A DNA stretch of 64,000 nucleotides from Ensifer oleiphilus (GTDB lineage: Bacteria; Pseudomonadota; Alphaproteobacteria; Rhizobiales; Rhizobiaceae): positions 1 through 64,000 of the forward strand of contig NZ_JABWDU010000014.1 in the NCBI RefSeq assembly GCF_013371465.1, written 5' to 3'. Made by a program: the position numbers and the translations under genes. Of the stretch, positions 1 through 64,000 are shown piece after piece. Numbering within the stretch: the first letter of the stretch is position 1; each line of letters opens with the position of its first letter. The notes beneath the pieces were generated by a model, which ran no database searches, was not told the DNA's origin, and worked only from the letters and a program-made list of their open reading frames with translations.

Positions 1-3000
1 CCCATCGCCCGAACCGTCACCGTCGTCGTCGCCATCGTCGTCACCGCCGCCGGCCGTATCATCGTCGTCATCATCGTGGTCGTTCGCTGGAACCAGGGTA
101 GGAGCTGCACCGTGGAAGGTGATCGTGTGCTGACCGCTCGCCAGCGTGGTCGTGCCATTGCCGTTGTCGGTCGCTTGATAGCTTGCCGGATCGGTACCCG
201 CCGGAATCTCCACCACGTCCTGGGCACGAAGTGTGCCGACGATGGTGTCGCGCCCGCCATTCGAGCGGAAGACGATGCGGTGAGCCGAGGTGAGGCTGGA
301 AATGTCGACGATATCATCCCCCGTCGAACCTTCGATAGTGATCGTCGAGTAGTTGAGGCTCGTGCTGTCGAAATTGCCGATGACCTGGATGGTGTCCGTG
401 CCGTTGTTGCCGCCATCGGGCGAACCATTGCCGTTGTTCGCGGTCACGTTCAGATTGCCGACGACGATTTCTTCGATGTTGTCGAGTTCGGCCACAACCG
501 TCTCGACGCCCGCCACCGTGCGGGTGATGACGATTTCGGTCGAAGCGAGGAACGCGGTGTTGAGGCTTGCTGCAAGCCCGCCATTCTGGCCGTTGGTGAC
601 GGCATAGATGCGGAACTGCTCTGCGCCCTGGACGCCCGACAGGCGATAGGTGTCGCTGCCGGTTCCACCGTCGACGATGTCTCGGCCCTCGTTGCTGGTC
701 TGGTCGATGATGTCGTCTCCGCCCATTGCGAGGATGACGTCGTTGCCGACACCGGCATTGAAGGTGTTGGCGGTGTCGCTGCCCACCAGGATTTGGCTGC
801 CGTTGCCGCTGGTGATCGGTCCCGCCGTGTCATAGCTAAGCGAGACGTTGGCGTTGTCCGCGTTGCTTCCCGTCGCCGTGTAGGTGAACTGCCCTCCGGA
901 AGTGCCGGTGGTCGGATCGGTGAGCGTCACGGAACCCGGGTTGGTGGCGAGGCTGACGCCCGTGAGGCCATTCGCGTTGGACACTGCCGTCACGTCCAGC
1001 GCGCTGTCCGGATCGCTGTCGTTGTAGAGAAATGCCCATTCCGGAATGATGATCGACACGCCGCGCGCCAGGTTCGTGACGATGCTGTCGTCGTTGGCGG
1101 CCGTCGGATCCTGAACCGGGGTGACGTTGACCGTAGCGGTCGCGACCGCGCTGTTGCGAATGCCGTCGTTGACCGTCACTGCGATAGACCGCGGTGTCGT
1201 GTTGGGATTGTCGGAGGTGTTTTCGAAGCGGACCGCATCCAGCGCCCTCTGGTAGTCCGCTGCCGTGCCGGTGCCTGAAAACTGCAGGACGATTTGGCCA
1301 TTGGCCGCCGTCTGCTGCACCGAAACGCCTGCCGGGCGGCCGTTGGCGGTCGTGGCCGTCAGGACGTCGCCGGCTGCAGCGTTCGTCAGGACCACCCGTG
1401 CCGAGACGATCTGCTCGTTGCTCGCAATTCCGGCGAGGCTCGATATGCCAACAGCCGCTTGGTCCTCGACGAAGGTGCTCGTCCAGCCCGTCGATCCATC
1501 GTCGATCGGCCGAGTGAACTGGACGTTGACGTTGTCGATGCGCACCGTCTCGTTGCCGGCGTTGACGCCGCTGAACAAGAAGCGGATCGCGGCAGTGGCG
1601 GTAAATGGCCCCGTCAGTGTCAGGCTGGCCGTGCCGTTGTTCGAGGCGTTGTTGAGCGTCTGCAGCGTGGTGAAGTTCGTGCCGTCAGTCGAATACTGCA
1701 CCTGCAGGGTTTCGCCGTTGTCGAGGTTGGCCTCCTCGTAGCTGAAGCTGAGCGTCGCCGTGCCGTTGCCGACCGTCGACAGGTCGATACCGCGGGTGAT
1801 CGATGCGCCGGGAGGGGTGGCACCCTGGGCCGCATCCTGTCGGAATTCGAGTTGCCCGGCGTTGATCCTGATCTCGCCCGTCGTTGCTTCATTTCCGACG
1901 CGGTCGGTCGCTTCGGCCCAGCCCGTGGTCCAGGGGATGGATCCGTTGGAATTGGCATAGCTCGCCGTTGCGAAGGCATCCCGGTAGTTCTGTGTCTCGA
2001 AGGCGTGCAGGTCCACGGTGGGCCCGCGCAGATCGAGCACCCGGTCGGCGAACTGGATGCGCTCGATGTTGAAAAGCCGGTCCGTGCCCTCGGCTTCGAG
2101 GTTTCTGCCGGTTTCGGGGTCGACGATGCCGACGGTCGGGTTGAGATGCGAGACGGTGACGCTGCCGTCGCTGTTATAGGTGATTTCGTAGTTCTCGAAG
2201 TCGTCGTAGTAGACGGCGGTGTCGACGTCGCCTTCATTGCCGCCGTCGAGAATTTCCCGGACGACCTGCAACTGCTTCGGCTTGATCTCGCCCGAGAACA
2301 GCCGTGACTGAATGTCGGCGATCGAGTCGATGCTGAACGGCGTCCAGATCTGGCCGCGGGAAAGATCGGGGGAGACGAGGATGCGGACATTCAGCCACTT
2401 GTCGCCGTCGATGATGTCGTTTCCGCCCATGCCGCGGATGATATCGGATCCGCCGCCGCCCAGGATGATGTCCGAGCCGTCCGACGTATCCATGACGCCA
2501 AGCAGCATCTCGCCTGCGGGGTTGATCGGGTTGCCGTTGGCATCGAGATTGTGCGGATTGTAGATCTCGAACCGTTGCAGGTGGGCGACGAGGTCGCGCA
2601 AGCCGGCGATCCGGTCGACGTTCTTTTCGAGAAGAGCATTGGAGAAGCTCTCGATCGGCGCATCGGGTTCGACCTGCGAGGCGTTGCCGTTCGGATCATA
2701 GCCGCCGATCACCACGTCGCGGCCGGTGAGCCGGTCGTCATGATCCCACCCCGACAGACCTTCGACCAGGTCGTAGCGGTCCCGGACGATGTTGTTCTGC
2801 TGGTTGACGAAGATGCTGATGTTCATGTTGGCATCGGCGCCATAGTCGTTGTTCTGGAACGACGTCCAGTCGAAGCCGGCCATGCCGTTCGAGCGGTTGA
2901 TGCCGATGCCCTGCACCATGATGTCGTCGCCGGATTCACCGTCGAAGTCGGTGTCGTTTTCGCCGGCGATCATCACGTCATGGCCGATGATGCGCGAGTT

Positions 3001-6000
3001 GAAGAACAGTTCGGAGTTGTCGCCGGTCAGCGTCGTCATGTTGCCCTGGGCTTCCATCCAGTCGTCGCCCTCGTTGCCGAGAAGGACCCCGCCGCCCGTG
3101 GGCGCCCGGATGAAGTCATTGCCCTCGCCACCGGAAATCGTCTTCTGATCCTCGCCGCCGGTCAGGACGTCTTTGCCGTCGCCACCGAAGATGAGGTCAA
3201 GGCCCATGCCGCCGTTGATGATGTCGTCGCCGGCCTCGCCCTTGATCACGTCGGCGGCCCCGATATCAGTGCCGCTGTCGGTGATGATGTCGTCGCCGTC
3301 GCCACCATGCAGATGGTCGACACCGAAGCCGCCCTCGATGCGGTCGTCGCCGCCGTCTCCCCAGATCGTGTCGTCGCCGGCACCGCCGATCAGCGTCTCG
3401 CCGGTATTGGTGCCGCCGAGGACGACATGCTCGCCGCCGGTAAACCGGAGGTAGTTCGCTGCGCGCACGACCAGCGAGGTCGTGCCGGTGATGGCGGAGA
3501 TGACGTCGGCGTCACCCGTCGGGTCGGCATTGCCGATCCCGTCGTTGTATTGCCGGGACTGGTTCATCTCGATGATGTAATCGGCCGTCTGGAACGCGGC
3601 GCCATTGGTGTGCATGCCCGAATCTTCGGTGTCGGTGTTGCGCCGGATGAGATCGGCGAAACTGTCGCTTTCCAGTTCGTTCAGCAGGTTCTGGCCCTGG
3701 GTGCGGCTCAGGTAGTAGAAGCGGTCGCCATTCTGCAGGTTCTGGATCTGCAGCTCGAACACGTAGGTGAAGGTCGAGCCGAGCATGCCGCCGAACGGCA
3801 TCAGCGCTTCGGCAAGGCCGCCGATCCAGAAGTCGACCTTGTTGAGGCCGGTTTCCCGGGCAGCCCAGCTTCCGGTCGAGTTCAGGTAGTCGAGCCTCGC
3901 CTGACGCTCCCCGGCCGTTTCCCCAGCAACGCCGAAGACCAGATCCCAGGCGGCGTCGCGCTTGGCTTCCGCGGTCGTCGCAGCGATGATTGCGTCATGG
4001 GTGCCATAGGCGGCAATGAAGTTGACGATCGAGAGCGGGTTCTTGATGTGCTGGGCGAAGTCCGCCCAACTGCTGTACGGCTTGAGATAGGTGTCGTTCG
4101 TCTGCTCGTAGATCTGGCGGCGGGCCTCGTTGAGCGAGGGCACGCCGGTTTCCCGGGCGCGCGCCATGTTGAGCGCGGCTAGGTCCAGCGGGAGGCCGAC
4201 GAGGTTGTTGCGCAGCGCGCTGGTCATGAACTCGTCGATTTCGTTGCCGACCTGTCGCGTCATGCCGCGCAGGATCGCGCCCGAGGCTGCGTGAGCGTCG
4301 ACGCCGGCGCTGTTGAAGATCACCGGGTTCAGGAATGCATCGATCAGGCCGACTTCTTCAGGGGTTGCCGCATTGTTGCTGAGCTTCAGCATCTCGACGT
4401 TCTCGGCGAGCATCGAATGGCCGAAGCGATAGACCACCTGGGCAAATTCCTCGTAGATCACCGCGTCGATCTCAACCGAGTGCGAGAACACGAACGGATC
4501 GATCTGCGGCGCAACAGCACGGACGAATTCTTCGAAGACCAGGTGCTGGTAGACCATTTCGGTCGAGAAGCGGGCCGCCTGGAAAAGGCGTTCGCCATCC
4601 CAGATCAAGCCAGAAAGATCAGTCGGCAGGCTTGTAACATCGACCAGCAGCCATTCGTTGAGCAGCGCCAGATCGCCTTCGGCCAAAAGCGTGGCCTTGA
4701 TCTCGTCCACCTGGCGGTTGTGCTCGCTGTGGAAGATCGAGTGGGTCGCCGTCAGCGCAATGTTTTCGTTGCCGCGGCCGTCGCCGACGATGAAGTGGGC
4801 GTTGAGCAGCTCGTCGTCATAAGTGAGGTTGAATCCGAACTGGTTGGGAATGATGGGATTTCCGGCCACATTGTCGGCATCCGGCAGCACAGCCACCGGC
4901 GCGGTGGCCGGGTTGCGGTCGTGGTCGATCGGTGCGCTCGGCACGGCATTGTGGGCGATGTCGTTGAGGAAGGCGCGGCCTGCGCTCAGGCTGGTCAGGG
5001 CATCGAGCGGCACGACAAGATTGCCTTCGACCGGCCCTGCCGTCGTTACCATCAGCGGTAGGCCGTTGGCCCCGCGTACGAACTCGCCATAGAGGTCGGT
5101 AACGAGAAGTGGAACGCTGTGGACGTTGAGATCGCTGAGTTCGATGCCGAGCAGCTCTCTTGCCTGCGCCTTGATGTCGGCCCATGTCGGCGGTCCGCCG
5201 TTGGCGCCCTCGAGCATCTGGCCGGTCGCCATCGGCTTTCCGCCGACGAGCACGTATTCGCGCAGGAACACCTGGTGCGAGGGGTTGGAGGTATAGACCT
5301 GGTTGAGGTCGATCCAGGGCGTGGTTTCGTTGCGATGATCGCGGATGTCATCTGAGGTGCCAACCTGGCCGTCGGCGCCGGCGTGCACGGCGTCGTTGGT
5401 CGCACGGGTGAGCACCATGAAGTTGGTCGGGCTGCCCGGCACGTAGAGCGGGTCATCCGGCTGCAGCGGAATGATGACGTTGCCGCTGCCGCCCTTGGAG
5501 GTGAGGTCGAGACCGTGATCGAAGAACTGGCCGAAGATCGTCATGAACCCGTTGAAGGAGGCGGTGTCGCCAAGGTCAGCGGCGATGTTCTTGATGAAGA
5601 CGTTGTCGCCGTCCATCGTCACGCCGTGCGAGGTGACCTCGGTAATCACGGCTGCGTCGGCGGCCGCTGCGGCAGCGACGGCGGCCGCCGTTGCGGCGCC
5701 CCCAGTCGGAATGGCATCGCGCGCCTCGATCGCATCGGCAAGGGTGTCGTTTGCCTGTGCAAGGTCGCTGCTTGCGGTGCTCAAGGCTGCGTCGGCATTG
5801 GCAAGAGCGGTGGCGGCATCTGCAGCCTCACCCTGGGCAACGCTGACCGCGCTCGACAGCACCTGCTGTTCGGCAATAGCGTCCTGCAGGGCGGAAATCG
5901 TCGCAGCATGGGCAGACTGGGCTGACCCGAGGACAGCGACCGCGTCTTCATGGTCTTCGACCGCCTGGGCATGAGCGATCTGTGCATCTTCACGGGCATC

Positions 6001-6879
6001 GACAGCCGCCGCATAGGCTGCGGCATTGGCAGGGCTCGGGTCATTCTGGAAGGCTGCGAGCGCATTGGATTCCGCCTGCTGAGCAAGGCCCAGATTGGCA
6101 AAGGCGATGTTCTTTGCTGCTTCGGCGGCGGCCGCCGCCGCTGCGGCGGATTGGCTGACGACGAGCGCGGCTGCAACAGCGGATTGCGCCGCGGTGACGA
6201 CGGGCGCTTGTGCATCGCGAGCCGAAACGGCTGACGCCAATGTTGCGTTGGCGGCATCGAGAACTTGCGCCGCGCCAACCTGTCCGGCGGCGGCCGTATC
6301 GAAGGCCGACTGCGCCGTCGCCTGCACGGCTTCGGCGTTCGAGACGACAATATTGGCAGCGGCGACAGCGGCGTCTGCATCGGCTGCAGCGTCGGCGACG
6401 GCTGCATGCGCAGCCCGCGCCACGGCCTGCAACTGCATGACTTCGCCAATGATCTGCAACGCCTGCGAGCCGGTGATACCGACGGAGGCAAGCGCGCCAG
6501 CAATGGCCGCCGGGTTGTTCAGGGATTGATCGGCCACGATGTTGGAGATCATGCGCGGCTGACTGTCGTAGACGGAACCGCTAAGGTCTGCGTAGCTGGT
6601 CGGCAGGCCGTTGCGGATGTTGGTTTCTGCGGCCGCATAGTTTGGTGTCAGCAGCCGCGCCATCACCTGGTCCGAAGAACCGAAATGCGTCATGTTCGGC
6701 TGGAAGTTGTTGTACGAGCCATCAACCGTGCGCAGGCCGTAGGGAAGCAACGGGCTTGATACGAGCTGTTCGAGCGCTGCCCGGGGGTCGGCGCCGTTCT
6801 CGATAGCCGCCGTGTGGGCCTCGGCAATCTTGATCTGTTTCAGGATGAAGTCGAGGTCGTTTCGGTTAAGCTGTACCAT
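1..6879 (-). CDS. Secreted animal-type haem peroxidase with RTX calcium-binding repeats (partial, C-terminus off the window)
   Basis: I read 2293 codons without a stop from ATG 6879, which follows the Shine-Dalgarno GGAGGG; the end lies beyond base 1. There is no Sec signal. Residues ~150-415 are an Ala-rich, probably coiled-coil insert. The peroxidase domain follows: distal-His motif GQFFDHGLDLT near 450, the NENIALTATHSIFHSEHNR block near 715, and proximal-His block VYRFGHSML near 820. RTX nonapeptides (GGAGDDTIWGDGGDD type) lie at ~1155-1250, ~1465-1490 and ~2040-2080. Cadherin/Ig-like stretches and a D/G-rich linker come last. RTX repeats imply type I secretion; the usual C-terminal signal would be off-window. 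Characterised relatives of this architecture are the Mn(II)-oxidising MopA-type peroxidases and Pseudomonas PehA; the substrate here is unknown. Confidence 0.9.
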   Translation of the reverse strand, partial: MVQLNRNDLDFILKQIKIAEAHTAAIENGADPRAALEQLVSSPLLPYGLRTVDGSYNNFQPNMTHFGSSDQVMARLLTPNYAAAETNIRNGLPTSYADLSGSVYDSQPRMISNIVADQSLNNPAAIAGALASVGITGSQALQIIGEVMQLQAVARAAHAAVADAAADADAAVAAANIVVSNAEAVQATAQSAFDTAAAGQVGAAQVLDAANATLASAVSARDAQAPVVTAAQSAVAAALVVSQSAAAAAAAAEAAKNIAFANLGLAQQAESNALAAFQNDPSPANAAAYAAAVDAREDAQIAHAQAVEDHEDAVAVLGSAQSAHAATISALQDAIAEQQVLSSAVSVAQGEAADAATALANADAALSTASSDLAQANDTLADAIEARDAIPTGGAATAAAVAAAAAADAAVITEVTSHGVTMDGDNVFIKNIAADLGDTASFNGFMTIFGQFFDHGLDLTSKGGSGNVIIPLQPDDPLYVPGSPTNFMVLTRATNDAVHAGADGQVGTSDDIRDHRNETTPWIDLNQVYTSNPSHQVFLREYVLVGGKPMATGQMLEGANGGPPTWADIKAQARELLGIELSDLNVHSVPLLVTDLYGEFVRGANGLPLMVTTAGPVEGNLVVPLDALTSLSAGRAFLNDIAHNAVPSAPIDHDRNPATAPVAVLPDADNVAGNPIIPNQFGFNLTYDDELLNAHFIVGDGRGNENIALTATHSIFHSEHNRQVDEIKATLLAEGDLALLNEWLLVDVTSLPTDLSGLIWDGERLFQAARFSTEMVYQHLVFEEFVRAVAPQIDPFVFSHSVEIDAVIYEEFAQVVYRFGHSMLAENVEMLKLSNNAATPEEVGLIDAFLNPVIFNSAGVDAHAASGAILRGMTRQVGNEIDEFMTSALRNNLVGLPLDLAALNMARARETGVPSLNEARRQIYEQTNDTYLKPYSSWADFAQHIKNPLSIVNFIAAYGTHDAIIAATTAEAKRDAAWDLVFGVAGETAGERQARLDYLNSTGSWAARETGLNKVDFWIGGLAEALMPFGGMLGSTFTYVFELQIQNLQNGDRFYYLSRTQGQNLLNELESDSFADLIRRNTDTEDSGMHTNGAAFQTADYIIEMNQSRQYNDGIGNADPTGDADVISAITGTTSLVVRAANYLRFTGGEHVVLGGTNTGETLIGGAGDDTIWGDGGDDRIEGGFGVDHLHGGDGDDIITDSGTDIGAADVIKGEAGDDIINGGMGLDLIFGGDGKDVLTGGEDQKTISGGEGNDFIRAPTGGGVLLGNEGDDWMEAQGNMTTLTGDNSELFFNSRIIGHDVMIAGENDTDFDGESGDDIMVQGIGINRSNGMAGFDWTSFQNNDYGADANMNISIFVNQQNNIVRDRYDLVEGLSGWDHDDRLTGRDVVIGGYDPNGNASQVEPDAPIESFSNALLEKNVDRIAGLRDLVAHLQRFEIYNPHNLDANGNPINPAGEMLLGVMDTSDGSDIILGGGGSDIIRGMGGNDIIDGDKWLNVRILVSPDLSRGQIWTPFSIDSIADIQSRLFSGEIKPKQLQVVREILDGGNEGDVDTAVYYDDFENYEITYNSDGSVTVSHLNPTVGIVDPETGRNLEAEGTDRLFNIERIQFADRVLDLRGPTVDLHAFETQNYRDAFATASYANSNGSIPWTTGWAEATDRVGNEATTGEIRINAGQLEFRQDAAQGATPPGASITRGIDLSTVGNGTATLSFSYEEANLDNGETLQVQYSTDGTNFTTLQTLNNASNNGTASLTLTGPFTATAAIRFLFSGVNAGNETVRIDNVNVQFTRPIDDGSTGWTSTFVEDQAAVGISSLAGIASNEQIVSARVVLTNAAAGDVLTATTANGRPAGVSVQQTAANGQIVLQFSGTGTAADYQRALDAVRFENTSDNPNTTPRSIAVTVNDGIRNSAVATATVNVTPVQDPTAANDDSIVTNLARGVSIIIPEWAFLYNDSDPDSALDVTAVSNANGLTGVSLATNPGSVTLTDPTTGTSGGQFTYTATGSNADNANVSLSYDTAGPITSGNGSQILVGSDTANTFNAGVGNDVILAMGGDDIIDQTSNEGRDIVDGGTGSDTYRLSGVQGAEQFRIYAVTNGQNGGLAASLNTAFLASTEIVITRTVAGVETVVAELDNIEEIVVGNLNVTANNGNGSPDGGNNGTDTIQVIGNFDSTSLNYSTITIEGSTGDDIVDISSLTSAHRIVFRSNGGRDTIVGTLRAQDVVEIPAGTDPASYQATDNGNGTTTLASGQHTITFHGAAPTLVPANDHDDDDDDTAGGGDDDGDDDGDGSGDG

Positions 6880-7145
6880 TTTACCCTCCGTCGGCCGTAA
6901 CGCAGCCGCGTCCGCCGGTTTTGCCAAAGTTCCACCGTCCGACGGCAGGCATCGCCTGCAGCTGTCGGCTGCAACATCGTCTGATTGTCCGATCCCTCGA
7001 TCAGGACCTTCCTGTTGATGCTCAGATGTTCGGAGGAAACGGCGCAGAAAGAAACGTCGCAAAGTCGGGCGAAATTGCCGACGAATGTCGCACCGGCAGT
7101 CAGACCACTGTCGGCGCGGCAGGTAGAATAGGACCGCAAGGGATA

Positions 7146-7161
7146 CTGGACTTAGGTCCAG
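7146..7161. promoter_or_regulatory. Perfect palindrome in the divergent peroxidase/kinase intergenic region
   Basis: CTGGAC-TTAG-GTCCAG is a perfect 6+4+6 inverted repeat inside a longer imperfect one (GGATA on the left, TATA-TCC on the right). It lies 120 bp upstream of the sensor kinase ATG and 267 bp from the peroxidase ATG. The rest of the 400-bp gap (6880-7280) shows no gene. A dimeric LuxR/NarL-type regulator, such as the one encoded next door, would fit such a site; that link is inference. Confidence 0.45.
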
Positions 7162-7280
7162 ATATAGTCCGACCCAAAGATGTTGTTCGCTGGCGCTCTT
7201 TCAATTTATGAAAATACTGCGATCATCATGCAGCAAGGCAGCATATTGAGTTTTGTGCGCGGACAATTTCGACTTCGCGC

Positions 7281-8780
7281 ATGACCCGGAGGAAGGACCG
7301 ACGCAGTTTGACCGATCTTCTGGGCGGCATAGCAGGCAATACTCCGGCGCAGGAGCGGCACCTTGATCCGGTGGAGAGCGGACGGTGGTCGTCGCCAGGC
7401 GTCTGGTTTCACCGCCAGACCTTGTCTGTACAGTTTCTGCTGGCAAGCAGCGTGCTTATCCTTCTTGCCGCGGCGGTCGCCGGCTATCTGATTTCCGAAG
7501 AGGTCTCAAAGAGCACAGCCCATGATCGGGCGGCCTCGACAGCACTTTTCATGCAGAGCATCCTGGAGCCGATGGCCCAGGAGCTGGATCAGGCGAAGGA
7601 ACTGTCGCCGGCGACGCTCGTGAAACTCGACCATCTTTTTGCTGATGAGCAATTCCGCAGCCGCTTTCCCTATTTCGAGCTCTGGCGCCCGGACGGGACG
7701 GTGGCCTATTCCACATCCAGGCAGCTGATCGGTCGCCGGTTCAACCCGCCGGCGGGGCTCGTGCGGGCCTTGAGCGGCGAGGTTGCCGCCGATTATGCCG
7801 ACCTGAGCGCCGGCGAGCACACGCTTCGCCATTTCAGCACGCGCTACCTGGAAATCTACAGCCCGGTGCGTCGAGCCGACAGTGCGGCGATCGTCGCGGT
7901 TGCCGAGGTGCATGAGGATACCGAGCTTCTGCACCAGGAAATCTTCGAGGTGCGGCTCAGCAGCTGGATCATCGTCGCTGGTGCCTCCGCCCTGATCATG
8001 CTTGGACTGTTCGGCATCGTGCATCGCGGCAGTGCAACGATCGAGCGGCAACGCCAGAAACTTCAACAGCGCGCCGACGAGGCAGAGCGGGTGTCGGAAG
8101 AAATCCGTATGCTGCGAGACCGGGCGCGCCTGGCTTCTCTGCGACTGACAGATTTCAACGAGAAGCTGACCCGCGGCATCGGCGCCGATCTTCACGACGG
8201 ACCGGCACAGCTCATCGGCTTTGCCGTCCTGCAGATCGAACCGGCGCGCCGCGCCAAAACCAAGGGAGAGCGGGAGCAATCGCTGGAAGCGATCGGCCGG
8301 ACCCTGGAGGAGGCACTTCGCGAAATCCGCATGATCGCCCGTTCGCTGCTTTTGCCCGACATCGACAGGCTCAACCTGGAGCAGGTGGTCGCGCGCGCCG
8401 TCAAGCTGCACGAAGCGCGCACGGCCACGACCGTGCTCGTCGAGACGGCTGGCGCGCGCATCGCCCTTCCAACCGTCATCAAGACCTGCGCCTATCGCTT
8501 CGTCCAGGAGGGGCTCAACAACGCCCACCGTCATGCCTCCGGCAACGATCAACAGGTGACCTGTCGCATCGATGACGCGATCTTGACGCTTAGCGTGCGT
8601 GACGGCGGAAGGCGCCCGGGCGACCCTGCCCCACAAGGCACAAGCGACGGCGGGCTTGGCATTCACGGTCTGCGCCAGCGGGTCGAAAGCCTCGGCGGCA
8701 CGCTCGAGTTCGAGCCAGGGCCGGCGGGAGCGGTATTGACGATGACGCTCGATCTTGGAGGGGGCATGCTTGATGAGTGA
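7281..8780 (+). CDS. NarL-type membrane sensor histidine kinase
   Basis: This 499-aa kinase has a cytoplasmic N-terminus, a membrane segment at ~52-72 (LLASSVLILLAAAVAGYLI), a periplasmic sensor region of ~155 residues, and a second membrane segment at ~228-250. A coiled linker leads to a HisKA_3-type phosphoacceptor, LHDGPAQLIGFAVLQIE, with the likely phosphorylated His at residue 305. The ATPase part carries NNAHRHA and the G-box GGLGIHGLRQRVESLGG, as in NarX/DegS-type kinases. Its stop overlaps the start of the response regulator gene, so the two are translationally coupled. The signal sensed is not evident. The peroxidase gene upstream is divergent and may be a target. Confidence 0.9.
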   Translation: MTRRKDRRSLTDLLGGIAGNTPAQERHLDPVESGRWSSPGVWFHRQTLSVQFLLASSVLILLAAAVAGYLISEEVSKSTAHDRAASTALFMQSILEPMAQELDQAKELSPATLVKLDHLFADEQFRSRFPYFELWRPDGTVAYSTSRQLIGRRFNPPAGLVRALSGEVAADYADLSAGEHTLRHFSTRYLEIYSPVRRADSAAIVAVAEVHEDTELLHQEIFEVRLSSWIIVAGASALIMLGLFGIVHRGSATIERQRQKLQQRADEAERVSEEIRMLRDRARLASLRLTDFNEKLTRGIGADLHDGPAQLIGFAVLQIEPARRAKTKGEREQSLEAIGRTLEEALREIRMIARSLLLPDIDRLNLEQVVARAVKLHEARTATTVLVETAGARIALPTVIKTCAYRFVQEGLNNAHRHASGNDQQVTCRIDDAILTLSVRDGGRRPGDPAPQGTSDGGLGIHGLRQRVESLGGTLEFEPGPAGAVLTMTLDLGGGMLDE

Positions 8781-9432
8781 AACGACCTCGGTCATCGTTG
8801 TCGACGACCATTCGCTGTTTCGTATGGGCGTGCTGCAGGCGCTCCAGCTGGAGGAAGGTCTTTCGGTAATCGGCGAAGGGGGCTCGAAGGCGGAAGCGCT
8901 CGGTCTTGTCGAAAGCTTGTCGCCCGATGTGGCCTTGCTCGACATCTCCATGCCGGGCAACGGCATCGAGGCCGCGCGCGATATTACCAGCCGGTGGCCC
9001 GACACCAAGGTCGTGATGTTGACCGTCTCGGAGGAGGACGACGACGTGCTCGAGGCGCTGGACGCCGGAGCCGCCGGCTATGTCTTGAAGGGCACGCCGG
9101 CACCGGAACTGGTCGCGGCCATCGTCGCGGTTGCCGAGGGACGGTCCTATATGTCCCCCAATCTCGGCATGCGGCTTTTCGGTGTTATTCGCAACAGAAC
9201 CGAGGAGCACAAGGCCGGCAAGCTGATCGATGCGCTTTCGCCCAAGGAGGAGATCGTCTTCCGTCTGCTCGGTCGCGGCTATACCAATCGCGCGATTGCC
9301 GAAGAAATGGGTGTCCAGATCAAGACGGTCAAGTTCCATGTCAGCCGGCTGCTGGTAAAGCTCGGAACGAAGAACCGGGTCGAAGCCGCCCTGATGGCGC
9401 AGCGGCATTTGAGCAATCCGGCAAAGCAGTGA
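8773..9432 (+). CDS. NarL/FixJ-family response regulator
   Basis: This 219-aa regulator has a receiver domain (acidic pocket VVDDH at 9-13, phosphorylatable Asp57 in LLDISMPG, a conserved Lys in the GYVLKG turn) and a C-terminal LuxR-type HTH (SPKEEIVFRLLGRGYTNRAIAEEMG then IKTVKFHVSRLLVKL; two stretches). I chose ATG 8773 because GGAGGGGG lies about 10 bases upstream. An in-frame TTG at 8755 would merely extend the frame into the kinase gene. The start overlaps the kinase stop by 8 bases. It probably binds DNA as a dimer after phosphorylation by the partner kinase. About 220 bp of gene-free convergent DNA follows. Confidence 0.92.
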   Translation: MSETTSVIVVDDHSLFRMGVLQALQLEEGLSVIGEGGSKAEALGLVESLSPDVALLDISMPGNGIEAARDITSRWPDTKVVMLTVSEEDDDVLEALDAGAAGYVLKGTPAPELVAAIVAVAEGRSYMSPNLGMRLFGVIRNRTEEHKAGKLIDALSPKEEIVFRLLGRGYTNRAIAEEMGVQIKTVKFHVSRLLVKLGTKNRVEAALMAQRHLSNPAKQ

Positions 9433-9656
9433 CGGCGTTCGAGCGGGTTGTCTGTTCGGCCTTTTGCCACGTTCGAACTGTGGCACATGCTGCGGCCCAG
9501 CGGCTGCAGCGTACCGGTTCGATTTCGCTGCCTGGGTTTCATGGGTCAAACCGCAATGCAGGACATAGTGAACCGCGCCGACAGCCTTAGCGACTTCGAG
9601 CGACACCCGGGTGCAACTGTTGGACGACAGGGAAACCCGACGGCAAGGTGGAAGCG

Positions 9657-10508
9657 TTACACCTCGTCGCGATTGCGCTTTGCCACCGCGTGCTCGATTG
9701 GCGGCAGCCGGTACATGGCCGCCGCTATGTCGCGCTGCGCGGCCACTATCTGCTCGTGATCGCTGGGCAGAAGCACGGCAACGTCGGTGATACCGAGATC
9801 GGCCAGTTGATAGGGCGTGCCATGACCATACTCCAGGTGGCCGCGGCCGATGATGCCGACGACGAGCGGCCCGCCTTCACCATGCGCCTCGGCAATATTG
9901 CAGGCAAAGGCGCGGTCCCAGGTCTGCTGCGCCCGCACGAAGCGGTCGAAGGCCGGGTCCTCAGCCGAGGTGGCTTTTCTCGCCGGCGATCCGCCGCCGG
10001 TGATATCGAACAGATATTGCCGGTAGGCTGATGTCGCAGGCTTTGCCGGCGTAACGCCGTCACGGTCTTCCGGCGCGATCGCCTCCCACCCGAGCTTGCC
10101 CACCTCTGTCACCAGCGGCCGCCGGCAGTTCAATGCCTTCATCGGAATCTTGAATTGCCGGCAGAAATCGAAGATCGGCATGTAGAGATCAGCCGGAAAT
10201 CCCCAGACGGTTTGCCAGCCAACCTTTTCAAGAAATGCCTCATTGTCGAGATCTCCCGCGCCCCAGGCGTCAAGGACGGGCTGGGTGGCACGCGGAAACA
10301 TCTCGAAACCGACGACGAGGTTGGTATTGTGGGCGTAGAGGCCGGCCGTGACGTGAAGCTGCCAGCGATGGATGTCGTAACGGTCGTGCGTTTCGCCGAG
10401 AAGCACCGCCTGTTTGCTGGACAAACGGTTCATCAGGTCGTCGTGGCAGATTTCCTTGCCAGTCGAGGACACGATCCATGTGCCCGGCTTGTGTTCGATT
10501 GCAGTCAA
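9657..10508 (-). CDS. ChaN-like haem-binding family protein (Cofac_haem_bdg)
   Basis: The family signature is clear: LLGETHDRYDIHRWQL near the N-terminus, then VVGFEMFPRATQPVLD, and a C-terminal VVGIIGRGHLEYGHGTPYQL that includes the conserved GxGH. ChaN of Campylobacter is an iron-regulated haem-binding lipoprotein. I see no lipobox or signal here, so location is unclear. The frame is open to 10640, but that part overlaps the upstream gene. TTG 10508, preceded by GAGG eight bases upstream, gives a 283-aa product of normal length starting 15 bases after the upstream stop. It is the last gene of the TonB receptor/ABC/HemS-like operon, which supports a role in haem or iron handling. Confidence 0.75.
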   Translation of the reverse strand: MTAIEHKPGTWIVSSTGKEICHDDLMNRLSSKQAVLLGETHDRYDIHRWQLHVTAGLYAHNTNLVVGFEMFPRATQPVLDAWGAGDLDNEAFLEKVGWQTVWGFPADLYMPIFDFCRQFKIPMKALNCRRPLVTEVGKLGWEAIAPEDRDGVTPAKPATSAYRQYLFDITGGGSPARKATSAEDPAFDRFVRAQQTWDRAFACNIAEAHGEGGPLVVGIIGRGHLEYGHGTPYQLADLGITDVAVLLPSDHEQIVAAQRDIAAAMYRLPPIEHAVAKRNRDEV

Positions 10509-10522
10509 CGCCGTATCCTCGA

Positions 10523-11257
10523 TCAGTTGGCCGGGCGAAACGCCGCAGCGGTCTTGGCGCGAAGGGTGAGCCCGGTGGGGCGCTCGTCCTTGCTGTATGC
10601 GACAAGCACCGCCTCGTCTTCTGTCGCCTCTTCCTGCCAACGCGAGACGGTGCCGCCGAGCAGATGAAGATGGAAGTCAGAGGTCATCACGTTGATAAAG
10701 CCCATGGCGGGGCTGACCTTCTCGACGACGCCGCTCCAGCGCTGCGAGAAGCCCAGTTGATCGAAGGCAATGATGATGGTCGCGGCCGAGGCGAGGGCTG
10801 CATTGAGCGGTGTCAGGCCCGGATCATCCGTTGAGACCTCGGCCCGCTCGTTTCTTTCCGCTTTTGGCCGCTCGACCGGGTCGACCTCGGTCGAAAGACC
10901 CGCAAGTGCTGCCTCGAACGGTTCGAGACCGCCGAAGCCGACGACGCTGAAAACGGGCACGCCATCGGCACCGTTGAAATCGATACGCGGATAGACCTGA
11001 TCCTGCATGACGCTCGACGTGTCGATGACGACAGCCGAAACGAGCCGCGGATCGAGGCGGCTGTCATGGTCCTTGCCGCGACAGACAAGGAAGGCGCCGT
11101 CCTCTTCGACATGCTCGACCGGGCCGATGCGTTCGTGGGTGACGCCATTGCGCTTGCCGATGATCATCAGCTTGCCGATATCGGGCAGTCTTCGCACGAC
11201 CGTATCAGGTGTTTCGAGAACGAAGCGGCGGCGGGTTGCGGAAGCAGGCTCTGTCAT
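10523..11257 (-). CDS. HemS/ChuX-like haem-utilisation protein (putative)
   Basis: This soluble 244-aa protein has no signal peptide. The C-terminal half (IIIAFDQLGFSQRWSGVVEK, then MTSDFHLHLLGG) resembles the beta-sheet core of HemS/ChuX haem-carrier or haem-degrading proteins. The N-terminal half carries LPDIGKLMIIGKRNGVTHE. At 244 aa it is shorter than two-repeat HemS (~350) and longer than ChuX (~165). Its position between the ABC protein and the ChaN-like protein, in an operon headed by a haem-type TonB receptor, is the main support. Family assignment by eye is tentative. Confidence 0.55.
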   Translation of the reverse strand: MTEPASATRRRFVLETPDTVVRRLPDIGKLMIIGKRNGVTHERIGPVEHVEEDGAFLVCRGKDHDSRLDPRLVSAVVIDTSSVMQDQVYPRIDFNGADGVPVFSVVGFGGLEPFEAALAGLSTEVDPVERPKAERNERAEVSTDDPGLTPLNAALASAATIIIAFDQLGFSQRWSGVVEKVSPAMGFINVMTSDFHLHLLGGTVSRWQEEATEDEAVLVAYSKDERPTGLTLRAKTAAAFRPAN

Positions 11258-11301
11258 GTGTTGTCTCGCGGTTGCAGAAGGGAACAGGATAGGTGGTGCC
11301 G

Positions 11302-13002
11302 CTAGGCGGCTGCCAAGGCTTGTGTCGTCGTCACATCGACGGCTCGGATGTCGAAAAGTGTCTGCGGCGCGCGATGGGCGATCAGGATCAGTGCGGTTTG
11401 AGGCAGACGGTGCCGGACGAGTGACAGGAGTTTCGCCTCGGCCGCAGGATCGAGGGCGCTGGTCGCTTCGTCAAGGATCGCCCAGCGCGGCGCGTGTAAC
11501 AGCAGGCGGGCGATCGCCAGCCGCTGCAGCTCTCCGCCGGACAGCCCTTCGGTCGCTTCGAGACCGGCAGCCCCGTTATCGACCACACGCTGCTCCAGTC
11601 CGACATCGCAAAGCGCAGCGCGGATCTGCTCCTCGCCGAAACGTTCGACCGTCGATGGATAGGCGGTCGCTTCGACCAGCGTGCCGAGTGGCAGGTAAGG
11701 CTTCTGCGGCAGGAACATCCAGCCTTCCCGCGGACGCCTGATCTCACCGGTGCCGTGTGGCCAGAGACCGGCAACGGCTTTCATCAAGGTGGTCTTTCCG
11801 ATGCCGGACGGACCGCGCAGCCAGACGGACTCGCCGGGACTCACAGTCAGGTTCTCGATTGCCAGAAGGCTGCGGCCATCGGGCGTATCCAGAAGAAGGG
11901 CGTTCAGACGGAAGACATCGCTTCGTTCCAGGCGCTGAATGCTGGCGTCAGGGCCGGTGCTTGCGGTTGCCGACTGCATGAAAGCATCCAGGCGCGAGGC
12001 GGTGGCGACGAGATCGGCAAGGTCGCGATAGGAGAAGATAAACCAGGAAAGTGTCGTGACCACCTGGGAGAAGGCCGTGCTCAACTGCATGAGGCCGCCG
12101 AAGGCGACATGGCCTGCGAGATAGCCCGGCAAGGCGATGAAGAGCGGTATCCTCAGGACGGAGTGGTTGAACGGATAGGTGAAGCCGCCGAGGATCAATT
12201 CGCGGGTAATCAGCTTTCTCCAGTTCGCGGCAAGTGCGTCGAAGCGCGAACGGAATATCCGCTTCTCGGCGTCTTCTCCGTTCGAGAGCGCGACCTCGTC
12301 AAAACTTGTGCGCCACCTGGCCATCGCATAGCGGAAGTCGGCCTCGCGGTGTTGCTGCTCGGAGAAAAGGCGCTTGAGCGGCCGGCCGAGCAGGTGCGTC
12401 AACCCGCTGCAAACAGCGACATAGAGAAACGCGGCCCAGACCATGTAATGCGGTATTTCGAGGTCGATACCGACGAATGCAAGCGACAGCGGAAAGTTGG
12501 AGAGGCTCCAGAGAATGGCGACGAAGGAAACAAGGCCGACGACGCGGGAGATAAGGTCGAGGGTCTCGCTGAGCATGCCGCTGACGAACAGTCGGCAATC
12601 CTCGGCGATACGCTGATCAGGGTTGTCTATTCTGTCGGTCTTGGCCTGGGCAAGATGCCAGAAGGCCTTGTTGGCTGTCCAACGGTCGATGGCGATATCC
12701 GTCAATGTCCGGCGCCAGCGGATCTCGAGAACCTTGCGCAGATATTCTGCCAACAGATGCCGGGCCGAATTCAAGGCGATGATGACGGCAAAGATGCCGA
12801 TCTGTCTGAGGACTTCGGGTCCGTTGACCTTTTCGAGCGCGGAATAAAAGGCGCCGGTCCATTCGACCAGGCGCACGCTGGCATAGACGCTACCGAGCGT
12901 CAGCGCGGTAATCAGCAGGAACAGCAAAAGATTGGCCCTTCCGCCCGGTGAGCGGACACAGAGGCCGATGAGGCGCTGGAATTGACCGGCGATCTTGAAC
13001 AT
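11302..13002 (-). CDS. SbmA/BacA-like ABC transporter, fused permease and ATPase (YddA type)
   Basis: An N-terminal membrane domain of the ABC_membrane_2/SbmA-BacA class has helices at LLLFLLITALTLGSVYASV, in the VIIALNSARHLLAEYL region and further ones to ~residue 330. It is joined to an ATPase with Walker A LRGPSGIGKTTLMKA, signature LSGGELQRLAIARLLL and Walker B WAILDEATSALD, followed by a switch His in LILIAHR. The ATPase is complete, unlike BacA itself. I chose ATG 13002 (preceded by GGAGCG) over an upstream in-frame ATG at 13032. It lies 64 bp after the TonB receptor on the same strand, so it may move haem, a siderophore or a peptide across the inner membrane. The substrate is inferred only from context. 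Confidence 0.82.
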   Translation of the reverse strand: MFKIAGQFQRLIGLCVRSPGGRANLLLFLLITALTLGSVYASVRLVEWTGAFYSALEKVNGPEVLRQIGIFAVIIALNSARHLLAEYLRKVLEIRWRRTLTDIAIDRWTANKAFWHLAQAKTDRIDNPDQRIAEDCRLFVSGMLSETLDLISRVVGLVSFVAILWSLSNFPLSLAFVGIDLEIPHYMVWAAFLYVAVCSGLTHLLGRPLKRLFSEQQHREADFRYAMARWRTSFDEVALSNGEDAEKRIFRSRFDALAANWRKLITRELILGGFTYPFNHSVLRIPLFIALPGYLAGHVAFGGLMQLSTAFSQVVTTLSWFIFSYRDLADLVATASRLDAFMQSATASTGPDASIQRLERSDVFRLNALLLDTPDGRSLLAIENLTVSPGESVWLRGPSGIGKTTLMKAVAGLWPHGTGEIRRPREGWMFLPQKPYLPLGTLVEATAYPSTVERFGEEQIRAALCDVGLEQRVVDNGAAGLEATEGLSGGELQRLAIARLLLHAPRWAILDEATSALDPAAEAKLLSLVRHRLPQTALILIAHRAPQTLFDIRAVDVTTTQALAAA

Positions 13003-13066
13003 TCTGCGCTCCTGCCTTGGGAATGGAGGCATGCGCGGCGGTTGCCGCGCATGCCGGGCTCATCGA

Positions 13067-15385
13067 TCAGAAGCGCACCGTCGCGCCGAGCTTGAAAACG
13101 CGCCCCGGAGCGGTCTGCAGCTCGAGCGGATTGACATTGGCTGTGGCGACGGATGGGGCGATACGATCGTAGCCGGTGAGCGTGTTGGGGAAGTAGCGGC
13201 GATCGAAGATGTTCTCGATACCGGCGGTCAACTCGACATTTTCCCTTGGCGTCCATTTCGCATAGGCATCGAAGACGGCGTAGCCTGGAACCAGGTAATC
13301 GGCAGGATCGCTGTTCTGCGTGCGTCCCGCCGCGAACGTACCGAAGACCTCGAACTGAAGGCCGTAGTCCGGCAGTTCATGCTTGAGGCCGAGGACGGCG
13401 GTGAGCGGCGTGGCCCCATCGAAGGCGGTGGCTGCCGCCCCGGCGGAAGTGCGCTGGCGCCCCTTCGTCCACGTGATGTTCGCCGATGCTGTCGTGTAGT
13501 CGAGAACTTCGTATTCGCCGCCGAATTCGATCCCCCACAACGCCACGTCTTCGACGTTGTTGGAGGTGTAGCCCACGACCGGGACGCCTCCAGGGCCAAC
13601 CAGCGTGACCGGTTGCAGGCTGCGGATGAAGTTCGTGTAGTCGGCGTAGAAGGTTGCCACGGTGAAATAGCCGCGATCCAGTTCGCCGCGGAAGCCGATT
13701 TCATAACTGTCGACCGATTCCGGCTTCAGGTTGGGGTTCGGCACGAGCGAACTGCCGGTGAATGGGTCGGTGCTCGACTGGAAGAGCTGCGCCGACGTCG
13801 GCATCTTGAAGCCCTCGCCATAGGAGGCATAGGCGGAATAGGTGTCGTCGAACTTGTAGACGGCGCCGACGCGTTTCAGCAGCTCGGTATTTTCCTGCTT
13901 TTGCGGGCGGAAACCCGGCAGCCCCGGATAGCTGGCATCACCCGTCGGATCGATCGAGTAGTAGGCAAGGCGCACGCCGGGATTGACCGTCAGGCGGCCA
14001 TCCAGGAACTCGATATTGTCTTCGAGATAGAAGTCGGCACGCTCGGTGTCGACGCGAGGGAAGCTGAAGCCCTGGTTGATCGCCGTGGTCGTTGTGCCGG
14101 TCAGCGAGTTGTAGGTACTGTTGATACCGGCGTAGTCACCCTTGGTTCGGTCGCCGTCAAAGCCGTAGGTCAACGTGTGGTGCGTGGATCCCAGATCGAA
14201 GGACGACTGCAGCTGGATATCCGCTTCGAGGAAGTCCTCGCTGTAGTTGCGGTACTGGTCATGCAGCTGGACGCGATTGGAGTAGACCCGGCGCTGTCGG
14301 CTGTCGGTCTCGCGCTTCTGCGGCGACCATGTGAGGTTCCAGTTGATGCTGTCGAGCCACGCTGCCCCGACCTGCCAATCATGTTCGAGCGAAATGCGCT
14401 TGCGGCTCATTTCCAGATCGCGAACGTAGGGATCGTTCACATAGGCCGTCGTAGACGGAATGCCCGTGGTGGAGGCCGACATGTCATAGAGTTGCAGCAC
14501 TCGCGTGTCGCGGCCGAAAAGCTCACCGGTCAGCTTGAACGTATGCTGGGCGTCCGGTGTCCAGACAACCTTGGCAAGCGCGTTGTCCACGTCGGTGTCG
14601 GCAGGGAACAGGCGGTCGCAACCGATGGTGAGGCGCGAGCAACCCCAGATGCCGCCGTCGGCGCGCGCCTTTCTGAGTTCTGCTTCGCTCGAAGACACCT
14701 GGCCGTAGCTGCCAAGAACTTCTACGTCGCCGAAGTCGTAGGCAGCGGTGACCTGCTTGCGCCAACTGTTGTCGAGGCTGTCATAGCCGGTCCTGACCTC
14801 CACGGCCCAGGGCTTGGTCGGGTCGGTCAAAAGATCCGACGGATCGAGCGTCTGGAACATGACGGCACCGCCAAGCGCATCGGCGCCCCACAGCACCGAG
14901 TTCGGTCCGCGGACGATCTCCACGGATTTGAAATTGCTCATGTCGAAGAAATCGCGGCTGCCGTCGATGATTCCCTCCTGCACGCGGGAGCCATCGACCG
15001 TCAATAACACCCGGTTCCCGCCCATGCCGCGGATGGTGAAGCTGTTGAGCTGGCCCCATGGATTGGTGATCGAGGTGGTGCGGTTGACGCTGATACCAGG
15101 CTCATGGCGAACCAGGTCCTGGATGTCGCGGACGTTATGATCGGTGATCTCCTCGCGGGTGATGACCAAAATCGATTGCGGCACGTCGAGGACCTTTTTT
15201 GCGCCGCGCGTCGAGGTGACGACGATGCGCTCCAGCGGCGTTTCTTCCTGCACGCGCCGGGCGGTTTTGTCCTGCGCCTGGGTGTGCACCGGCAGCGCCA
15301 ATGCCAGGGCGGTGACGCCGGTCAACAGCGCCCGGCGGTGCTTGCTCGCCAGCGTGTGAAGTTCGAATGTTGCTGCAGTCCCCAT
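13067..15385 (-). CDS. TonB-dependent haem/haemoprotein outer-membrane receptor
   Basis: This 772-aa receptor begins with a signal peptide (core LLTGVTALALALPVHTQAQ), then a TonB box-like ERIVVTSTR. The plug follows (VLDVPQSILVITREEI, QDLVRHEPGISVN, FTIRGMGGNRVLLTVDG), and then a 22-strand-type barrel ending in aromatic VRF. The haem-receptor 'NPNL' box is present as VPNPNLKPESVDSYEIG, and the region aligned to the FRAP box reads GEGFKMPTSAQLF. Start ATG 15385 has GAGGGG eight bases upstream. It heads the haem operon. I looked for Irr (ICE) and RirA boxes upstream and saw none convincing, so iron control is not shown by the sequence. Confidence 0.9.
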   Translation of the reverse strand: MGTAATFELHTLASKHRRALLTGVTALALALPVHTQAQDKTARRVQEETPLERIVVTSTRGAKKVLDVPQSILVITREEITDHNVRDIQDLVRHEPGISVNRTTSITNPWGQLNSFTIRGMGGNRVLLTVDGSRVQEGIIDGSRDFFDMSNFKSVEIVRGPNSVLWGADALGGAVMFQTLDPSDLLTDPTKPWAVEVRTGYDSLDNSWRKQVTAAYDFGDVEVLGSYGQVSSSEAELRKARADGGIWGCSRLTIGCDRLFPADTDVDNALAKVVWTPDAQHTFKLTGELFGRDTRVLQLYDMSASTTGIPSTTAYVNDPYVRDLEMSRKRISLEHDWQVGAAWLDSINWNLTWSPQKRETDSRQRRVYSNRVQLHDQYRNYSEDFLEADIQLQSSFDLGSTHHTLTYGFDGDRTKGDYAGINSTYNSLTGTTTTAINQGFSFPRVDTERADFYLEDNIEFLDGRLTVNPGVRLAYYSIDPTGDASYPGLPGFRPQKQENTELLKRVGAVYKFDDTYSAYASYGEGFKMPTSAQLFQSSTDPFTGSSLVPNPNLKPESVDSYEIGFRGELDRGYFTVATFYADYTNFIRSLQPVTLVGPGGVPVVGYTSNNVEDVALWGIEFGGEYEVLDYTTASANITWTKGRQRTSAGAAATAFDGATPLTAVLGLKHELPDYGLQFEVFGTFAAGRTQNSDPADYLVPGYAVFDAYAKWTPRENVELTAGIENIFDRRYFPNTLTGYDRIAPSVATANVNPLELQTAPGRVFKLGATVRF

Positions 15386-15450
15386 GCCCGACCCCTCGAG
15401 AATTGAATAAAATCAATGCGAGGCCTTGTATTGAAACATGAGTAAAAGAA

Positions 15451-15744
15451 TCAAGTTAAAATATTGCATGTCCCGTTTTGTCGCACCTCACGTCGCATTT
15501 CGACCAACGGCAACCGGCGCCAGCAGGCATCGACATAACGTCGGCCGGCGAGTTCGAAATGGTGGCAAACTAAGGGCGCACGCCTGTTCGTGCGGGCAGA
15601 TTCGGATGGCTCGCGAACGAAGCCGTCAAAGGCAGCGTCCTCATCAGCTGCGACGGTTTGACCCGTGGGAACGAGGGCAGCAAGGCTTAGGAATGTTGTG
15701 ATCTTGCAGGACGGCCGGTTGAATCCTTGGCGGCGTTGGATCAT
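15451..15744 (-). CDS. Small putative exported protein
   Basis: This 97-aa frame starts at ATG 15744 with a good GGGAG ribosome site. It has a basic N-terminus and a hydrophobic stretch ITTFLSLAALVPTGQTVAAD that looks like a signal peptide. The mature part has three Cys and several Arg. It ends 65 bp before the TonB receptor on the same strand and is divergent from the exported protein at 15818, leaving 73 bp for both promoters. I recognise no family. It could be a chance frame; the ribosome site and signal-like start are the reasons for keeping it. Confidence 0.42.
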   Translation of the reverse strand: MIQRRQGFNRPSCKITTFLSLAALVPTGQTVAADEDAAFDGFVREPSESARTNRRAPLVCHHFELAGRRYVDACWRRLPLVEMRREVRQNGTCNILT

Positions 15745-15817
15745 GCCTGCAACTCCCGATCGAGGAGCGCCCCGTACGCGGAGGCCCTCCCATCACCGGC
15801 CAATTGGAGTTGTCAGT

Positions 15818-16351
15818 TTGTTTTCAAGAATTTTCCTGCCGGCAGCCGCCGTCGTCACCCTGCTGAGCCCGGCTGCAGCCTTCGCATCCGGAAACGCTCC
15901 GGCCTTTTATGATGGCGCCCTTTGCAAGCCACCCTACACGATGCAATCGGCAACCGAACTCTATGACGCCGCCGAGAAGCTGGCGAAACCCGACACATCG
16001 TTGCTGACGGCCTATGTCTACAAACTGCCGTCCGACATCGGGCAGGACGGTTTCAAGACCCATGAGGTTGTCTTTGCCGGGAGCTCCGTCGGCGTCCTGA
16101 TCGAAGGCGCGCGTGCAGATGAACTGGCGGCTCGCTACCAGCTCGAGCCTGAAAAAAGCAGCATTCTCGGCACGTCCACCAAGGGCTATGCGCGGGTTCT
16201 GCCCGATGCCGAGCAGCCGACGGCGGACATGGGTATCGTTTCGGTCATCGCGCGTGAAAGTGATGCCATTCCGGGCAAGACCTTGCTTGCATGCGAGTTC
16301 GTATCGCATGTGGATCGGGAAGCGCTCAAGGGCCTTGAAGGCGGCAACTAG
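15818..16351 (+). CDS. Exported protein of unknown function
   Basis: The mature region (NAPAFYDGALCKPPYTMQSA onward) is a compact ~150-aa secreted protein with two Cys (one near its start, one in LLACEF near the end) that could form a disulfide. The frame is open upstream to 15665, but TTG 15818 with GGAG eight bases before it gives a textbook signal peptide, FSRIFLPAAAVVTLLSPAAA. ATG 15743 is the alternative start and would add 25 residues. No domain is recognised. About 230 bp without a gene separates it from the CNNM protein downstream, with no clear terminator. Confidence 0.65.
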   Translation: MFSRIFLPAAAVVTLLSPAAAFASGNAPAFYDGALCKPPYTMQSATELYDAAEKLAKPDTSLLTAYVYKLPSDIGQDGFKTHEVVFAGSSVGVLIEGARADELAARYQLEPEKSSILGTSTKGYARVLPDAEQPTADMGIVSVIARESDAIPGKTLLACEFVSHVDREALKGLEGGN

Positions 16352-16585
16352 AGCGCCGTGCGTTCGGAGCAACGCCCCAAGAATGCTGTCGTGCTTTGAT
16401 TCCGAAGCACCTTTTCTGCCTTCTATGGTTCCGCTTGAAAGCGGAATGTTCCAGAGGCAAGCGCATTTCCGGATGCAGGCAGCATGATGAAGAATGCCTG
16501 CATCCCGTCTGACGTGTGCGGCAAGAGCATGTTAGGCTGACCGCGGTATCAACAGTACGAGGCGCCCCGCGCCCGAAGGGAGACT

Positions 16586-17902
16586 ATGTCCGGCTCGGAT
16601 GGCAGTATTTTCGATTATCTCGGAATACTGGCCGTGTTTCTGCTCGTCGCCGCCAACGGCTTTTTCGTTGCGGCCGAGTTTTCCCTGGTGTCCGTCCGGC
16701 GTAGCCGGGTGACGGAACTGGTAGCCCAAAGGCGCATGAATGCGGGCGCGCTCCAGCATGCCGTCGACAATCTCGATTCCAACCTAGCCGCCACGCAGCT
16801 CGGCATCACCATTTCGTCCCTGGCACTAGGCTGGGTGGGCGAGCCGGCTCTGGCGCACCTGATCGAGCCGCTGTTGAAAGCGCTCCCGATGGCGTGGGCA
16901 TCGTTCGGTTCGCATGCGATCGCGGTGGCGATTTCCTTCATCATCATCACCGCCCTTCACATCGTGCTCGGGGAGCTGGCACCGAAAAGCCTGGCGCTGC
17001 AGCGCAGCGAGGGCACGGCCCTTGCGGTCGTGCGACCGCTCGGGCTCTTTCTGTTTCTGTTGCGCCCGGCAATCCTCACGCTCAACGGCCTCGGCAATCT
17101 CGTGCTTCGCCTGGTCGGGCTGCGGCCGGGCACCGGCGAGGCGTCGATGCATTCGCCGACCGAATTGAAACTGCTCGTCGCCGAAAGCCAGGAAGCCGGA
17201 CTTCTGGATGTTGCCCAGCAGGAACTGGTCGAGCGGATCTTCAACATCGGCGACCGCCGGATATCCGATTTCATGACGCCGCGCATGGAGGTCGACTGGA
17301 TCGATGCCGACGACACGCGCGACGAGATCCTTCGCACCATCCGGGATTGCCACCATGAGCAGTTGCTGATCGGCCGCGGCGGCATCGACTATCCGCTGGG
17401 CATGGTGCTGAAGAAGGATCTGCTCGACCAGTTGCTGGACGGCCAGACGCTCGATCCGATAAAGGCGATGCGAGAACCGCTGGTGCTGCACGAATCGGCA
17501 CGCGTCTTCCGCGTCCTCGAAACGTTCAAGACGGCACCGGTACGGCTGGCGATCATCGTTGACGAATATGGCAGTCTCGAAGGCATCATCACCCAGACCG
17601 ATCTGCTCGAAGCGATTGCCGGCGACCTGCCGGATACGGAGGCGAACGATCCTGATATCGTCACCCGCTCGGACGGCTCGCTACTGATCGAAGGGCTGAT
17701 GTCGGCGCACGACGCCTTCGAGCGGCTTGGTATTCACGATCGTCCCGAAGGCGATTTCCACACCATTGCCGGCTTCGCGCTGCAGATCCTCGGCCATCTT
17801 CCGCATGTGGGCGAAACCTTCGATTTTCAGGACTGGCGCTTCGAGATCGTCGACATGGACGGCATGCGCATCGACAAGCTTTTGGCATCGCGCCAGGAGT
17901 GA
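16586..17902 (+). CDS. HlyC/CorC-family CNNM transmembrane protein with CBS pair
   Basis: This 438-aa inner-membrane protein has an N-terminal CNNM (DUF21) domain with three to four membrane segments (LAVFLLVAANGFFVAAEFSL, LGITISSLALGWVGEPALA, IAVAISFIIITALHIVLGE, LFLFLLRPAILTLNGLG). The marker GELAPKSLAL follows helix three. Next comes a CBS pair starting at ISDFMTPRMEVDWIDADD and including VRLAIIVDEYGSLEGIITQTD, then a C-terminal transporter-associated (CorC_HlyC) domain with EGDFHTIAGFALQILGHLP. The family takes part in Mg/Co efflux or homeostasis. Although called haemolysins in older annotation, a toxin role is not implied. It appears monocistronic. Confidence 0.92.
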   Translation: MSGSDGSIFDYLGILAVFLLVAANGFFVAAEFSLVSVRRSRVTELVAQRRMNAGALQHAVDNLDSNLAATQLGITISSLALGWVGEPALAHLIEPLLKALPMAWASFGSHAIAVAISFIIITALHIVLGELAPKSLALQRSEGTALAVVRPLGLFLFLLRPAILTLNGLGNLVLRLVGLRPGTGEASMHSPTELKLLVAESQEAGLLDVAQQELVERIFNIGDRRISDFMTPRMEVDWIDADDTRDEILRTIRDCHHEQLLIGRGGIDYPLGMVLKKDLLDQLLDGQTLDPIKAMREPLVLHESARVFRVLETFKTAPVRLAIIVDEYGSLEGIITQTDLLEAIAGDLPDTEANDPDIVTRSDGSLLIEGLMSAHDAFERLGIHDRPEGDFHTIAGFALQILGHLPHVGETFDFQDWRFEIVDMDGMRIDKLLASRQE

Positions 17903-17953
17903 CGCCAGCGCCTTGGAGTTCGCCTGGCCCGACCGGCCAGGCGAAGCGGCTGA

Positions 17954-19000
17954 TCAAAGCGTTGCCAGCGCCCGGTTCGACAGGGTGCCACCATAGGCCT
18001 CGCGAATGGCAAGCTTGTTTTCAAGCGCGATCACGATCTCCTCGGCGAAATCGATCTTGTGCAGCGCCTGAATATGCGGCAGCCCGCCGGGGGTGAAGAC
18101 GTTGATCTCCAGCACCTTGTCGCCGACGATGTCGAGGCCGACCAGGAACATGCCGTCGTCGATCAGTTTCGGGCGGAGTTTTTCGGCAATCGCCAAGATG
18201 GCGGGCGTGATGGCTGCCGCCTCCGCGGTGCCGCTTGCGTGGATGTTGGAGCGCACTTCGCCCTTCGCAGGCACACGGCGGAAGGCGGCGTAGACGTCGC
18301 CACGGACTAGCGGGCGGCCGTTCATCAGGAACAGCCGGATGTCGCCGGCGGTGGCTTCCGGCAGATAACTCTGGGCGATGAGATAGCCGACCTCGCTGAC
18401 GGCTTCGAAGATCTGGTTGAGATTGGCCTCATCGCTGGACTTGATCTTGAAGACGTTCTTGCCGCCCGACCCCTGCAGGGGCTTCAGTATGACGCCGCCT
18501 CGGTGGTCGTCGATGAAGGCGCGGATTTCCTCGATGTTCTTCGAGATCAGCGTCGTCGGGCGCACCGCCTGGGGAAAGTCCTGGAAGTAGAGCTTGTTCT
18601 GGGCCAGCGAAAGACCGGAGGGATCGTTGACGACGATCGCGCCGCGTTCCGAGGCGAGACGGCCGAAATTCGCACCGACATTGGCGGCCCAGGGGCGGCC
18701 CTCGGCATCTTCGGAGGGGTCATTGCGCAGGAATAGCACATCGATCTCGCTGACATCGACCACGCTCATCTTCGCATCGTCGGCCTTGAGCGCTGAAATG
18801 AACGTTTCCGGCTTTTTCGGCTTGGTGCCGTTGAGACTGCGAGCCCGGATCATCAGCCTGTCGTCGGGCCGCAGGATGAAATCCGCGGGTGTGACGTAGC
18901 AGATCTCGTGCCCTCGGGAGAGCGCGGCGAGCGCCAGAGATGTCGTCGTGTAGGACGCGGTTTCGAGTTCTATCGAATTGACGAAGAAGGCAATGCGCAT
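17954..19000 (-). CDS. GshB-like ATP-grasp ligase
   Basis: This 348-aa protein begins MRIAFFVNSIELE. It shows the glutathione-synthetase-like order: VLFLRNDP, then NDPSGLSLAQNKLYF, the ATP-grasp loop GGVILKPLQGSGGKNVFKI, QSYLPEATAGDIRLFLMNG, and metal-binding VLEINVFTPGGLPHIQ. True GshB proteins are slightly shorter (~315 aa), and rhizobia normally carry gshB elsewhere, so this is probably a paralogue joining an amino acid or amine to a carboxylate. It is the last gene of a three-gene operon, 8 bp after the DUF1704 gene, downstream of an N-formylglutamate amidohydrolase-like gene. Confidence 0.82.
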   Translation of the reverse strand: MRIAFFVNSIELETASYTTTSLALAALSRGHEICYVTPADFILRPDDRLMIRARSLNGTKPKKPETFISALKADDAKMSVVDVSEIDVLFLRNDPSEDAEGRPWAANVGANFGRLASERGAIVVNDPSGLSLAQNKLYFQDFPQAVRPTTLISKNIEEIRAFIDDHRGGVILKPLQGSGGKNVFKIKSSDEANLNQIFEAVSEVGYLIAQSYLPEATAGDIRLFLMNGRPLVRGDVYAAFRRVPAKGEVRSNIHASGTAEAAAITPAILAIAEKLRPKLIDDGMFLVGLDIVGDKVLEINVFTPGGLPHIQALHKIDFAEEIVIALENKLAIREAYGGTLSNRALATL

Positions 19001-19008
19001 CAGGTCTC

Positions 19009-20928
19009 CTATTCTGCGACCATGTCGAGCGGGGTTATGCCCGCACGTGCCCGGTCGAGCCGGACGCGTGCGTGGGCGTCATCGAGAAAAATCGGGCGCA
19101 CCGCCGGCGCACCCAGCAGGCCGCGCAAGCTCAATTCCTGCATGGCGGTAAAATGCGAGGCGGCGATCTTGCCCATCCAGAAGGGTTCGAGGCTGCCGCC
19201 TGCGGCCAGATGGGCAAGCAGCTGAAGCAAGCCGCGCAGATAGATCGCGTCCTTCGCCAGCCCGCCGCCGCGATAGATCCGCAGCGCGATGTTGAAGGCT
19301 TCATTTGGCTGGAACCGGTGCTGGTCGACGAGCAGCCGGTAGGTCTCCGGAAAGACCGCGCCATTCAGCATCGCGGCGCAGGCAACCACGCGCGCCGCGA
19401 TGAGGCGCAGACGCGAAAGCGTCATGCCACCGCTCAAGTATTCGGCAAAGACGGCAAGCCCTTCCTGCATGCCCTCATAGCCGGCAAGACCGGAGCGAAA
19501 GAGTCTGAGCCCCTGTGCGGTGCCGTTGAAGTAGGTGAGCAGGTGCACGCCGATTTCGTGATTGAGCAAAGCCTCGACACGGTTGCGGCTCATGGCCGTG
19601 CTGCGCGCGATCAGGAGCTGGCTGCGAGACACCAGCAATCCGGCGGGAATGTCATCACGCAGCTCCACGGACGCACTGAAATCGGCGTATTGGCGCTTGT
19701 AGGCCGAGACCATCACTTGCGCCCGGTTGCGCACGTAGTGGCAATCCACATCGCCAGCCGCCGGCTTCTGTCCAGGCTTGCTCACCCGGTTTTGCGTCTG
19801 CATCAGGATGTCTGTCGCGACATCCAGCAGCTTCGCCTCGACCGGGCCATAAAGCGCGCGGCCGAACTCGACGAAGGTGCGGCCTTCGCGGGCGGAAATC
19901 ATCGAAAGCTGCAAGTCGAGCTCCTGCTGCTTTTCGCGATAGAGCGCGTAGAGCAGCGGGTCTTCGAGGTGCTCGAAGCCGATGGAGAAGAGCTTCCTCT
20001 TCGCCGTTTCGACTTCAAGCGTCAGCGGCCTGTAAAGCAGTCGCGGCGCGACCTGATGCCGGCTTGAAACAAATTCTGCCCAGGCGGCATCGGAGTTGAT
20101 CGGCGTGACGGCCAGGAGAAAATCGAAACTGGAGGCAATCTCGTCTACGGCGCGATCGGTGCGGGTCACCGTGTCCACGAACGTCTTTCGCCCAAGCGCC
20201 CGGTGCGTCGAAAGGCTTATGTCCGTCGTGATCGCGGTGGCCGCCGCGAGCGCTTTCAGACCGGCATCGAAGATGTTGGCGATCAGGCGTTCGCGCAGCT
20301 CCGGGTAGGCCCGTCCCGTACCCGGTTCGCGATAGATCGGCGCGAAGCGCACACTGATACCCGGAAACGGCGTTAGCGGTTTGCTGTCGGCGCGCTCTTC
20401 CGGATGCGGCTCCAGCAGGTTCATGTGGGCGGTGCGAAACTTGCCTTCGATCGTGCCGACGGAGCCGAGGAAGGCTTTCGCTGCGGCCTGCGCCGCCGGG
20501 TTATCGCCGGCGGTGACTTCGATGGTGAACGGTGGCAGATAGGGCGCATCCTTGGCGGGAGGATCGTCATGGTCGAGTTCGCCGTACTCCAGCACGAAGA
20601 AAGCGCCGAGCCGATCCCGGAGTGCGCGCCCCACCGCGGCGACGACAAGTGCGGCTGTCGCGGCGTCGGGTGCGATCAGATAGGATGCATTGGATTGGGT
20701 GATCTCGCGTGCCACGACGGCTTGCTTCGCCTCGGCTATGAACACGCAGAGAAAGGGCAGCGGTCGATCGATGTGCAGCCGCCCGCCCTCGGCAAGATCG
20801 CGCCGCACCGCCTTGCCGGCAGCAAGACAGGCGATCACTTCGTCGAGCCACGCGTCGTCGGGTGCCGGCAGGTCGGCCTGCTGCAGATGCTGCGTGTCGC
20901 GGTCCCTGGGCGTGGCTGCGCTTTTCAT
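19009..20928 (-). CDS. DUF1704 'flavohaemoglobin expression-modulating QEGLA motif' protein
   Basis: Two hallmarks of the family are present: the metallopeptidase-like NHEIGVHLLTYFNG and, after GLAGYEGM, the QEGLAVFAEYLSGG motif. The DUF1704 domain fills the C-terminal ~400 residues. The N-terminal ~250 residues, with FLCVFIAEAKQAVVARE and VLEYGELDHDDP, form a second domain of unknown role. ATG 20928 overlaps the upstream stop by four bases (ATGA), so I reject the longer frame to 21024. The family resembles zinc tyrosine-carboxypeptidase-type proteins, but its substrate in bacteria is unknown. It sits in one operon with an amidohydrolase and an ATP-grasp ligase. Confidence 0.85.
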   Translation of the reverse strand: MKSAATPRDRDTQHLQQADLPAPDDAWLDEVIACLAAGKAVRRDLAEGGRLHIDRPLPFLCVFIAEAKQAVVAREITQSNASYLIAPDAATAALVVAAVGRALRDRLGAFFVLEYGELDHDDPPAKDAPYLPPFTIEVTAGDNPAAQAAAKAFLGSVGTIEGKFRTAHMNLLEPHPEERADSKPLTPFPGISVRFAPIYREPGTGRAYPELRERLIANIFDAGLKALAAATAITTDISLSTHRALGRKTFVDTVTRTDRAVDEIASSFDFLLAVTPINSDAAWAEFVSSRHQVAPRLLYRPLTLEVETAKRKLFSIGFEHLEDPLLYALYREKQQELDLQLSMISAREGRTFVEFGRALYGPVEAKLLDVATDILMQTQNRVSKPGQKPAAGDVDCHYVRNRAQVMVSAYKRQYADFSASVELRDDIPAGLLVSRSQLLIARSTAMSRNRVEALLNHEIGVHLLTYFNGTAQGLRLFRSGLAGYEGMQEGLAVFAEYLSGGMTLSRLRLIAARVVACAAMLNGAVFPETYRLLVDQHRFQPNEAFNIALRIYRGGGLAKDAIYLRGLLQLLAHLAAGGSLEPFWMGKIAASHFTAMQELSLRGLLGAPAVRPIFLDDAHARVRLDRARAGITPLDMVAE

Positions 20929-21776
20929 CGGCGCGCCTTCAGCGCCTTGACGAGGTCGGGCACGGTTGACGCGATCAGCGCACGCAATGCGTCCAGGACC
21001 ACGAAATCCGGCTCGCCGGTCCATTCGTCCATGAAGAATTTCTTGAACTCGATGGCGATGGCGCAGCCGGTCTGCGGAAAGTGTTCGTGGATGAAACGGG
21101 TTTGTTCGCCGCGCCCCTGAAACGCGACGTTCTCGCGAACGTCGAAGCGCGTGCCGCGAAATTCGAAACGACGGAAGCCATCGAGCAGTGTTTCAAGCAC
21201 ATCGGCCCAGCGGCTGCGGTCCATTGAATGGGTGCCGATGTTGATTTCCGGCGCGGCCGCCGGGTCGGTGGGGACTGAACCGGCGCCGTCGCGGCGGTGG
21301 TTGTAGCTGTGCACGTCAAGCACGACGAGGCTGCCATGCCGCCGCTCGATCGACAGCAGCATGGACCGCAGCATGCGGTAATATTCGTCATGCAGCACGA
21401 GCGAACCTTCGTGCAGATCGCGCGGAAGCCGTTCCCGCCAGACGTTAAGCCCCCAGGCCTGCGATGGGTCGACATAGACGGCGCTTTCGCGGGCGCGGTT
21501 GAGGTCAACCTCGAAGCGCGAGCGGTGCACGATTACCCGGTTTGCCAGATCGCGAATGATATGGGCGGTGTAAGGATCCTCTTCCCGCAGCCGCTCGTCA
21601 TCGGCAAGAGCCATCAGTGCCCGTAGATCGCCACGCAAGCCATGCCCGTCGTGTATCGCCGTGGCGACAATGGGACTGTCGCCGCGATGCACCGTCCACC
21701 AACTGTCGTTGCCAGCGTCCGTCAGCGTTTCGCCTGTCCGGTTCAGCATATTCAGGTCCCGTTCCTCCTCGTTCAT
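20925..21776 (-). CDS. N-formylglutamate amidohydrolase-like protein
   Basis: This 283-aa protein of the FGase fold has likely metal ligands in ATAIHDGHGLRGD and VVLDVHSYNHRRDG, plus IVHRSRFEVDLNRARESAVY, EINIGTH, and a late acidic segment AIAIEFKKFFMDEWTGEPD. Classical HutG deformylates N-formylglutamate in histidine degradation, but no hut genes are nearby. The coupling to a DUF1704 protein (four-base overlap) and then an ATP-grasp ligase points to a dedicated pathway. An internal ATG at 21749 is an alternative start. The 215 bp upstream, before the DUF3309 gene on the other strand, carry no gene. Confidence 0.85.
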   Translation of the reverse strand: MNEEERDLNMLNRTGETLTDAGNDSWWTVHRGDSPIVATAIHDGHGLRGDLRALMALADDERLREEDPYTAHIIRDLANRVIVHRSRFEVDLNRARESAVYVDPSQAWGLNVWRERLPRDLHEGSLVLHDEYYRMLRSMLLSIERRHGSLVVLDVHSYNHRRDGAGSVPTDPAAAPEINIGTHSMDRSRWADVLETLLDGFRRFEFRGTRFDVRENVAFQGRGEQTRFIHEHFPQTGCAIAIEFKKFFMDEWTGEPDFVVLDALRALIASTVPDLVKALKARR

Positions 21777-21991
21777 AGGCTTGTTGTCCCGTTACAATTC
21801 GCGAGGGAAGGGTTCGGTTCCAAATGCAGTGAATTTCCGCTGATGAAACAAAACAGTCAGATAGGTAGCCGGAGTGGGCACGCCGGACCACTGTCGGTAG
21901 TTGTGTGTCTTCAGCCGGATGGGTGGTGGAACCAATGTGCCTGAGCCGCATTTCCTGAGCACGCAACAACACGATAGGAAAGGTGGACATC

Positions 21992-22147
21992 ATGCTGGGA
22001 ACTGTGCTGCTTATCGTTTTGATTCTGCTGTTGATCGGTGCGTTTCCGAGTTGGCCGCACTCGACGAATTGGGGCTATGGTCCGTCCGGGATACTCGGTG
22101 TCTTGGTCGTCGTTCTCCTCATCCTGGTGCTCATGGGGCGGATCTGA
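21992..22147 (+). CDS. DUF3309 small membrane protein
   Basis: This 51-aa protein has two hydrophobic segments, TVLLIVLILLLIGAFP and ILGVLVVVLLILVLMG, around a W/Y-rich turn WPHSTNWGYGPSG. That is the arrangement of the DUF3309 family common in alphaproteobacteria. AAGGTGGA lies just before ATG 21992. It ends 14 bp before the topoisomerase start on the same strand, so the two may be cotranscribed. Function unknown; related proteins are often stress-associated. Confidence 0.8.
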   Translation: MLGTVLLIVLILLLIGAFPSWPHSTNWGYGPSGILGVLVVVLLILVLMGRI

Positions 22148-22161
22148 TCTTGAGGTGAATC

Positions 22162-23193
22162 GTGTCTGCTGTGTCGCCAGAGCCCGACCTCATTTACGTG
22201 ACCGACGCTGATCCGGGCATAAAGCGCTACCGGAAGGGGAAGCGCTTCAGCTATCGCCTTCCGGACGGCTCCGTCCTCAAGGACCCGGATGCAAGGGCGC
22301 GTATCGCAGCGCTCGGCCTGCCGCCAGCCTATGAGCGGGTCTGGATCTGTCCCGAGCAGAACGGCCACTTGCAGGCCACGGGCTTCGACGCGCGCGGCCG
22401 GAAGCAGTATCGCTACCACGATGCGTGGCAGGAACTGCGCAACCACGCCAAGTTCGACCAGTTGGTCGACTTCGCCAAGGTTCTGCCGAGACTTCGCCGG
22501 GCCCTGCGTCGCCACATGGATGGGTCGCTTGACGATGCCCGCACGGTCCTGGCAGCACTCGCTGCCCTGCTTGATCAAGCGTGCTTGCGCGTCGGCAACG
22601 TCTCCTATCGGGAGGAAAATGGCACCTATGGCGCAACGACGCTGCTGAAGCGGCACCTCAAGCTGTGCGACGAGGGCATCGAGCTGCGTTTCCTGGGCAA
22701 GGGTGGCAAGCGTGTCGTTCGCAAGCTGCGCAGCCCGCGGCTGCAGCGACTGCTCGAGGATATTGCGGACCTTCCCGGACGCCAGCTGTTCGTCAGCCGG
22801 GATGCGAACGGTCATTTGCGTCCGATCGATTCCGGCCGGCTCAATCGCTATCTCGCCGAAATAGCAGGCGCACCGATCTCGGCCAAGACGTTTCGCACCT
22901 GGGCGGGAAGCGTCGCCGCCTTCGCCGAGGCGCGCCTGGCGCTTGGCGAGGGACGGCGCCCCTCGGTCAAGCGTATGTGCGAAGCTGCAGCCGACGTACT
23001 GCACAACACGCCTGCTGTCTGCCGCAAGAGCTACGTCCATCCTGATATCATCGCCTTGGCTGACAAGGAGGCCAAAATCAACCTGCGCCGGCTCGAAGCG
23101 CAGCCACGGCAAAGTGCCTTGCTGCGCGCCGAGGAGGAACGTTTACTGCGCTTCCTCAGAGATGCTGCACGCGCGAAGAAACGTTCGGCCTGA
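22162..23193 (+). CDS. DNA topoisomerase IB (poxvirus/bacterial type)
   Basis: This 343-aa enzyme relaxes supercoils through a 3'-phosphotyrosyl intermediate. The N-terminal domain contains GIKRYRKGKRFSYRLPDG and RIAALGLPPAYERVWI, followed by GRKQYRYHDAWQELRN. The catalytic core includes LRVGNVSYREENGTYGATTL, the GKGGKRV loop, KTFRTWAGSVAAF and the nucleophile Tyr at about residue 291 in CRKSYVHPDI. All expected catalytic positions are recognisable. The start is GTG 22162 with GAGGTG upstream. It follows the DUF3309 gene closely and converges with the receiver gene at 23202. Confidence 0.93.
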   Translation: MSAVSPEPDLIYVTDADPGIKRYRKGKRFSYRLPDGSVLKDPDARARIAALGLPPAYERVWICPEQNGHLQATGFDARGRKQYRYHDAWQELRNHAKFDQLVDFAKVLPRLRRALRRHMDGSLDDARTVLAALAALLDQACLRVGNVSYREENGTYGATTLLKRHLKLCDEGIELRFLGKGGKRVVRKLRSPRLQRLLEDIADLPGRQLFVSRDANGHLRPIDSGRLNRYLAEIAGAPISAKTFRTWAGSVAAFAEARLALGEGRRPSVKRMCEAAADVLHNTPAVCRKSYVHPDIIALADKEAKINLRRLEAQPRQSALLRAEEERLLRFLRDAARAKKRSA

Positions 23194-23201
23194 GCCGGTC
23201 G

Positions 23202-23567
23202 TCATCCCTTGCCGGTGAGCAATGCCTCGACGGTGCGGATGAGGTCGCGGCTGTTGAACGGCTTGGAAAGGCGGGGAAGGCTGCGATATTGCTCGGGAAG
23301 GTCGGAGGCGGCGTAACCCGTCAGCAACAGCACGGGAACGCCACGGGCAAGCAGCTCGTCGGCCACGGGATAGACGAACTCGCCGTTGAGGTTGACGTCG
23401 AGCGTTGCAGCCTCCGGGGTCTCGCGCTTGGCTGCGGCGATCGAACTGCGCAGGCTGGTGAAGGGGCCGATGACGGAAAAGCCGGCGGCCAGCAGATCGT
23501 CCTGGATCTGGATCGCCAACAGAAACTCATCCTCGACAACAAAGACGCTGCGCTGGCCACCATTCAT
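23202..23567 (-). CDS. Single-domain receiver (CheY-like) response regulator
   Basis: This 121-aa protein is one receiver domain: acidic pair in VVEDEFLLA, phosphorylatable Asp57 in ATLDVNLNGE, Thr in LLLTGYA and Lys in LSKPFNSRDL. It has no output domain. It overlaps the upstream HWE kinase gene by four bases (ATGA), so the two are coupled. Small receivers like this in rhizobia act as partners or phosphate sinks for HWE/HisKA_2 kinases, for example in general-stress signalling. The link to this particular kinase is inferred from coupling. Confidence 0.93.
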   Translation of the reverse strand: MNGGQRSVFVVEDEFLLAIQIQDDLLAAGFSVIGPFTSLRSSIAAAKRETPEAATLDVNLNGEFVYPVADELLARGVPVLLLTGYAASDLPEQYRSLPRLSKPFNSRDLIRTVEALLTGKG

Positions 23568-26500
23568 TGTTCGGCACCTGCAGAATATGGCATGTTGATA
23601 GTGTATCTGAGCCCGGTTCTTGCGAAATCCAGGTCGACGTCGCCGCCGAGGTCGGAGCCGACGACGCGTTCCAACAGCAGCCTGCCAAAACCATTTCTTG
23701 AAGGCGGTGCCACTGGGGGGCCGCCGGTTTCACACCAATCGATGTGAAGCGCCTTGTTGGCGGCGTCGAGGCTCCAGCTGACGTCCACATGGCCGCTCTC
23801 CACGGAAAGCGCGCCGTGTTTGGCAGCGTTGGTTGCAAGCTCGTGAGCCGCCATGCCGAGCGCCAGTGCGTGCCGTGGCGACAGCCTGATCGCCGGCCCG
23901 CCGACGGAGACGTTGCCGGCGTTTTCGTTCCGGTAGGGCGCCAGTTCGTCGCAAAGGATCGTTTCCAGCGAAACGCCGCTCCAGGTGGTCTCCGCCAGGC
24001 GGGTATGGGTTTGCGCAAGAGCCCGGATGCGCGCATGGAAGGATTGCTCGGCGTCCTTGCGATCGGGGGTCATGGCGAAGGACTGCCGTGCGATCGAGGT
24101 GACTGTCGCAAGCGTATTCTTGACGCGGTGGCTGAGTTCGGCGACCAGCAGGTTGCGCTGCGCCTCGGCGTCCTTGCGTTCGGTAATGTCCATGCAGACG
24201 CCTGTAAGGCGGAGCGATGACGAGCCAGCGCCTTGCAAAAAGCGCCCGAACGCTTCCAGCCAGCGAATGGAACCGTCGGGACGGCGGATGCGGTAGGATG
24301 TGTGGTAGTCCTCGCGTTTGTCTATCGCGGCCTGGATCTCCAGTTCGACCATGGCAAGGTCGTCGGGGTGGATGTCCGCCTTGAAGTCGTCGAGCGTGCC
24401 GCCGAAGCTGCCCGGTTCCAGGCCGTGAAGCACCTCAAGACCCGGCGACCAGATCACCTTGCCGGTGTCGAAGTTCCATTCCCACGCGCCCATCCGCCCG
24501 GCTTCGAGCGCCATTTGCAGCCGCCGCTCGCCATCGCGCATCGCCTGCTCGCTTTCCTTGCGCTCGGTGATATCGACGAAGGCAGCGACCGCGCCTTGCG
24601 GAATCCCCAAGGCATCGATCAGCGGTGTGGCATTTCCCAACAGATGCCGGGATGTGCCGTCGTCGAAGCGGATCTCCTGCTCGAAACTGCGTACGTCTTC
24701 GCCGCGTGCGGCGCGCTGGACCGGCAGTTCGTCCGGCGAAAGCAGCTTGTCCTGCGAATAGACCTTGAAGTGTAAAGGCCGTTCGTCGAGCGGCGCCGAG
24801 AGCGAAGGGTTGCTGTCCGGCGGGAGCCTGAGCAGTTCGAACGAACTTCTGTTGCCGCTGATGACCCGGCAATCCGGCGTCCTTGCAATCCAGATCGGCG
24901 CGGGTACTGCTTCCATCAACGCCATCACCTCCGTCGCCCTGGCGCGTTCCTTCGCCTCGTTGTGGCGCAGCAGGTCTTCCGCCCGCCGTCTTGCCTCTTC
25001 GGAACGGATGCGCTGCACGCTGAAGCTCAGCTGGCGGGCGATGGTCAAGGCGAGATCGATTTCCGAACCGGCGAAGTGATGTGCCGTGTCGTAATACGTC
25101 ATGAACTTGCCGATCAGTCGGCCGACCGAAACCAGCGGAATGAAGCCGAGCGACCCGATGCCTTCGGTCTGAACAGCCTTGCGCAGGTCGCCGTCGAGCT
25201 CGGCCAATTCGACGTCTTCGATAAAGATGGGATTGGGGTCCAGCGCCTCCGCGCTCCATGGCGTGTGGCCATCGACGGCGACGCGGTAGCTCTCCGAAAG
25301 TCCGCGGGAGGCGACAAACCGCATGGTGCCGCTTGCATCGACAAGCAGGATCGATGCCCGGCTGCAGCGCAACGCCGCTTGAATGGCGTCCAGCGCGGCT
25401 TCATAGACGGCGGTGATCGACCGGGCGCGGTGTACACGTTCGGTAAATTGGTAAAGCGAGGCCTGCTCGCGCATGCGCTCGGCGAGTGCCACTTCGGAAG
25501 CCTTGCGCTCGCTGATATCGCGGGCGATCTTCGACGCGCCGACAATGCGTCCATCGTTATCAAGGATCGGGGATATCGTCAGCGAAATGTCGACGAGGGT
25601 CCCGTCCTTGCGTTGCCTCCGGGTTTCATAATGATCGACGCGTTCGCCTCTGCGAATCCGGTCGAGGATCTGCAGTTCCTCGTCCTCGTGCCCTTTCGGA
25701 ATGAGCCGCATGATCGGCGTTCCTACCATCTCCTGCACGCTATAGCCGAACAGTGCCTCGGCGCCTCGGTTCCAGCTCGTGACGATGCCGTTCAGATCCT
25801 TGCTGACGATGGCGTCGTCGGAGGATTCGACGATCGATGCGAGATGGCGGGCGGAAAGCTCGGCGATCCGACGGCTCTCGACCTGACGCTGGCTGTCGGC
25901 CAACAGCCGGGCATTGTCGATCGCGATCGCCGCATGGGCGGCGATGGCAACGACGATATCCTCGGAATCATCGGTAAAGACACCCGGGGCGTCATGGCCA
26001 AAGAACAGTCCGCCGAGGACTGCGCCGGAGCGGGCGATCACAGGAACCGCGAGGTAGCTAACCACCGGCAGATGCCCGTTCGGCATGCCGAAATGCGGCT
26101 CGCTCAATCCGTAGCGCGGATCCTTGCGGATGTCGTCGCTGCGCACGACCCGCTCACCGTTGAAGGTCGGGGCGAACACTGCCGTCTTGCGCGGCAGACC
26201 GAATTTTTCGAACGCTTCCCGCGGTGCGCCAGACAATGTGAAAAGCTCAAAATGCTCGCCGCTCTCGTCGACCACGTTGTAGAAAAAGGCGCCGAATTTC
26301 GCGCCGCTCAGTTCAGTGGCGCTGTCGGTGACCGTCTGCACGATGTGCTCGACATCGAGGTCGCTGGCCAGAAGACGGGAAATGCGATCGAGCGCCTGAA
26401 TGCGGTCTGTCTTCAAGCGCAGTTCCAGTTCCGCTGCCTTGCGCTTGCCGATGTCGATAAGAACGTTGACAGCACCGATCATCTCGCCTTCGGCGTCGAA

Positions 26501-26857
26501 GATCGGTGTCGGATACGCCAGCACCGACACCATCGCCCCGTCGGGCCGTGCGACGATCAGCTCCTCGCCATGCATGGCCCGCTTGCTGCGCAGCGCCTCG
26601 GCCATCGGGCAATGATCGAGAGGGAGTGCTGTGCCATCGGGGCGATGGAGGCGCCAGCAGATGCACCAGCGGTCCGTGTTGAGCTGCGGCTCGCGTCCGG
26701 CCAGTTCCGCCGCGGCGCGATTGAAATAGGTGACCAACCCGGCTGCATCCGTGGTGTAGATCGCGATCGGAAGGTTATCGAGAATCGCCTTGGATCCAAT
26801 TGTCTGCGACCCCACCGCTCCCGCCAGCGCTGCCGCCAATGCTTCTGCGCCGCTCAT
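23564..26857 (-). CDS. Large PAS/GAF sensor histidine kinase of the HWE family
   Basis: This 1097-aa kinase has no evident membrane segments. Reading N to C: a PAS domain (~20-140, DNLPIAIYTTDAAGLVTYFN), a GAF domain (~175-320), a PAS (~340-460, VSKDLNGIVTSWNRGAEALF), a second GAF (~480-620), and two more PAS domains (~650-780 and ~795-910). The HWE-type core follows: phosphoacceptor LLVAELSHRVKNTLATVTSI, then HALALGMAAHELATNAAKHG and GFGRLLLERVVG. The several PAC tails (ISERKASE, ITERKESE, ITERKDAE) confirm the PAS count. The start has GGAGGG upstream. Light, redox and small ligands are all possible inputs; no LOV or phytochrome cysteine motif was noticed. Confidence 0.92.
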   Translation of the reverse strand: MSGAEALAAALAGAVGSQTIGSKAILDNLPIAIYTTDAAGLVTYFNRAAAELAGREPQLNTDRWCICWRLHRPDGTALPLDHCPMAEALRSKRAMHGEELIVARPDGAMVSVLAYPTPIFDAEGEMIGAVNVLIDIGKRKAAELELRLKTDRIQALDRISRLLASDLDVEHIVQTVTDSATELSGAKFGAFFYNVVDESGEHFELFTLSGAPREAFEKFGLPRKTAVFAPTFNGERVVRSDDIRKDPRYGLSEPHFGMPNGHLPVVSYLAVPVIARSGAVLGGLFFGHDAPGVFTDDSEDIVVAIAAHAAIAIDNARLLADSQRQVESRRIAELSARHLASIVESSDDAIVSKDLNGIVTSWNRGAEALFGYSVQEMVGTPIMRLIPKGHEDEELQILDRIRRGERVDHYETRRQRKDGTLVDISLTISPILDNDGRIVGASKIARDISERKASEVALAERMREQASLYQFTERVHRARSITAVYEAALDAIQAALRCSRASILLVDASGTMRFVASRGLSESYRVAVDGHTPWSAEALDPNPIFIEDVELAELDGDLRKAVQTEGIGSLGFIPLVSVGRLIGKFMTYYDTAHHFAGSEIDLALTIARQLSFSVQRIRSEEARRRAEDLLRHNEAKERARATEVMALMEAVPAPIWIARTPDCRVISGNRSSFELLRLPPDSNPSLSAPLDERPLHFKVYSQDKLLSPDELPVQRAARGEDVRSFEQEIRFDDGTSRHLLGNATPLIDALGIPQGAVAAFVDITERKESEQAMRDGERRLQMALEAGRMGAWEWNFDTGKVIWSPGLEVLHGLEPGSFGGTLDDFKADIHPDDLAMVELEIQAAIDKREDYHTSYRIRRPDGSIRWLEAFGRFLQGAGSSSLRLTGVCMDITERKDAEAQRNLLVAELSHRVKNTLATVTSIARQSFAMTPDRKDAEQSFHARIRALAQTHTRLAETTWSGVSLETILCDELAPYRNENAGNVSVGGPAIRLSPRHALALGMAAHELATNAAKHGALSVESGHVDVSWSLDAANKALHIDWCETGGPPVAPPSRNGFGRLLLERVVGSDLGGDVDLDFARTGLRYTINMPYSAGAEQ

Positions 26858-26976
26858 GATTCCCTCCGCAAGCGCTTGCTAACGCAGGGCAACGCGGCAC
26901 GATGCGATTTTGTTCCGCTTGCCTCCTGTTGGCGTGGGCGTCACTCCCGTGCGCTGCCTCGTCGGTCCGTGTCTTC

Positions 26977-28044
26977 TCATCGGCTTGGCATCGCCGCATG
27001 CAGGATCAGTTGGTTGATGAAATCAAGCTTTTCGACGACGGGCTGGGACAGGACAAAGGGATAGCTGTCGGGCTGGCCCATCGACCGCTGGAGGGCGTTG
27101 AGGGCGACGCTGAGTGGGACCCATGCGTCGACGAGCGCTTGCGCGCTCGCTGCCCGGTACGGATCGAAGTTGATCTCCGTTTCAAGTGCGTCATGGCCGG
27201 TCGGGTCGAGGTTCATACCGAAGGCACGCCCGGTCTCCAGCGTATCGACGATGTGAAAGAGATGCGCCCAGCACTCCGCGAAATCCTCCAGGGGATGGGC
27301 ACTCGCATAGGGGCTGATGAACCGCTCCTGCCAGTCGTCGGGAGGACCCTGCTGGTAGTGACGTTCCAGTGCCGCCGCATAATCTTGCGATTCATCGCCG
27401 AACAATCTGCGCGCCTCGGCCCGGATCGTTTCCTCTTTGATGAGCAGCTCAAAATAGAAGTGCCCGATCTCATGGCGAAAATGCCCGAGCAGTGAGCGGT
27501 AGGGTTCGTTCATGGAAACCCTCACACTTTCGCGCACCACATCCTCCGCCTCCGACGCACGCAGGCTGATCAGGCCGTTCTCGTGGCCGGTACGGGCCGG
27601 CACGGTGTTGCCATAGGCATCGACGGTGTCGGCCAGGAACTCGAACGCCAACCCGCCGTCTGGATCCTGCTCTCGGGTCGGGTGCGGCAGCCGCCAGCGC
27701 AGAAGTGAATAGAACAGATGGCGCTGTGCCAGGCCTATCCTGCGCCAACGCTCAAGGCCGACGCTGTTTGTCATTGGCACGATGGTGTTGTGGCGGCAGG
27801 CGACGCAGTAGCGATCGGGTCGGTCGGCCGGCACCAGCCAATGGCAGACATCGATGGCGGCGTTGTCGCAGAACCGATAGGTCGACGATCTGCCGTGGGT
27901 CTGCCAGAACCCGTTGTCCAGCGGCACGAGGGCGTGCATCGCGATATCGCCGGGGTCGAACCCCAAGGTGGATCCGCAGCGCATGCAACTGCGGTTTTCA
28001 AAGTGGATCGTCTGGCCGCAGGCGCCGCACTGGAAGAGCCGCAT
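26977..28044 (-). CDS. Zinc-ribbon putative zinc metallopeptidase
   Basis: This 355-aa protein opens with a zinc ribbon (FQCGACGQTIHFENRSCMRC spacing of paired Cys at ~6-23) and a second Cys cluster, YRFCDNAAIDVCHW, further on. The peptidase part carries an HExxH-type motif in GHFRHEIGHFYFELL with downstream acidic residues in PLEDFAECWAHLFHI. This is the layout of the bacterial 'zinc-ribbon domain-containing putative zinc-binding peptidase' family. AAGGAGA lies just before ATG 28044. Substrate unknown. It is followed 40 bp upstream on the same strand by a small unknown gene and CsbD. Confidence 0.82.
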   Translation of the reverse strand: MRLFQCGACGQTIHFENRSCMRCGSTLGFDPGDIAMHALVPLDNGFWQTHGRSSTYRFCDNAAIDVCHWLVPADRPDRYCVACRHNTIVPMTNSVGLERWRRIGLAQRHLFYSLLRWRLPHPTREQDPDGGLAFEFLADTVDAYGNTVPARTGHENGLISLRASEAEDVVRESVRVSMNEPYRSLLGHFRHEIGHFYFELLIKEETIRAEARRLFGDESQDYAAALERHYQQGPPDDWQERFISPYASAHPLEDFAECWAHLFHIVDTLETGRAFGMNLDPTGHDALETEINFDPYRAASAQALVDAWVPLSVALNALQRSMGQPDSYPFVLSQPVVEKLDFINQLILHAAMPSR

Positions 28045-28086
28045 ATCTTCTCCTTGAAGGGATTTCCCGGTCTGCGAAAAGCGCCG

Positions 28087-28284
28087 TCAACCGCAACTTT
28101 TGCGTGCTTTCATGGCGGCGTCGAGGGCCTGCCGCGATGGGCCATATTGCTGAAACAACGGCCGCGCTTCCAGCGGCGGCAGATCATAGGCACGAATAAA
28201 CTCGGTCAGGTCGTAGATGTTGCTCCAGCCATAGACGACATCTCTTTGAACCGTCGGCCTGTTCTCTTGCGCTGATCTCGCCAT
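28087..28284 (-). CDS. Small hypothetical protein
   Basis: This 65-aa frame starts at ATG 28284, preceded by AGGGAGA about ten bases upstream. The frame is open to 28338, but that extension runs toward the CsbD terminator. The sequence (VVYGWSNIYDLTEFIRAYDL, then PLFQQYGPSRQALDAAM) suggests a short helical protein resembling the DUF3606-type small proteins of rhizobia; I cannot name the family with certainty. It lies between CsbD and the zinc peptidase on the same strand. Confidence 0.55.
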   Translation of the reverse strand: MARSAQENRPTVQRDVVYGWSNIYDLTEFIRAYDLPPLEARPLFQQYGPSRQALDAAMKARKSCG

Positions 28285-28387
28285 CGTGATCGATGTCTCC
28301 CTGAGGTTTCGACATGGCCGCGTTGGCGACCCTGCCAAAAACTCTCAGGGCAGGACAAAGTTCCCATTCTCCGTGCCACTAAACGCG

Positions 28388-28413
28388 AAAAACCCCGCCG
28401 AGGCGGGGTTTTT
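28388..28413. terminator. Bidirectional intrinsic terminator
   Basis: AAAAACCCCGCC-GA-GGCGGGGTTTTT is a perfect 12-bp hairpin whose arms give T-runs on both strands. It follows the CsbD stop by about 15 bp on the minus strand and probably ends that transcript. Confidence 0.88.
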
Positions 28414-28427
28414 GAAATCACTGACCG

Positions 28428-28628
28428 TTAGGGCTGGCGGCCATACCAATCGTCGATATCGCGGCGAGCGCGGTCCTTTTCGATACCGTAGCGTTCCTGG
28501 ATCTTGCCTTCGAGCTGATCCCGCTTGCCGGCGATCTGGTCGAGGTCGTCGTCGGTGAGCTTGCCCCACTGTTCCTTGACCTTGCCCTTGAACTGCTTCC
28601 AGTTGCCTTCAACACGATTCCAATCCAT
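28428..28628 (-). CDS. CsbD-family stress protein
   Basis: This 66-aa protein has the family pattern: MDWNRVEGNWKQFKGKVKEQ, then WGKLTDDDLDQIAGKRDQLE, ending in a GIEKDRA.RDIDDWY segment. CsbD-like proteins are small, charged, hydrophilic and induced by general stress. ATG 28628 has AGGAGA nine bases upstream; the in-frame upstream extension to 28667 is rejected. A strong terminator follows. The 200-bp gap to the divergent DUF421 gene holds its promoter; no motif stands out there. Confidence 0.92.
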   Translation of the reverse strand: MDWNRVEGNWKQFKGKVKEQWGKLTDDDLDQIAGKRDQLEGKIQERYGIEKDRARRDIDDWYGRQP

Positions 28629-28834
28629 CTGCGGATCTCCTGACGTTGTGGTTGTACCGAGAGACAAACGTCTCGTATCGGATTTGGTTCATTGGCAGCG
28701 GTAAAAAAATCGCCAAGCTAAATGCGTTGCGGCCGTCCAAACGATGTTCGCCTCTCGTCTTTCCGTCCGATCGCCACAGATAAACAAGCTGCAGCCGCGC
28801 GCCCCTCGCGGCACGTCCTGAAGGAGAGTTACCC

Positions 28835-29542
28835 ATGAATGAGCCCGTCGTGGCTTTCGATCTCGGCCGGATGCTGATCGGAGACGAGCCGCCGCTTTTC
28901 CTGCTCGAAATCGCGCTGAGGACGGTGATCATCTACGCCTACACACTGTTCCTGATCCGCTGGATCGGCAGCCGGTCGATCGGCCAACTGTCCTTGGTGG
29001 AATTTCTGCTGGTGATCGCGCTCGGTTCGGCCGTCGGCGATGCCATGTTCTATCCGGACGTTCCGCTTATCCATTGCATGGCCGTCATCACCGTGGTCGT
29101 GCTGCTCGACAAATCGTTGAGTTACATCGTCGCTCGCAACCGCAAGCTTGAGGACGTGATCGAGGGCATCAGCGTCGAGGTGGTGCGCGATGGCGGCATC
29201 CTGTGGAAGGCGCTGAAGCAGATGAACGTCGGTCACGATGAACTGTTCGAACAACTCCGCCTCAAGCAGGTGCGGCATCTCGGGCAGGTGCGGGCCGCCT
29301 ATTTCGAAACCAACGGGCTGCTTTCGGTCTTCACGTTCGACGATCCGCCGGCGAGGCCGGGGCTGGTGATCGAGCCGCCCTGGGACGTCAGCAAGCCGAC
29401 CGAGTTTCGGTCGGGCGCCACTGTTCGGGAGAAACGCCGTCTTGCCTGTGTGCAGTGCGCCGAGGTGCTTGCGTTTTCGGCTGGAGAGGCCGTGCCGACA
29501 TGTCCCCGTTGCGGCGCGGAAGTCTGGCACGAGATCCGTTAG
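28835..29542 (+). CDS. DUF421 (YetF-like) membrane protein with C-terminal zinc ribbon
   Basis: This 235-aa protein has three N-terminal membrane segments (FLLEIALRTVIIYAYTLFLI, LVEFLLVIALGSAVGDAMFY, MAVITVVVLLDKSLSYIV). The DUF421 soluble domain follows, including VEVVRDGGILWKALKQMNVG and FDDPPARPGLVIEPP. The C-terminus adds a zinc ribbon with CVQC and CPRCGAE pairs, which not all family members carry. The YetF fold is known structurally, but its role is unclear. GGAGAG precedes ATG 28835. An Asp/Glu racemase gene follows about 80 bp downstream. Confidence 0.9.
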   Translation: MNEPVVAFDLGRMLIGDEPPLFLLEIALRTVIIYAYTLFLIRWIGSRSIGQLSLVEFLLVIALGSAVGDAMFYPDVPLIHCMAVITVVVLLDKSLSYIVARNRKLEDVIEGISVEVVRDGGILWKALKQMNVGHDELFEQLRLKQVRHLGQVRAAYFETNGLLSVFTFDDPPARPGLVIEPPWDVSKPTEFRSGATVREKRRLACVQCAEVLAFSAGEAVPTCPRCGAEVWHEIR

Positions 29543-29624
29543 TCTGTTGCTTGCGCCTCGCGGGATGTGGCAGAACCGCGGGCACGCCGAGCTTGAGATC
29601 TGTTGGCAATCGGGGGGAATAGCG

Positions 29625-30317
29625 TTGAAGGTAATGGGACTGATCGGCGGCATGAGCTGGGAGAGCTCGGCCCAATACTATCGCATCGTCAATCAGGAAG
29701 TTCGGGTGCGCCTTGGCGGCGTGCACTCGGCCAAAAGTCTGATGTGGTCGATGGATTTCGGCGAGATCGAGCGGCTGCAGCATATTGGCGATTGGTCGGC
29801 CCTGACAGGGGAAATGATCGATGCGGCCCGCCGCCTAGAGGCCGGCGGCGCGGACTTTCTGGTGATCTGCACCAACACCATGCACCGTATGGCCGATGCG
29901 GTGTCTGCGGCTGTCGCCATTCCGCTGTTGCACATCGCCGACCCGACGGCCGAGAAGATCAAGGCGCTCCGCCTCAGCCGCGTCGGCCTCCTGGGCACGG
30001 CCTTCACCATGGAGCAGGATTTCTACAAAGGGCGGCTGATCGAACGGCATGGGCTGGACGTAATCGTCCCCGACGAGACCGATCGGAAGACCGTGCACGA
30101 CATCATCTACAAGGAGCTGGTCGTCGGCCGTGTCGAGGACGCGTCGCGCGACGCCTACAGGCAGGTCATTCAACGGCTTGTGGACCGCGGTGCGCAAGCG
30201 ATCATCATGGGCTGCACCGAGATCATGCTGTTGATCTCTCAAGCCGACAGCCCGGTTCCGGTCTTCGATACGACCGAGCTTCACGCACTTGCGGCCGTCG
30301 ATCTCGCGCTTGCCTGA
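29625..30317 (+). CDS. Aspartate/glutamate racemase family protein
   Basis: This 230-aa protein has the two-Cys active site of cofactor-independent racemases: LVICTNTMHRMA and IIMGCTEIMLLI. It starts GLIGGMSWESSAQYYRIVN, as in the YgeA/aspartate racemase group, with RVGLLGTAFTMEQDFY between the halves. I chose TTG 29625 because GGGGGGA lies six bases upstream. ATG 29634 is three codons further in. It interconverts L- and D-Asp, Glu or a related amino acid. It is the last intact gene before the island boundary. Confidence 0.9.
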   Translation: MKVMGLIGGMSWESSAQYYRIVNQEVRVRLGGVHSAKSLMWSMDFGEIERLQHIGDWSALTGEMIDAARRLEAGGADFLVICTNTMHRMADAVSAAVAIPLLHIADPTAEKIKALRLSRVGLLGTAFTMEQDFYKGRLIERHGLDVIVPDETDRKTVHDIIYKELVVGRVEDASRDAYRQVIQRLVDRGAQAIIMGCTEIMLLISQADSPVPVFDTTELHALAAVDLALA

Positions 30318-30424
30318 GACCGGACGGAACCATCGGCCATGGGCATTGCCCGGGGAGGCAGGGTCGGCTTGCCACGACCGGTCATCCGGCCGTAGCCCGT
30401 CGAAAGGTTCAATGGCCGGTAACG

Positions 30425-30530
30425 TCAACCGTTGCGGAAGGTGTAGCCATAGCCGTTGAGTGCCGGGGCGCCGCCGAGATGGGCGTAACGTACCTTTGAT
30501 TCCTCGGGGAAATACCCCTTGCGAACGAGA
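30425..30530 (-). pseudogene. Orphan C-terminal coding fragment at the island edge
   Basis: On the minus strand, the last ~33 codons before the TGA at 30425 read like the end of a real protein ([17 protein letters not shown], then [14 protein letters not shown]). The in-frame sequence upstream dissolves into antisense of the relaxase remnant. The parent family is not recognised. The rest of 30318-30550 shows no other gene. Confidence 0.35.
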
Positions 30531-30550
30531 CGACAGTCTTTGCCGAAGCG

Positions 30551-31610
30551 TTGTCGCCGTCGATCAGCAGTGCCAGTGTTGCGGAAATCGCAAGAAGTGG
30601 TGGCCGCAGCGCGGTTGCCGCCATCGCCTATCGCACCGCGACGAAGATCGTCAACGAGCGCGATGGCATCGTGCATGACTTCACGCAGAAGCGAGGCGTC
30701 GAGCATTCCAAGATCGTTCTTCCCGATGGTGTGGAAGCCTTTTGGGCATTAGACTGATCGACGCTCTGGAATGCAGTGGAGCGCGCCGAGGTTCGTAAGG
30801 ATGCGCGGGTTGCGCGCGAGTTCGAGATAGCGCTTCCGCATGAGATGAGCGTGGCCGATCGTTTGGCACTCACCCGCGACTTTGCGCGGGATCTGGCAAA
30901 CCGCTATGGCGCCGCGGTGGATTTCTACATTCACCAGCCGCAAGGCGAAAGTGATATCCGGAATTTTCACGCGCATGTGGTGATGACGACGCGGGTAGTG
31001 AGCGAGCAGGGCTTGGCGAAAAGACGCTGATCGAGCGTGAAAACAAGTGGCTGTTGAACAACGACCAGCCGACTTCGCACATGCAGCTTCGCGACATTCG
31101 GCAACTGTGGGAGCATCACACAAACCGGCATCTCGTACGGCTTGGACTTGATGTTCGGGTCGACCACCGCTCGCACCTGGAGCGTGGGCTCGAGATCGAG
31201 CCGACCGAGCATATGGGTGTCGATGCATCGCAGATGGATCGGCGCGGCTTGGACGTGTCGCGTGAACGGATTGACCGAAAGGCGGCGCGATCCAATGCTG
31301 ACCTGATCCGCGAGAAACCCGAGCAGGTTCTGTCGATCATCACCGGCGAGACGAGTGTGTTCGATCGCCATGATGTCGTTCGTGCGCTGCATCGTTACAT
31401 CGACGATGTCGACGGGTTTAGCAATGCCTTTGCCGCTGTCATGGCGTCGCCGGCACCGGTCGAGTTGAAGCCTGAAACCGATCAAGAATTGGCGCGGTAT
31501 TCGACGCGCGAGATGGTGGAGATCGAGCGTGCCATGGCCGCGAGCGCGGAGCGCATGAGCCAGTCATTGCGCCACGGTGTTCATCGCCAGCACGTCGATC
31601 GGGGTGAGTT
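30551..31610 (+). pseudogene. Broken MobA/TraA-type (MobQ) relaxase
   Basis: The relaxase N-domain is recognisable: [52 protein letters not shown], and the histidine motif NFHAHVVMTTR. Two lesions break it. One is an in-frame TGA at 30755-30757, where the context D-stop-S-T-LWNAVE suggests Arg CGA became TGA. The other is a one-base deletion near 31014, after which the frame continues as LGEKTLIERENKWL and DIRQLWEHHTNRHL to about 31600. The helicase half usual for TraA is absent. This is a dead remnant of plasmid or ICE mobilisation and marks the left part of the island. Confidence 0.8.
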
Positions 31611-31686
31611 CAGAGTTGGCTTGGTCTATAATGTGGCAGGCCTAATCAAACAGGTGGTCCCATCTGCTGTCTGATCGTTCGACCAA

Positions 31687-31956
31687 TTATGCCACCCGAG
31701 CCAAAGGCAGCGGGTAGCCAGCAAGGGCCGAGAATTTCCGCGCCAGGTCAGAGGCCATCGTCGGATCAACGTGCATCTCGCCAAGGAACGAGATCTGAGG
31801 CTTCTCGTCTACTTCGGAAAAGAAGGAAAATGCCGAGAGGGCAAAAGAGAGGGCGCTCGCGGGATCGGAAATCTTGGATGCCAACTGCTCAGCCGAAAGG
31901 GTCGTCCCATAAGGTGCGTTGACAGTCGATAGAACCTTTACTGCAACGATCGACAT
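31687..31956 (-). CDS. Hypothetical protein, 89 aa
   Basis: A frame from ATG 31956 (open upstream to 32055) encodes SAEQLASKISDPASALSFAL followed by FFSEVDEKPQISFLGEMHVD. The composition is plausible for a globular protein, but no family is recognised. The ribosome site (GCGAG) is weak. It lies between the relaxase remnant and the integrase, so it may also be the stump of a larger gene. Confidence 0.33.
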   Translation of the reverse strand: MSIVAVKVLSTVNAPYGTTLSAEQLASKISDPASALSFALSAFSFFSEVDEKPQISFLGEMHVDPTMASDLARKFSALAGYPLPLARVA

Positions 31957-32121
31957 CTCGCTGAACCAATGACCTTCTGAGTTCCATGTATTGCGACGAC
32001 GTCGTCGAAACAAGGATCGGCTTCCCAAGGGTAATAGGGAGCTCTTCGCAAGCAACGAAGGTCTGTCTGCAACGTTTAAAGTCGGCGCGAGGCTAAAGTT
32101 TAGAACCGCGCAACGATTAGG

Positions 32122-33279
32122 CTATACGATCAACCGCGCTGCCCGTCCGTGTTTGCGCTCCGCATCATTGTAGTAGCGAGCCGCCTGTGTCACGGATTTA
32201 TGCAGCGACTGCTGCATTGCTTCGGGTAGGGGGATGCCACGGTTGGCTGCTTCGGTCAGGTAGCCTGATCGCAACCCATGCGCGGAAAACAGGGCCGGAT
32301 CGAGCCCGGCCTGCTTGCAACGGCTTTTCAGGATGAGGTTGACCGACTGCGGCGTGAGCGCGCGCCGATCGATGTTTCCCCATTGGTCGATGCGCCGAAA
32401 TACCGGTCCTTCGTTGACGCTGGCCTCACCAAGCCAGCCCTTCAGCGCAATTACCGGCCGTCCGATGAGCAGCACATGTTCGTCGTCGTCACTCGTCGTC
32501 GTCTTGGTGCGGCCGAGACGGATCGAAAGGCACGGGAGGAGAGGGGAGCCAGGATCCAACGGATCGGCCTGCACAGGGTCCTCGTCGGTCAGATCCTCGA
32601 CACGCAAAGCCGCCACTTCTGATCGGCGACGGCCGCCGGAGGCAAAAGCGATCAGAAGCAGCGCCCGATCGCGCAGGTCGATCGAGCGTTCGCCGGCACA
32701 GGCCTGCAGCAGCTTGGCCAGGACATCGCCGGTCACGGCCTTTTTGCTCTTTCGTTGCCGCGGACGAGCGCTGGCGCGAACGGCAAGGCGCAGAGCGGAC
32801 TTGAGCGAAGGGCCATCAAAGGTCCCAGTGAGGCCGCGCCAACGGGTCAGGATCGACCAGCTCGTCAACCGGCGCCGCACCGTGTCGGGGGCGTGCGGGC
32901 CCTTGGCCCGAAGCAGCCGACGGGCGCGCAGGCCCTCTTCCACTTCCGCCGGCATGCCGTGGCTGGGATCGTCGGCGCGTTTGACCGGGTCCCAAAGGTG
33001 GTGGGCGACGAATTTCAGCAGCAGGCTTTCGGGTGCGGGCCAGGGGAGGGGACTGCCGGTCGCGAGCTGGCACCAGGTCTCGAGGTAGCCGAGATCGGAG
33101 GCAAGCGCGCGTAGCGTATTGCCGCCCATGCCTTCGCTGGCCAGATGCTTGAGCGTCGCGACGTCGTCGTCGGTGAGGAGCGCAGCGAGCTGATCGCGCC
33201 TATCGAAGGACAGGATGGCGTCGAGCGCGTCGAGTTCTTCGGCGCGGCCGTCAATGGATGTCGATGACACGACAGTCAT
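32122..33279 (-). CDS. Tyrosine recombinase/integrase
   Basis: This 385-aa site-specific recombinase has an N-terminal SAM-like DNA-binding domain (DVATLKHLASEGMGGNTLRA) and a catalytic domain: Arg in FASGGRRRSEVAALR, the HxxR pair in SAHGLRSGYLTEAANRG and the nucleophile Tyr in AARYYNDAE. It is probably the integrase of the island or of a resident plasmid module. Its ATG overlaps the stop of the preceding small antitoxin-like gene by four bases, so it is translated from the same message as a phd-vapC-type module. No attachment site was recognised nearby. Confidence 0.88.
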   Translation of the reverse strand: MTVVSSTSIDGRAEELDALDAILSFDRRDQLAALLTDDDVATLKHLASEGMGGNTLRALASDLGYLETWCQLATGSPLPWPAPESLLLKFVAHHLWDPVKRADDPSHGMPAEVEEGLRARRLLRAKGPHAPDTVRRRLTSWSILTRWRGLTGTFDGPSLKSALRLAVRASARPRQRKSKKAVTGDVLAKLLQACAGERSIDLRDRALLLIAFASGGRRRSEVAALRVEDLTDEDPVQADPLDPGSPLLPCLSIRLGRTKTTTSDDDEHVLLIGRPVIALKGWLGEASVNEGPVFRRIDQWGNIDRRALTPQSVNLILKSRCKQAGLDPALFSAHGLRSGYLTEAANRGIPLPEAMQQSLHKSVTQAARYYNDAERKHGRAARLIV

Positions 33280-33491
33280 CGCGGCAGCTCGCTTGCGGCG
33301 GTTAGCCCTGCATCAGTAAGTGTCTCTGCGAATTCGTCTGAGGGAGTATCATCGTTCGCCCCCGGGAAGGAGGTGAGCTGAGCTACGAGCCGTCCGCCCC
33401 GGCACACATAGATTTCGTCCTGCTGGAGCGCCAAATCGATCAGCTCCTCCAGCCGTTCTGCCGCCTCCTCGACCTCGATCAAAATCTTCAT
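33276..33491 (-). CDS. Phd-like small antitoxin (second in the module)
   Basis: This 71-aa protein (MKILIEVEEAAERLEELIDL, then QDEIYVCRGGRLVAQLTSFP) has the helical start and the 'I.I.R.G..VA.L' strand of Phd/YefM-type antitoxins. ATG 33491 lies 8 bp after the VapC stop; an in-frame TTG at 33506 would overlap that stop. Its own stop overlaps the integrase start (ATGA). A second antitoxin-like gene downstream of the toxin is unusual. Confidence 0.65.
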   Translation of the reverse strand: MKILIEVEEAAERLEELIDLALQQDEIYVCRGGRLVAQLTSFPGANDDTPSDEFAETLTDAGLTAASELPR

Positions 33492-33499
33492 GCGCTTGC

Positions 33500-33877
33500 C
33501 TACCAAACCCGCTCATGCAGCACTGCATCGAAAGCGCCGTCGACGGAAACAAACGTGCTATGTTCCAGCCGCGTCTGGGCGGCAAGAAGTCGGTCCCACG
33601 GGTCGCGGTGGTCCCAGTCGAAGCTTGCGGCCAGCTCGGCATGCAGATCAGTGATGGCGAGGGTCTGCAAGCCGCTGGCTGTGACTGCGGCGCGCAACTC
33701 CTGTGGCTTCAGATCAAGCTTTTTCAGCCGCATCTTGTTGTCGAGTTCGTAGAAGGAGACAGCGCTGACGAGGATGGTGTTGGCCTTGTCCTCGATCAGC
33801 GATCGCGCTCTCAGGGAGAGGCGGTCGCTGCCGATCGTCCACCAGTAGACGGCGTGGCTATCGAGTAGAACCTTCAT
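33500..33877 (-). CDS. vapC: VapC-like PIN-domain toxin
   Basis: This 125-aa PIN domain starts MKVLLDSHAVYWW (first acidic residue Asp6), with ILVSAVSFYELDNKMRLKKL providing the central acidic residue and DHRDPWDRLLAAQ the third cluster. VapC-type toxins are ribonucleases blocked by a cognate antitoxin. It overlaps the upstream Phd-like gene by four bases (ATGA), the standard antitoxin-toxin order. All expected acidic positions look intact, so it should be active. Confidence 0.9.
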   Translation of the reverse strand: MKVLLDSHAVYWWTIGSDRLSLRARSLIEDKANTILVSAVSFYELDNKMRLKKLDLKPQELRAAVTASGLQTLAITDLHAELAASFDWDHRDPWDRLLAAQTRLEHSTFVSVDGAFDAVLHERVW

Positions 33878-34164
33878 TTGGAGGTGTCGCGGTTGCTGGA
33901 TTTGCCCTGCCAGACGCCGACATCGTCGTTCCAGTCACCGGCGTCGATCGCGGTTTGTTCGGCGTCGACGTCGTCGAAAAGGTCGTCAGGCAGGCCACGC
34001 TGGCGCAAGAGCCCGAACGGGCGCTTGCCGCCGTCGGCCGGGCCGATACGGGCGTAGACTTCGTTGCCGCGCATAATGATGATTTCCTCGCCGTGGTTGG
34101 CGCGGTCGAGTACCTCGGCGAAATGTTTGCGGGCTTCGCTGATCTTGTACAGGGTCTGGGGCAT
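33874..34164 (-). CDS. Phd/YefM-family antitoxin
   Basis: This 96-aa protein has the Phd N-domain YKISEARKHFAEVLDRANHG followed by EEIIIMRGNEVYARIGPADG, and a charged, disordered C-terminus (DDLFDDVDAEQTAIDAGDWN) that would fold on the toxin. ATG 34164 has GGAGAT six bases upstream; the longer frame to 34347 runs through the AT-rich operator region and is rejected. It is the first gene of the antitoxin-toxin-antitoxin-integrase operon and presumably represses it. Confidence 0.88.
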   Translation of the reverse strand: MPQTLYKISEARKHFAEVLDRANHGEEIIIMRGNEVYARIGPADGGKRPFGLLRQRGLPDDLFDDVDAEQTAIDAGDWNDDVGVWQGKSSNRDTSK

Positions 34165-34218
34165 CGCGATCTCCGGCTGTTTTGAGCGCTGAGAGAGAAT
34201 ATCATTGAGTCCGAATGC

Positions 34219-34271
34219 GTACAAGTTTATTGTACATATCACTATTGATACTTGAAACCTATCGATAGTGA
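34219..34271. promoter_or_regulatory. Two inverted repeats in the divergent TA/DUF1612 promoter region
   Basis: GTACAA-N5-TTGTAC (34219-34235) is perfect. TCACTATTGATA-N9-TATCGATAGTGA (34239-34271) is a 12-bp repeat with one mismatch. They fill an AT-rich gap between the Phd-like gene (34164) and the divergent gene at 34346. The first is likely the autoregulatory operator of the antitoxin. The second could serve either gene. Confidence 0.55.
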
Positions 34272-34345
34272 CAGCCTCAACTGGCGTGCATACCAAGTGA
34301 AGAACTCTAATTTCGAGATAGAGTTCTCTTAGCAAATCATTTACC

Positions 34346-35491
34346 ATGATTTCAATGCCTTACGATCTCGCCAGATTGCCCATCCAGACCCTGCTGCGCC
34401 CCATCTCGGAGGCCGGTGTCGCGCTCGCCCGTCTCGACGAGCGCATCGCCCGCTCCACCGTCGGTGAAGGCTTTCTCGAACGCGCCCATTTTGCCGATGC
34501 CTGTGCCTCGTTGTGGATCGACGGCGAGCTCGTGCATCTCGAGGACCTGGTGCTGCACGACGCCGGTCACGACATCCGCACCCCGACGCACGAGCTGACG
34601 ATCGCACGTGACGTGTTGCGCAGCCGCCGGCGGATCGCCGCGCACCCGCCCGGCTGGGCGCTCACCCCCGACGGCCTCCGCAGCCTGCGCGGGCACAACG
34701 TCGTTGCCGACGCGCCTGCACTCTCAGGTGACGAGGACGGTGTCATTGAACGTGAAAGGATCGGGGTGCCTCTCGATGCGGCCGGAGGAGGGGAGGGAGA
34801 GGATGACCGTGCCAGCTTACTCGACGCCGAGTTTGCCGCCATCGATGCGGTGCTGGCGCGTTCGGAAGCCGTGCTGAAGAGGGCGGCCGCACCAACAAGT
34901 CGGTCGCGGGACCGTGACCCCATGGTCTACGATCTCGACTGGGACGAGGACGCGCGGCTGGAGGAATGGCGCACCGTCCTGCGCCAGGCGGATTTTCTGC
35001 CGCCGGTGCTGCAGGCCGTTGTTGCCCTCGATGCCTGGAACACGCTCGACGTGCTGCAGCACGCGCCCTGGCTCGGCCGGCATCTCGCCGCCTCGATCCT
35101 GCGACAGGCCGGCGTTACCACCGGCGCGCATTTCGCCGCCATCAATCTCGGCCTGAAAACCATCCCCGTCGATCGGCGCCGGCACCGCAGCCGCGAAGTC
35201 CGGTTGCTGGCCATTGCCGACGGGCTGATCGCGGCCGCCGAGATCGGGCTCAGGGAATATGACCGGCTGGCGCTCGCACGAAAAATGATGGAGCGCAAAT
35301 TGTCGGGGAGACGGACATCTTCAAAGCTGCCGGAGCTCGTCGATCTCGTCATGGCGATGCCGCTCGTTCATGCCGGCACGGTCACGAAAACGCTCGGGGT
35401 CACGCCGCAGGCGGCGCGGCGGATCGTGACGGAGCTAGGGCTCAGGGAGATGACGGGCAGGGGGAGGTTTCGGGCGTGGAGCGTGTTGTGA
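34346..35491 (+). CDS. RHE_PE00001-family protein (DUF1612 with helix-turn-helix)
   Basis: This 381-aa protein matches the rhizobial plasmid family whose members begin [17 protein letters not shown]. It contains [20 protein letters not shown], then [20 protein letters not shown], and a C-terminal winged-helix-like segment, [20 protein letters not shown], then [18 protein letters not shown]. The family is thought to be a DNA-binding regulator and often sits near plasmid integrases or repABC; its target is unknown. ATG 34346 or, three codons on, ATG 34355 may be the start. A palindrome just upstream may be its own operator. Confidence 0.82.
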
Positions 35492-35527
35492 TGGAGGCGC
35501 GACCTTTTCAAGCCAGACTACCTTTGG

Positions 35528-37336
35528 CTAGCCGGGACCAGCTATAAGATCATAAGCAAAGCCGTGCTCCGCTAGCACCTGAGTGGTTTCGTAAGGCACG
35601 CCAATCCCGCTGATCCGACCGGTTTCAGCGATCAGATGCAGGTTTTTTCGGGGGCGAGAGGCAACAACATAGAGCAGTTTGCTGGCGCTCTCTGCCGCGT
35701 TCGGATCTGAGAAGTGCGGAACCATTCCCTCAAGCAGAGCAAAAGCAATCACTGTATCGAACTCTGCTCCCTTCACGCCATGAATTGTCGAAACTGTTAT
35801 GCCGGCTCGGGTTGCGAACACACGTCTGAACATGGCAACGCTCGATACGCCTTGAACGCCGGCATCCTCCAGTCGCTGGATTTGAACCCGGGACCGTTCA
35901 AAAAACGCGACGTGGTGCTCCTGGAGCGGTGGGAAAAGATCGATCTCAATGTCGATAGCCAACAGCAGTTCCGCGAAGAACAACTCCAAATACTCCAGCC
36001 CGTCGTCCACAGCGATATCGATGCTATTGCAATGGCGCAGCAGGTCACGCGGCGAGATCTTTGAGACGTCGACACCCGCGGTCCTGAAGTGATCCAAAAT
36101 CTCCCTAGCCCATCGCGTGCGCCGGACGAAGAGCTGTGGATCTGGACGAGTCAGGGCGAGACGCGAGACCTTGAACCAGATGTTGTCCTGGTCACGAGAG
36201 AACGGCGCCATGCCAGGGCCATCGAAGCTATACTCAGGAAGTGCTGCAACAAGGCGCCTCGTGACGGCAGCCAGCTGGATCCACTGCGGTCCAACCACGC
36301 AGATTTCGTGAGGGGGAATGCCAAGCGTCTCGATATTGTAACGGATGAGCCGGACGATTTCGTCGTCCAGCTCCTGCTGATTGGTCTCCTGATTGAACGA
36401 GACCACGCTCGGATATTCTTTGTCTGGACCGACCGCTTCGATGACCGCTGGGACGACGCAATAATTTGAAAAGTAGTCGACGATCCTGTCCGAGGAGCGG
36501 TAGTTGCTCGAAAGGCTTTTATCGGCAAGTGCAATGCCTGCCAGAGCGGCGAAGTCCACGCGGCTCATGGCGAAGCCGCCTAGAGATCCGTAGATGGCCT
36601 GATTGGGATCGCCAACGATGAACGTGTTTGTATTCCCAGCTGACGCGTTGAGTATCGCAGCGACGATCGCGTACTGGATCTCCTTTGTATCCTGATACTC
36701 GTCAATCAAGATGTATTTGAACAGCTTGCCGAGCAGGAGGGAAATAGAGGGTTGGGCGATGATGAGGTCGTAAGCGCAACCCAAAATCATCTCAAAATCA
36801 ATCAGCCGGTTCTCTTCCAGATGTTGCCAGTATCCGTTCAACACGGAAAGGGCAGCCAAGCGCCTGTTCGGGTTTGCATTCTCCAGCTGGCACCCGGCTG
36901 TCGAGTAATAATATCTGCAATCGAATGCCCGAACTTGATACGGTGACTGATGGCAAAGTTGGTCCAGAATTGCTTCGGTTTCATGCTGGTCCACCACGCG
37001 AAACCCGTTCTGCAGTTTCTCGTGATAGACGGAGTAAGGCCGCAAGATCCAGTCAAGGCAAAACGAGTGGATTGTACCGATCCAGAGCCGGTCCGTTGCC
37101 ACGCCCAACCGCGCGATCCGCTCGGAGATTTCCTCGGCGGCGCGGTGCGTGTAGGTGATGGCAATGACCCAATGGCGTTCGCTCTCGAGCTTGGATAACT
37201 CTAATGCGATTTTATAGGTCAATGCTCTGGTCTTGCCGCTCCCGGGGCAGGCGGCAAGGTATAGGCTTCCGTCGTGCTCGATTGCGTCAACCTGCTCTTC
37301 GTTGAGGTCGCCGTCTTCCCAGACAAACACCATCAA
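35528..37336 (-). CDS. gajB: GajB-like UvrD-family helicase of a Gabija-type defence pair
   Basis: This 602-aa superfamily 1 helicase has motif I AACPGSGKTRALTYKIALEL, motif II ILIDEYQDTKEIQYAIV, motif III VGDPNQAIYGSLGG, motif V VSTIHGVKGAEFDTVIAFAL and motif VI VVASRPRKNLHLI. It overlaps the upstream OLD-type nuclease gene by four bases (ATGA), the defining arrangement of Gabija (GajA then GajB). Known GajB is ~490 aa, so this one is larger, with extra sequence around 390-490. In Gabija the helicase is thought to sense phage DNA intermediates and trigger the nuclease. Confidence 0.82.
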   Translation of the reverse strand: MMVFVWEDGDLNEEQVDAIEHDGSLYLAACPGSGKTRALTYKIALELSKLESERHWVIAITYTHRAAEEISERIARLGVATDRLWIGTIHSFCLDWILRPYSVYHEKLQNGFRVVDQHETEAILDQLCHQSPYQVRAFDCRYYYSTAGCQLENANPNRRLAALSVLNGYWQHLEENRLIDFEMILGCAYDLIIAQPSISLLLGKLFKYILIDEYQDTKEIQYAIVAAILNASAGNTNTFIVGDPNQAIYGSLGGFAMSRVDFAALAGIALADKSLSSNYRSSDRIVDYFSNYCVVPAVIEAVGPDKEYPSVVSFNQETNQQELDDEIVRLIRYNIETLGIPPHEICVVGPQWIQLAAVTRRLVAALPEYSFDGPGMAPFSRDQDNIWFKVSRLALTRPDPQLFVRRTRWAREILDHFRTAGVDVSKISPRDLLRHCNSIDIAVDDGLEYLELFFAELLLAIDIEIDLFPPLQEHHVAFFERSRVQIQRLEDAGVQGVSSVAMFRRVFATRAGITVSTIHGVKGAEFDTVIAFALLEGMVPHFSDPNAAESASKLLYVVASRPRKNLHLIAETGRISGIGVPYETTQVLAEHGFAYDLIAGPG

Positions 37337-39468
37337 GCGTGTCCCAGAACATCGATGATGACGTCACCCGCCATCGCGCCGATAATCGCTTCTCGAAGTG
37401 GTTCTATCTGCAAATCGCCAGCGCGGAATGCTTCCACCTGGGCACGCAACGCCAGAACCTGCGCCTCTGAAATAACGGCCGGATCCGTGTGAAATTTTAG
37501 CCGGTGATCAATCATGTTCGCCAGTACTCGCCGGCTCAGGGGTTTGTGTGCGGTAAAAATCGCTTCAATCAGGTAGCTGGGGATTCGCGTTGTTCCTGTC
37601 ACCAGCTTGGCAACCTGAATTGCCAGCCAACCCTTCTTGGCGTAGCTCGCCATTGCGAGGATCCGCTTTCCGTAGGTTGCCACATCGCCGGACCGCAGCT
37701 CCGCGGTCGCAGCAACAATGGTTGCGGCGTCGCTGTAGACGGAGTTGAGCACCGAAACTGTCAGCTCGACATTCCCGGCCGCAACGAAGTCAACTTCGAA
37801 CGTACGCGGCGCGTAGTGAACCGAAATCCAGTCGTTTCCATCCTTGAAGGCCGTCAATCGAGTGCGTCGTGCGACGCCAGCTTCCTGCGAGCCGAGCGCC
37901 TTCTCTTTGGCTTTTTTCAACGCATCAGGATCGTCCGGATGCGGGTCAGTGTTGAAAAAGGTGGCGTCCAAATCGGTCACGATTGCGCAACGTCGACGAA
38001 TGCGATCATCGTGAAACAAGACTGCGACGTTTTCGAAGCCAGTGCTGCGGATGTTGATCAGACTGATGCCCAGTTCGTCGAGGCTCACACCCAGCACCTC
38101 TTTAACCAGCACCGGCACGAGGATTTCTTCGGCGTCGCCCTCAACTAGAATCACGCTTTTCGCGAACAGTAGATTGCTGCGGACGGCGTCGAGATAGCGC
38201 TGAATGCTACGGATTTTTGGTTCTTCCAGGCCAGCACTCGGCTGGAACGCTTCGCAGCGCGGACCGCTCCGGCCCAAGATGTTGACATTCTCAATGTTGC
38301 TAACTTCGGAAATTTGGGTTGAGTGCGTGGAGTATATCACCTGGGTGTCGGGGTAGCTCAATCGGTCGAAAAGGGTCTTCTGAATATGTGTGTGAATGTG
38401 CGCCTCGGGTTCCTCAATGACTAGGAAGTTAGCGCAGGCCTGCTTTGCTTTCTGATACTTGAACTCGAGAAGCTTGAGGGTGAGAAATATGAGGTTGGCG
38501 CCGCCGAGACTCAGCTCGTTGATGGCTCCCTCGTATTGATCATCCGTCTCGCCAACAAACAATTTTAGGGATTGGAAAAGCCGATCAGCTTCACCCGGGA
38601 CAGCCGATCGCACTGCGAGGCTCGCTGGCGAATAAGTTTCGCCGGCAGCATCCCGGATCGTTTGGCGAATGTCGGCCCGGATTTCTCCGACGTCGGGAAT
38701 TGCTTCGATCTCGCTGTTCAGTTCGTTCACCCGGTCAGTGATCGGGGCAAGCACTGCCGGATCCAGATCCCCACTTTTGCTGCGGAGGAGCGTCAAAAGG
38801 GGATTTGTTCTCTGTCCCTGGAACTCACTGACTACGTCACGAAGGGCTTGAATGAAGGTGAAGCAAACCTCCTTGCTGACCGACATTATGCCTGGAACCC
38901 GTGCTCCTAGGGCCGCTGGATGAAGCTCTGCCGGAAACTGCACGGTCTCGAAATTTCCGACGAGTTCCTGGTACACGGTGGGATCAGAAAAGTCCGCGGT
39001 GCTTTTGCCGGTGAAAACGGTTTCGTAGTCGTTCAACGTGACCGCATTCAAGATCGCAGCCAAACCCGCGTGATCGTCTTCATCGAGTTGCGCCAAACGC
39101 GTCCGGATCGCGGCATTCGGTCGGAAAATGAGATTGTAGGTTGCCCGAGCAATCGCTTCGTCTTCGATCACTCCGGTCCCATGTAGGAAAAGTGCTTGTA
39201 CGGCTTCGTCCTGAGACACCTCCGCAAATTCTATGCTGATGATGATCCAATGACCGCGCCAGTTGCCAATCCCGCGATGAAAATCGCTTTCCTCCATGCG
39301 ATACGCCCAGCGAAGGAAATCGTCGTCCAGCATCAGACGCATCGCGCGGAAGAGATTGGTCTTGCCCGATCCGTTTTCACCGATGACGGTGTTAATGCCC
39401 TTGTTGAAACGAAAACTTGCGCGCTCGAAATTTCGATAATTTACAAGCTGAACGCGGGAAATATGCAT
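37333..39468 (-). CDS. gajA: GajA-like OLD-family ATPase/TOPRIM nuclease
   Basis: The 711-aa product has an ABC-type ATPase head: start MHISRVQLVNYRNFERASF, Walker A GENGSGKTNLF, signature ELSLGGANLIFL, Walker B FLVIEEPEAHIH and switch STHSTQIS. A C-terminal TOPRIM nuclease follows, with ILVEGDAEEILVPVL and the acidic AIVTDLDATFF. This is class 2 OLD architecture, as in GajA (~580 aa); the extra length lies mostly after the TOPRIM. I chose ATG 39468; a GTG at 39507 is possible. The overlap with the UvrD-type gene supports a Gabija-like system that nicks phage DNA when nucleotide levels fall. Confidence 0.83.
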   Translation of the reverse strand: MHISRVQLVNYRNFERASFRFNKGINTVIGENGSGKTNLFRAMRLMLDDDFLRWAYRMEESDFHRGIGNWRGHWIIISIEFAEVSQDEAVQALFLHGTGVIEDEAIARATYNLIFRPNAAIRTRLAQLDEDDHAGLAAILNAVTLNDYETVFTGKSTADFSDPTVYQELVGNFETVQFPAELHPAALGARVPGIMSVSKEVCFTFIQALRDVVSEFQGQRTNPLLTLLRSKSGDLDPAVLAPITDRVNELNSEIEAIPDVGEIRADIRQTIRDAAGETYSPASLAVRSAVPGEADRLFQSLKLFVGETDDQYEGAINELSLGGANLIFLTLKLLEFKYQKAKQACANFLVIEEPEAHIHTHIQKTLFDRLSYPDTQVIYSTHSTQISEVSNIENVNILGRSGPRCEAFQPSAGLEEPKIRSIQRYLDAVRSNLLFAKSVILVEGDAEEILVPVLVKEVLGVSLDELGISLINIRSTGFENVAVLFHDDRIRRRCAIVTDLDATFFNTDPHPDDPDALKKAKEKALGSQEAGVARRTRLTAFKDGNDWISVHYAPRTFEVDFVAAGNVELTVSVLNSVYSDAATIVAATAELRSGDVATYGKRILAMASYAKKGWLAIQVAKLVTGTTRIPSYLIEAIFTAHKPLSRRVLANMIDHRLKFHTDPAVISEAQVLALRAQVEAFRAGDLQIEPLREAIIGAMAGDVIIDVLGHA

Positions 39469-39940
39469 GAGGCACCGTTCGTGAATCGCAGATAAGGAAA
39501 TGTACACGTAAAGCTGGACTGTTGCATCGACTTTGGGCCCGCCTCCGGTTGGAGGCCGCGGAAAACATGTTCAAGCCCATATAAGTTTTTCAAAAGGTTA
39601 GGTTGCCCCGAGACTTCGCCGGTGCTTCGGCGGGGTATCTCTGACCGCAACTGGTGGAGGCAGCGTACTCAGGACGCTGCCTCCACCATGAGGCTCCTGT
39701 CCGGCCTTCATGGCGTTGCAGATTGCATCAAAGCCCTGCTTGCGGACGGTCTCGTCCGGCATCAGCTAACGGCTGACAATAGCGGCAGTGAGGGCACCGT
39801 CGGGAGAGCGACCACCCAAGGCATGCAGGAGCGCGCGTTTTCGGGCATTCCAGCGTGCTACTTATCTCGTTGAAATCGTCGGTGACGTCTCGCAAACTTC
39901 AACGGGCCGTTGTAGTCGTTGGGGTACGAGAGGGGCCTTG
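39469..39940. other. Gene-free spacer with a 15-bp perfect hairpin
   Basis: No supportable gene is seen. The notable feature is a perfect inverted repeat, TGGTGGAGGCAGCGT at 39652-39666 and its complement at 39674-39688, with a 7-base loop. There is no T-run after it, so it is not a simple intrinsic terminator. Confidence 0.6.
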
Positions 39941-40007
39941 ATGCGGCGCGTTCGAATCCTTCAAATCGGTGACATCCACTACCCGGATTGACGGCTCCAC
40001 CAAGTAA
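39941..40007 (+). pseudogene. 5' stub of a deleted calcineurin-like metallophosphoesterase gene
   Basis: ATG 39941, with AGAGGGG five bases upstream, encodes MRRVRILQIGDIHYPD and then stops at 39989-39991. ILQIGDIHYPD is the standard first metal-binding motif (GDxH) of calcineurin-like phosphoesterases, followed normally by ~250 more residues. Shifting one base from 39987, the sequence reads IDGSTK-stop (TAA 40005-40007), which looks like the native gene end. An out-of-frame internal deletion joining the two ends explains this. The next gene starts 22 bp later. Confidence 0.6.
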
Positions 40008-40029
40008 TCTGGACGCGAGGATAGGCGCA

Positions 40030-42582
40030 ATGCGTGACATCGCCGATGCAGTGAAGGTTGGAGAGCGCAATCGCGATACGATGATGCTTGTTCGCAATTA
40101 TTGCGCCCATGCGCGCGTCGAGAGGTTCGGCGGGATCGGGATGCTTGTGCAGGTTACCGGCCTTCCCATAGGCCACCATGGTATGCGCTGTGATTTCGCG
40201 CCCGAAGGCGGCATGTCGAGCTGGGATTTGAGAGACGCCGTTATCGATTTCTACGACCGCAACTGCGAAAACTGTGCCCATCGCAAACCCATCGGACTGC
40301 CCAATCTTCTCGAAATCATTGCCGAGCGTGATCGCGAAAGGACAAGGCGCGAAGCCGAGGTAAAGGCCGATGAGCAGGCGTCGGCGACGGCCCTTGCTGA
40401 GCGCGATGCAGTGCGTGCAGCGTTGTTACCGAGGCTCGGACCGGTTGGGCGCACCTTGCTCGAAGACATCGGCGCGTTCGACGCAGACCGCTCATCTGAT
40501 AATTGCGAGCGTGTGACGCAGAGCGCGCGCCTCGCACCGGAGTACTTTTCTCCGGAACTCGTCGAGTATGTGTTTGCGCTTGCGAGCGCTCAACGATGGT
40601 TTGCCGAGCCCGCGCTCACCATACTCGCCGCGGTGGGAGCCGACGACACGTTGATTGTCAAACTGGCGATCTCGATTCTACAGCCCGGCTATCCGTCGCA
40701 AGTCGCAATTGAAAAGCTGCTGGCGCGGCTCAACGCCATCCCCGCTGGTTCGGTCGCTAATATTCTGAGTGCCGCCATCGATCTCGCGAGCCCTGATGAC
40801 CGGGACTTTATTTATGGCGACGGCGAGCGGCGGCTCGCCGGCAATGCCGCTTTTCTGGAAGCCTTGTGGCTCCAATTTCCCGACGAGGTCATCGCCGTCA
40901 TCGAAAAAATGCTGCTCGGCGGCAAACGGTCCGCCCTCGAGCGTGCGGGTCGAGGTCTCCACGTATTGCAGGCATCCGATCCGAACGCCGCAAAACCAAT
41001 CCTGCGCACTCTGGTGTCGGTTTATGTGCGTGCGCCAAGTCTTGTGTCAGATCTGAGAGAAGGCGAAGATCGGCTACCAGATCTCGCTGCTGCATTGAAC
41101 AGCGCCTTTGATGCCGCGCCCCAAGAAGTGGACGCTCTGCTGCAGTCGTTGCAGATGGGCGCCCCTGCGCCCCAACGCGTTCGTATCGCGAAGGCATATG
41201 CGCACGCCGTGGACGTCGGATATAATGATCCACCAATTGCCGCGACATCGTTGCGACATTCCTTGGCACTGCGGCGGCTCGTATGGATCCCCACTGTCGA
41301 GCGCGACGACAGGGTCCTGGACGAGGTGACTTCGGCCTTTCGCTCTGGCCCGAAAGGGCTGGAAAATATCATCCGTGACCAACTCGATGCGTTCATCGGC
41401 GCCTTGTTCCTGCTTGACGATCGGCTCACCGAACTCGATGCCGTCATGAATGAACCGGCCGAGAACACTATCGCGGCGATGGAGCGAAACAGCCGACGGA
41501 TGGTGGTCCGCGGCCTCATGGTACAGTTTGTGGAATGGGCGAGCGAGGCGGCTGCCGGGAATGAGCCAGCGGTGGCTAAGATCATCGGAACCTTCGACAC
41601 CATTCCCGACGGAAGAGACAATCTTCGCGGCGTGCTCCTCGGGGCGACAAAAGAATTGTCGCATGATTTGAACGGGCTGAAGCAATTGCTGCCCCACCTT
41701 TACTCAGCCCTCGTCGGACCATCTGCCATCGTTCGATCGTACGCTGCGACAGCGGTCGGCGAGCTGTCTTATCGAAGCCGGGAGAACATTCCCGATCTCC
41801 TATTCGAAGCGTTCGGGGCTCTGTTGTGGGATCAATATGTGGTGGTCCACAAATCGACCGTTGCAGCATTTCATCGCTCGATCATTCCAGAACCGTATCG
41901 GATCAATGCAGCGCAGGCTATTCTGAACCTCATTCGCTATTACCGCATGCAGTCGAGCGAGGACCATTTTCTGACGGAATGCGTGAGCATTCTAGCCGGT
42001 ATGGCCGACCTTTTTGGCCAGTCCAACGGTACGATAAGGTGTTACCTCATTGAGGTCGCAATGGGCATCGACCCGATCTTCCTGAGGTCGGGCATCCTGT
42101 CTTTGTCGCACAGCCTCGGAACGGATCCGGAATTCGCCAAGCTTGCCGCCCGCATGATCCCGCATCTGGTGGACCGCTACAATCAATCCGACAGGGCGCT
42201 TGATCTCATTCGGCGGATTGCGCCTCAGGGGGTGAAGGCCCACGCCCAGACCTTGCACGACACCGCTGTCCAAGTCGTAGACGCCGATCTGCAAACGTCG
42301 TTGGGGATCGTCGAGGCTTTCTCGCTCGCCGGAATGTCGAAGGAGGCCGACGACCTTGTCACTGCACTGTTGGATCGCAACGGCAATACCGTGCGGGTAC
42401 GCCGTCGCCGCACTTTGTTGCAATGGCCGCAATTTGCCCTTCGGTTTGAGGCGGCAGTCACGGCGCGAGACGCAGAGGCGATCTCAGCGGCGAGCGGTGC
42501 CTGGAGAAACGCAGCCGCAACGGATGCACAAGATGAGGAGGATGAGCATGAACGTCGTGCTCGCTCAAGCCTACCCTTCTAG
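40030..42582 (+). CDS. Large helical-repeat-like protein of a putative defence operon
   Basis: From ATG 40030 (GAGGATAGG upstream) the product is 850 aa; TTG 39988 would add 14 residues. The N-terminus has a conserved-looking Cys/His/Gly-rich module: RNYCAHARVERFGGIGMLVQ, GLPIGHHGMRCDFAP and NCENCAHRKPIGLPNL, possibly metal-binding. A charged coiled coil follows (~100-140). The remainder is alpha-helical and HEAT-like, with recurring helices such as PSAIVRSYAATAVGELSYRS and RGVLLGATKELSHDLNGLKQ. It shows no ATPase motif. It overlaps the PD-(D/E)XK gene downstream by 35 bp, so the two form one operon. The phosphoesterase stub upstream suggests an original three-gene system. No known system name fits. 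Confidence 0.7.
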   Translation: MRDIADAVKVGERNRDTMMLVRNYCAHARVERFGGIGMLVQVTGLPIGHHGMRCDFAPEGGMSSWDLRDAVIDFYDRNCENCAHRKPIGLPNLLEIIAERDRERTRREAEVKADEQASATALAERDAVRAALLPRLGPVGRTLLEDIGAFDADRSSDNCERVTQSARLAPEYFSPELVEYVFALASAQRWFAEPALTILAAVGADDTLIVKLAISILQPGYPSQVAIEKLLARLNAIPAGSVANILSAAIDLASPDDRDFIYGDGERRLAGNAAFLEALWLQFPDEVIAVIEKMLLGGKRSALERAGRGLHVLQASDPNAAKPILRTLVSVYVRAPSLVSDLREGEDRLPDLAAALNSAFDAAPQEVDALLQSLQMGAPAPQRVRIAKAYAHAVDVGYNDPPIAATSLRHSLALRRLVWIPTVERDDRVLDEVTSAFRSGPKGLENIIRDQLDAFIGALFLLDDRLTELDAVMNEPAENTIAAMERNSRRMVVRGLMVQFVEWASEAAAGNEPAVAKIIGTFDTIPDGRDNLRGVLLGATKELSHDLNGLKQLLPHLYSALVGPSAIVRSYAATAVGELSYRSRENIPDLLFEAFGALLWDQYVVVHKSTVAAFHRSIIPEPYRINAAQAILNLIRYYRMQSSEDHFLTECVSILAGMADLFGQSNGTIRCYLIEVAMGIDPIFLRSGILSLSHSLGTDPEFAKLAARMIPHLVDRYNQSDRALDLIRRIAPQGVKAHAQTLHDTAVQVVDADLQTSLGIVEAFSLAGMSKEADDLVTALLDRNGNTVRVRRRRTLLQWPQFALRFEAAVTARDAEAISAASGAWRNAAATDAQDEEDEHERRARSSLPF

Positions 42583-43990
42583 GATCGCCGCTATCGAGTC
42601 GATCATCGCCCATCCGACCTATGCCGGTGGGACGGAATTGCGCGCACGGGCCCAGGAAGTCGCCTCCGCATCTCAGCTGTTTGGGAAAGCTGCAATCGCG
42701 AAAGATTGGCGGTCCTTCGCCAGCGCCCTGGAAATCTTGAGTTTGCTCGCCGACTGGAGTGAAGCGGTGCACACGGCGGCGATTGACGCCGATCGCTTCT
42801 TGCGTGCCGCTCGACTTCGCTACCGCAAATTCGCGGTCGATTCTGCTCACACGGACTATGGTTTGGCGCTTGCCGCCGCGCTTGCACCTTTGGACGGCGA
42901 TCTCGACGTCGATGCGATGCCGTCACTGCGTGATGCGATAGCGGGGTTGGAGATGCCGGTGGGAATAATTGGCATCGAGGACAGAAGTTATTATGGATCG
43001 CGTGTCGCCGAGGACACGCCCGTCAAACCGGAAGACATCGCCGTTGCATTTCTGGAGTTTGCGATCGATGGAAAAGCCGCCGAGACGTTTCACAGTCTCC
43101 GTGGGGGAGAGGTGCACGATCTCGATCTGACCATTCGGGTGTCGCGGTGGCCCGACGACGCTGAGCGCCTGGTGATTGCGCCAGTCTCAATCGAGCCGCC
43201 AAGCACCTGGGATTTTCCGACTTTTGAATTTCTCCGTCCTGGCGGACAACCACCATTCGTATTCCAGCGGCAAGGCAGGATGGCGCTGCACGCTTCCCAA
43301 GGGTTCAATGCCCGACCACTTGAATTCCGTTACGCCGCCGAGTTTCAGCCGCGGCCGAACCGCGAGGAATCGGTTGTCGTTGCCGGGCAACGGACTCTAC
43401 GTCTTGATGGGACTGACACGTCGCGTCACCCCCTTACAGGCTACGGAGAAGTTGACGCGAAAATTATCAAGCTGCGCGAGCGTCTAAGATTGGAGCCTCT
43501 GATTTCAGAGACGGATATTCGCGACCTTCTCGCTTTGCTCACTCCGGTCGGCAATCTTATGGGACAGGCGGTACAGGACAAACGGTATCCCGATCCAATC
43601 GACGAGGCCGCGTTTCAAGCCGACTTCCAACAATTTTTACGATCGAACGCTGCGATCGGGAGTGAGCTGGAGGTCCAAGGCCACGTGACTGGAGGCAGGG
43701 TTGATCTGACATTCCGCGGAATAAGGATCGAACTGAAGTCCGAGCGGACCCGCCGCCTTTTGCCAGACGATTGCCAAAAATTCGCCCCGCAGGCAGCAAG
43801 TTATGCTGTAGGGAGCGGCCGTCGTGTTGCCCTCTTATGTGTGCTCGATTCGAGCCCGAAGTCGCAACCACCATTTCCTGTAGCCGACGGGTTGACGATC
43901 ATTCCGGTCGATACGGGCACGAGCCCTGTATATGTTGTGAGTTGCTTGCTTCAGGGGGGGCTGGCAAAACCCAGTGACCTGTCGCGATGA
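42548..43990 (+). CDS. PD-(D/E)XK nuclease-like protein partnered with the helical-repeat protein
   Basis: ATG 42548, seven bases after GAGGAG, gives 480 aa, overlapping the upstream gene's 3' end. The first ~340 residues are of unknown type and include a helical part and a beta-rich part (SIEPPSTWDFPTFEFLRPGG). The C-terminal ~130 residues show a restriction-endonuclease fold: helix FQADFQQFLRSNAAIGSELE, Asp ~386 in GGRVDLTFRG, Glu-x-Lys ~395-397 in IRIELKSER, then a long helix and the strand RRVALLCVLD. That is D-(9)-ExK spacing. It is probably the nuclease effector of the pair, with the repeat protein as sensor or scaffold; this is inference. Confidence 0.7.
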   Translation: MNVVLAQAYPSRIAAIESIIAHPTYAGGTELRARAQEVASASQLFGKAAIAKDWRSFASALEILSLLADWSEAVHTAAIDADRFLRAARLRYRKFAVDSAHTDYGLALAAALAPLDGDLDVDAMPSLRDAIAGLEMPVGIIGIEDRSYYGSRVAEDTPVKPEDIAVAFLEFAIDGKAAETFHSLRGGEVHDLDLTIRVSRWPDDAERLVIAPVSIEPPSTWDFPTFEFLRPGGQPPFVFQRQGRMALHASQGFNARPLEFRYAAEFQPRPNREESVVVAGQRTLRLDGTDTSRHPLTGYGEVDAKIIKLRERLRLEPLISETDIRDLLALLTPVGNLMGQAVQDKRYPDPIDEAAFQADFQQFLRSNAAIGSELEVQGHVTGGRVDLTFRGIRIELKSERTRRLLPDDCQKFAPQAASYAVGSGRRVALLCVLDSSPKSQPPFPVADGLTIIPVDTGTSPVYVVSCLLQGGLAKPSDLSR

Positions 43991-44168
43991 GCGACAGTGG
44001 CGTCAATTCGTCCGAGCTCAAAAGTCGGAAGCGAGATCCGTCGCCATAGCCAGGTGATTTGGTCCCGTGACACAGGTGGTCACGGCCTATGCAGGCTCGA
44101 TCGGACGAGATCGATCTCGTTCCTCTTGCCAGGTGCAGGCGCAAATCCGGCAATGCCGACACGCTCGC

Positions 44169-45050
44169 TCAAGCCTCGACAATGCTGCCGATCTGTCCGC
44201 GTACCGTGTCGATCTCGATGATGAATGTCTCGTCGAAAAGTTCCGGATACTGACGACAGAAGTCATTGTGATAGAGCGCGACCCATTCGTATTTGCTCCA
44301 GATGCGCGGGCTATGCCGGAAGCGCTGAAGTTCTTCGGTGACAACGTCGCGGTGCGTTCGAACAGCTTCGTCGTCGACGAGGGGTGAGTCATAACTCTCA
44401 TCGATGATCGTCGAGCGCAGGTAATCGATGAACCATTGCCCGTCGCGATCCCTCTTCAGCACACGGTTTTGCGGCGCGTGGCCGGCATTTCCGTAGTAGG
44501 CGAGGTGCTCGACGACGAGTGTCTTGGCGCTTTCGGTCAGCACCATCCGCGGGTCACGCGCCAACTCCGATTCACCCGTATAGGCCTCCAGCAGCGCCGG
44601 CCCGTAAACCGCGAGGTCATCGACGTAGGCTTCACCGACGGCGACCCCGCCCCGGATGAAAAACCCCCTGAGAACCATCTGCAACTGAAACCGGGCGACA
44701 CGCTCGAACACCATGCCCGACTCCATCTCGCCGTCGTCCTGGATCGGAAAACCCAGGGCGATGTTGTCCGTGAAGGACGTCAACGCATGGAAGTCGCGAT
44801 CGAACCAGCCGGCCTCATCGGCGGGGCCTTCGAGGATCTGCCTACCGTCGCGCAACAGCCGATGGAATTCCTGGATGCGAGAATGATCGTTGGCTTTAAG
44901 GATTTCCTTAAAGCCCAGAATGTCCAGGAAACAGAGCCACGAGTCCTGCAGAACCGCTGCACCGTCGTCCTGAAGGTAGGGATTCGCCACCGATAAATCT
45001 CCGCGATCGAGCTGCCGGACGGCAGTCTGTTGTTTCAACTGATATAACAT
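44169..45050 (-). CDS. Pycsar-like class III nucleotidyl cyclase
   Basis: This 293-aa protein has cyclase-type motifs: first metal Asp43 in LCFLDILGFKEIL, second Asp95 in LTSFTDNIALGFP, and FFIRGGVAVGEAYVDDLAVY at ~131-150 followed by GPALLEAY. The IRGG..VGEAY...YGPAL..AY run is what I associate with cyclases of the PycC type that make cCMP or cUMP on phage infection. Both metal-binding Asp are kept, so it should be active. ATG 45050 is chosen over TTG 45065. A typical PycTM or PycTIR gene is not adjacent; the nearest candidate effector is the TIR protein on the same strand 820 bp upstream. Confidence 0.62.
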   Translation of the reverse strand: MLYQLKQQTAVRQLDRGDLSVANPYLQDDGAAVLQDSWLCFLDILGFKEILKANDHSRIQEFHRLLRDGRQILEGPADEAGWFDRDFHALTSFTDNIALGFPIQDDGEMESGMVFERVARFQLQMVLRGFFIRGGVAVGEAYVDDLAVYGPALLEAYTGESELARDPRMVLTESAKTLVVEHLAYYGNAGHAPQNRVLKRDRDGQWFIDYLRSTIIDESYDSPLVDDEAVRTHRDVVTEELQRFRHSPRIWSKYEWVALYHNDFCRQYPELFDETFIIEIDTVRGQIGSIVEA

Positions 45051-45872
45051 TGGGTAGCACCGCAATCGCCATGCTGAAATTGCAGACCCGACGTGCGCCG
45101 CGGCCCGATCTCGGATCCCTCCATCAACCGTTAACCACCGCTGCCTTTCCGCAGCCGGTGTTCCTAGCCTGGCGCGGCATCAAGACGATGGTTATCGAGA
45201 AACACCGTTGCAGTGCCCTTCATCCGCGGGCGACGGGCTTCCACATGCAGTGCATGGTCGTCTCCTCCATCGGCTCGGCATATGGTGCCGGTCAATCCTA
45301 CAGCCGCTCCGTGACCGAGGCCAGCGATCACCACCAAGCTTGCCAACGACTTCCGCGACGAAGACCTCGACGGTCCGGTCGGCCTCGACAGCCGTGCGCA
45401 GCGCAAGCGTGAGTTTGCCGCCGACGTGGGCCTGCAGGCCCACGTCCTTCGGATGGCCGACGAAGGTGCGGTTTCTGCCCTTGAAGAGATCACCGGCGAG
45501 ATTTGGAAGCCGTACAGCGCGTAGGCGCGGCAGCACCGTTGGCCTCCATCGACCGAAAGCCAGCCTCGATGCAGATGTCCGACTTCGATTGAAGGCGGTG
45601 GAAGGCACCTTGAACTTGAAGGCCGGCGCCACGCCGGCCTTTCTGGTGTCGCGCGGCACTTTCTCCGATCGCGATCCGTCCCGGATCGTGGTCTAGTGCG
45701 AAAGCAGAATTGGTCCGGCGCAACGGCAAGCGATCCTCCACTGTCGTTGGGGCAAGCGGCATAATTCTTGACTGGACTGATCGATGCGGACTGGGTGCGC
45801 TGTTTCCGCCTACGCACTGATCGACCGACGTGACGGACCGCGACCGGTTCGGCCTTGCGCTTCGGCTCGCTT
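45051..45872. other. Spacer without a convincing gene
   Basis: Frames on both strands are open, but none has a supportable start, ribosome site or recognisable protein. One hairpin, AAGGCCGGC-GCCAC-GCCGGCCTT at 45619-45641 followed by TCTGG, could be a weak terminator reading rightward. The stretch may hold decayed genes. Confidence 0.5.
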
Positions 45873-47891
45873 CTACCTGAGTTGAGGCTCAGCCAACAGT
45901 TGGTCCACAATCGGCGAGAGCAGTTCTCTATCACGTAAAGATATTGTCGGCATTTTGCGTGCCTGAACCGGGACAATCAATGAATCGTCGAGATTAAATA
46001 GCCACAGACCGATATTGCCATATGCATGTTGGCTCAGCGCCATGCTCAGTTCGTCAAAACACCAAGGGCTTAGTGCATAGTGTTTGCTCCACAATACGGC
46101 GCAAATACTGCTTCTGAGCATCGCGTTTTCGATTGACGCAGGGACCATTTGATCTGGTCGGACTTCGTCGTCGCCAATGAGGGCCTCAATGCCCCGCAGA
46201 CGTAGGGCGTTCGCAAAATCTTGTGCCACGCCAGCATCTTGGCTTGCACGACTTATGAAGATTGTCCGAGGTGTTCCCTTGGTAGAAAATGCACGGCTGA
46301 CACGCCTCGCCTGCATCATATTAGCGATACGGATCGTCTGCTCGACGCCTATGTCCTCTGCAAAGAATGAGACGTCAATGTCCGGGTTCAGCCGCGCCCA
46401 GTCTCGGCGTTGGTTTGCCCTTTGCCCTGCGCCCCCGAGGAATGAAAATGGGATGATTGGGAGGCTCTTTGCCTCCGCCAGATGCAGCAGCGTATTGGCG
46501 GTCTTTGAAACCTTTCCGCCGAGCGCGACAACAGCATCGACCTTTTCCAGCGCTTGCAGTTGGGCGAGCAGCCACGCTTGAGACCACGACGAGCCGTCAT
46601 TAACTTCCGGCCCTGGGTAGTTCCACTCTTGAACGATGAGATCGGGATGTCCGAGCATCTTCTTCAGCAGGCCTTTTTTCTTCTCCACTTCAGGATGCGA
46701 CGGACTATGAAAGTGAATAACGCCTCGGACTTTCGCGTCCGCATATCCCATTGCCGCGTAGTAGTCCGCGGAATCTGGAAAGGGACTGCAGACGACCAAG
46801 TGAGCACCGGCTTCAGCAAGCGTTTTTCCAAGCTTCATGGATGCCCGGTGCAACCGAGGGGCCTCGGCGTCGGTGTCGTCGGTTTCTCCGGTCACGCCAC
46901 CGATAACAAGAACAGACTTTACGGCAGATTGAAGAACGGCGAGTTGGGTCAGCTTCGCTGATTCGAGTTGGCGGCCCACGTCAGGTTCGAAAAGCCCGGC
47001 CTCCACGCTTGCGATAAACAGCGAAAGCGCGTTCTCCATTGATAACGCCCTGAACGCATTTTTGGCGATTTTTTCAATTTTGTCCTTCCGCTCATCTGCA
47101 AAGTCGGAAATGCCTCTTATGGCCACGACTCTTGGCGCCGGCGTACGAATGCTGCCAGCGTCGAAAATTCCAGCACTTTCCATTTCCATCGCCGCGATTT
47201 TGCGATCGACCTGTTTCTTCAGCCAAGTCAAGAACGCCTTGCCCTTACCAACTACTGGTCCGCTTGCAAGCTTCCTATCATCACCGACTAAAAGGTTGCA
47301 TTCGCCGCGCAGTTGCACGCCGGCCTCGACCAGAGCGTCATCGATACTTTTTGCGATAGTCTCAGATCGCCGTTGTCGCGTCTGGTTCCTCCACGCTTCG
47401 AACTGTTTTCTCCGCGTGTGTCGGAACTTCTGCAGGCGGTCGAGCAAGCGCTGTGATGATTGGAAATGGTTCCCGGATGTATCGAGGCTCCAGGTCCTTT
47501 TCTCTCCCACGGAGGCGGAATTCGCGAGATACTCGTTCACACTATCCGGCACGAACACATCGCCCGGCTCAAGATCATTGGACAAAGAACCGGCGATGCC
47601 GATCACAACGATGTCGGAAGGCTTGAGTTTCTCAATAGCCACAGATGCGATATTGGCCGATCGTGTGTTTCCCATCTTGCCGGCCGCCACGACGGCTACG
47701 CTATACCGCTTTCCGGCTTCGGTAGATTGGATGCTCCCCGAAAACCAAGTGAGTGCGACGTCCTCGAGCTCTTGAGCAGTGAATCCGTCGCCTAGAAAAG
47801 CGATTACCGTGTCGAGCTCTTCTGCGAGTGCCACGTACAGCAGGATGTCTATGGTTTGCTCAGTGCTACTACTTTCTTGATTATCCCGCAT
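45873..47891 (-). CDS. Nucleoside phosphorylase-SLOG-TIR fusion protein
   Basis: The 672-aa product has three domains. Residues ~10-310 are a PNP/MTAN-type nucleoside phosphorylase, with VVIGIAGSLSNDLEPGDVFV, the signature AAMEMESAGI near 240 and VVAIRGISDFADE. Residues ~335-510 are a SLOG-like Rossmann domain: VLVIGGVTGETDDTDAEAPR, LGKTLAEAGAHLVVCSPFPD, KVDAVVALGGKVSKTANTLL and SLPIIPFSFLGGAGQ. Residues ~540-672 are a TIR domain: RTIFISRASQDAGVAQDFAN, and SPWCFDELSMAL with the likely NAD-cleaving Glu near 612. TIR and SLOG domains are known immune effector and sensor modules (Thoeris, CBASS). The phosphorylase at the front is unusual. ATG 47891 is chosen over an in-frame start at 47933. Confidence 0.82.
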   Translation of the reverse strand: MRDNQESSSTEQTIDILLYVALAEELDTVIAFLGDGFTAQELEDVALTWFSGSIQSTEAGKRYSVAVVAAGKMGNTRSANIASVAIEKLKPSDIVVIGIAGSLSNDLEPGDVFVPDSVNEYLANSASVGEKRTWSLDTSGNHFQSSQRLLDRLQKFRHTRRKQFEAWRNQTRQRRSETIAKSIDDALVEAGVQLRGECNLLVGDDRKLASGPVVGKGKAFLTWLKKQVDRKIAAMEMESAGIFDAGSIRTPAPRVVAIRGISDFADERKDKIEKIAKNAFRALSMENALSLFIASVEAGLFEPDVGRQLESAKLTQLAVLQSAVKSVLVIGGVTGETDDTDAEAPRLHRASMKLGKTLAEAGAHLVVCSPFPDSADYYAAMGYADAKVRGVIHFHSPSHPEVEKKKGLLKKMLGHPDLIVQEWNYPGPEVNDGSSWSQAWLLAQLQALEKVDAVVALGGKVSKTANTLLHLAEAKSLPIIPFSFLGGAGQRANQRRDWARLNPDIDVSFFAEDIGVEQTIRIANMMQARRVSRAFSTKGTPRTIFISRASQDAGVAQDFANALRLRGIEALIGDDEVRPDQMVPASIENAMLRSSICAVLWSKHYALSPWCFDELSMALSQHAYGNIGLWLFNLDDSLIVPVQARKMPTISLRDRELLSPIVDQLLAEPQLR

Positions 47892-48414
47892 ATTCGTAGC
47901 AGACCCCGTCGCGATTGCGCTGCAAGCAAACATTTTGGTGCATCATGGCGGGTAAGCTATTGTGCGGCAACATAATTCGTCACTTTGAGCGGTCGGCCTC
48001 TCGATAGTCTGTTCGAAACGCAAGCTGCTTCCAAGCTACGTAGCCTGGTGGGAGTGGACACTCAGCCAGCCAATCGAACCTCTTCCTACGCTGCCGGCCA
48101 GCGCGGTCTCGAAGTGGCATGTCTGACCGGAAAACGCCTCACGGGCTCGCCTCGATCGTCCTCCCGCAACGGCGGGCTCGTTTTCTTCCCCTCGCGACTC
48201 AAGCGTCGCAGCCAACGCTTCGATTAAATCAAGCGATCGGGTTTTCAATCGCTCAGCGAACCAACGCGCGGGTCGATGGTTCGAATCCTTTCAAGACCTC
48301 GGCCTTTTTGCTCGAGATTCCGGCATAGAACCGTCTCAGCACCCGAGAGAGTTCTCCGGCGCACGCGCTGTGGCCGCTGGGATCTCAGCCGGTTAGTAAT
48401 GGTGACTTTGCCAA
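47892..48414. other. Spacer without a convincing gene
   Basis: No gene is supported. The sequence includes GGTTCGAATCCTTTCAAG (48278-48295), which resembles a tRNA T-loop but lacks pairing arms, and a small CCCGC/GCGGG hairpin near 48166. Confidence 0.5.
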
Positions 48415-50259
48415 CTAAATGTCCACGACAGCGTACAACTCGGCGCCACAGGCCATGGCTGAGAGGCGAGATGCCAAGAGCAGGGTGCTCAGCTGCTTCA
48501 TCCGAAGCAGCCTGTTACTGCCGTTCGTGAGGGCTTCACAGGCTGTGACTTCGGACTGCGTCAGCCGAGGCTGAACTACCATAGCGACTTTCTTGTAACG
48601 ATCAGGAAGCTGCTCAATGGCCTTGATGAAGTCGTCGCGGTTCTTCTGCCGGACGCCATCTTTCCAGACCGCCGAGCCGATCTTCTTGCCCTTACCCTTG
48701 GTCAACTCCGTCCCCAAGGGGCGGCGCTCGAGGTGGCGCAGGTTTTTGACGGCTTGCGAAACGACAATCTCGAAATCAGAGACCGAGGCCTGGCGATTGA
48801 CCTTGGCGCTGCCGGAGGCCTTCACATGAACCAGTGTGACGACCTTCTTCGTGGGATCAAGGTGGATAAAGTCGGCCAGTTCCATCGATCCATCGTCGCA
48901 CGCGAGCCAACCTGCCGGCCGTCCAGCGGCGTCAACGAACACTTTTTCCAAGACGAATGCGAACAGCGAGTTGTCACCGTTCACGCCGATCGCGCTCGCC
49001 AGCGACTGCCCTTTAACGAGGGCCGGCTTCTCCTTCTCCACATCGAAGCCTTGGAAAGACTGGAATGTCCAATCAAACGGCTGATCCGTGTACTGGCTAG
49101 AATAGCAACGACCCTGCGCAATCGCGTGACCGCTTTCGTAGTGGATCTTGACCATGTCCACATCGGTCAGCGCTCGTCGGCACTCTTGGTGGTCTACCGT
49201 GCTGGACGCCGCGGGGTTCTTCCAGGTCAATGCCAGCCCCACAACGCCGTCGGTAAAGGTCACCGCGATTTCCGCCTGCCCCAGAGCCACGCCCAGAAGG
49301 GTGCATTCGACCGTGAACGAAAGCCCCGAAGCCGCTCCTTTGGCAGGGGGAATTACTTCGAAGGTCGCGTCATAGGCCCATTTACGAGCGAAGGCGTAGT
49401 CGGCCGGGTCGACTACGTCTTCAGAGAGAAGATCCTTGGGTGTCACGCTGATCTCGTAGGCGTCCTGTACAGCCGATACATCGGTGATCTGCTGAGCCAG
49501 CATTGCAAAGCGCGGCGAGGCTGGTGCCGTTTGCGCGTGGAGGAAGACGCGCTCCATCGTTTCCACGAACTCGTCTAGAGACTTCTGGCGTCCAATCCAG
49601 ATTCGTCCGCTGCTGGGAGCGGCGCCAATCGAGACCGGGCGATTTTTGGCGTCCGTTAGCCCCGGTACGCTCGGCCGACTCCTTACAGCCGAGAGGACGA
49701 AGGTCTGGTCGCCGAGGGGATCTAGGGCATGTTCCAGAGCCGATCCGGTCAGTGACTTGCTGTTAGGCTTGACCGCGGTTGGGGTGTGGACGCCGCTAAG
49801 ATGCAGGACCGACGCCTCGTCGCCGACAAAGGATTCGATGATAGCGCGCGGTACGGGCCGGGCGAGTTTCAAGCCCTTCAAAATGCGGTCACGCATCGCG
49901 CCGTCCGAAGCATTCAAGGCCGCCCGCGCGCCTTGAACGGCGATGATGATGAATTGATGAGTTTTATCAGTTAGAGTATTCGCCGGGGCCCATGCTGGCG
50001 AACGCACTTCTTCATAGATAATAGTCCGAAGATAGAAGTCGCGCACCTGATCATCGCCGTCGCTGATCACACGACGAGCGACGCCGTCAGACCCTTTAAT
50101 CTTCGCCCTCGCCGCCTTTCCGAGCCTATCACGCAGGACCGCGTCGGCGGATTTGTCGGAGCTGTCCAACAAGGCCGGCGCAAGAAAGGGGGTCAGTTTT
50201 TTGGTGTCTAACGTTGCTTTTGCCACGGCCATATTCCGTCTGGGCGACGCTTTTTGCAT
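48415..50259 (-). CDS. PD-(D/E)XK nuclease-like protein of unknown system
   Basis: This 614-aa protein has no ATPase or helicase motif. The N-terminal ~400 residues are unrecognised (RVISDGDDQVRDFYLRTIIY, EICVTP-like strands, and a beta-rich middle). The C-terminal part carries a nuclease-like block: LFAFVLEKVFVDAAGRPAGW, then CDDGSMELADFIHLD and VTLVHVKASGSA, followed by the helix SDFEIVVSQAVKNLRHLE. The D/E..ADFI...H.KAS arrangement recurs in PD-(D/E)XK domains fused to bacterial defence helicases. It appears monocistronic. ATG 50232 (MAVAKATLD) is an alternative start. Role in phage defence is inferred from motif and location. Confidence 0.6.
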   Translation of the reverse strand: MQKASPRRNMAVAKATLDTKKLTPFLAPALLDSSDKSADAVLRDRLGKAARAKIKGSDGVARRVISDGDDQVRDFYLRTIIYEEVRSPAWAPANTLTDKTHQFIIIAVQGARAALNASDGAMRDRILKGLKLARPVPRAIIESFVGDEASVLHLSGVHTPTAVKPNSKSLTGSALEHALDPLGDQTFVLSAVRSRPSVPGLTDAKNRPVSIGAAPSSGRIWIGRQKSLDEFVETMERVFLHAQTAPASPRFAMLAQQITDVSAVQDAYEISVTPKDLLSEDVVDPADYAFARKWAYDATFEVIPPAKGAASGLSFTVECTLLGVALGQAEIAVTFTDGVVGLALTWKNPAASSTVDHQECRRALTDVDMVKIHYESGHAIAQGRCYSSQYTDQPFDWTFQSFQGFDVEKEKPALVKGQSLASAIGVNGDNSLFAFVLEKVFVDAAGRPAGWLACDDGSMELADFIHLDPTKKVVTLVHVKASGSAKVNRQASVSDFEIVVSQAVKNLRHLERRPLGTELTKGKGKKIGSAVWKDGVRQKNRDDFIKAIEQLPDRYKKVAMVVQPRLTQSEVTACEALTNGSNRLLRMKQLSTLLLASRLSAMACGAELYAVVDI

Positions 50260-50549
50260 CGTCTTACTGCAAAGCCCGTAATCGCGCTGTAGTTGAGTGT
50301 CAAGGCCGAATACGCGCTCGGATTTTCTGGCGCGTGACGAGACGCAATTAACGAGATCCCCCTTGTTTACCTGGGGCTTGTCGGCGAACGAGTAATCGAC
50401 GTGGTGCGGCGGAGGCTAGGGACCAAGTCACCGTAAAGCCATCAAGTCTGACGAGGAAGCTGCGCGGCCCGAATGACCGCAATCAAGGCGCAAACCTGTC
50501 GTCTCTGCACCACTGATGCCCGCTTGGGGTCGAAGGTGGCAGCGTCCTT

Positions 50550-50873
50550 CTAAGACAGCATATCGAGACCATGCTTTTGCACGATCGAGAGCAACTTCAG
50601 TGCGGGCCCGCTCGGCCGCTTCGCGCCGGTTTCCCACTTTTGCACCGTCGATGCACTGGTGTTCAGGTAACGCGCGAAGACTGGCTGACTGACATGATTG
50701 TCCTCGCGCAGCGCCTTGATCTCGCCCGGCGTCAACTCCTGCGGGATAGACAGGCAAGTCTCATTGAAGGTTTTCATCGTTTCTTTGTCGATGGTGCCTG
50801 CCGCGTACATGTCTTCGACGGCGCTATGGATCGCCTCAAAGGCATCGCTCTTGAACTTGCGCTTAGTCGTCAT
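50550..50873 (-). CDS. higA: HigA-like XRE antitoxin
   Basis: This 107-aa protein has a C-terminal HTH_3 domain (LTPGEIKALREDNHVSQPVF, then LNTSASTVQKWETGAKRPSG) and an acidic helical N-terminus. ATG 50873 overlaps the toxin gene stop by 11 bases, giving the toxin-first order typical of HigBA. It should bind the toxin and repress the operon. The longer open frame to 51110 is antisense-like extension and is rejected. About 290 bp of gene-free DNA follows before the PD-(D/E)XK gene. Confidence 0.9.
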   Translation of the reverse strand: MTTKRKFKSDAFEAIHSAVEDMYAAGTIDKETMKTFNETCLSIPQELTPGEIKALREDNHVSQPVFARYLNTSASTVQKWETGAKRPSGPALKLLSIVQKHGLDMLS

Positions 50874-51231
50874 TGCAAATCTCCAGTAGGGCGCCGGCCC
50901 CGATTTCGGCATCAAGCTCGGCCTGTGTCTTGCGCCGATAGAGTTCGGCGAGCTTCCGGAAAGCCAAGAGCTCGTCGTCATCGATGTTGGCGCGGTCCCT
51001 CTTCGTGAACAGATAGGTGAACACCCAGTACCCACCAGCTTTTGCCAGAACGATCGAACGGTGCATGTTATCGTTGAGCCGCTTCTTGAACACGCCGCCA
51101 CCGAGATCATCAGCCTGTCCGCGTGCGACTTGCTCGATCGCCTTGCAGAGGGCCTTGTCGGAGACCCGCGCTTTCTTCGCTGCCTTGGAAAACCACGCCG
51201 TTTTTGAAAGTCCGTTCTGACATCGCTTCAT
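50863..51231 (-). CDS. higB: RelE/HigB-type toxin
   Basis: This 122-aa basic protein of the RelE superfamily (HigB2/PF06296-like) contains KTAWFSKAAKKARVSDKALC, GGGVFKKRLNDNMHRSIVLA and YWVFTYLFTKRDRANIDDDE. It is presumably a ribosome-dependent mRNase neutralised by the coupled HTH antitoxin. No ribosome site is visible because a palindrome abuts the start codon, so translation may be leaderless or weak. Confidence 0.88.
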   Translation of the reverse strand: MKRCQNGLSKTAWFSKAAKKARVSDKALCKAIEQVARGQADDLGGGVFKKRLNDNMHRSIVLAKAGGYWVFTYLFTKRDRANIDDDELLAFRKLAELYRRKTQAELDAEIGAGALLEICNDD

Positions 51232-51232
51232 A

Positions 51233-51247
51233 TAGCACTAGGTGCTA
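51233..51247. promoter_or_regulatory. Palindrome abutting the higB start codon
   Basis: TAGCAC-TAG-GTGCTA is a perfect inverted repeat one base upstream of the toxin ATG, inside a wider ATAG...CTAT repeat. It is the likely operator for the HigA-like antitoxin. Confidence 0.5.
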
Positions 51248-51282
51248 CACCTATCAAGTTGTCGGGAAAATTGCGGAGAAGA

Positions 51283-53634
51283 CTATGCTGCTTCCCATAC
51301 CTGATTCAAAATCCTGGCAGCAAGCGCCGCCTTGTCCTGCGGCAAGAAGCGGCCGTAATGATTGGCAACCATCTCCGGTGTGTCCTGGATGGCGTAGCTT
51401 GCCTGCTCGTAGGAACCGGTTTGTTTCAGGATATGAGTGGCAAGGACATCTCGGACGTTGTGGGGACCATGCGGAAGCAAGCCCTTGATGGCGCCGCGAC
51501 CGGTGTACGGGTTGTAGATGCCATAGCGTTGGATCGCCGTCCGCCAAGCCTCGTAGAAGGTCGTTTGGTCATAAGACGCGTCCTTGGTCTTGGTTTTGAC
51601 GGTCTTGACGAAAAGGGTGCCGGGATCTTCGGCGCCAGCGAGCAGCACGGCACGATGACGCTCGATATACGCGTTCAGATGGGGATAGAGGTCCTGCAGG
51701 TTCGGAAGGATCAAGCGGAACGGTTTCGAGCCGAAGAATGACGAGTTCGCATTTTTGAAGGCGTTGGAGGGGATCAGAACTTCCCAACCGCCATCGCGCT
51801 CGCTCCAGCGGATCTCACCACGCTTCATGTCTTCAAGACGGCGCTCCGACGTCGGGAAATGTCCCCGCGGACAAACAAGCAGTTGCCTCAGGTTCTTCTG
51901 GCGCAGTCCGAGATGGAGGCCAAGGCGCAGCATGAGGAAGGATCGAACCGCTTCGGCCGCCGACCGCGGGTAGCGATCCTGATCCGGCATTCGCCTGATG
52001 ATTTCGTCGGTGATCTTGCGATACTCGGCGAGCGGACTATCGGCCTCGAGCACGGACATGATCGGCTCGAAGGGGTCGCGGTGCACACGCGCGACACGCT
52101 GAATCTCCCTCGAGCGTTGCGATGCATGCTTGAAGACGATGTCACACGACGCATGCCAATCCTTTTGAGCCACAGCGATCTCCGCAGATGTCACCAGGCC
52201 GGGGATTGGTCTCGTATTCTGGACGAGCTCCGGATGTTGCCACATCCAACCCGTCTCGGGCCGAACCATGCCGAGAAGCACGCTCAACATGTCTTCTTCC
52301 CATTTGGTGTAGAAGCCACGGCGCTTCTCGCGCCACTGCAAATACCAATCCCAGATCCCGGGGAAGACAAGAAGGCCGAAGGTCAGTTGGCTGAGCGGCA
52401 CACCATAGCCTTTGACAGCGCTCTTTGGTGAAGCTGCCAAGGCACCGAACATGAGGCCAAGGTGCTCGATCTTCTGGGCAGCCGTCTCCTCTCCCCAGAC
52501 TCCATTACGCTGGAACCCGAGCGTCGTCAGGGTCGCGGTCTTGAAGCGTACGAGGTTTGCCATCTCCATCGCGAGCCGGGGAGGGGCATCAACAACGCCA
52601 GCAAGCAGATCCGGATCTTCGATCGCCGCATGATCGGATTCTCCACCCCATACAAGATCGCTCGATGCAAGCCGCGGCGAAAGCGTGCTTCCATAAGAGA
52701 TACCAGGAAAGCGAATGGCATATCGCTGCCGGATCGCTGCCGCCTGGAAGCGCCGATAGTCGGTGGTGCCGGAGATGATCACGCGGCGTACCCAATCGAT
52801 GATCTCTTCGCGCTTGCTGAAAGGCAGGCTATTGAAGTCATCCGGCAGGTGCCAGGCGAGCCGCCGCCGCTCTGCAGGGCTGACGTCACTCTCCAACTCA
52901 AGCCCGGACACTGATCGTGACTGATGCGGCAGCCGTTCTTTGAAGTATCCCACAGGGAGCCGGTAGCGTTTCTCAATGAGGGCGAGGATCTCGAAACTGT
53001 CCGTCGATCTTGGGACGCGTGTGCCGTTCGTCCAACTGAGCAGCGTCTTATTGTCGAAGGTCGAGTGGTCGCCGGCGACTGCGCGGTGAAGATGCCAGTA
53101 CGTGTCACCGTGTCGGCGCATGTGGTAGTTCAGCGCTTCTTGGAAATCTGACGGATTTTCAGTCCAATCGAAGAGAGGCGCCGGATGCTCCTCGATCGCC
53201 CTTGGTGGAACACCTGGCTCTGCCCTCGGCCGCGTCGACGGTGTTGGTCGTGCTGCGCTCGACGTATTGCTTTGCTTCACAATAGGTTCGCGGGTCGCGC
53301 GGCGGGGGCTCTCGATCGGCGGCGTGGGCGTCGGCCGGTCGTGCTCGACAGGTCGTTCCTGATCGATCCAGCGGATGATCGCTTCGAGCCCGGATTGCAG
53401 GCCCTTCTTGAGCGCGGGGGTCATCTCGTCTTCCAAGCCGCAGGCATCAGAAACGGATCGCCAATCTATACGGCCCATCCGCATCGGCGGATACTTGCGG
53501 TAAAGGATCAAGCTGGAGAGATAGGGCTTGATGTTCTCAAGGGTCTGCCCGGAAACAAGTGGCGCTACGCGGACATCGCAGAAGTCGGAAATCTTGCGCT
53601 GAAAATGAAGTGATGAAGCAGATTGGGTTTTCAT
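51283..53634 (-). CDS. Large tyrosine recombinase-like protein
   Basis: This 783-aa protein ends in a tyrosine-recombinase catalytic domain: Arg in LGLHLGLRQKNLRQLLVCPR, then HNVRDVLATHILKQTGSYEQ with the HxxR pair, and Tyr in ANHYGRFLPQDKAA. The first ~500 residues are far longer than in ordinary integrases and include a Pro-rich linker (~95-145) and an HTH-like TFDNKTLLSWTNGTRVPRST. Proteins like this occur in islands, singly or with accessory genes, and may move or maintain the element. It lies 51 bp from the HigBA operon on the same strand. Confidence 0.72.
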   Translation of the reverse strand: MKTQSASSLHFQRKISDFCDVRVAPLVSGQTLENIKPYLSSLILYRKYPPMRMGRIDWRSVSDACGLEDEMTPALKKGLQSGLEAIIRWIDQERPVEHDRPTPTPPIESPRRATREPIVKQSNTSSAARPTPSTRPRAEPGVPPRAIEEHPAPLFDWTENPSDFQEALNYHMRRHGDTYWHLHRAVAGDHSTFDNKTLLSWTNGTRVPRSTDSFEILALIEKRYRLPVGYFKERLPHQSRSVSGLELESDVSPAERRRLAWHLPDDFNSLPFSKREEIIDWVRRVIISGTTDYRRFQAAAIRQRYAIRFPGISYGSTLSPRLASSDLVWGGESDHAAIEDPDLLAGVVDAPPRLAMEMANLVRFKTATLTTLGFQRNGVWGEETAAQKIEHLGLMFGALAASPKSAVKGYGVPLSQLTFGLLVFPGIWDWYLQWREKRRGFYTKWEEDMLSVLLGMVRPETGWMWQHPELVQNTRPIPGLVTSAEIAVAQKDWHASCDIVFKHASQRSREIQRVARVHRDPFEPIMSVLEADSPLAEYRKITDEIIRRMPDQDRYPRSAAEAVRSFLMLRLGLHLGLRQKNLRQLLVCPRGHFPTSERRLEDMKRGEIRWSERDGGWEVLIPSNAFKNANSSFFGSKPFRLILPNLQDLYPHLNAYIERHRAVLLAGAEDPGTLFVKTVKTKTKDASYDQTTFYEAWRTAIQRYGIYNPYTGRGAIKGLLPHGPHNVRDVLATHILKQTGSYEQASYAIQDTPEMVANHYGRFLPQDKAALAARILNQVWEAA

Positions 53635-53774
53635 GAGATCCAGAATTCGTATCGCTGATCGGCACGGGTGCCGGGGCGTGGCCTGCTAAGGCCATGTGGT
53701 AAACGAACTCTAAATTCGACCCAGAGATGCGTGTGAAATCGTATCGGCAAACGCTCAGGCTGTGCTAAGCGTCA

Positions 53775-54689
53775 ATGATGGGATTCGGGGTCTTCATTCA
53801 TCGCTCAGATTCGATCTACGACGACAGCCCGGCAGAACAGTACCAGTTTCCAAGCCAATATCTTGGACGGGTGCGGGCCTGCCTTGGCGATTGGATTATC
53901 TACTACGAGCCGCGGAAGGTTGCGGCGACGCGAGGCTATTTCGCTGTCGCCAAGGTGGCCGAGGTCATCCCGGACCCGAAGGCGCCGGGCATGTATCTCG
54001 CGCTCATCGAACCGGGCACTTATCTCGACTTCATCAATCCGGTTCCTTTCAGCGGGACAGAAGGTGTGATTGAGCGCGGCGTTCTAAACGAAAAGGGCAA
54101 GATATCTGGCAGGGCACAGTCTGCGGTGAGGCCTATTTCGAACGCGGACTTCAACCGGATAGTGGGCATTGGTCTTGACGAGCAAGAGCCAGAGTTGCCG
54201 CGGACCGGGGCATTGGAAACTAGGAGCTCGGTTGAAGGACTGGGGGAAGGCGCTCAAACGCCGTTCGTGTTCGAGCATGAGCGCAATCGCGTCATGCAGC
54301 TATCGTCACGAATAGTTCGCGACCGTCTGTTCCGCCGTCTTGTCGTCCACGCCTATGACAAGCGCTGCGCTATCACAGGCCTGAAGCTCATCAACGGCGG
54401 GGGACGCGCCGAAGTCGATGCCGCGCACATAAGACCCGTCGAGGCGAATGGACCCGACATCCTGACCAATGGTATCGCGCTGTCAGGCACGGCGCACTGG
54501 ATGTTCGATCGTGGCCTGATCAGTCTGTCCGATGACCTCGACATCCTGGTTTCCAGGCACGCCAACGATCCAGACAGCATTCAAGGGCTGATCAACAAGA
54601 CCGGGCGGGCGATCGTGCCGACGCGGGCATTCGAGAGGCCGCATCCACATTTCCTTCGGTGGCATCGCGAGAATTGTTTCAAGTACTGA
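53775..54689 (+). CDS. HNH endonuclease with N-terminal PUA/EVE-like domain
   Basis: This 304-aa protein has two domains. Residues ~1-110 (YQFPSQYLGRVRACLGDWII, GYFAVAKVAEVIPDPKAPGM, YLDFINPVPF) look like a PUA/EVE-type reader of modified bases. Residues ~185-280 are an HNH_2 nuclease: LVVHAYDKRCAITGLKLING, EVDAAHIRPVEANGPD and NGIALSGTAHWMFDRGLISL. The His pair in DAAHI and the later His/Asp are intact. This layout suits a modification-dependent (type IV-like) restriction enzyme. No methyltransferase gene is nearby, which agrees. It is transcribed divergently from the recombinase. Confidence 0.8.
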   Translation: MMGFGVFIHRSDSIYDDSPAEQYQFPSQYLGRVRACLGDWIIYYEPRKVAATRGYFAVAKVAEVIPDPKAPGMYLALIEPGTYLDFINPVPFSGTEGVIERGVLNEKGKISGRAQSAVRPISNADFNRIVGIGLDEQEPELPRTGALETRSSVEGLGEGAQTPFVFEHERNRVMQLSSRIVRDRLFRRLVVHAYDKRCAITGLKLINGGGRAEVDAAHIRPVEANGPDILTNGIALSGTAHWMFDRGLISLSDDLDILVSRHANDPDSIQGLINKTGRAIVPTRAFERPHPHFLRWHRENCFKY

Positions 54690-54716
54690 CTGGAAGGTTT
54701 ATTTTCTCCGGGACAT

Positions 54717-55394
54717 TTACCTTCTTCGGTAATGCGAGCGGACATACGTGCCGTTCTTGCGATAGTACCCGCCGACAAAGGTGGATCCTCCCGAGGGACG
54801 ATAGCTGCTCGCGGACCAAGTCCCATAGCCGTCGTAGCCACCGGGTCTCGAGGCTGCGCTTCTGCCTCCACAGCGCCGGCCGGCTGCATCGAGGCTCTCT
54901 GGCGTTGGACAATTCCCAGTATAGACCTGCGATGAAGAATAGGAGCTGTACGAGGGAGCTGGAGGGTAGGATCCAGCCAGATACGACGGCGAAGCGCCAG
55001 CGTAGGCGCCTTGTTCTGGCTGAGAATTGTTGGCGACGACACTTGTGGAGTCTGTGCCAAAGGCAACCGTGCCACTCGTTCCGTCGGCGAGAGAAACAGT
55101 GCCCGCTCCGGCGCGACCACTGGGCGCGCGTGTCACGGTAATTGTACCATACCTGCCGTCGTTGCACCGTACCGGAGCCGAAATGGTGGGGCTTGTGTCC
55201 AACGCATCGTAGTTGCCAGTACAGACAACGTGCCCGGTCGGCGTGCTGACGCTGAATGTCCCCCCAGACAGCGCTGCGGTCGTGGTTCCCATTAGCACTT
55301 CGCCGCTATTCATTCTTACCGCTGCTGGCAGCGTAATGGAGCCGCACGACGTCAACAGCAGGGCTGCCGCAGCACAGATAACCCTAGTACGCAT
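54717..55394 (-). CDS. Lipoprotein of unknown function
   Basis: This 225-aa protein has a lipobox signal (ICAAAALLLTSC-G) with Cys at ~17. The middle part is beta-rich (GTTTAALSGGTFSVSTPTGH, VCTGNYDALD) and the tail is Ser/Tyr/Gly-rich, ending VGGYYRKNGTYVRSHYRRR. Such G-G-Y-Y-R-K-N-G-T-Y tails recur in small prophage or envelope lipoproteins of Rhizobiales. Being an exported protein, it is an odd resident of a defence-rich stretch and may be older island cargo. No partner gene is evident. Confidence 0.75.
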   Translation of the reverse strand: MRTRVICAAAALLLTSCGSITLPAAVRMNSGEVLMGTTTAALSGGTFSVSTPTGHVVCTGNYDALDTSPTISAPVRCNDGRYGTITVTRAPSGRAGAGTVSLADGTSGTVAFGTDSTSVVANNSQPEQGAYAGASPSYLAGSYPPAPSYSSYSSSQVYTGNCPTPESLDAAGRRCGGRSAASRPGGYDGYGTWSASSYRPSGGSTFVGGYYRKNGTYVRSHYRRR

Positions 55395-55646
55395 TCAATA
55401 TTCCCCCATCCCGGAGGTAGTTTGGCCTCAACTTAGAGGAGAGTCTAGTGCGACTTGTGGCTGCGTTCCTTTCTTTCGTTGCGTGGGATGAGCACCCGTA
55501 AGAACCAATCGGGTTCAGTGGACGTCCGGTTCAAATCCCTTCAAGGCGAAAGATGAAAGTCGGCTCTGGGGCCGACGGCCGACCGTCTGCTGTCAAGGCA
55601 ACTGGCGCGAAAGCGGACATTGAGATCTTTGCGAGCGACCTCTGCG

Positions 55647-56582
55647 TTAGTCATCGTAGGGCTCGCCGGTGTCGAACCTGGCGCCGCACTGAGAGCAGGT
55701 AATCCAATAACTCCAGCCGCCGTAACTCGACGGGTGTGCGGTCATCCTTGTGTTGGCGTTTCGCTGGAGGCATGCAGGGCATGTCCATGGACCTTCAGAG
55801 GGAAAGAGCGATCCATGGAACGGAATTCGAGCGTCCTGTGCCTCCTGCTTCTCCAGTTCGGCAAGCTCTTTGTCCTCAAGTTTCTGAGCTCCGACACCCG
55901 CCTCTTTGAGGGATTTCATCGCGGCGGCCAGTTTGTCGAAGACATGGATCTTTTCCACACCTCTCTCTTTCAGCTCTCGATATAGGAAGGGATCTAAAAT
56001 ACGGGTGCCGCCCACCATTGTCGCCAGATCGCTGTCCTTGGTGATAACCCAGACAGTCTTTTGCTTGCCTACAGCATCCAAAAATTGCTGCCACGAAAGC
56101 TGATCGCCAAGCGGATCACCTTTCTTGCCGGGAGGATTCCCTAGCTCTCGCCGCAGCCTCGCCGCCACCAGTTGATCTTCGGTCGGTGCCACCGCCTTCT
56201 TGAAAAGCGGCGCGAGCATTCCAGAGGCTAAATCCGAGCCTTCACTTATGGCTGACGCAAGCTCCGCGGTGACTGAGTCCCATTCCTTACGTGCGGCTTT
56301 GGCCCGCTCATCAATCTGTTTAAGGTCAGTATTCAATTCGCCATATCGACGGTGCTTCACGAGGTGATCCGGAATGCTAGGAGGCATACGAGAAGTCATC
56401 TCACCCACATTCTTTAGGAACACCGTAAGCTTGTTCCGTTCGACTTCGTTCGCGACCTGTTGCGTAACCAGCAGATGATCTCCAAGCTCCACCAGGGGAA
56501 GGAGAAGCTCCGATGGGAGGCGCCCATCTCGAAGACACCAAAAACCAAGGAAAATGTTTGCATCGATGAATATGGATGGCAT
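55647..56582 (-). CDS. PIN-domain (DUF4935-like) protein with C-terminal zinc ribbon
   Basis: This 311-aa protein begins with a PIN domain: SIFIDANIFLGFWCL (first Asp), VTQQVANEVERNK, then GDPLGDQLSWQQFLDA and VWVITKDSDLATMVGG giving the later acidic cluster. A helical insert (~85-150) separates the halves. The C-terminal ~55 residues form a zinc ribbon with CPACLQRN and CSQCGARF pairs. It is longer than toxin PIN proteins and has no antitoxin gene beside it. It lies divergent to the DUF4297 remnant with 128 bp between. Confidence 0.75.
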   Translation of the reverse strand: MPSIFIDANIFLGFWCLRDGRLPSELLLPLVELGDHLLVTQQVANEVERNKLTVFLKNVGEMTSRMPPSIPDHLVKHRRYGELNTDLKQIDERAKAARKEWDSVTAELASAISEGSDLASGMLAPLFKKAVAPTEDQLVAARLRRELGNPPGKKGDPLGDQLSWQQFLDAVGKQKTVWVITKDSDLATMVGGTRILDPFLYRELKERGVEKIHVFDKLAAAMKSLKEAGVGAQKLEDKELAELEKQEAQDARIPFHGSLFPSEGPWTCPACLQRNANTRMTAHPSSYGGWSYWITCSQCGARFDTGEPYDD

Positions 56583-56710
56583 TGCTGGCTCGCTAGTTTT
56601 TCGCAGACGACGAGTGCGGGCGACGTCAATGAAGTCGACCTAAAGTTTGTGAATCACGCGACAGTAAATCTTTTCAAGAAGGAAACGCACCAATAAAGTG
56701 AAACCGCAAT

Positions 56711-57417
56711 ATGTGGGCTCGATTCCGTTTCGGGCTGGGAGGAGCCTTGACAGAAGTCATCGACGATCTGTTGAACGTACCCGAACGAGAGAACGGGGGC
56801 CGAACGGCCTACGACAGATTCGATTTTCAAACCGCGTGGGGTATCTCCAAAGTCATCGATCTGCACAAGGGCGGGGCGAACTACGCTGTTGGTTTCGAGT
56901 TCCATGTCGACCTCGTCGAGCTCGATGACGCGGATGCGCCTACGACCGCCGTCTTCTACCAGATGAAATCCTTGGACTCGGGACACTGGACCCTTTCTCG
57001 AATCCTTGATCGGCCGGTCGCCGGGAAGAACAAGAAGAAGCAGACGCTGAAGTCGTCGATCGCAGGAAAGGTGTTTGACAACACAAGCGGTTCGGCGCCG
57101 TTGTCGGCAGCCTCGTGATGGTCAGCAACCAGCCGCTTTCCGAGCTTGGCCCAAGATACGAGGAAGTCCCCTTGGCAGCGTTGGAGGCGGCCGACGTCAC
57201 GAAGTTCGTCACGGCAATGAAGCTCGAGTGCAAAGGGGTCAAGGAGGCCGATCACCTCGGGTTCTTCCACTACGAGCAATGCCGTCTGGGACTCGGCCGC
57301 TATGAGGAGTTCATGAATACGATTGTCCGATTTTCGCCCGGTCTCCTGCGAGCGCCGGCAAATGACAATCGTGATTCGATCCGTTTCACGGGGAAGGAGT
57401 CCGCGAGATGCCGCTGA
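56711..57417 (+). pseudogene. Frameshifted DUF4297 (Cap4-like) nuclease gene
   Basis: The N-terminal DUF4297 domain is clear: YDRFDFQTAWGISKVIDLHK, VGFEFHVDLVELDD and TAVFYQMKSLDSGHWTLSRI, the PD-(D/E)XK-type core seen in Cap4 nucleases. At about 57085 one A is missing in AACACA(A)AGCGG, so the first frame ends at 57118. The next frame restores KRFGAVVGSLVMVSNQPLSE, GFFHYEQCRLGLGRYEE and so on to 57417. The C-terminal part of the family is missing. The gene is therefore inactive unless the shift is programmed or a sequencing error. Confidence 0.72.
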
Positions 57418-57930
57418 TTGACCCAGCCGAGGTGCCGGAGGATGTTACCTCGCCCGAGGGCGTGGCCGGCTTGAATACGGTGATCGACACGCTTCGTGCG
57501 CGGCGTGTCGAGACGATCAAGATGCCCGAACCGCCAAAAGGTTTCCGGCTTGCGAACAAGGTACGCGCCTATTGCCAGAGCCAGCTCTGGCGGTGCCTCG
57601 ATCTAGTCGATTCCGCCGAAAGCCTTCGTCGCTCCAATCATGGGCTCGGCACCATAGTTATGGTGCGAGCGATTTACGAGACTGTAGCGGCTTTTCTGCA
57701 TTTTGAGAGAAAACTAGCGGAAATGATGACACCGCTAGAAAGCAAGGCCGATTTGGAGCGCATTGACGTGTTTGTCCACGGCAAAACATTTTCGACCCGC
57801 CTGGAGGACCTGTTGGAAAAGGTTGGCGCTGACGAATCCTCCCGCGCGACAAGCGTGCTCACGCAGATTGATCGGGGCGTGGTTATTGTCAACCCGCGGC
57901 GTAGAATCCTAAACGCCCAAAAGAGACGCG
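57408..57930 (+). pseudogene. DUF4297-partner gene truncated by an IS66 remnant
   Basis: ATG 57408 has a good AAGGAG eight bases upstream and starts a ~165-codon genuine stretch (FRLANKVRAYCQSQLWRCLD, AIYETVAAFLHFERKLAEMM, TFSTRLEDLLEKVG, TSVLTQIDRG). The natural reading is lost near 57890-57930, where IS66 sequence begins, although the frame stays open to 57989. The family is a helical protein of unknown function that appears to accompany the DUF4297 gene. Confidence 0.6.
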
Positions 57931-57934
57931 AAGA

Positions 57935-58270
57935 TACTACCGATCTTGATGCCGAATGCTCCAAGGCAACAATTCGTCGATCCTGTTGATCGGATGGTCG
58001 GCGATGCGCGTGAGGACATCGCGAGTAGGCCTCGGGATCGAGACCGTTTAGCTTTGCGGATTGGATGAGCGACAGGATCGCCGCGGCACGCTCGCCGCCC
58101 TTGTCCGATCCAGCGAATAACCAGTTCTTGCGGCCGAGCGCGATCGGCCGGATCGCCTGCTCGGCGGCATTGTTGTCGATCTCGATGTTGCCGTCGTCGA
58201 GGAAGAGGCAGAGAGTAGTCCAGCGGGTCATAGCATAACGGATCGCCTCCGCCGTGCTGATCGAGCGCAG
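57935..58270 (-). mobile_element. IS66-family transposase (TnpC) C-terminal remnant
   Basis: The minus strand reads LRSISTAEAIRYAMTRW, LFLDDGNIEIDNNAAEQAIR, PIALGRKNWLFAGSDKGGER, AAAILSLIQSAKLNGLDPEA and, after a one-base shift near 58024, VLTRIADHPINRIDELLPW. This is the end of IS66 TnpC with its DDE-domain glutamate region. The rest of the element is gone. Just beyond, on the plus strand up to a stop at about 58375, another real-looking C-terminus appears (REAQALFYNACNSVAQEHLE), perhaps the far side of the interrupted gene. Confidence 0.82.
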
Positions 58271-58393
58271 GGAAGCGCAGGCGCTTTTCTACAATGCTTG
58301 TAACAGTGTGGCGCAGGAGCATCTTGAGGCATCGCTGCCTTCGGATGATTCCGGTCAGGATGATGCACGGCATTAGGGCGCCCCGGTTGGCCG

Positions 58394-61345
58394 TCAGGAC
58401 TGCTGACGTTTGGGGCGGTACCGGAGGCCATGGGGACGCTCACGACTGCGTAGAATTTGCCTGCCCTTGCAGGTGGGGTAGTTCACGCAGCCAAGGAACG
58501 TGCCGTTTCGTCCCTGGCGTTCGACGAGCCATCCATCAGCGCAGGAGGGACAGGCTGGGAACGCCGCGCCGCAGCCACAAAGCACATTCTCCGGATCTGT
58601 CATTCTCTTGACGGGCAAGCCGTTACCACAGGCGCTGCAGGCTTTGAGGGTCTGGCCGCATAGATGGCGGTGTTCGCACGCGAAATACGTGCCGCCCGTC
58701 TTCTCGGGTTGCGCCAGCATACGGCCGCCGCAAGCCTGGCACCGCCACTCGGCAATGCCGGGCTCGCCGATTTCAATGGCCTCGTAATCGGGGTTCCCGG
58801 CCAGCTCCCTCACGAAGGATGAGGGCTTTTCCTTGTGAGCCAGAATGGTGACTGATAGTCGTGCGCGGGTCAGCGCCACATAGAAAAGGCGCCGCTCCTC
58901 CGCATGCTCGAAATTCTCAGGTTCCGGCAGGACGAGATCAAGAAGGGGATCATCCACGATCTCTGAGGGAAAACCCATCGTATCGCCAACAGCGCGCAGG
59001 ATGATGACGTGATCACCCTCAAGCCCCTTGGAGGCGTGCACCGTCATGAAACGGATCGACAATGTCGGGAACCGTTCCGTGAGCGCGGCGAGCGATTGAG
59101 GGCGGGCGTGATGATATCGTCCGAGCAAAAGCACGCTCGTGCCGGGAGCCGCATCGGCAGATAGTCGCTCCAGGGCCGCTCTGAGAGCATCGCCTTCCTG
59201 ACCCCATTTGTAATAGGCAAGCATGATTGCCGGGGTTGTGGTCGTCGACGCAGGAACGACGGTTTTGCTGATCTGCGCGGGGTTGCGGAGTACGAAACGC
59301 CGTGCTGGGTGGGCGATCTTGTCGACACTGCGAAAGGTGCGCCCCAGATCGATGGTGCTATGCACCGCATTGTTGCCGGCAAAGCTGCCGCCAAACGCCG
59401 CGCCAAAGTTGCGCATCAAATGAATGTCCGCACCTGTGAAGCGGTAGATGGACTGCCAGTCATCGCCGACCGCGAACAGGCGCGCATCCTCATGCTGCGC
59501 CTTCAAGGCACGGAGCAGGCGCGCGCGCCCTTCAGAAATATCCTGGAACTCATCGACCAGGATATGCCGATAAGGGCTTTGATAGCGGCCGCTCTCAACA
59601 TGCGCGGTTGCCCGGACGATCATGTCCTCGAAGTCAATCATGGCGCCAAGGCGTGCCTCATAGGCCTCGATCAGAGCGTCAAAAATCTTCAGGAATGAGC
59701 GGCTGCGCGGCACATCATCAGACGAGGCGGCCCGCGCCTCGCAGCGCGCGATGGTTGATCCCGCGCTTTTGTAGTGTCTTAGGAACGTCCCCAGCGTCTG
59801 CGTGAAGGCATCGACCTGTCCCATCGCTGCCAGGGTACTGAAGATCTGATCGGTGGCTACGGGCTTGAGCGTGACGTAGGGGGCTAGCTTTTCTTTGAGA
59901 TTATAGAGCAGCTTGCCTTCGACCTTCTCGTAGCTGAACGTCTCGATCAGGGGCGTGCCGTTCGCCTTGTGTAGTTCGCGCTTCCATTCCATGTCGGCGA
60001 GGTAGCGTTCACGGTCGATATAGGGCGCTGTCGTCAGGCGGGTTGATCCGTCGGCCTGGCGCGTTTTGCGTACGCCGAAATGCTCGATGTAGATGCCACT
60101 CTCCGTCAACCGGAAATCAGGCTTGTAAGGGCCGCGTGCATCCTCGGGGAGCAGGCCCTCATATAAAGGCTCGTATTCGTGGGCGATGCCGTTGCGATAG
60201 AGCCAGTTGGCAATCTCCCATTCTTCAAAGCTCCTGACCCGGTCGCCATTGAGCGTGCGGAGCTCATGGGCCTCCACCCACTGGTAATAGCTGTCGTGCG
60301 TCTTAAAGTCCCATTCGCTCTTGTACGGCCAATAGAACTCAGAGAACCAATCCAGAAGCAGCTTGCCAAGCCCGGCTGTGGCCGCGACTTCATTGATCAG
60401 AATGTCGCGCAGCAGCACTTTAAACTTTGCGTCATCGCTCGCATGTTCGGCAAGCGCTGGCCCCTTGCCCTCAACCTCACGAATGATCCTGTTGCCAAGC
60501 GCGTGAAACGTCATGGCGTCCACCGCTACGCCCGCCCGCTCTTCAATGCGCGCCGCCATCTCCGAGGCCGCGTCTTTTCCGAAGGCCAGGAGCAGGATTT
60601 CATCCGGCTGGCGGATACCGCGCGCGATCAAATAGGCGGCCTTTGCCACGATCACGCTGGTTTTGCCCGAACCGGCTCCCGCAAGGACAAGTGTAGCGTC
60701 CTCATCCGTCACCACGGCGAGGCGCTGCTCGGGCGTCAGCGGATTTTTCTCGATGGTGTCGAAGAAGCCTTTCATCTCGGCCAAGTCAGACTCAATGAAG
60801 CGCGCGATGGCTGCGCGGCGGGCCTGCTCGGGTGCCGCCTGGAATGCGCGGACGGTGTCGATACGTTTTTGCTGATCATCTGGGAGAACGCCGTCAGGGA
60901 TCGTGGCGGGCAATGAATCAAGGGCGGTCGTCGCGCGCATCAGGAAAGGGGCGAGAAGACAGGCCGCCGGATAGCGGCGCGGCTGGTCGAGACGGCTTAC
61001 AGCTTGCGACAGCGCGGTCAGCTCATCTTTCACCGCTTCGCATTGCCGGAGGATGTGCGCGCGGAAGGCCTCGTTGGCCGAGGATATGAACCCGGCCGCA
61101 TCATGCGTGGTGACGCCAGCAAGGCTGGCGACCCGTCCATCTGCGAGGGGCACGGCTATTGTGGTGAAGCCCAGTGTGCTGGTGAGCCGGGCGGGGCCTG
61201 CCCACGCCGAGAAGGGTGCCTGGTGGTGGCCACCAAGGAAGTTGATCCCTGAGGCGGTCTGCTCCGCAGCCCATGACGCATGGCCGAGGGAGCGGAGAAA
61301 TGCTCCCGGCAAAGCGCGTCTCTTGAGAAGCTGCGGTGCTGCCAT
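58394..61345 (-). CDS. Helicase IV-like (HelD/UvrD) helicase with C-terminal zinc fingers
   Basis: This 983-aa superfamily 1 helicase has motif I VLAGAGSGKTSVIVAKAAYL near 225, motif II HILVDEFQDISEGRARLL, motif III VGDDWQSIYRFTGADIH, motif V MTVHASKGLEGDHVIILRAV and motif VI YVALTRARLSVTIL. A helicase-IV-specific insert, YKPDFRLTESGIYIEHFGV with MEWKRELHKANGTPLIETFS, resembles a PD-(D/E)XK fold. The C-terminal ~100 residues hold several Cys pairs, ending in a topoisomerase-type finger (CPSCADGW, FLGCVNYPTC). It is 2 bp from the HipA-like gene on the same strand, so it may be expressed with HipBA. Confidence 0.86.
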   Translation of the reverse strand: MAAPQLLKRRALPGAFLRSLGHASWAAEQTASGINFLGGHHQAPFSAWAGPARLTSTLGFTTIAVPLADGRVASLAGVTTHDAAGFISSANEAFRAHILRQCEAVKDELTALSQAVSRLDQPRRYPAACLLAPFLMRATTALDSLPATIPDGVLPDDQQKRIDTVRAFQAAPEQARRAAIARFIESDLAEMKGFFDTIEKNPLTPEQRLAVVTDEDATLVLAGAGSGKTSVIVAKAAYLIARGIRQPDEILLLAFGKDAASEMAARIEERAGVAVDAMTFHALGNRIIREVEGKGPALAEHASDDAKFKVLLRDILINEVAATAGLGKLLLDWFSEFYWPYKSEWDFKTHDSYYQWVEAHELRTLNGDRVRSFEEWEIANWLYRNGIAHEYEPLYEGLLPEDARGPYKPDFRLTESGIYIEHFGVRKTRQADGSTRLTTAPYIDRERYLADMEWKRELHKANGTPLIETFSYEKVEGKLLYNLKEKLAPYVTLKPVATDQIFSTLAAMGQVDAFTQTLGTFLRHYKSAGSTIARCEARAASSDDVPRSRSFLKIFDALIEAYEARLGAMIDFEDMIVRATAHVESGRYQSPYRHILVDEFQDISEGRARLLRALKAQHEDARLFAVGDDWQSIYRFTGADIHLMRNFGAAFGGSFAGNNAVHSTIDLGRTFRSVDKIAHPARRFVLRNPAQISKTVVPASTTTTPAIMLAYYKWGQEGDALRAALERLSADAAPGTSVLLLGRYHHARPQSLAALTERFPTLSIRFMTVHASKGLEGDHVIILRAVGDTMGFPSEIVDDPLLDLVLPEPENFEHAEERRLFYVALTRARLSVTILAHKEKPSSFVRELAGNPDYEAIEIGEPGIAEWRCQACGGRMLAQPEKTGGTYFACEHRHLCGQTLKACSACGNGLPVKRMTDPENVLCGCGAAFPACPSCADGWLVERQGRNGTFLGCVNYPTCKGRQILRSRERPHGLRYRPKRQQS

Positions 61346-61347
61346 CT

Positions 61348-62670
61348 TTAGGCGTCTCCGCTGGCGATCAGCGCCTTCCGGGCGGCACCAAATGCATCGT
61401 GCAGCGCCTTGTGGCCATCGAGCCCCTCTATGGCGTAGCTATTGAGAAACTGACGTCCGGCGAAAAACTTGCCGTCGACCGGGGTCAGTTCGGCTTCCGC
61501 GCAGACGGCTAGCCATTGTTCGGCAATGGTCGTGATCTGCTGTTCGATCAGCGCGGCGGCTTCCGCCTCTTTGAGATGGTAATCCGGCGCGGCCGCAAGG
61601 CAGGTCGCCAGCGTGCTAGCGCGGCCTTCGCCCTTGATCAGCATGGCCTGTGTGGCTTCGGTGCCCGTGCGGCTTTGCGGGCAGATGTCATAGGCGGGCG
61701 TCAGTGTCATCATCTTGCCGTCCCAAAACGCCGCATGGTTGCGGGCATGGTCGTCGGTGTTGCCGCACAGCACGTTGAAGCAAATCCGTCCGTAGAGTTC
61801 TTTTAGCGTATCTTTGGGGGCAGTGAAGCGATGGCGGATCAGCTCCGCCAAATCCTCATAAGAAGCATAGCGGGCCATCATCTCATCAAGGCCCAGTATT
61901 GTCAGCGCCGAGACCATCGCCTGCCGCGTCCAGCCGTCCTTGGTGTGCCTGCGGTCAAACCGCTCGATCAACAGCACGTCCTTGTGCGCGGCACGGGTTA
62001 TCGACACAGATGCCACGTCGAGCCCACTGGCGCTCGCCAGCTTCATCGCGATAAATTCAGCCTTCACGACGCTGTAGGTGTCGTTACTCGCCGAGAATTT
62101 AGCGATGAACTTCTTTGTGTCGTCGTTGATCAGCGCCTTGGGGCGCGCGCCGCCGATCGAGGTGCCGTGATTAAGCGCCTGGTCGAGTGCCGGGGTCAGG
62201 GGGACGCCCTTTTCGACGAGGGCGGCAGCTTCCATGAGCTCGTCGAGCGATGCTTGTGCGGCGCGGCGGGGGACATACTCCGTTGCCGATGCCTGAAAAT
62301 CGAGAGCGCCCGTCCGGTCGGAGCCTGACTGGAGCAGGTAGGTAAGTTCGCTGATCTCCGGCACGCCGTCAGCGTCGGGCTTCTTGCCCGTCAGCCGGTT
62401 GATGATCACGCGGCGGCCCCACGCATCGGGCGAGCCGTCGCGGATGCAGCTCGCCATCTGCAAGCCGTTGATGGGCGCAATCGCACCTTCCTGAAGGGGA
62501 AGTTCGGGCTCGTAGATAGGAATGGCATTCTTTCGGCCACGGTAGCTGGCGCCATAGGTAAAGAGCAGGCGCTCGCCATCCTGATCGAGGCGGCCTGCGA
62601 CCACTGGTTCGGTTGCCCCGGGTAGCCAAATCCAGACAAAGGCCTCTGTCGCGTCCGCCTTAGAAGTCAT
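61348..62670 (-). CDS. hipA: HipA-family toxin kinase
   Basis: This 440-aa protein has a HipA N-lobe (GRLDQDGERLLFTYGASYRG) and kinase core: GTSIGGARPKALINDDTKKF (ATP/phosphate-binding), VKAEFIAMKLASASGLDVAS, VLLIERFDRR, the catalytic NVLCGNTDDHARNHAAFWDG with its Asp, and LTPAYDICP as the metal-binding loop. HipA toxins phosphorylate aminoacyl-tRNA synthetases and cause dormancy. ATG 62670, six bases after AGGAGG, overlaps the antitoxin gene's end. All catalytic motifs look intact. Confidence 0.9.
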   Translation of the reverse strand: MTSKADATEAFVWIWLPGATEPVVAGRLDQDGERLLFTYGASYRGRKNAIPIYEPELPLQEGAIAPINGLQMASCIRDGSPDAWGRRVIINRLTGKKPDADGVPEISELTYLLQSGSDRTGALDFQASATEYVPRRAAQASLDELMEAAALVEKGVPLTPALDQALNHGTSIGGARPKALINDDTKKFIAKFSASNDTYSVVKAEFIAMKLASASGLDVASVSITRAAHKDVLLIERFDRRHTKDGWTRQAMVSALTILGLDEMMARYASYEDLAELIRHRFTAPKDTLKELYGRICFNVLCGNTDDHARNHAAFWDGKMMTLTPAYDICPQSRTGTEATQAMLIKGEGRASTLATCLAAAPDYHLKEAEAAALIEQQITTIAEQWLAVCAEAELTPVDGKFFAGRQFLNSYAIEGLDGHKALHDAFGAARKALIASGDA

Positions 62671-62992
62671 CATCAACCTCCTTCACCGTGTGCCGGACGC
62701 TCTTGGGCAGCAGGGTCAGTTTTTCGTCGAGGCGGGAGTTTTGAATTTGCAGCGTGCGTTCGTCATAGTCGAACAGACGCACGCCCACGAGTGAGGCGAC
62801 TTCGAAGACGATGCCGATCTCCGGGCCCGGCGCGCCTTTTTCGATACTGGACAGGGTCGTGCGGCTGATGCCGGCACGGTCGGCCAGTTCTTGCGCCGTT
62901 AGGCCGCGCTCGGCCCGGCCGATGCGGATCAGCTTTCCCAGCATGGTGAGTGCCTGGCGCGTCACTCTTGAATAGCTTCTCGTGCGTGGCAA
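62660..62992 (-). CDS. hipB: HipB-like HTH antitoxin
   Basis: This 110-aa protein has an XRE HTH (IRIGRAERGLTAQELADRAG, then ISRTTLSSIEKGAPGPEIGI) and a C-terminal segment that would contact HipA. I chose TTG 62992 with AAGGT seven bases upstream, giving the PRTRSYSRVTRQAL start. The ATG at 63055 lies inside a putative operator and is less likely. It overlaps hipA by 11 bases and should repress its own operon through the repeats at 63041 and 63123. Confidence 0.85.
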   Translation of the reverse strand: MPRTRSYSRVTRQALTMLGKLIRIGRAERGLTAQELADRAGISRTTLSSIEKGAPGPEIGIVFEVASLVGVRLFDYDERTLQIQNSRLDEKLTLLPKSVRHTVKEVDDDF

Positions 62993-63040
62993 TTTTGCTA
63001 CCTTTTGTTCATTCAGATGGACGGGAGGGGCTCTCATGTC

Positions 63041-63141
63041 CATAATTTTGTACATTTTGCCATGGTGTCAGAGGCAAAGTCAACGTTTGTTCACTTGTTT
63101 GGTCATAAGGGTTCTTCGTGGTCATAATTTTGAACATTATG
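63041..63141. promoter_or_regulatory. Paired CATAATTTTG-nACATT operators upstream of hipB
   Basis: CATAAT-TTTGAAC-ATTATG (63123-63141) is a perfect inverted repeat. CATAATTTTGTACATTTTG (63041-63059) is a second copy with one arm imperfect. The centre-to-centre distance is 82 bp, about eight helical turns. They are probably HipB binding sites controlling the hipBA message and possibly the divergent gene. Confidence 0.6.
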
Positions 63142-63445
63142 GAGATTTGCAAGGCACGACCGCAGGCGGTCAGGCTCTAGGCTTTGCCCGGAGCCCCGTT
63201 CGCGAGTCTCCGCCCCTGCGGGTCACGATCCTTCGCGCAAGGTATAAGGAGGGCTCGGGAGCCCACCACCAAAGCAGGCCCGTTCGTGCTTCGCTGTTTC
63301 CGCCGCCACCCCCTCATTGGTGAGGGTGACGGACGGCTCCAGACGAAGCAGGCAAATCGTCAGAATATGAAAACGAGAATAGAGCAAGCCTTTGCTTGCT
63401 CTCACCAGGAGGAATCACCACTATTGGCCGCTACGGGGGGAATCA
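63142..63445. other. Spacer without a gene
   Basis: This gap between the hipB operators and the last gene holds no supportable frame or RNA. It presumably carries the promoter of the rightward gene. Confidence 0.5.
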
Positions 63446-64000
63446 ATGAGCCTGAACATAAATAAAAGCTACAAAGCTATTCTCGACGGCGCGCGGCAGG
63501 GGCGGTTTGTAACCTATGGCGATGTGGCGGCGGCCAGCAATGTCGAATGGCGGATCGCTCGCCGTCCATTGCCCTTGCAGCTCGACCAGCTCGTCAAAAT
63601 TTCCCATGACCGTGGCTGGCCTTTGATCTCGGCCATCGTCGTGAGCAAGAATAATTTAGAAACGGGGAACCTGGAGGGAGAGTCCCTCACCGGGTTCATT
63701 TCCGCGGTCAAGAAACTTGGCATTCCGGTCAACGATCCGCAGACCTTCCTTCGTGAACAGCAGCAGGCCGTGTTTGAATGGGCGAAGACGGCCCCTGATG
63801 AATTGGACGCCGAGACCGACGATGGTGAAGATGATCCCGGCGGGCCTCGCTTTGTTCGGTACTTCGGCCCCGTGCTCTCCGCCCTTCAGTCCTTTGGCGG
63901 AAAAGCAAACCCCGAGCAGGTTTTTGAATGGATCAAAGAAAACCTCGACGTTCCAGCGGATGAAATTAACGCCGTCACCAAGGGCGGCAACCAATCAAGG
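63446..64000 (+). CDS. Mrr-N-like winged-helix protein, probable restriction-type protein (partial)
   Basis: ATG 63446 follows GGGGGG by about six bases, and 185 codons are open to the window end. The first ~90 residues (YKAILDGARQGRFVTYGDVA, LDQLVKISHDRGWPLISAIV) look like a small winged-helix or cold-adapted DNA-binding module. After an acidic linker (DELDAETDDGEDD), the segment RYFGPVLSALQSFGGKANPE, then VFEWIKENLDVPADEINAVT, and TKGGNQSR resembles the Mrr N-terminal domain. The nuclease part would lie beyond the edge. A modification-dependent restriction role is inferred. Confidence 0.6.
   Translation, partial: MSLNINKSYKAILDGARQGRFVTYGDVAAASNVEWRIARRPLPLQLDQLVKISHDRGWPLISAIVVSKNNLETGNLEGESLTGFISAVKKLGIPVNDPQTFLREQQQAVFEWAKTAPDELDAETDDGEDDPGGPRFVRYFGPVLSALQSFGGKANPEQVFEWIKENLDVPADEINAVTKGGNQSR

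What the first reader, a model, noticed from the sequence alone, without database searches (positions are those of the whole stretch)
45873..47891. Single protein joining a nucleoside phosphorylase, a SLOG sensor and a TIR effector
TIR (NADase) and SLOG (ligand-binding Rossmann) domains are both immune modules. SLOG in Thoeris ThsA binds a TIR-made signal. Here a complete-looking PNP/MTAN domain (MEMES and ISDFAD motifs) precedes them in one chain. The PNP could generate or destroy the ligand, or act as the phage-activated trigger for the TIR. I know of no named defence system with exactly this order.
Basis: partly seen in the sequence, partly recalled or inferred. Interest (0 to 1): 0.8.

Follow-up and report, generated by a model that had tools for sequence, protein, structure and literature searches.

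The report
One-protein nucleosidase–sensor–TIR defence gene
A single bacterial protein joins an enzyme that can strip bases off nucleotides, a small-molecule sensor and an NAD-cutting TIR domain, and it probably works as a self-contained anti-virus suicide switch, a one-piece version of systems that normally need two or three genes.

Summary

New here: SLOG-TIR behaves as a chassis whose N-terminal enzyme is exchanged. PNPs of apparently separate origins occur, one type close to the Detocs ATP-cleaving PNP, and a caspase domain in two relatives. None of 8 carrier genomes has a ThsB_TIR (PF08937) gene. Best reading: a one-chain Thoeris-like system in which TIR makes a signal, SLOG reads it, and PNP destroys adenine nucleotides. 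Dual NAD/ATP depletion is the main rival. ThsA's two signal-contacting residues are not kept, so the ligand probably differs. No activity was tested. New variant of a known kind.

The parts
45873..47891 (-). PNP-SLOG-TIR gene, 672 aa (longest ORF runs to 47933, 686 aa)
   Evidence: ORF; start choice; 124 of 144 listed homologues with the same order
46980..47855 (-). PNP/MTAN nucleosidase domain, residues 27-318
47817..47819 (-). codon of E39, equivalent of MTAN catalytic E12
   Evidence: E in 128 of 129 complete PNP domains, one gap
47178..47180 (-). codon of E252 (MEMES motif; MTAN E174)
   Evidence: E in 129 of 129
47103..47105 (-). codon of D277 (ISDFAD motif; MTAN D197)
   Evidence: D in 129 of 129
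46290..46928 (-). SLOG domain, residues 336-548
45876..46268 (-). TIR domain, residues 556-686
   Evidence: Pfam TIR_2 1.5e-13, TIR 1.4e-8
46050..46052 (-). codon of E628, TIR catalytic glutamate (motif SPWCFDEL)
   Evidence: E in 124 of 124 complete TIR domains
35528..39507 (-). context: Gabija pair, GajB 35528-37336 and GajA 37333-39507
   Evidence: PADLOC GajA 1012 bits, GajB 810 bits
39988..43990 (+). context: Olokun pair, OloA 39988-42582 and OloB 42356-43990
   Evidence: PADLOC OloA 3.5e-50, OloB 8.2e-42
48415..50259 (-). context: next gene upstream, 614 aa, partial match to candidate defence model PDC-S71; no sign that it is a partner
   Evidence: 4.8e-12, residues 401-514; not similar to the gene beside the Klebsiella copy

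Best explanation
A self-contained abortive-infection protein that works like a one-chain Thoeris with a Detocs-type effector. On infection (trigger unknown, inferred) the C-terminal TIR domain uses NAD+ and makes an ADP-ribose-type signal (active-site Glu shown intact; product inferred). The neighbouring SLOG domain binds it (fold shown; ligand inferred and probably not the 3'cADPR bound by the ThsA SLOG). Binding changes the oligomer and unleashes the N-terminal PNP, which cuts adenine off ATP or related nucleotides (active site shown; substrate inferred from kinship with the Detocs PNP). Collapse of the ATP pool, together with NAD+ use, stops the phage.
For: Catalytic residues of PNP and TIR are conserved. 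Defence setting: Gabija and Olokun in the window; Detocs-like and Gabija genes by the enterobacterial copies; Detocs-like genes beside the Pseudomonas wadenswilerensis copy. SLOG-TIR is a chassis: the N-terminal part is PNP type A (83), B (26) or C (1) in 110 complete proteins, a caspase in L003 and L016, or nearly absent in L004 and L017. Type A and B PNPs share 23% identity on average while their SLOGs share 50%; A-A pairs in the same SLOG range share 53% in PNP. Type B groups with the two Detocs-like PNPs at 100/98, and holding type A (all fusions) and B together as one clade is rejected, p-AU 0.008. Type A PNPs on other C-termini (NB-ARC-TPR; EAD7-like) mix with those of this family. Detocs PNP cleaves ATP (PMC11249213, passage read); type IV Thoeris pairs a TIR with a caspase-like protease (PMC12847820, passage read). 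No PF08937 ThsB_TIR gene in 8 of 8 carrier genomes, so a signal, if needed, must come from elsewhere, most simply from the chain's own TIR.
Against: No activity is measured. By my reading of the alignments, ThsA's two ligand contacts (R371, E403) fall on Q458/L459 and L482/L483, so the SLOG ligand is unproved. In L004 a SLOG-TIR without PNP lies between two ThsB_TIR genes, which suits TIR as effector rather than signal maker. Other kinds of TIR gene were not sought genome-wide. The window's own PNP is type A, outside the clade of type B and Detocs-like PNPs, so ATP as substrate is less certain than for type B. The tree has long branches and a weakly placed outgroup. The family is rare, and flanks could be judged in few lineages.
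Confidence: 0.45

Rival explanations
1. Dual-effector receptor: SLOG binds a nucleotide signal made elsewhere or by infection itself, and both ends fire, PNP on ATP and TIR on NAD+. TIR is an executioner NADase, not a signal maker.
For: SLOG-TIR proteins without PNP exist (L004, L017, L013), and in L004 the SLOG-TIR gene lies between two ThsB_TIR genes as ThsA might. TIR E628 invariant. TIR NADases can act as effectors (PMC12847820, passage read).
Against: No PF08937 ThsB_TIR gene in any of 8 carrier genomes (other TIR families not sought) and no neighbour shared across lineages that could make the signal. A second depleting effector makes the exchange of PNP for a caspase less needed.
Confidence: 0.28
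2. One reading: PNP senses infection or makes or removes the ligand, and TIR is the only effector.
For: PNP domains in conflict systems were predicted to release a base as a second messenger (PMC7159879, passages read).
Against: PNPs of apparently separate origins and a caspase occupy the same position; a caspase cannot make that ligand. The Detocs PNP depletes ATP (PMC11249213, passage read).
Confidence: 0.12
3. An accessory of Detocs: the gene is a second output of, or backup for, the Detocs kinase/receiver operon.
For: Adjacent to Detocs-like genes in two unlike lineages (L007, and L002/L012/L020/L021/L028). In E. coli, the 6 genomes of 5426 with the full gene are the same 6 that hold the Detocs-like kinase gene.
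Against: No other PNP gene in the held stretches of the window, L005, L006 or the Streptomyces loci L009-L011, L014, L015. The protein has no receiver domain. The E. coli copies are one near-identical lineage (99% or more).
Confidence: 0.08
4. A metabolic (housekeeping) nucleosidase fusion with no role in defence.
For: The SLOG-TIR relative in L013 lies among ordinary genes (PhoD phosphatase, ferric reductase), and a number of scanned neighbours of the family matched no PADLOC model.
Against: Patchy: 1 of 16 genomes in the genus, 1 of 199 in the family sample, 1 of 398 in the phylum sample, each time the window's own genome. Defence genes nearby in several lineages.
Confidence: 0.04

Closest known systems
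Thoeris type I (ThsA SIR2-SLOG + ThsB TIR)
   Same: N-terminal nucleotide-destroying enzyme joined to a SLOG domain of the same fold, plus a TIR domain
   Different: One chain instead of two or more genes; effector is PNP, not SIR2; SLOG ligand contacts R371/E403 not kept; no PF08937 ThsB_TIR gene in 8 carrier genomes
Thoeris type IV (TIR + caspase-like protease)
   Same: Two relatives join a caspase domain, SLOG and TIR in one chain (L003, L016)
   Different: PNP in place of caspase here; single chain. Type IV seen only as a passage in PMC12847820; the original paper is not held
Detocs (DtcA kinase, DtcB receiver, DtcC receiver-PNP)
   Same: PNP effector; the window PNP's best PADLOC match is PDC-M60C, the model that the receiver-PNP of L007 matches at 593 bits. 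Equating PDC-M60 with Detocs rests on its kinase/receiver/receiver-PNP make-up and on recall
   Different: No kinase or receiver domain; control is by SLOG-TIR; the window PNP is type A, outside the clade of type B and Detocs-like PNPs
CBASS Cap17 (Pfam PF18178 + PNP)
   Same: SLOG-type domain and PNP in one immune effector; PF18178 is listed as TIR- and PNP-associating SLOG in PMC10952713 (passage)
   Different: By the model's name (Cap17-like_N) the SLOG part precedes PNP there; PF18178 not listed for the window protein, nor in the 25 of 29 families shown for 43 homologues

Membership tests
MTAN/PNP nucleosidase superfamily (PF01048) | Profile match over curated cut-off and MTAN fold | tested here: met
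MTAN/PNP nucleosidase superfamily (PF01048) | Catalytic E12, E174, D197 of MTAN | tested here: met
   E39, E252, D277; 128, 129 and 129 of 129
Enzymatic TIR | TIR profile and catalytic glutamate | tested here: met
   E628 in 124 of 124
Enzymatic TIR | NAD+ cleavage | not testable with these tools
   Needs assay
SLOG superfamily | SLOG Rossmann fold | tested here: met
STALD SLOG (ThsA type, PF18185) | Profile match over cut-off | tested here: not met
   Not listed for the window protein at E up to 10; 1 of 43 homologues at E 0.081; P0140 at 0.21
STALD SLOG (ThsA type, PF18185) | Ligand contacts R371 and E403 (PMC7272460, PMC10022894, passages) | tested here: not met
   Align with Q458/L459 and L482/L483 by my reading; register certain to about one residue
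Thoeris | Separate ThsB-type TIR gene (PF08937) beside the effector gene | tested here: not met
   0 of 8 carrier genomes, own genome included; other TIR families not sought genome-wide
Thoeris | TIR product activates a SLOG-bearing effector | not testable with these tools
   Needs biochemistry
Detocs | Receiver domain joined to PNP, with kinase and receiver genes | tested here: not met
   No receiver domain in the protein; none of the window ORFs scanned matched PDC-M60A or B
Cap17 (PF18178) | PF18178 domain | tested here: not met
   Not listed for the window protein at E up to 10; 0 matches in the own genome at E up to 0.001

The most novel reading that the evidence does not exclude
A one-gene Thoeris: TIR signal maker, SLOG receptor and a nucleosidase executioner in a single chain, signalling to itself or to neighbouring copies with a new ADP-ribose-type ligand, on a SLOG-TIR chassis that has separately recruited at least two PNP lineages and a caspase as interchangeable executioners.
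Probability: 0.4. Interest if true: 0.8.

Novelty: new variant of a known kind. Interest (0 to 1): 0.62.

Why it matters
It would link three separately described immune designs (Thoeris signalling, Detocs ATP depletion, caspase immunity) as exchangeable ends of one SLOG-TIR chassis. Because one gene would hold signal maker, receptor and executioner, it makes in-chain TIR signalling directly testable. A SLOG without ThsA's ligand contacts predicts an undescribed TIR-derived signal.

Tried and rejected
Pfam, PADLOC and NCBIfam scans for the SLOG domain found nothing usable; weak Pfam SLOG matches in homologues were LDcluster4 in 3 of 43 and STALD in 1 of 43, best E 0.081. Fold comparison was needed. 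The VIA run on the full-length model showed only PNP/MTAN-superfamily chains in its 50 rows, so the SLOG was folded alone.

A conserved partner gene was looked for by all-against-all BLAST of neighbours: none across lineages, apart from Detocs-like genes in two lineages, an astacin-like gene before the caspase form, and genes shared among related Streptomyces loci. The 614-aa neighbour is not like the gene beside the Klebsiella copy.

The idea that the plasmid 'toll/interleukin-1 receptor' genes beside ThsB relatives (L035-L040) were SLOG-TIR proteins was tested and dropped: no SLOG match there below E 0.1.

Trypsin-like N-terminus of P0139: seen by eye only; no Pfam, PDB or PADLOC support.

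Single-sequence profile comparison with one ThsA-like protein was too weak to use. Phage records and viral contigs: no match. The first genome-contig scan found none; the alignment scan gave 13 loci.

The PNP tree had only a midpoint root. One search added an MTAN and other nucleosidases, but their split from the rest is weak (69/85), several rows are long-branched, and the program warns that long branches meet. The trees hold 10 of 83 type A, 6 of 26 type B, 1 type C, 7 of 12 PNPs with other C-termini and 2 Detocs-like PNPs. The one-clade group was named after the first tree was seen.

The claim that the exact chain is not in print rests only on searches of an open-licence library. Burroughs 2015, Rousset 2023 and Rousset 2025 are recalled, not held.

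Full report

Active sites. MTAN E12, M173, E174, R193 and D197 correspond to E39, M251, E252, R273 and D277. E252 and D277 are kept in 129 of 129 complete PNP domains, E39 in 128 with one gap. TIR E628 is kept in 124 of 124, with W615, S622 and C625 also in 124 of 124; W624 is W in 98 and F in 21. Both enzymes therefore look under selection for catalysis. In the SLOG, G345, G346, G472 and G473 are invariant over the 43 rows of A1, and Q458, H484 and E487 are each kept in 123 of 124. ThsA's ligand contacts R371 and E403 (PMC7272460 and PMC10022894, passages read) fall, by my reading, on Q458/L459 and L482/L483, so this SLOG is a ThsA relative by fold but not by binding residues.

Family. Two searches listed 144 distinct homologues (120 listed of 124 hits; 120 of 133). 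By domain models built from A1, 124 are PNP-SLOG-TIR (12 with PNP under 250 aa), 12 PNP with another C-terminus, 5 PNP-SLOG without TIR and 3 SLOG-TIR with another N-terminus. The sample is biased by the query. Distribution is patchy: 1 of 16 genomes in the genus, 1 of 199 in the family (79), 1 of 398 in the phylum sample (36), 1 of 347 in the Sphingobium family (77) and 1 of 345 in the Enterobacter order (78), each time only the starting genome itself; 2 of 398 in the Pseudomonas genus, namely the genomes of L007 and L006 (73). None in phage records (38) or viral contigs (39).

Module exchange. On the SLOG-TIR chassis the N-terminus varies. Among 110 complete proteins, PNP is type A in 83, B in 26 (the 8 with an organism name are Streptomyces) and C in 1. 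A-B pairs average 23% identity in PNP and 50% in SLOG; A-A pairs in the same SLOG range average 53% in PNP, minimum 36%. In a tree with an MTAN and other nucleosidases, type B joins the two Detocs-like PNPs at 100/98, apart from type A (99/98), and one clade of A (all fusions) with B costs 17.5 log units, p-AU 0.008. Long branches, a weak outgroup split and an after-the-fact group name weaken this. L003 (Thiodictyon) and L016 (Archangium) carry a caspase domain instead (Peptidase_C14 1.1e-6 and 3.8e-6, both over the cut-off), 45% identical to each other, each with a related gene of about 225 aa just upstream (47% identity; Astacin 8.7e-11 for the L016 one). L004 and L017 have almost no N-terminal part. 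Conversely, type A PNP is joined to NB-ARC-TPR (P0105, NB-ARC 25.1 bits, cut-off 23.5) and to an EAD7-like part (P0119, 30.2 bits, just under the cut-off of 32), and these branch among the PNPs of this family. PNP thus behaves as a portable executioner and SLOG-TIR as a portable control unit.

Surroundings. The window gene shows no operon partner: the next ORFs on its strand are 807 bp downstream and about 500 bp upstream. Nearby lie Gabija (GajA 1012 bits, GajB 810 bits) and Olokun. The Klebsiella plasmid copy (L002) is followed by a Detocs-like set, its kinase gene split in two ORFs, and a Gabija pair (GajA 799 bits, GajB 644 bits). The E. coli copies (L020, L021, L028) have the same order with a SLATT-domain gene after the receiver-PNP (SLATT tested on L020); PDC-M60A, B and C match the L020 genes at 74, 77 and 198 bits. 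PADLOC's PDC-M60 is taken for Detocs by make-up and recall. In 5426 E. coli genomes 6 hold the full gene and the same 6 hold the Detocs-like kinase gene; 10 further records hold only remnants of 163-277 bp. In Pseudomonas wadenswilerensis (L007) a strongly matching set (1668, 225 and 593 bits) lies convergent to it, while 5 of 199 genomes of that genus, this one included, have that kinase family. So Detocs-like genes adjoin it in 2 of 5 proteobacterial lineages with usable flanks (window, L005, L006, L007, enterobacteria; L005 has under 1 kb on one side; L008 was too short). L006 lies beside a protein matching the end of DndH, and L009 near a type IV restriction gene and a NACHT protein. Against: L013, a SLOG-TIR relative, lies among ordinary genes, and of the neighbours scanned with PADLOC the following had no match: two in L005, two in L006, three in L009, one in L011 and one in L017. 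Neighbours were scanned selectively, so this is no survey.

Signal source. PF08937 ThsB_TIR is absent from all 8 carrier genomes searched, with 1 of 14 control genomes positive; other TIR families were not sought genome-wide. The only ThsB link is L004, a PNP-less SLOG-TIR between two ThsB_TIR genes (4.6e-22, 9.6e-20). That suggests that SLOGs of this kind read TIR-made signals and, at the same time, that a SLOG-TIR may use its TIR as effector. Where no ThsB exists, the simplest source is the protein's own TIR. This is inference.

Mechanism. Shown: three domains with intact key residues, module exchange, kinship of type B PNP to Detocs-like PNP, defence genes nearby. From the literature: Detocs PNP cleaves ATP to adenine and ribose-triphosphate (PMC11249213, passage); TIRs either deplete NAD+ or make signals, and type IV Thoeris uses a TIR signal to fire a caspase-like protease (PMC12847820, passages). 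Inferred: TIR signal, SLOG reception, PNP firing, ATP collapse. Dual NAD/ATP depletion is the main rival.

Known or new. No family model covers the whole chain in Pfam, PADLOC 2.0.0 or NCBIfam 20.0. The SLOG/TIR/PNP theme is in print: PMC10952713 lists PF18178 as the TIR- and PNP-associating SLOG family of Cap17, and PMC7159879 discusses PNP, TIR and SLOG as conflict modules (passages read). PF18178 is not listed for the window protein and has no match in its genome. I found no paper on this chain in the held library, which lacks most subscription journals. I rate it a new variant of a known kind.

Noticed in passing
L003:4568-7035 and L016:8604-11077: A two-gene set in unlike bacteria (Thiodictyon, Archangium): an astacin-like metalloprotease gene just upstream of a caspase-SLOG-TIR gene (47% and 45% identity between the two loci). 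It looks like a TIR-driven protease relay in one operon.
   Followed up: partly
L020:15001-22179, L021, L028, L002, L012: Enterobacterial five-gene unit: PNP-SLOG-TIR, Detocs-like kinase, receiver, receiver-PNP and a SLATT (DUF4231) gene, on chromosomes and plasmids (L002's is typed IncFIB), near IS elements; short remnants of the first gene remain in other E. coli.
   Followed up: partly
L004:4812-8353, L035, L036, L037, L039, L040: Recurrent plasmid cassette of a ThsB-related TIR gene followed by a gene of about 210 aa (Nmad2 in L004, the only one tested with Pfam), often with an NTP pyrophosphohydrolase and a uracil-DNA glycosylase, beside other TIR genes, patatin or SIR2 genes. It suggests TIR signalling coupled to nucleotide modification.
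   Followed up: partly
L036:7792-8397, L037:4151-4732, L039:2879-3547: About 200-aa proteins next to TIR genes with a GG-loop pattern that looks like a small SLOG domain by eye; not tested.
   Followed up: no
P0139 residues 1-265: N-terminus before SLOG-TIR shows His/Asp/Ser motifs like a trypsin-type protease by eye; no profile support found.
   Followed up: partly
window 35528-56582: Dense defence island: Gabija, Olokun, PNP-SLOG-TIR, a PDC-S71-like gene, an HNH nuclease gene (53775-54689) and a PIN-domain gene (55647-56582), with a weakly integrase-like gene at 51283-53634 (E 0.23); GC is a few percent below the first 30 kb.
   Followed up: partly
L009, L010, L014, L015: Streptomyces PNPs of this family (type B) carry, by eye, an insert of about 50-60 residues in the PNP domain, possibly a small winged-helix; unexplained.
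   Followed up: no
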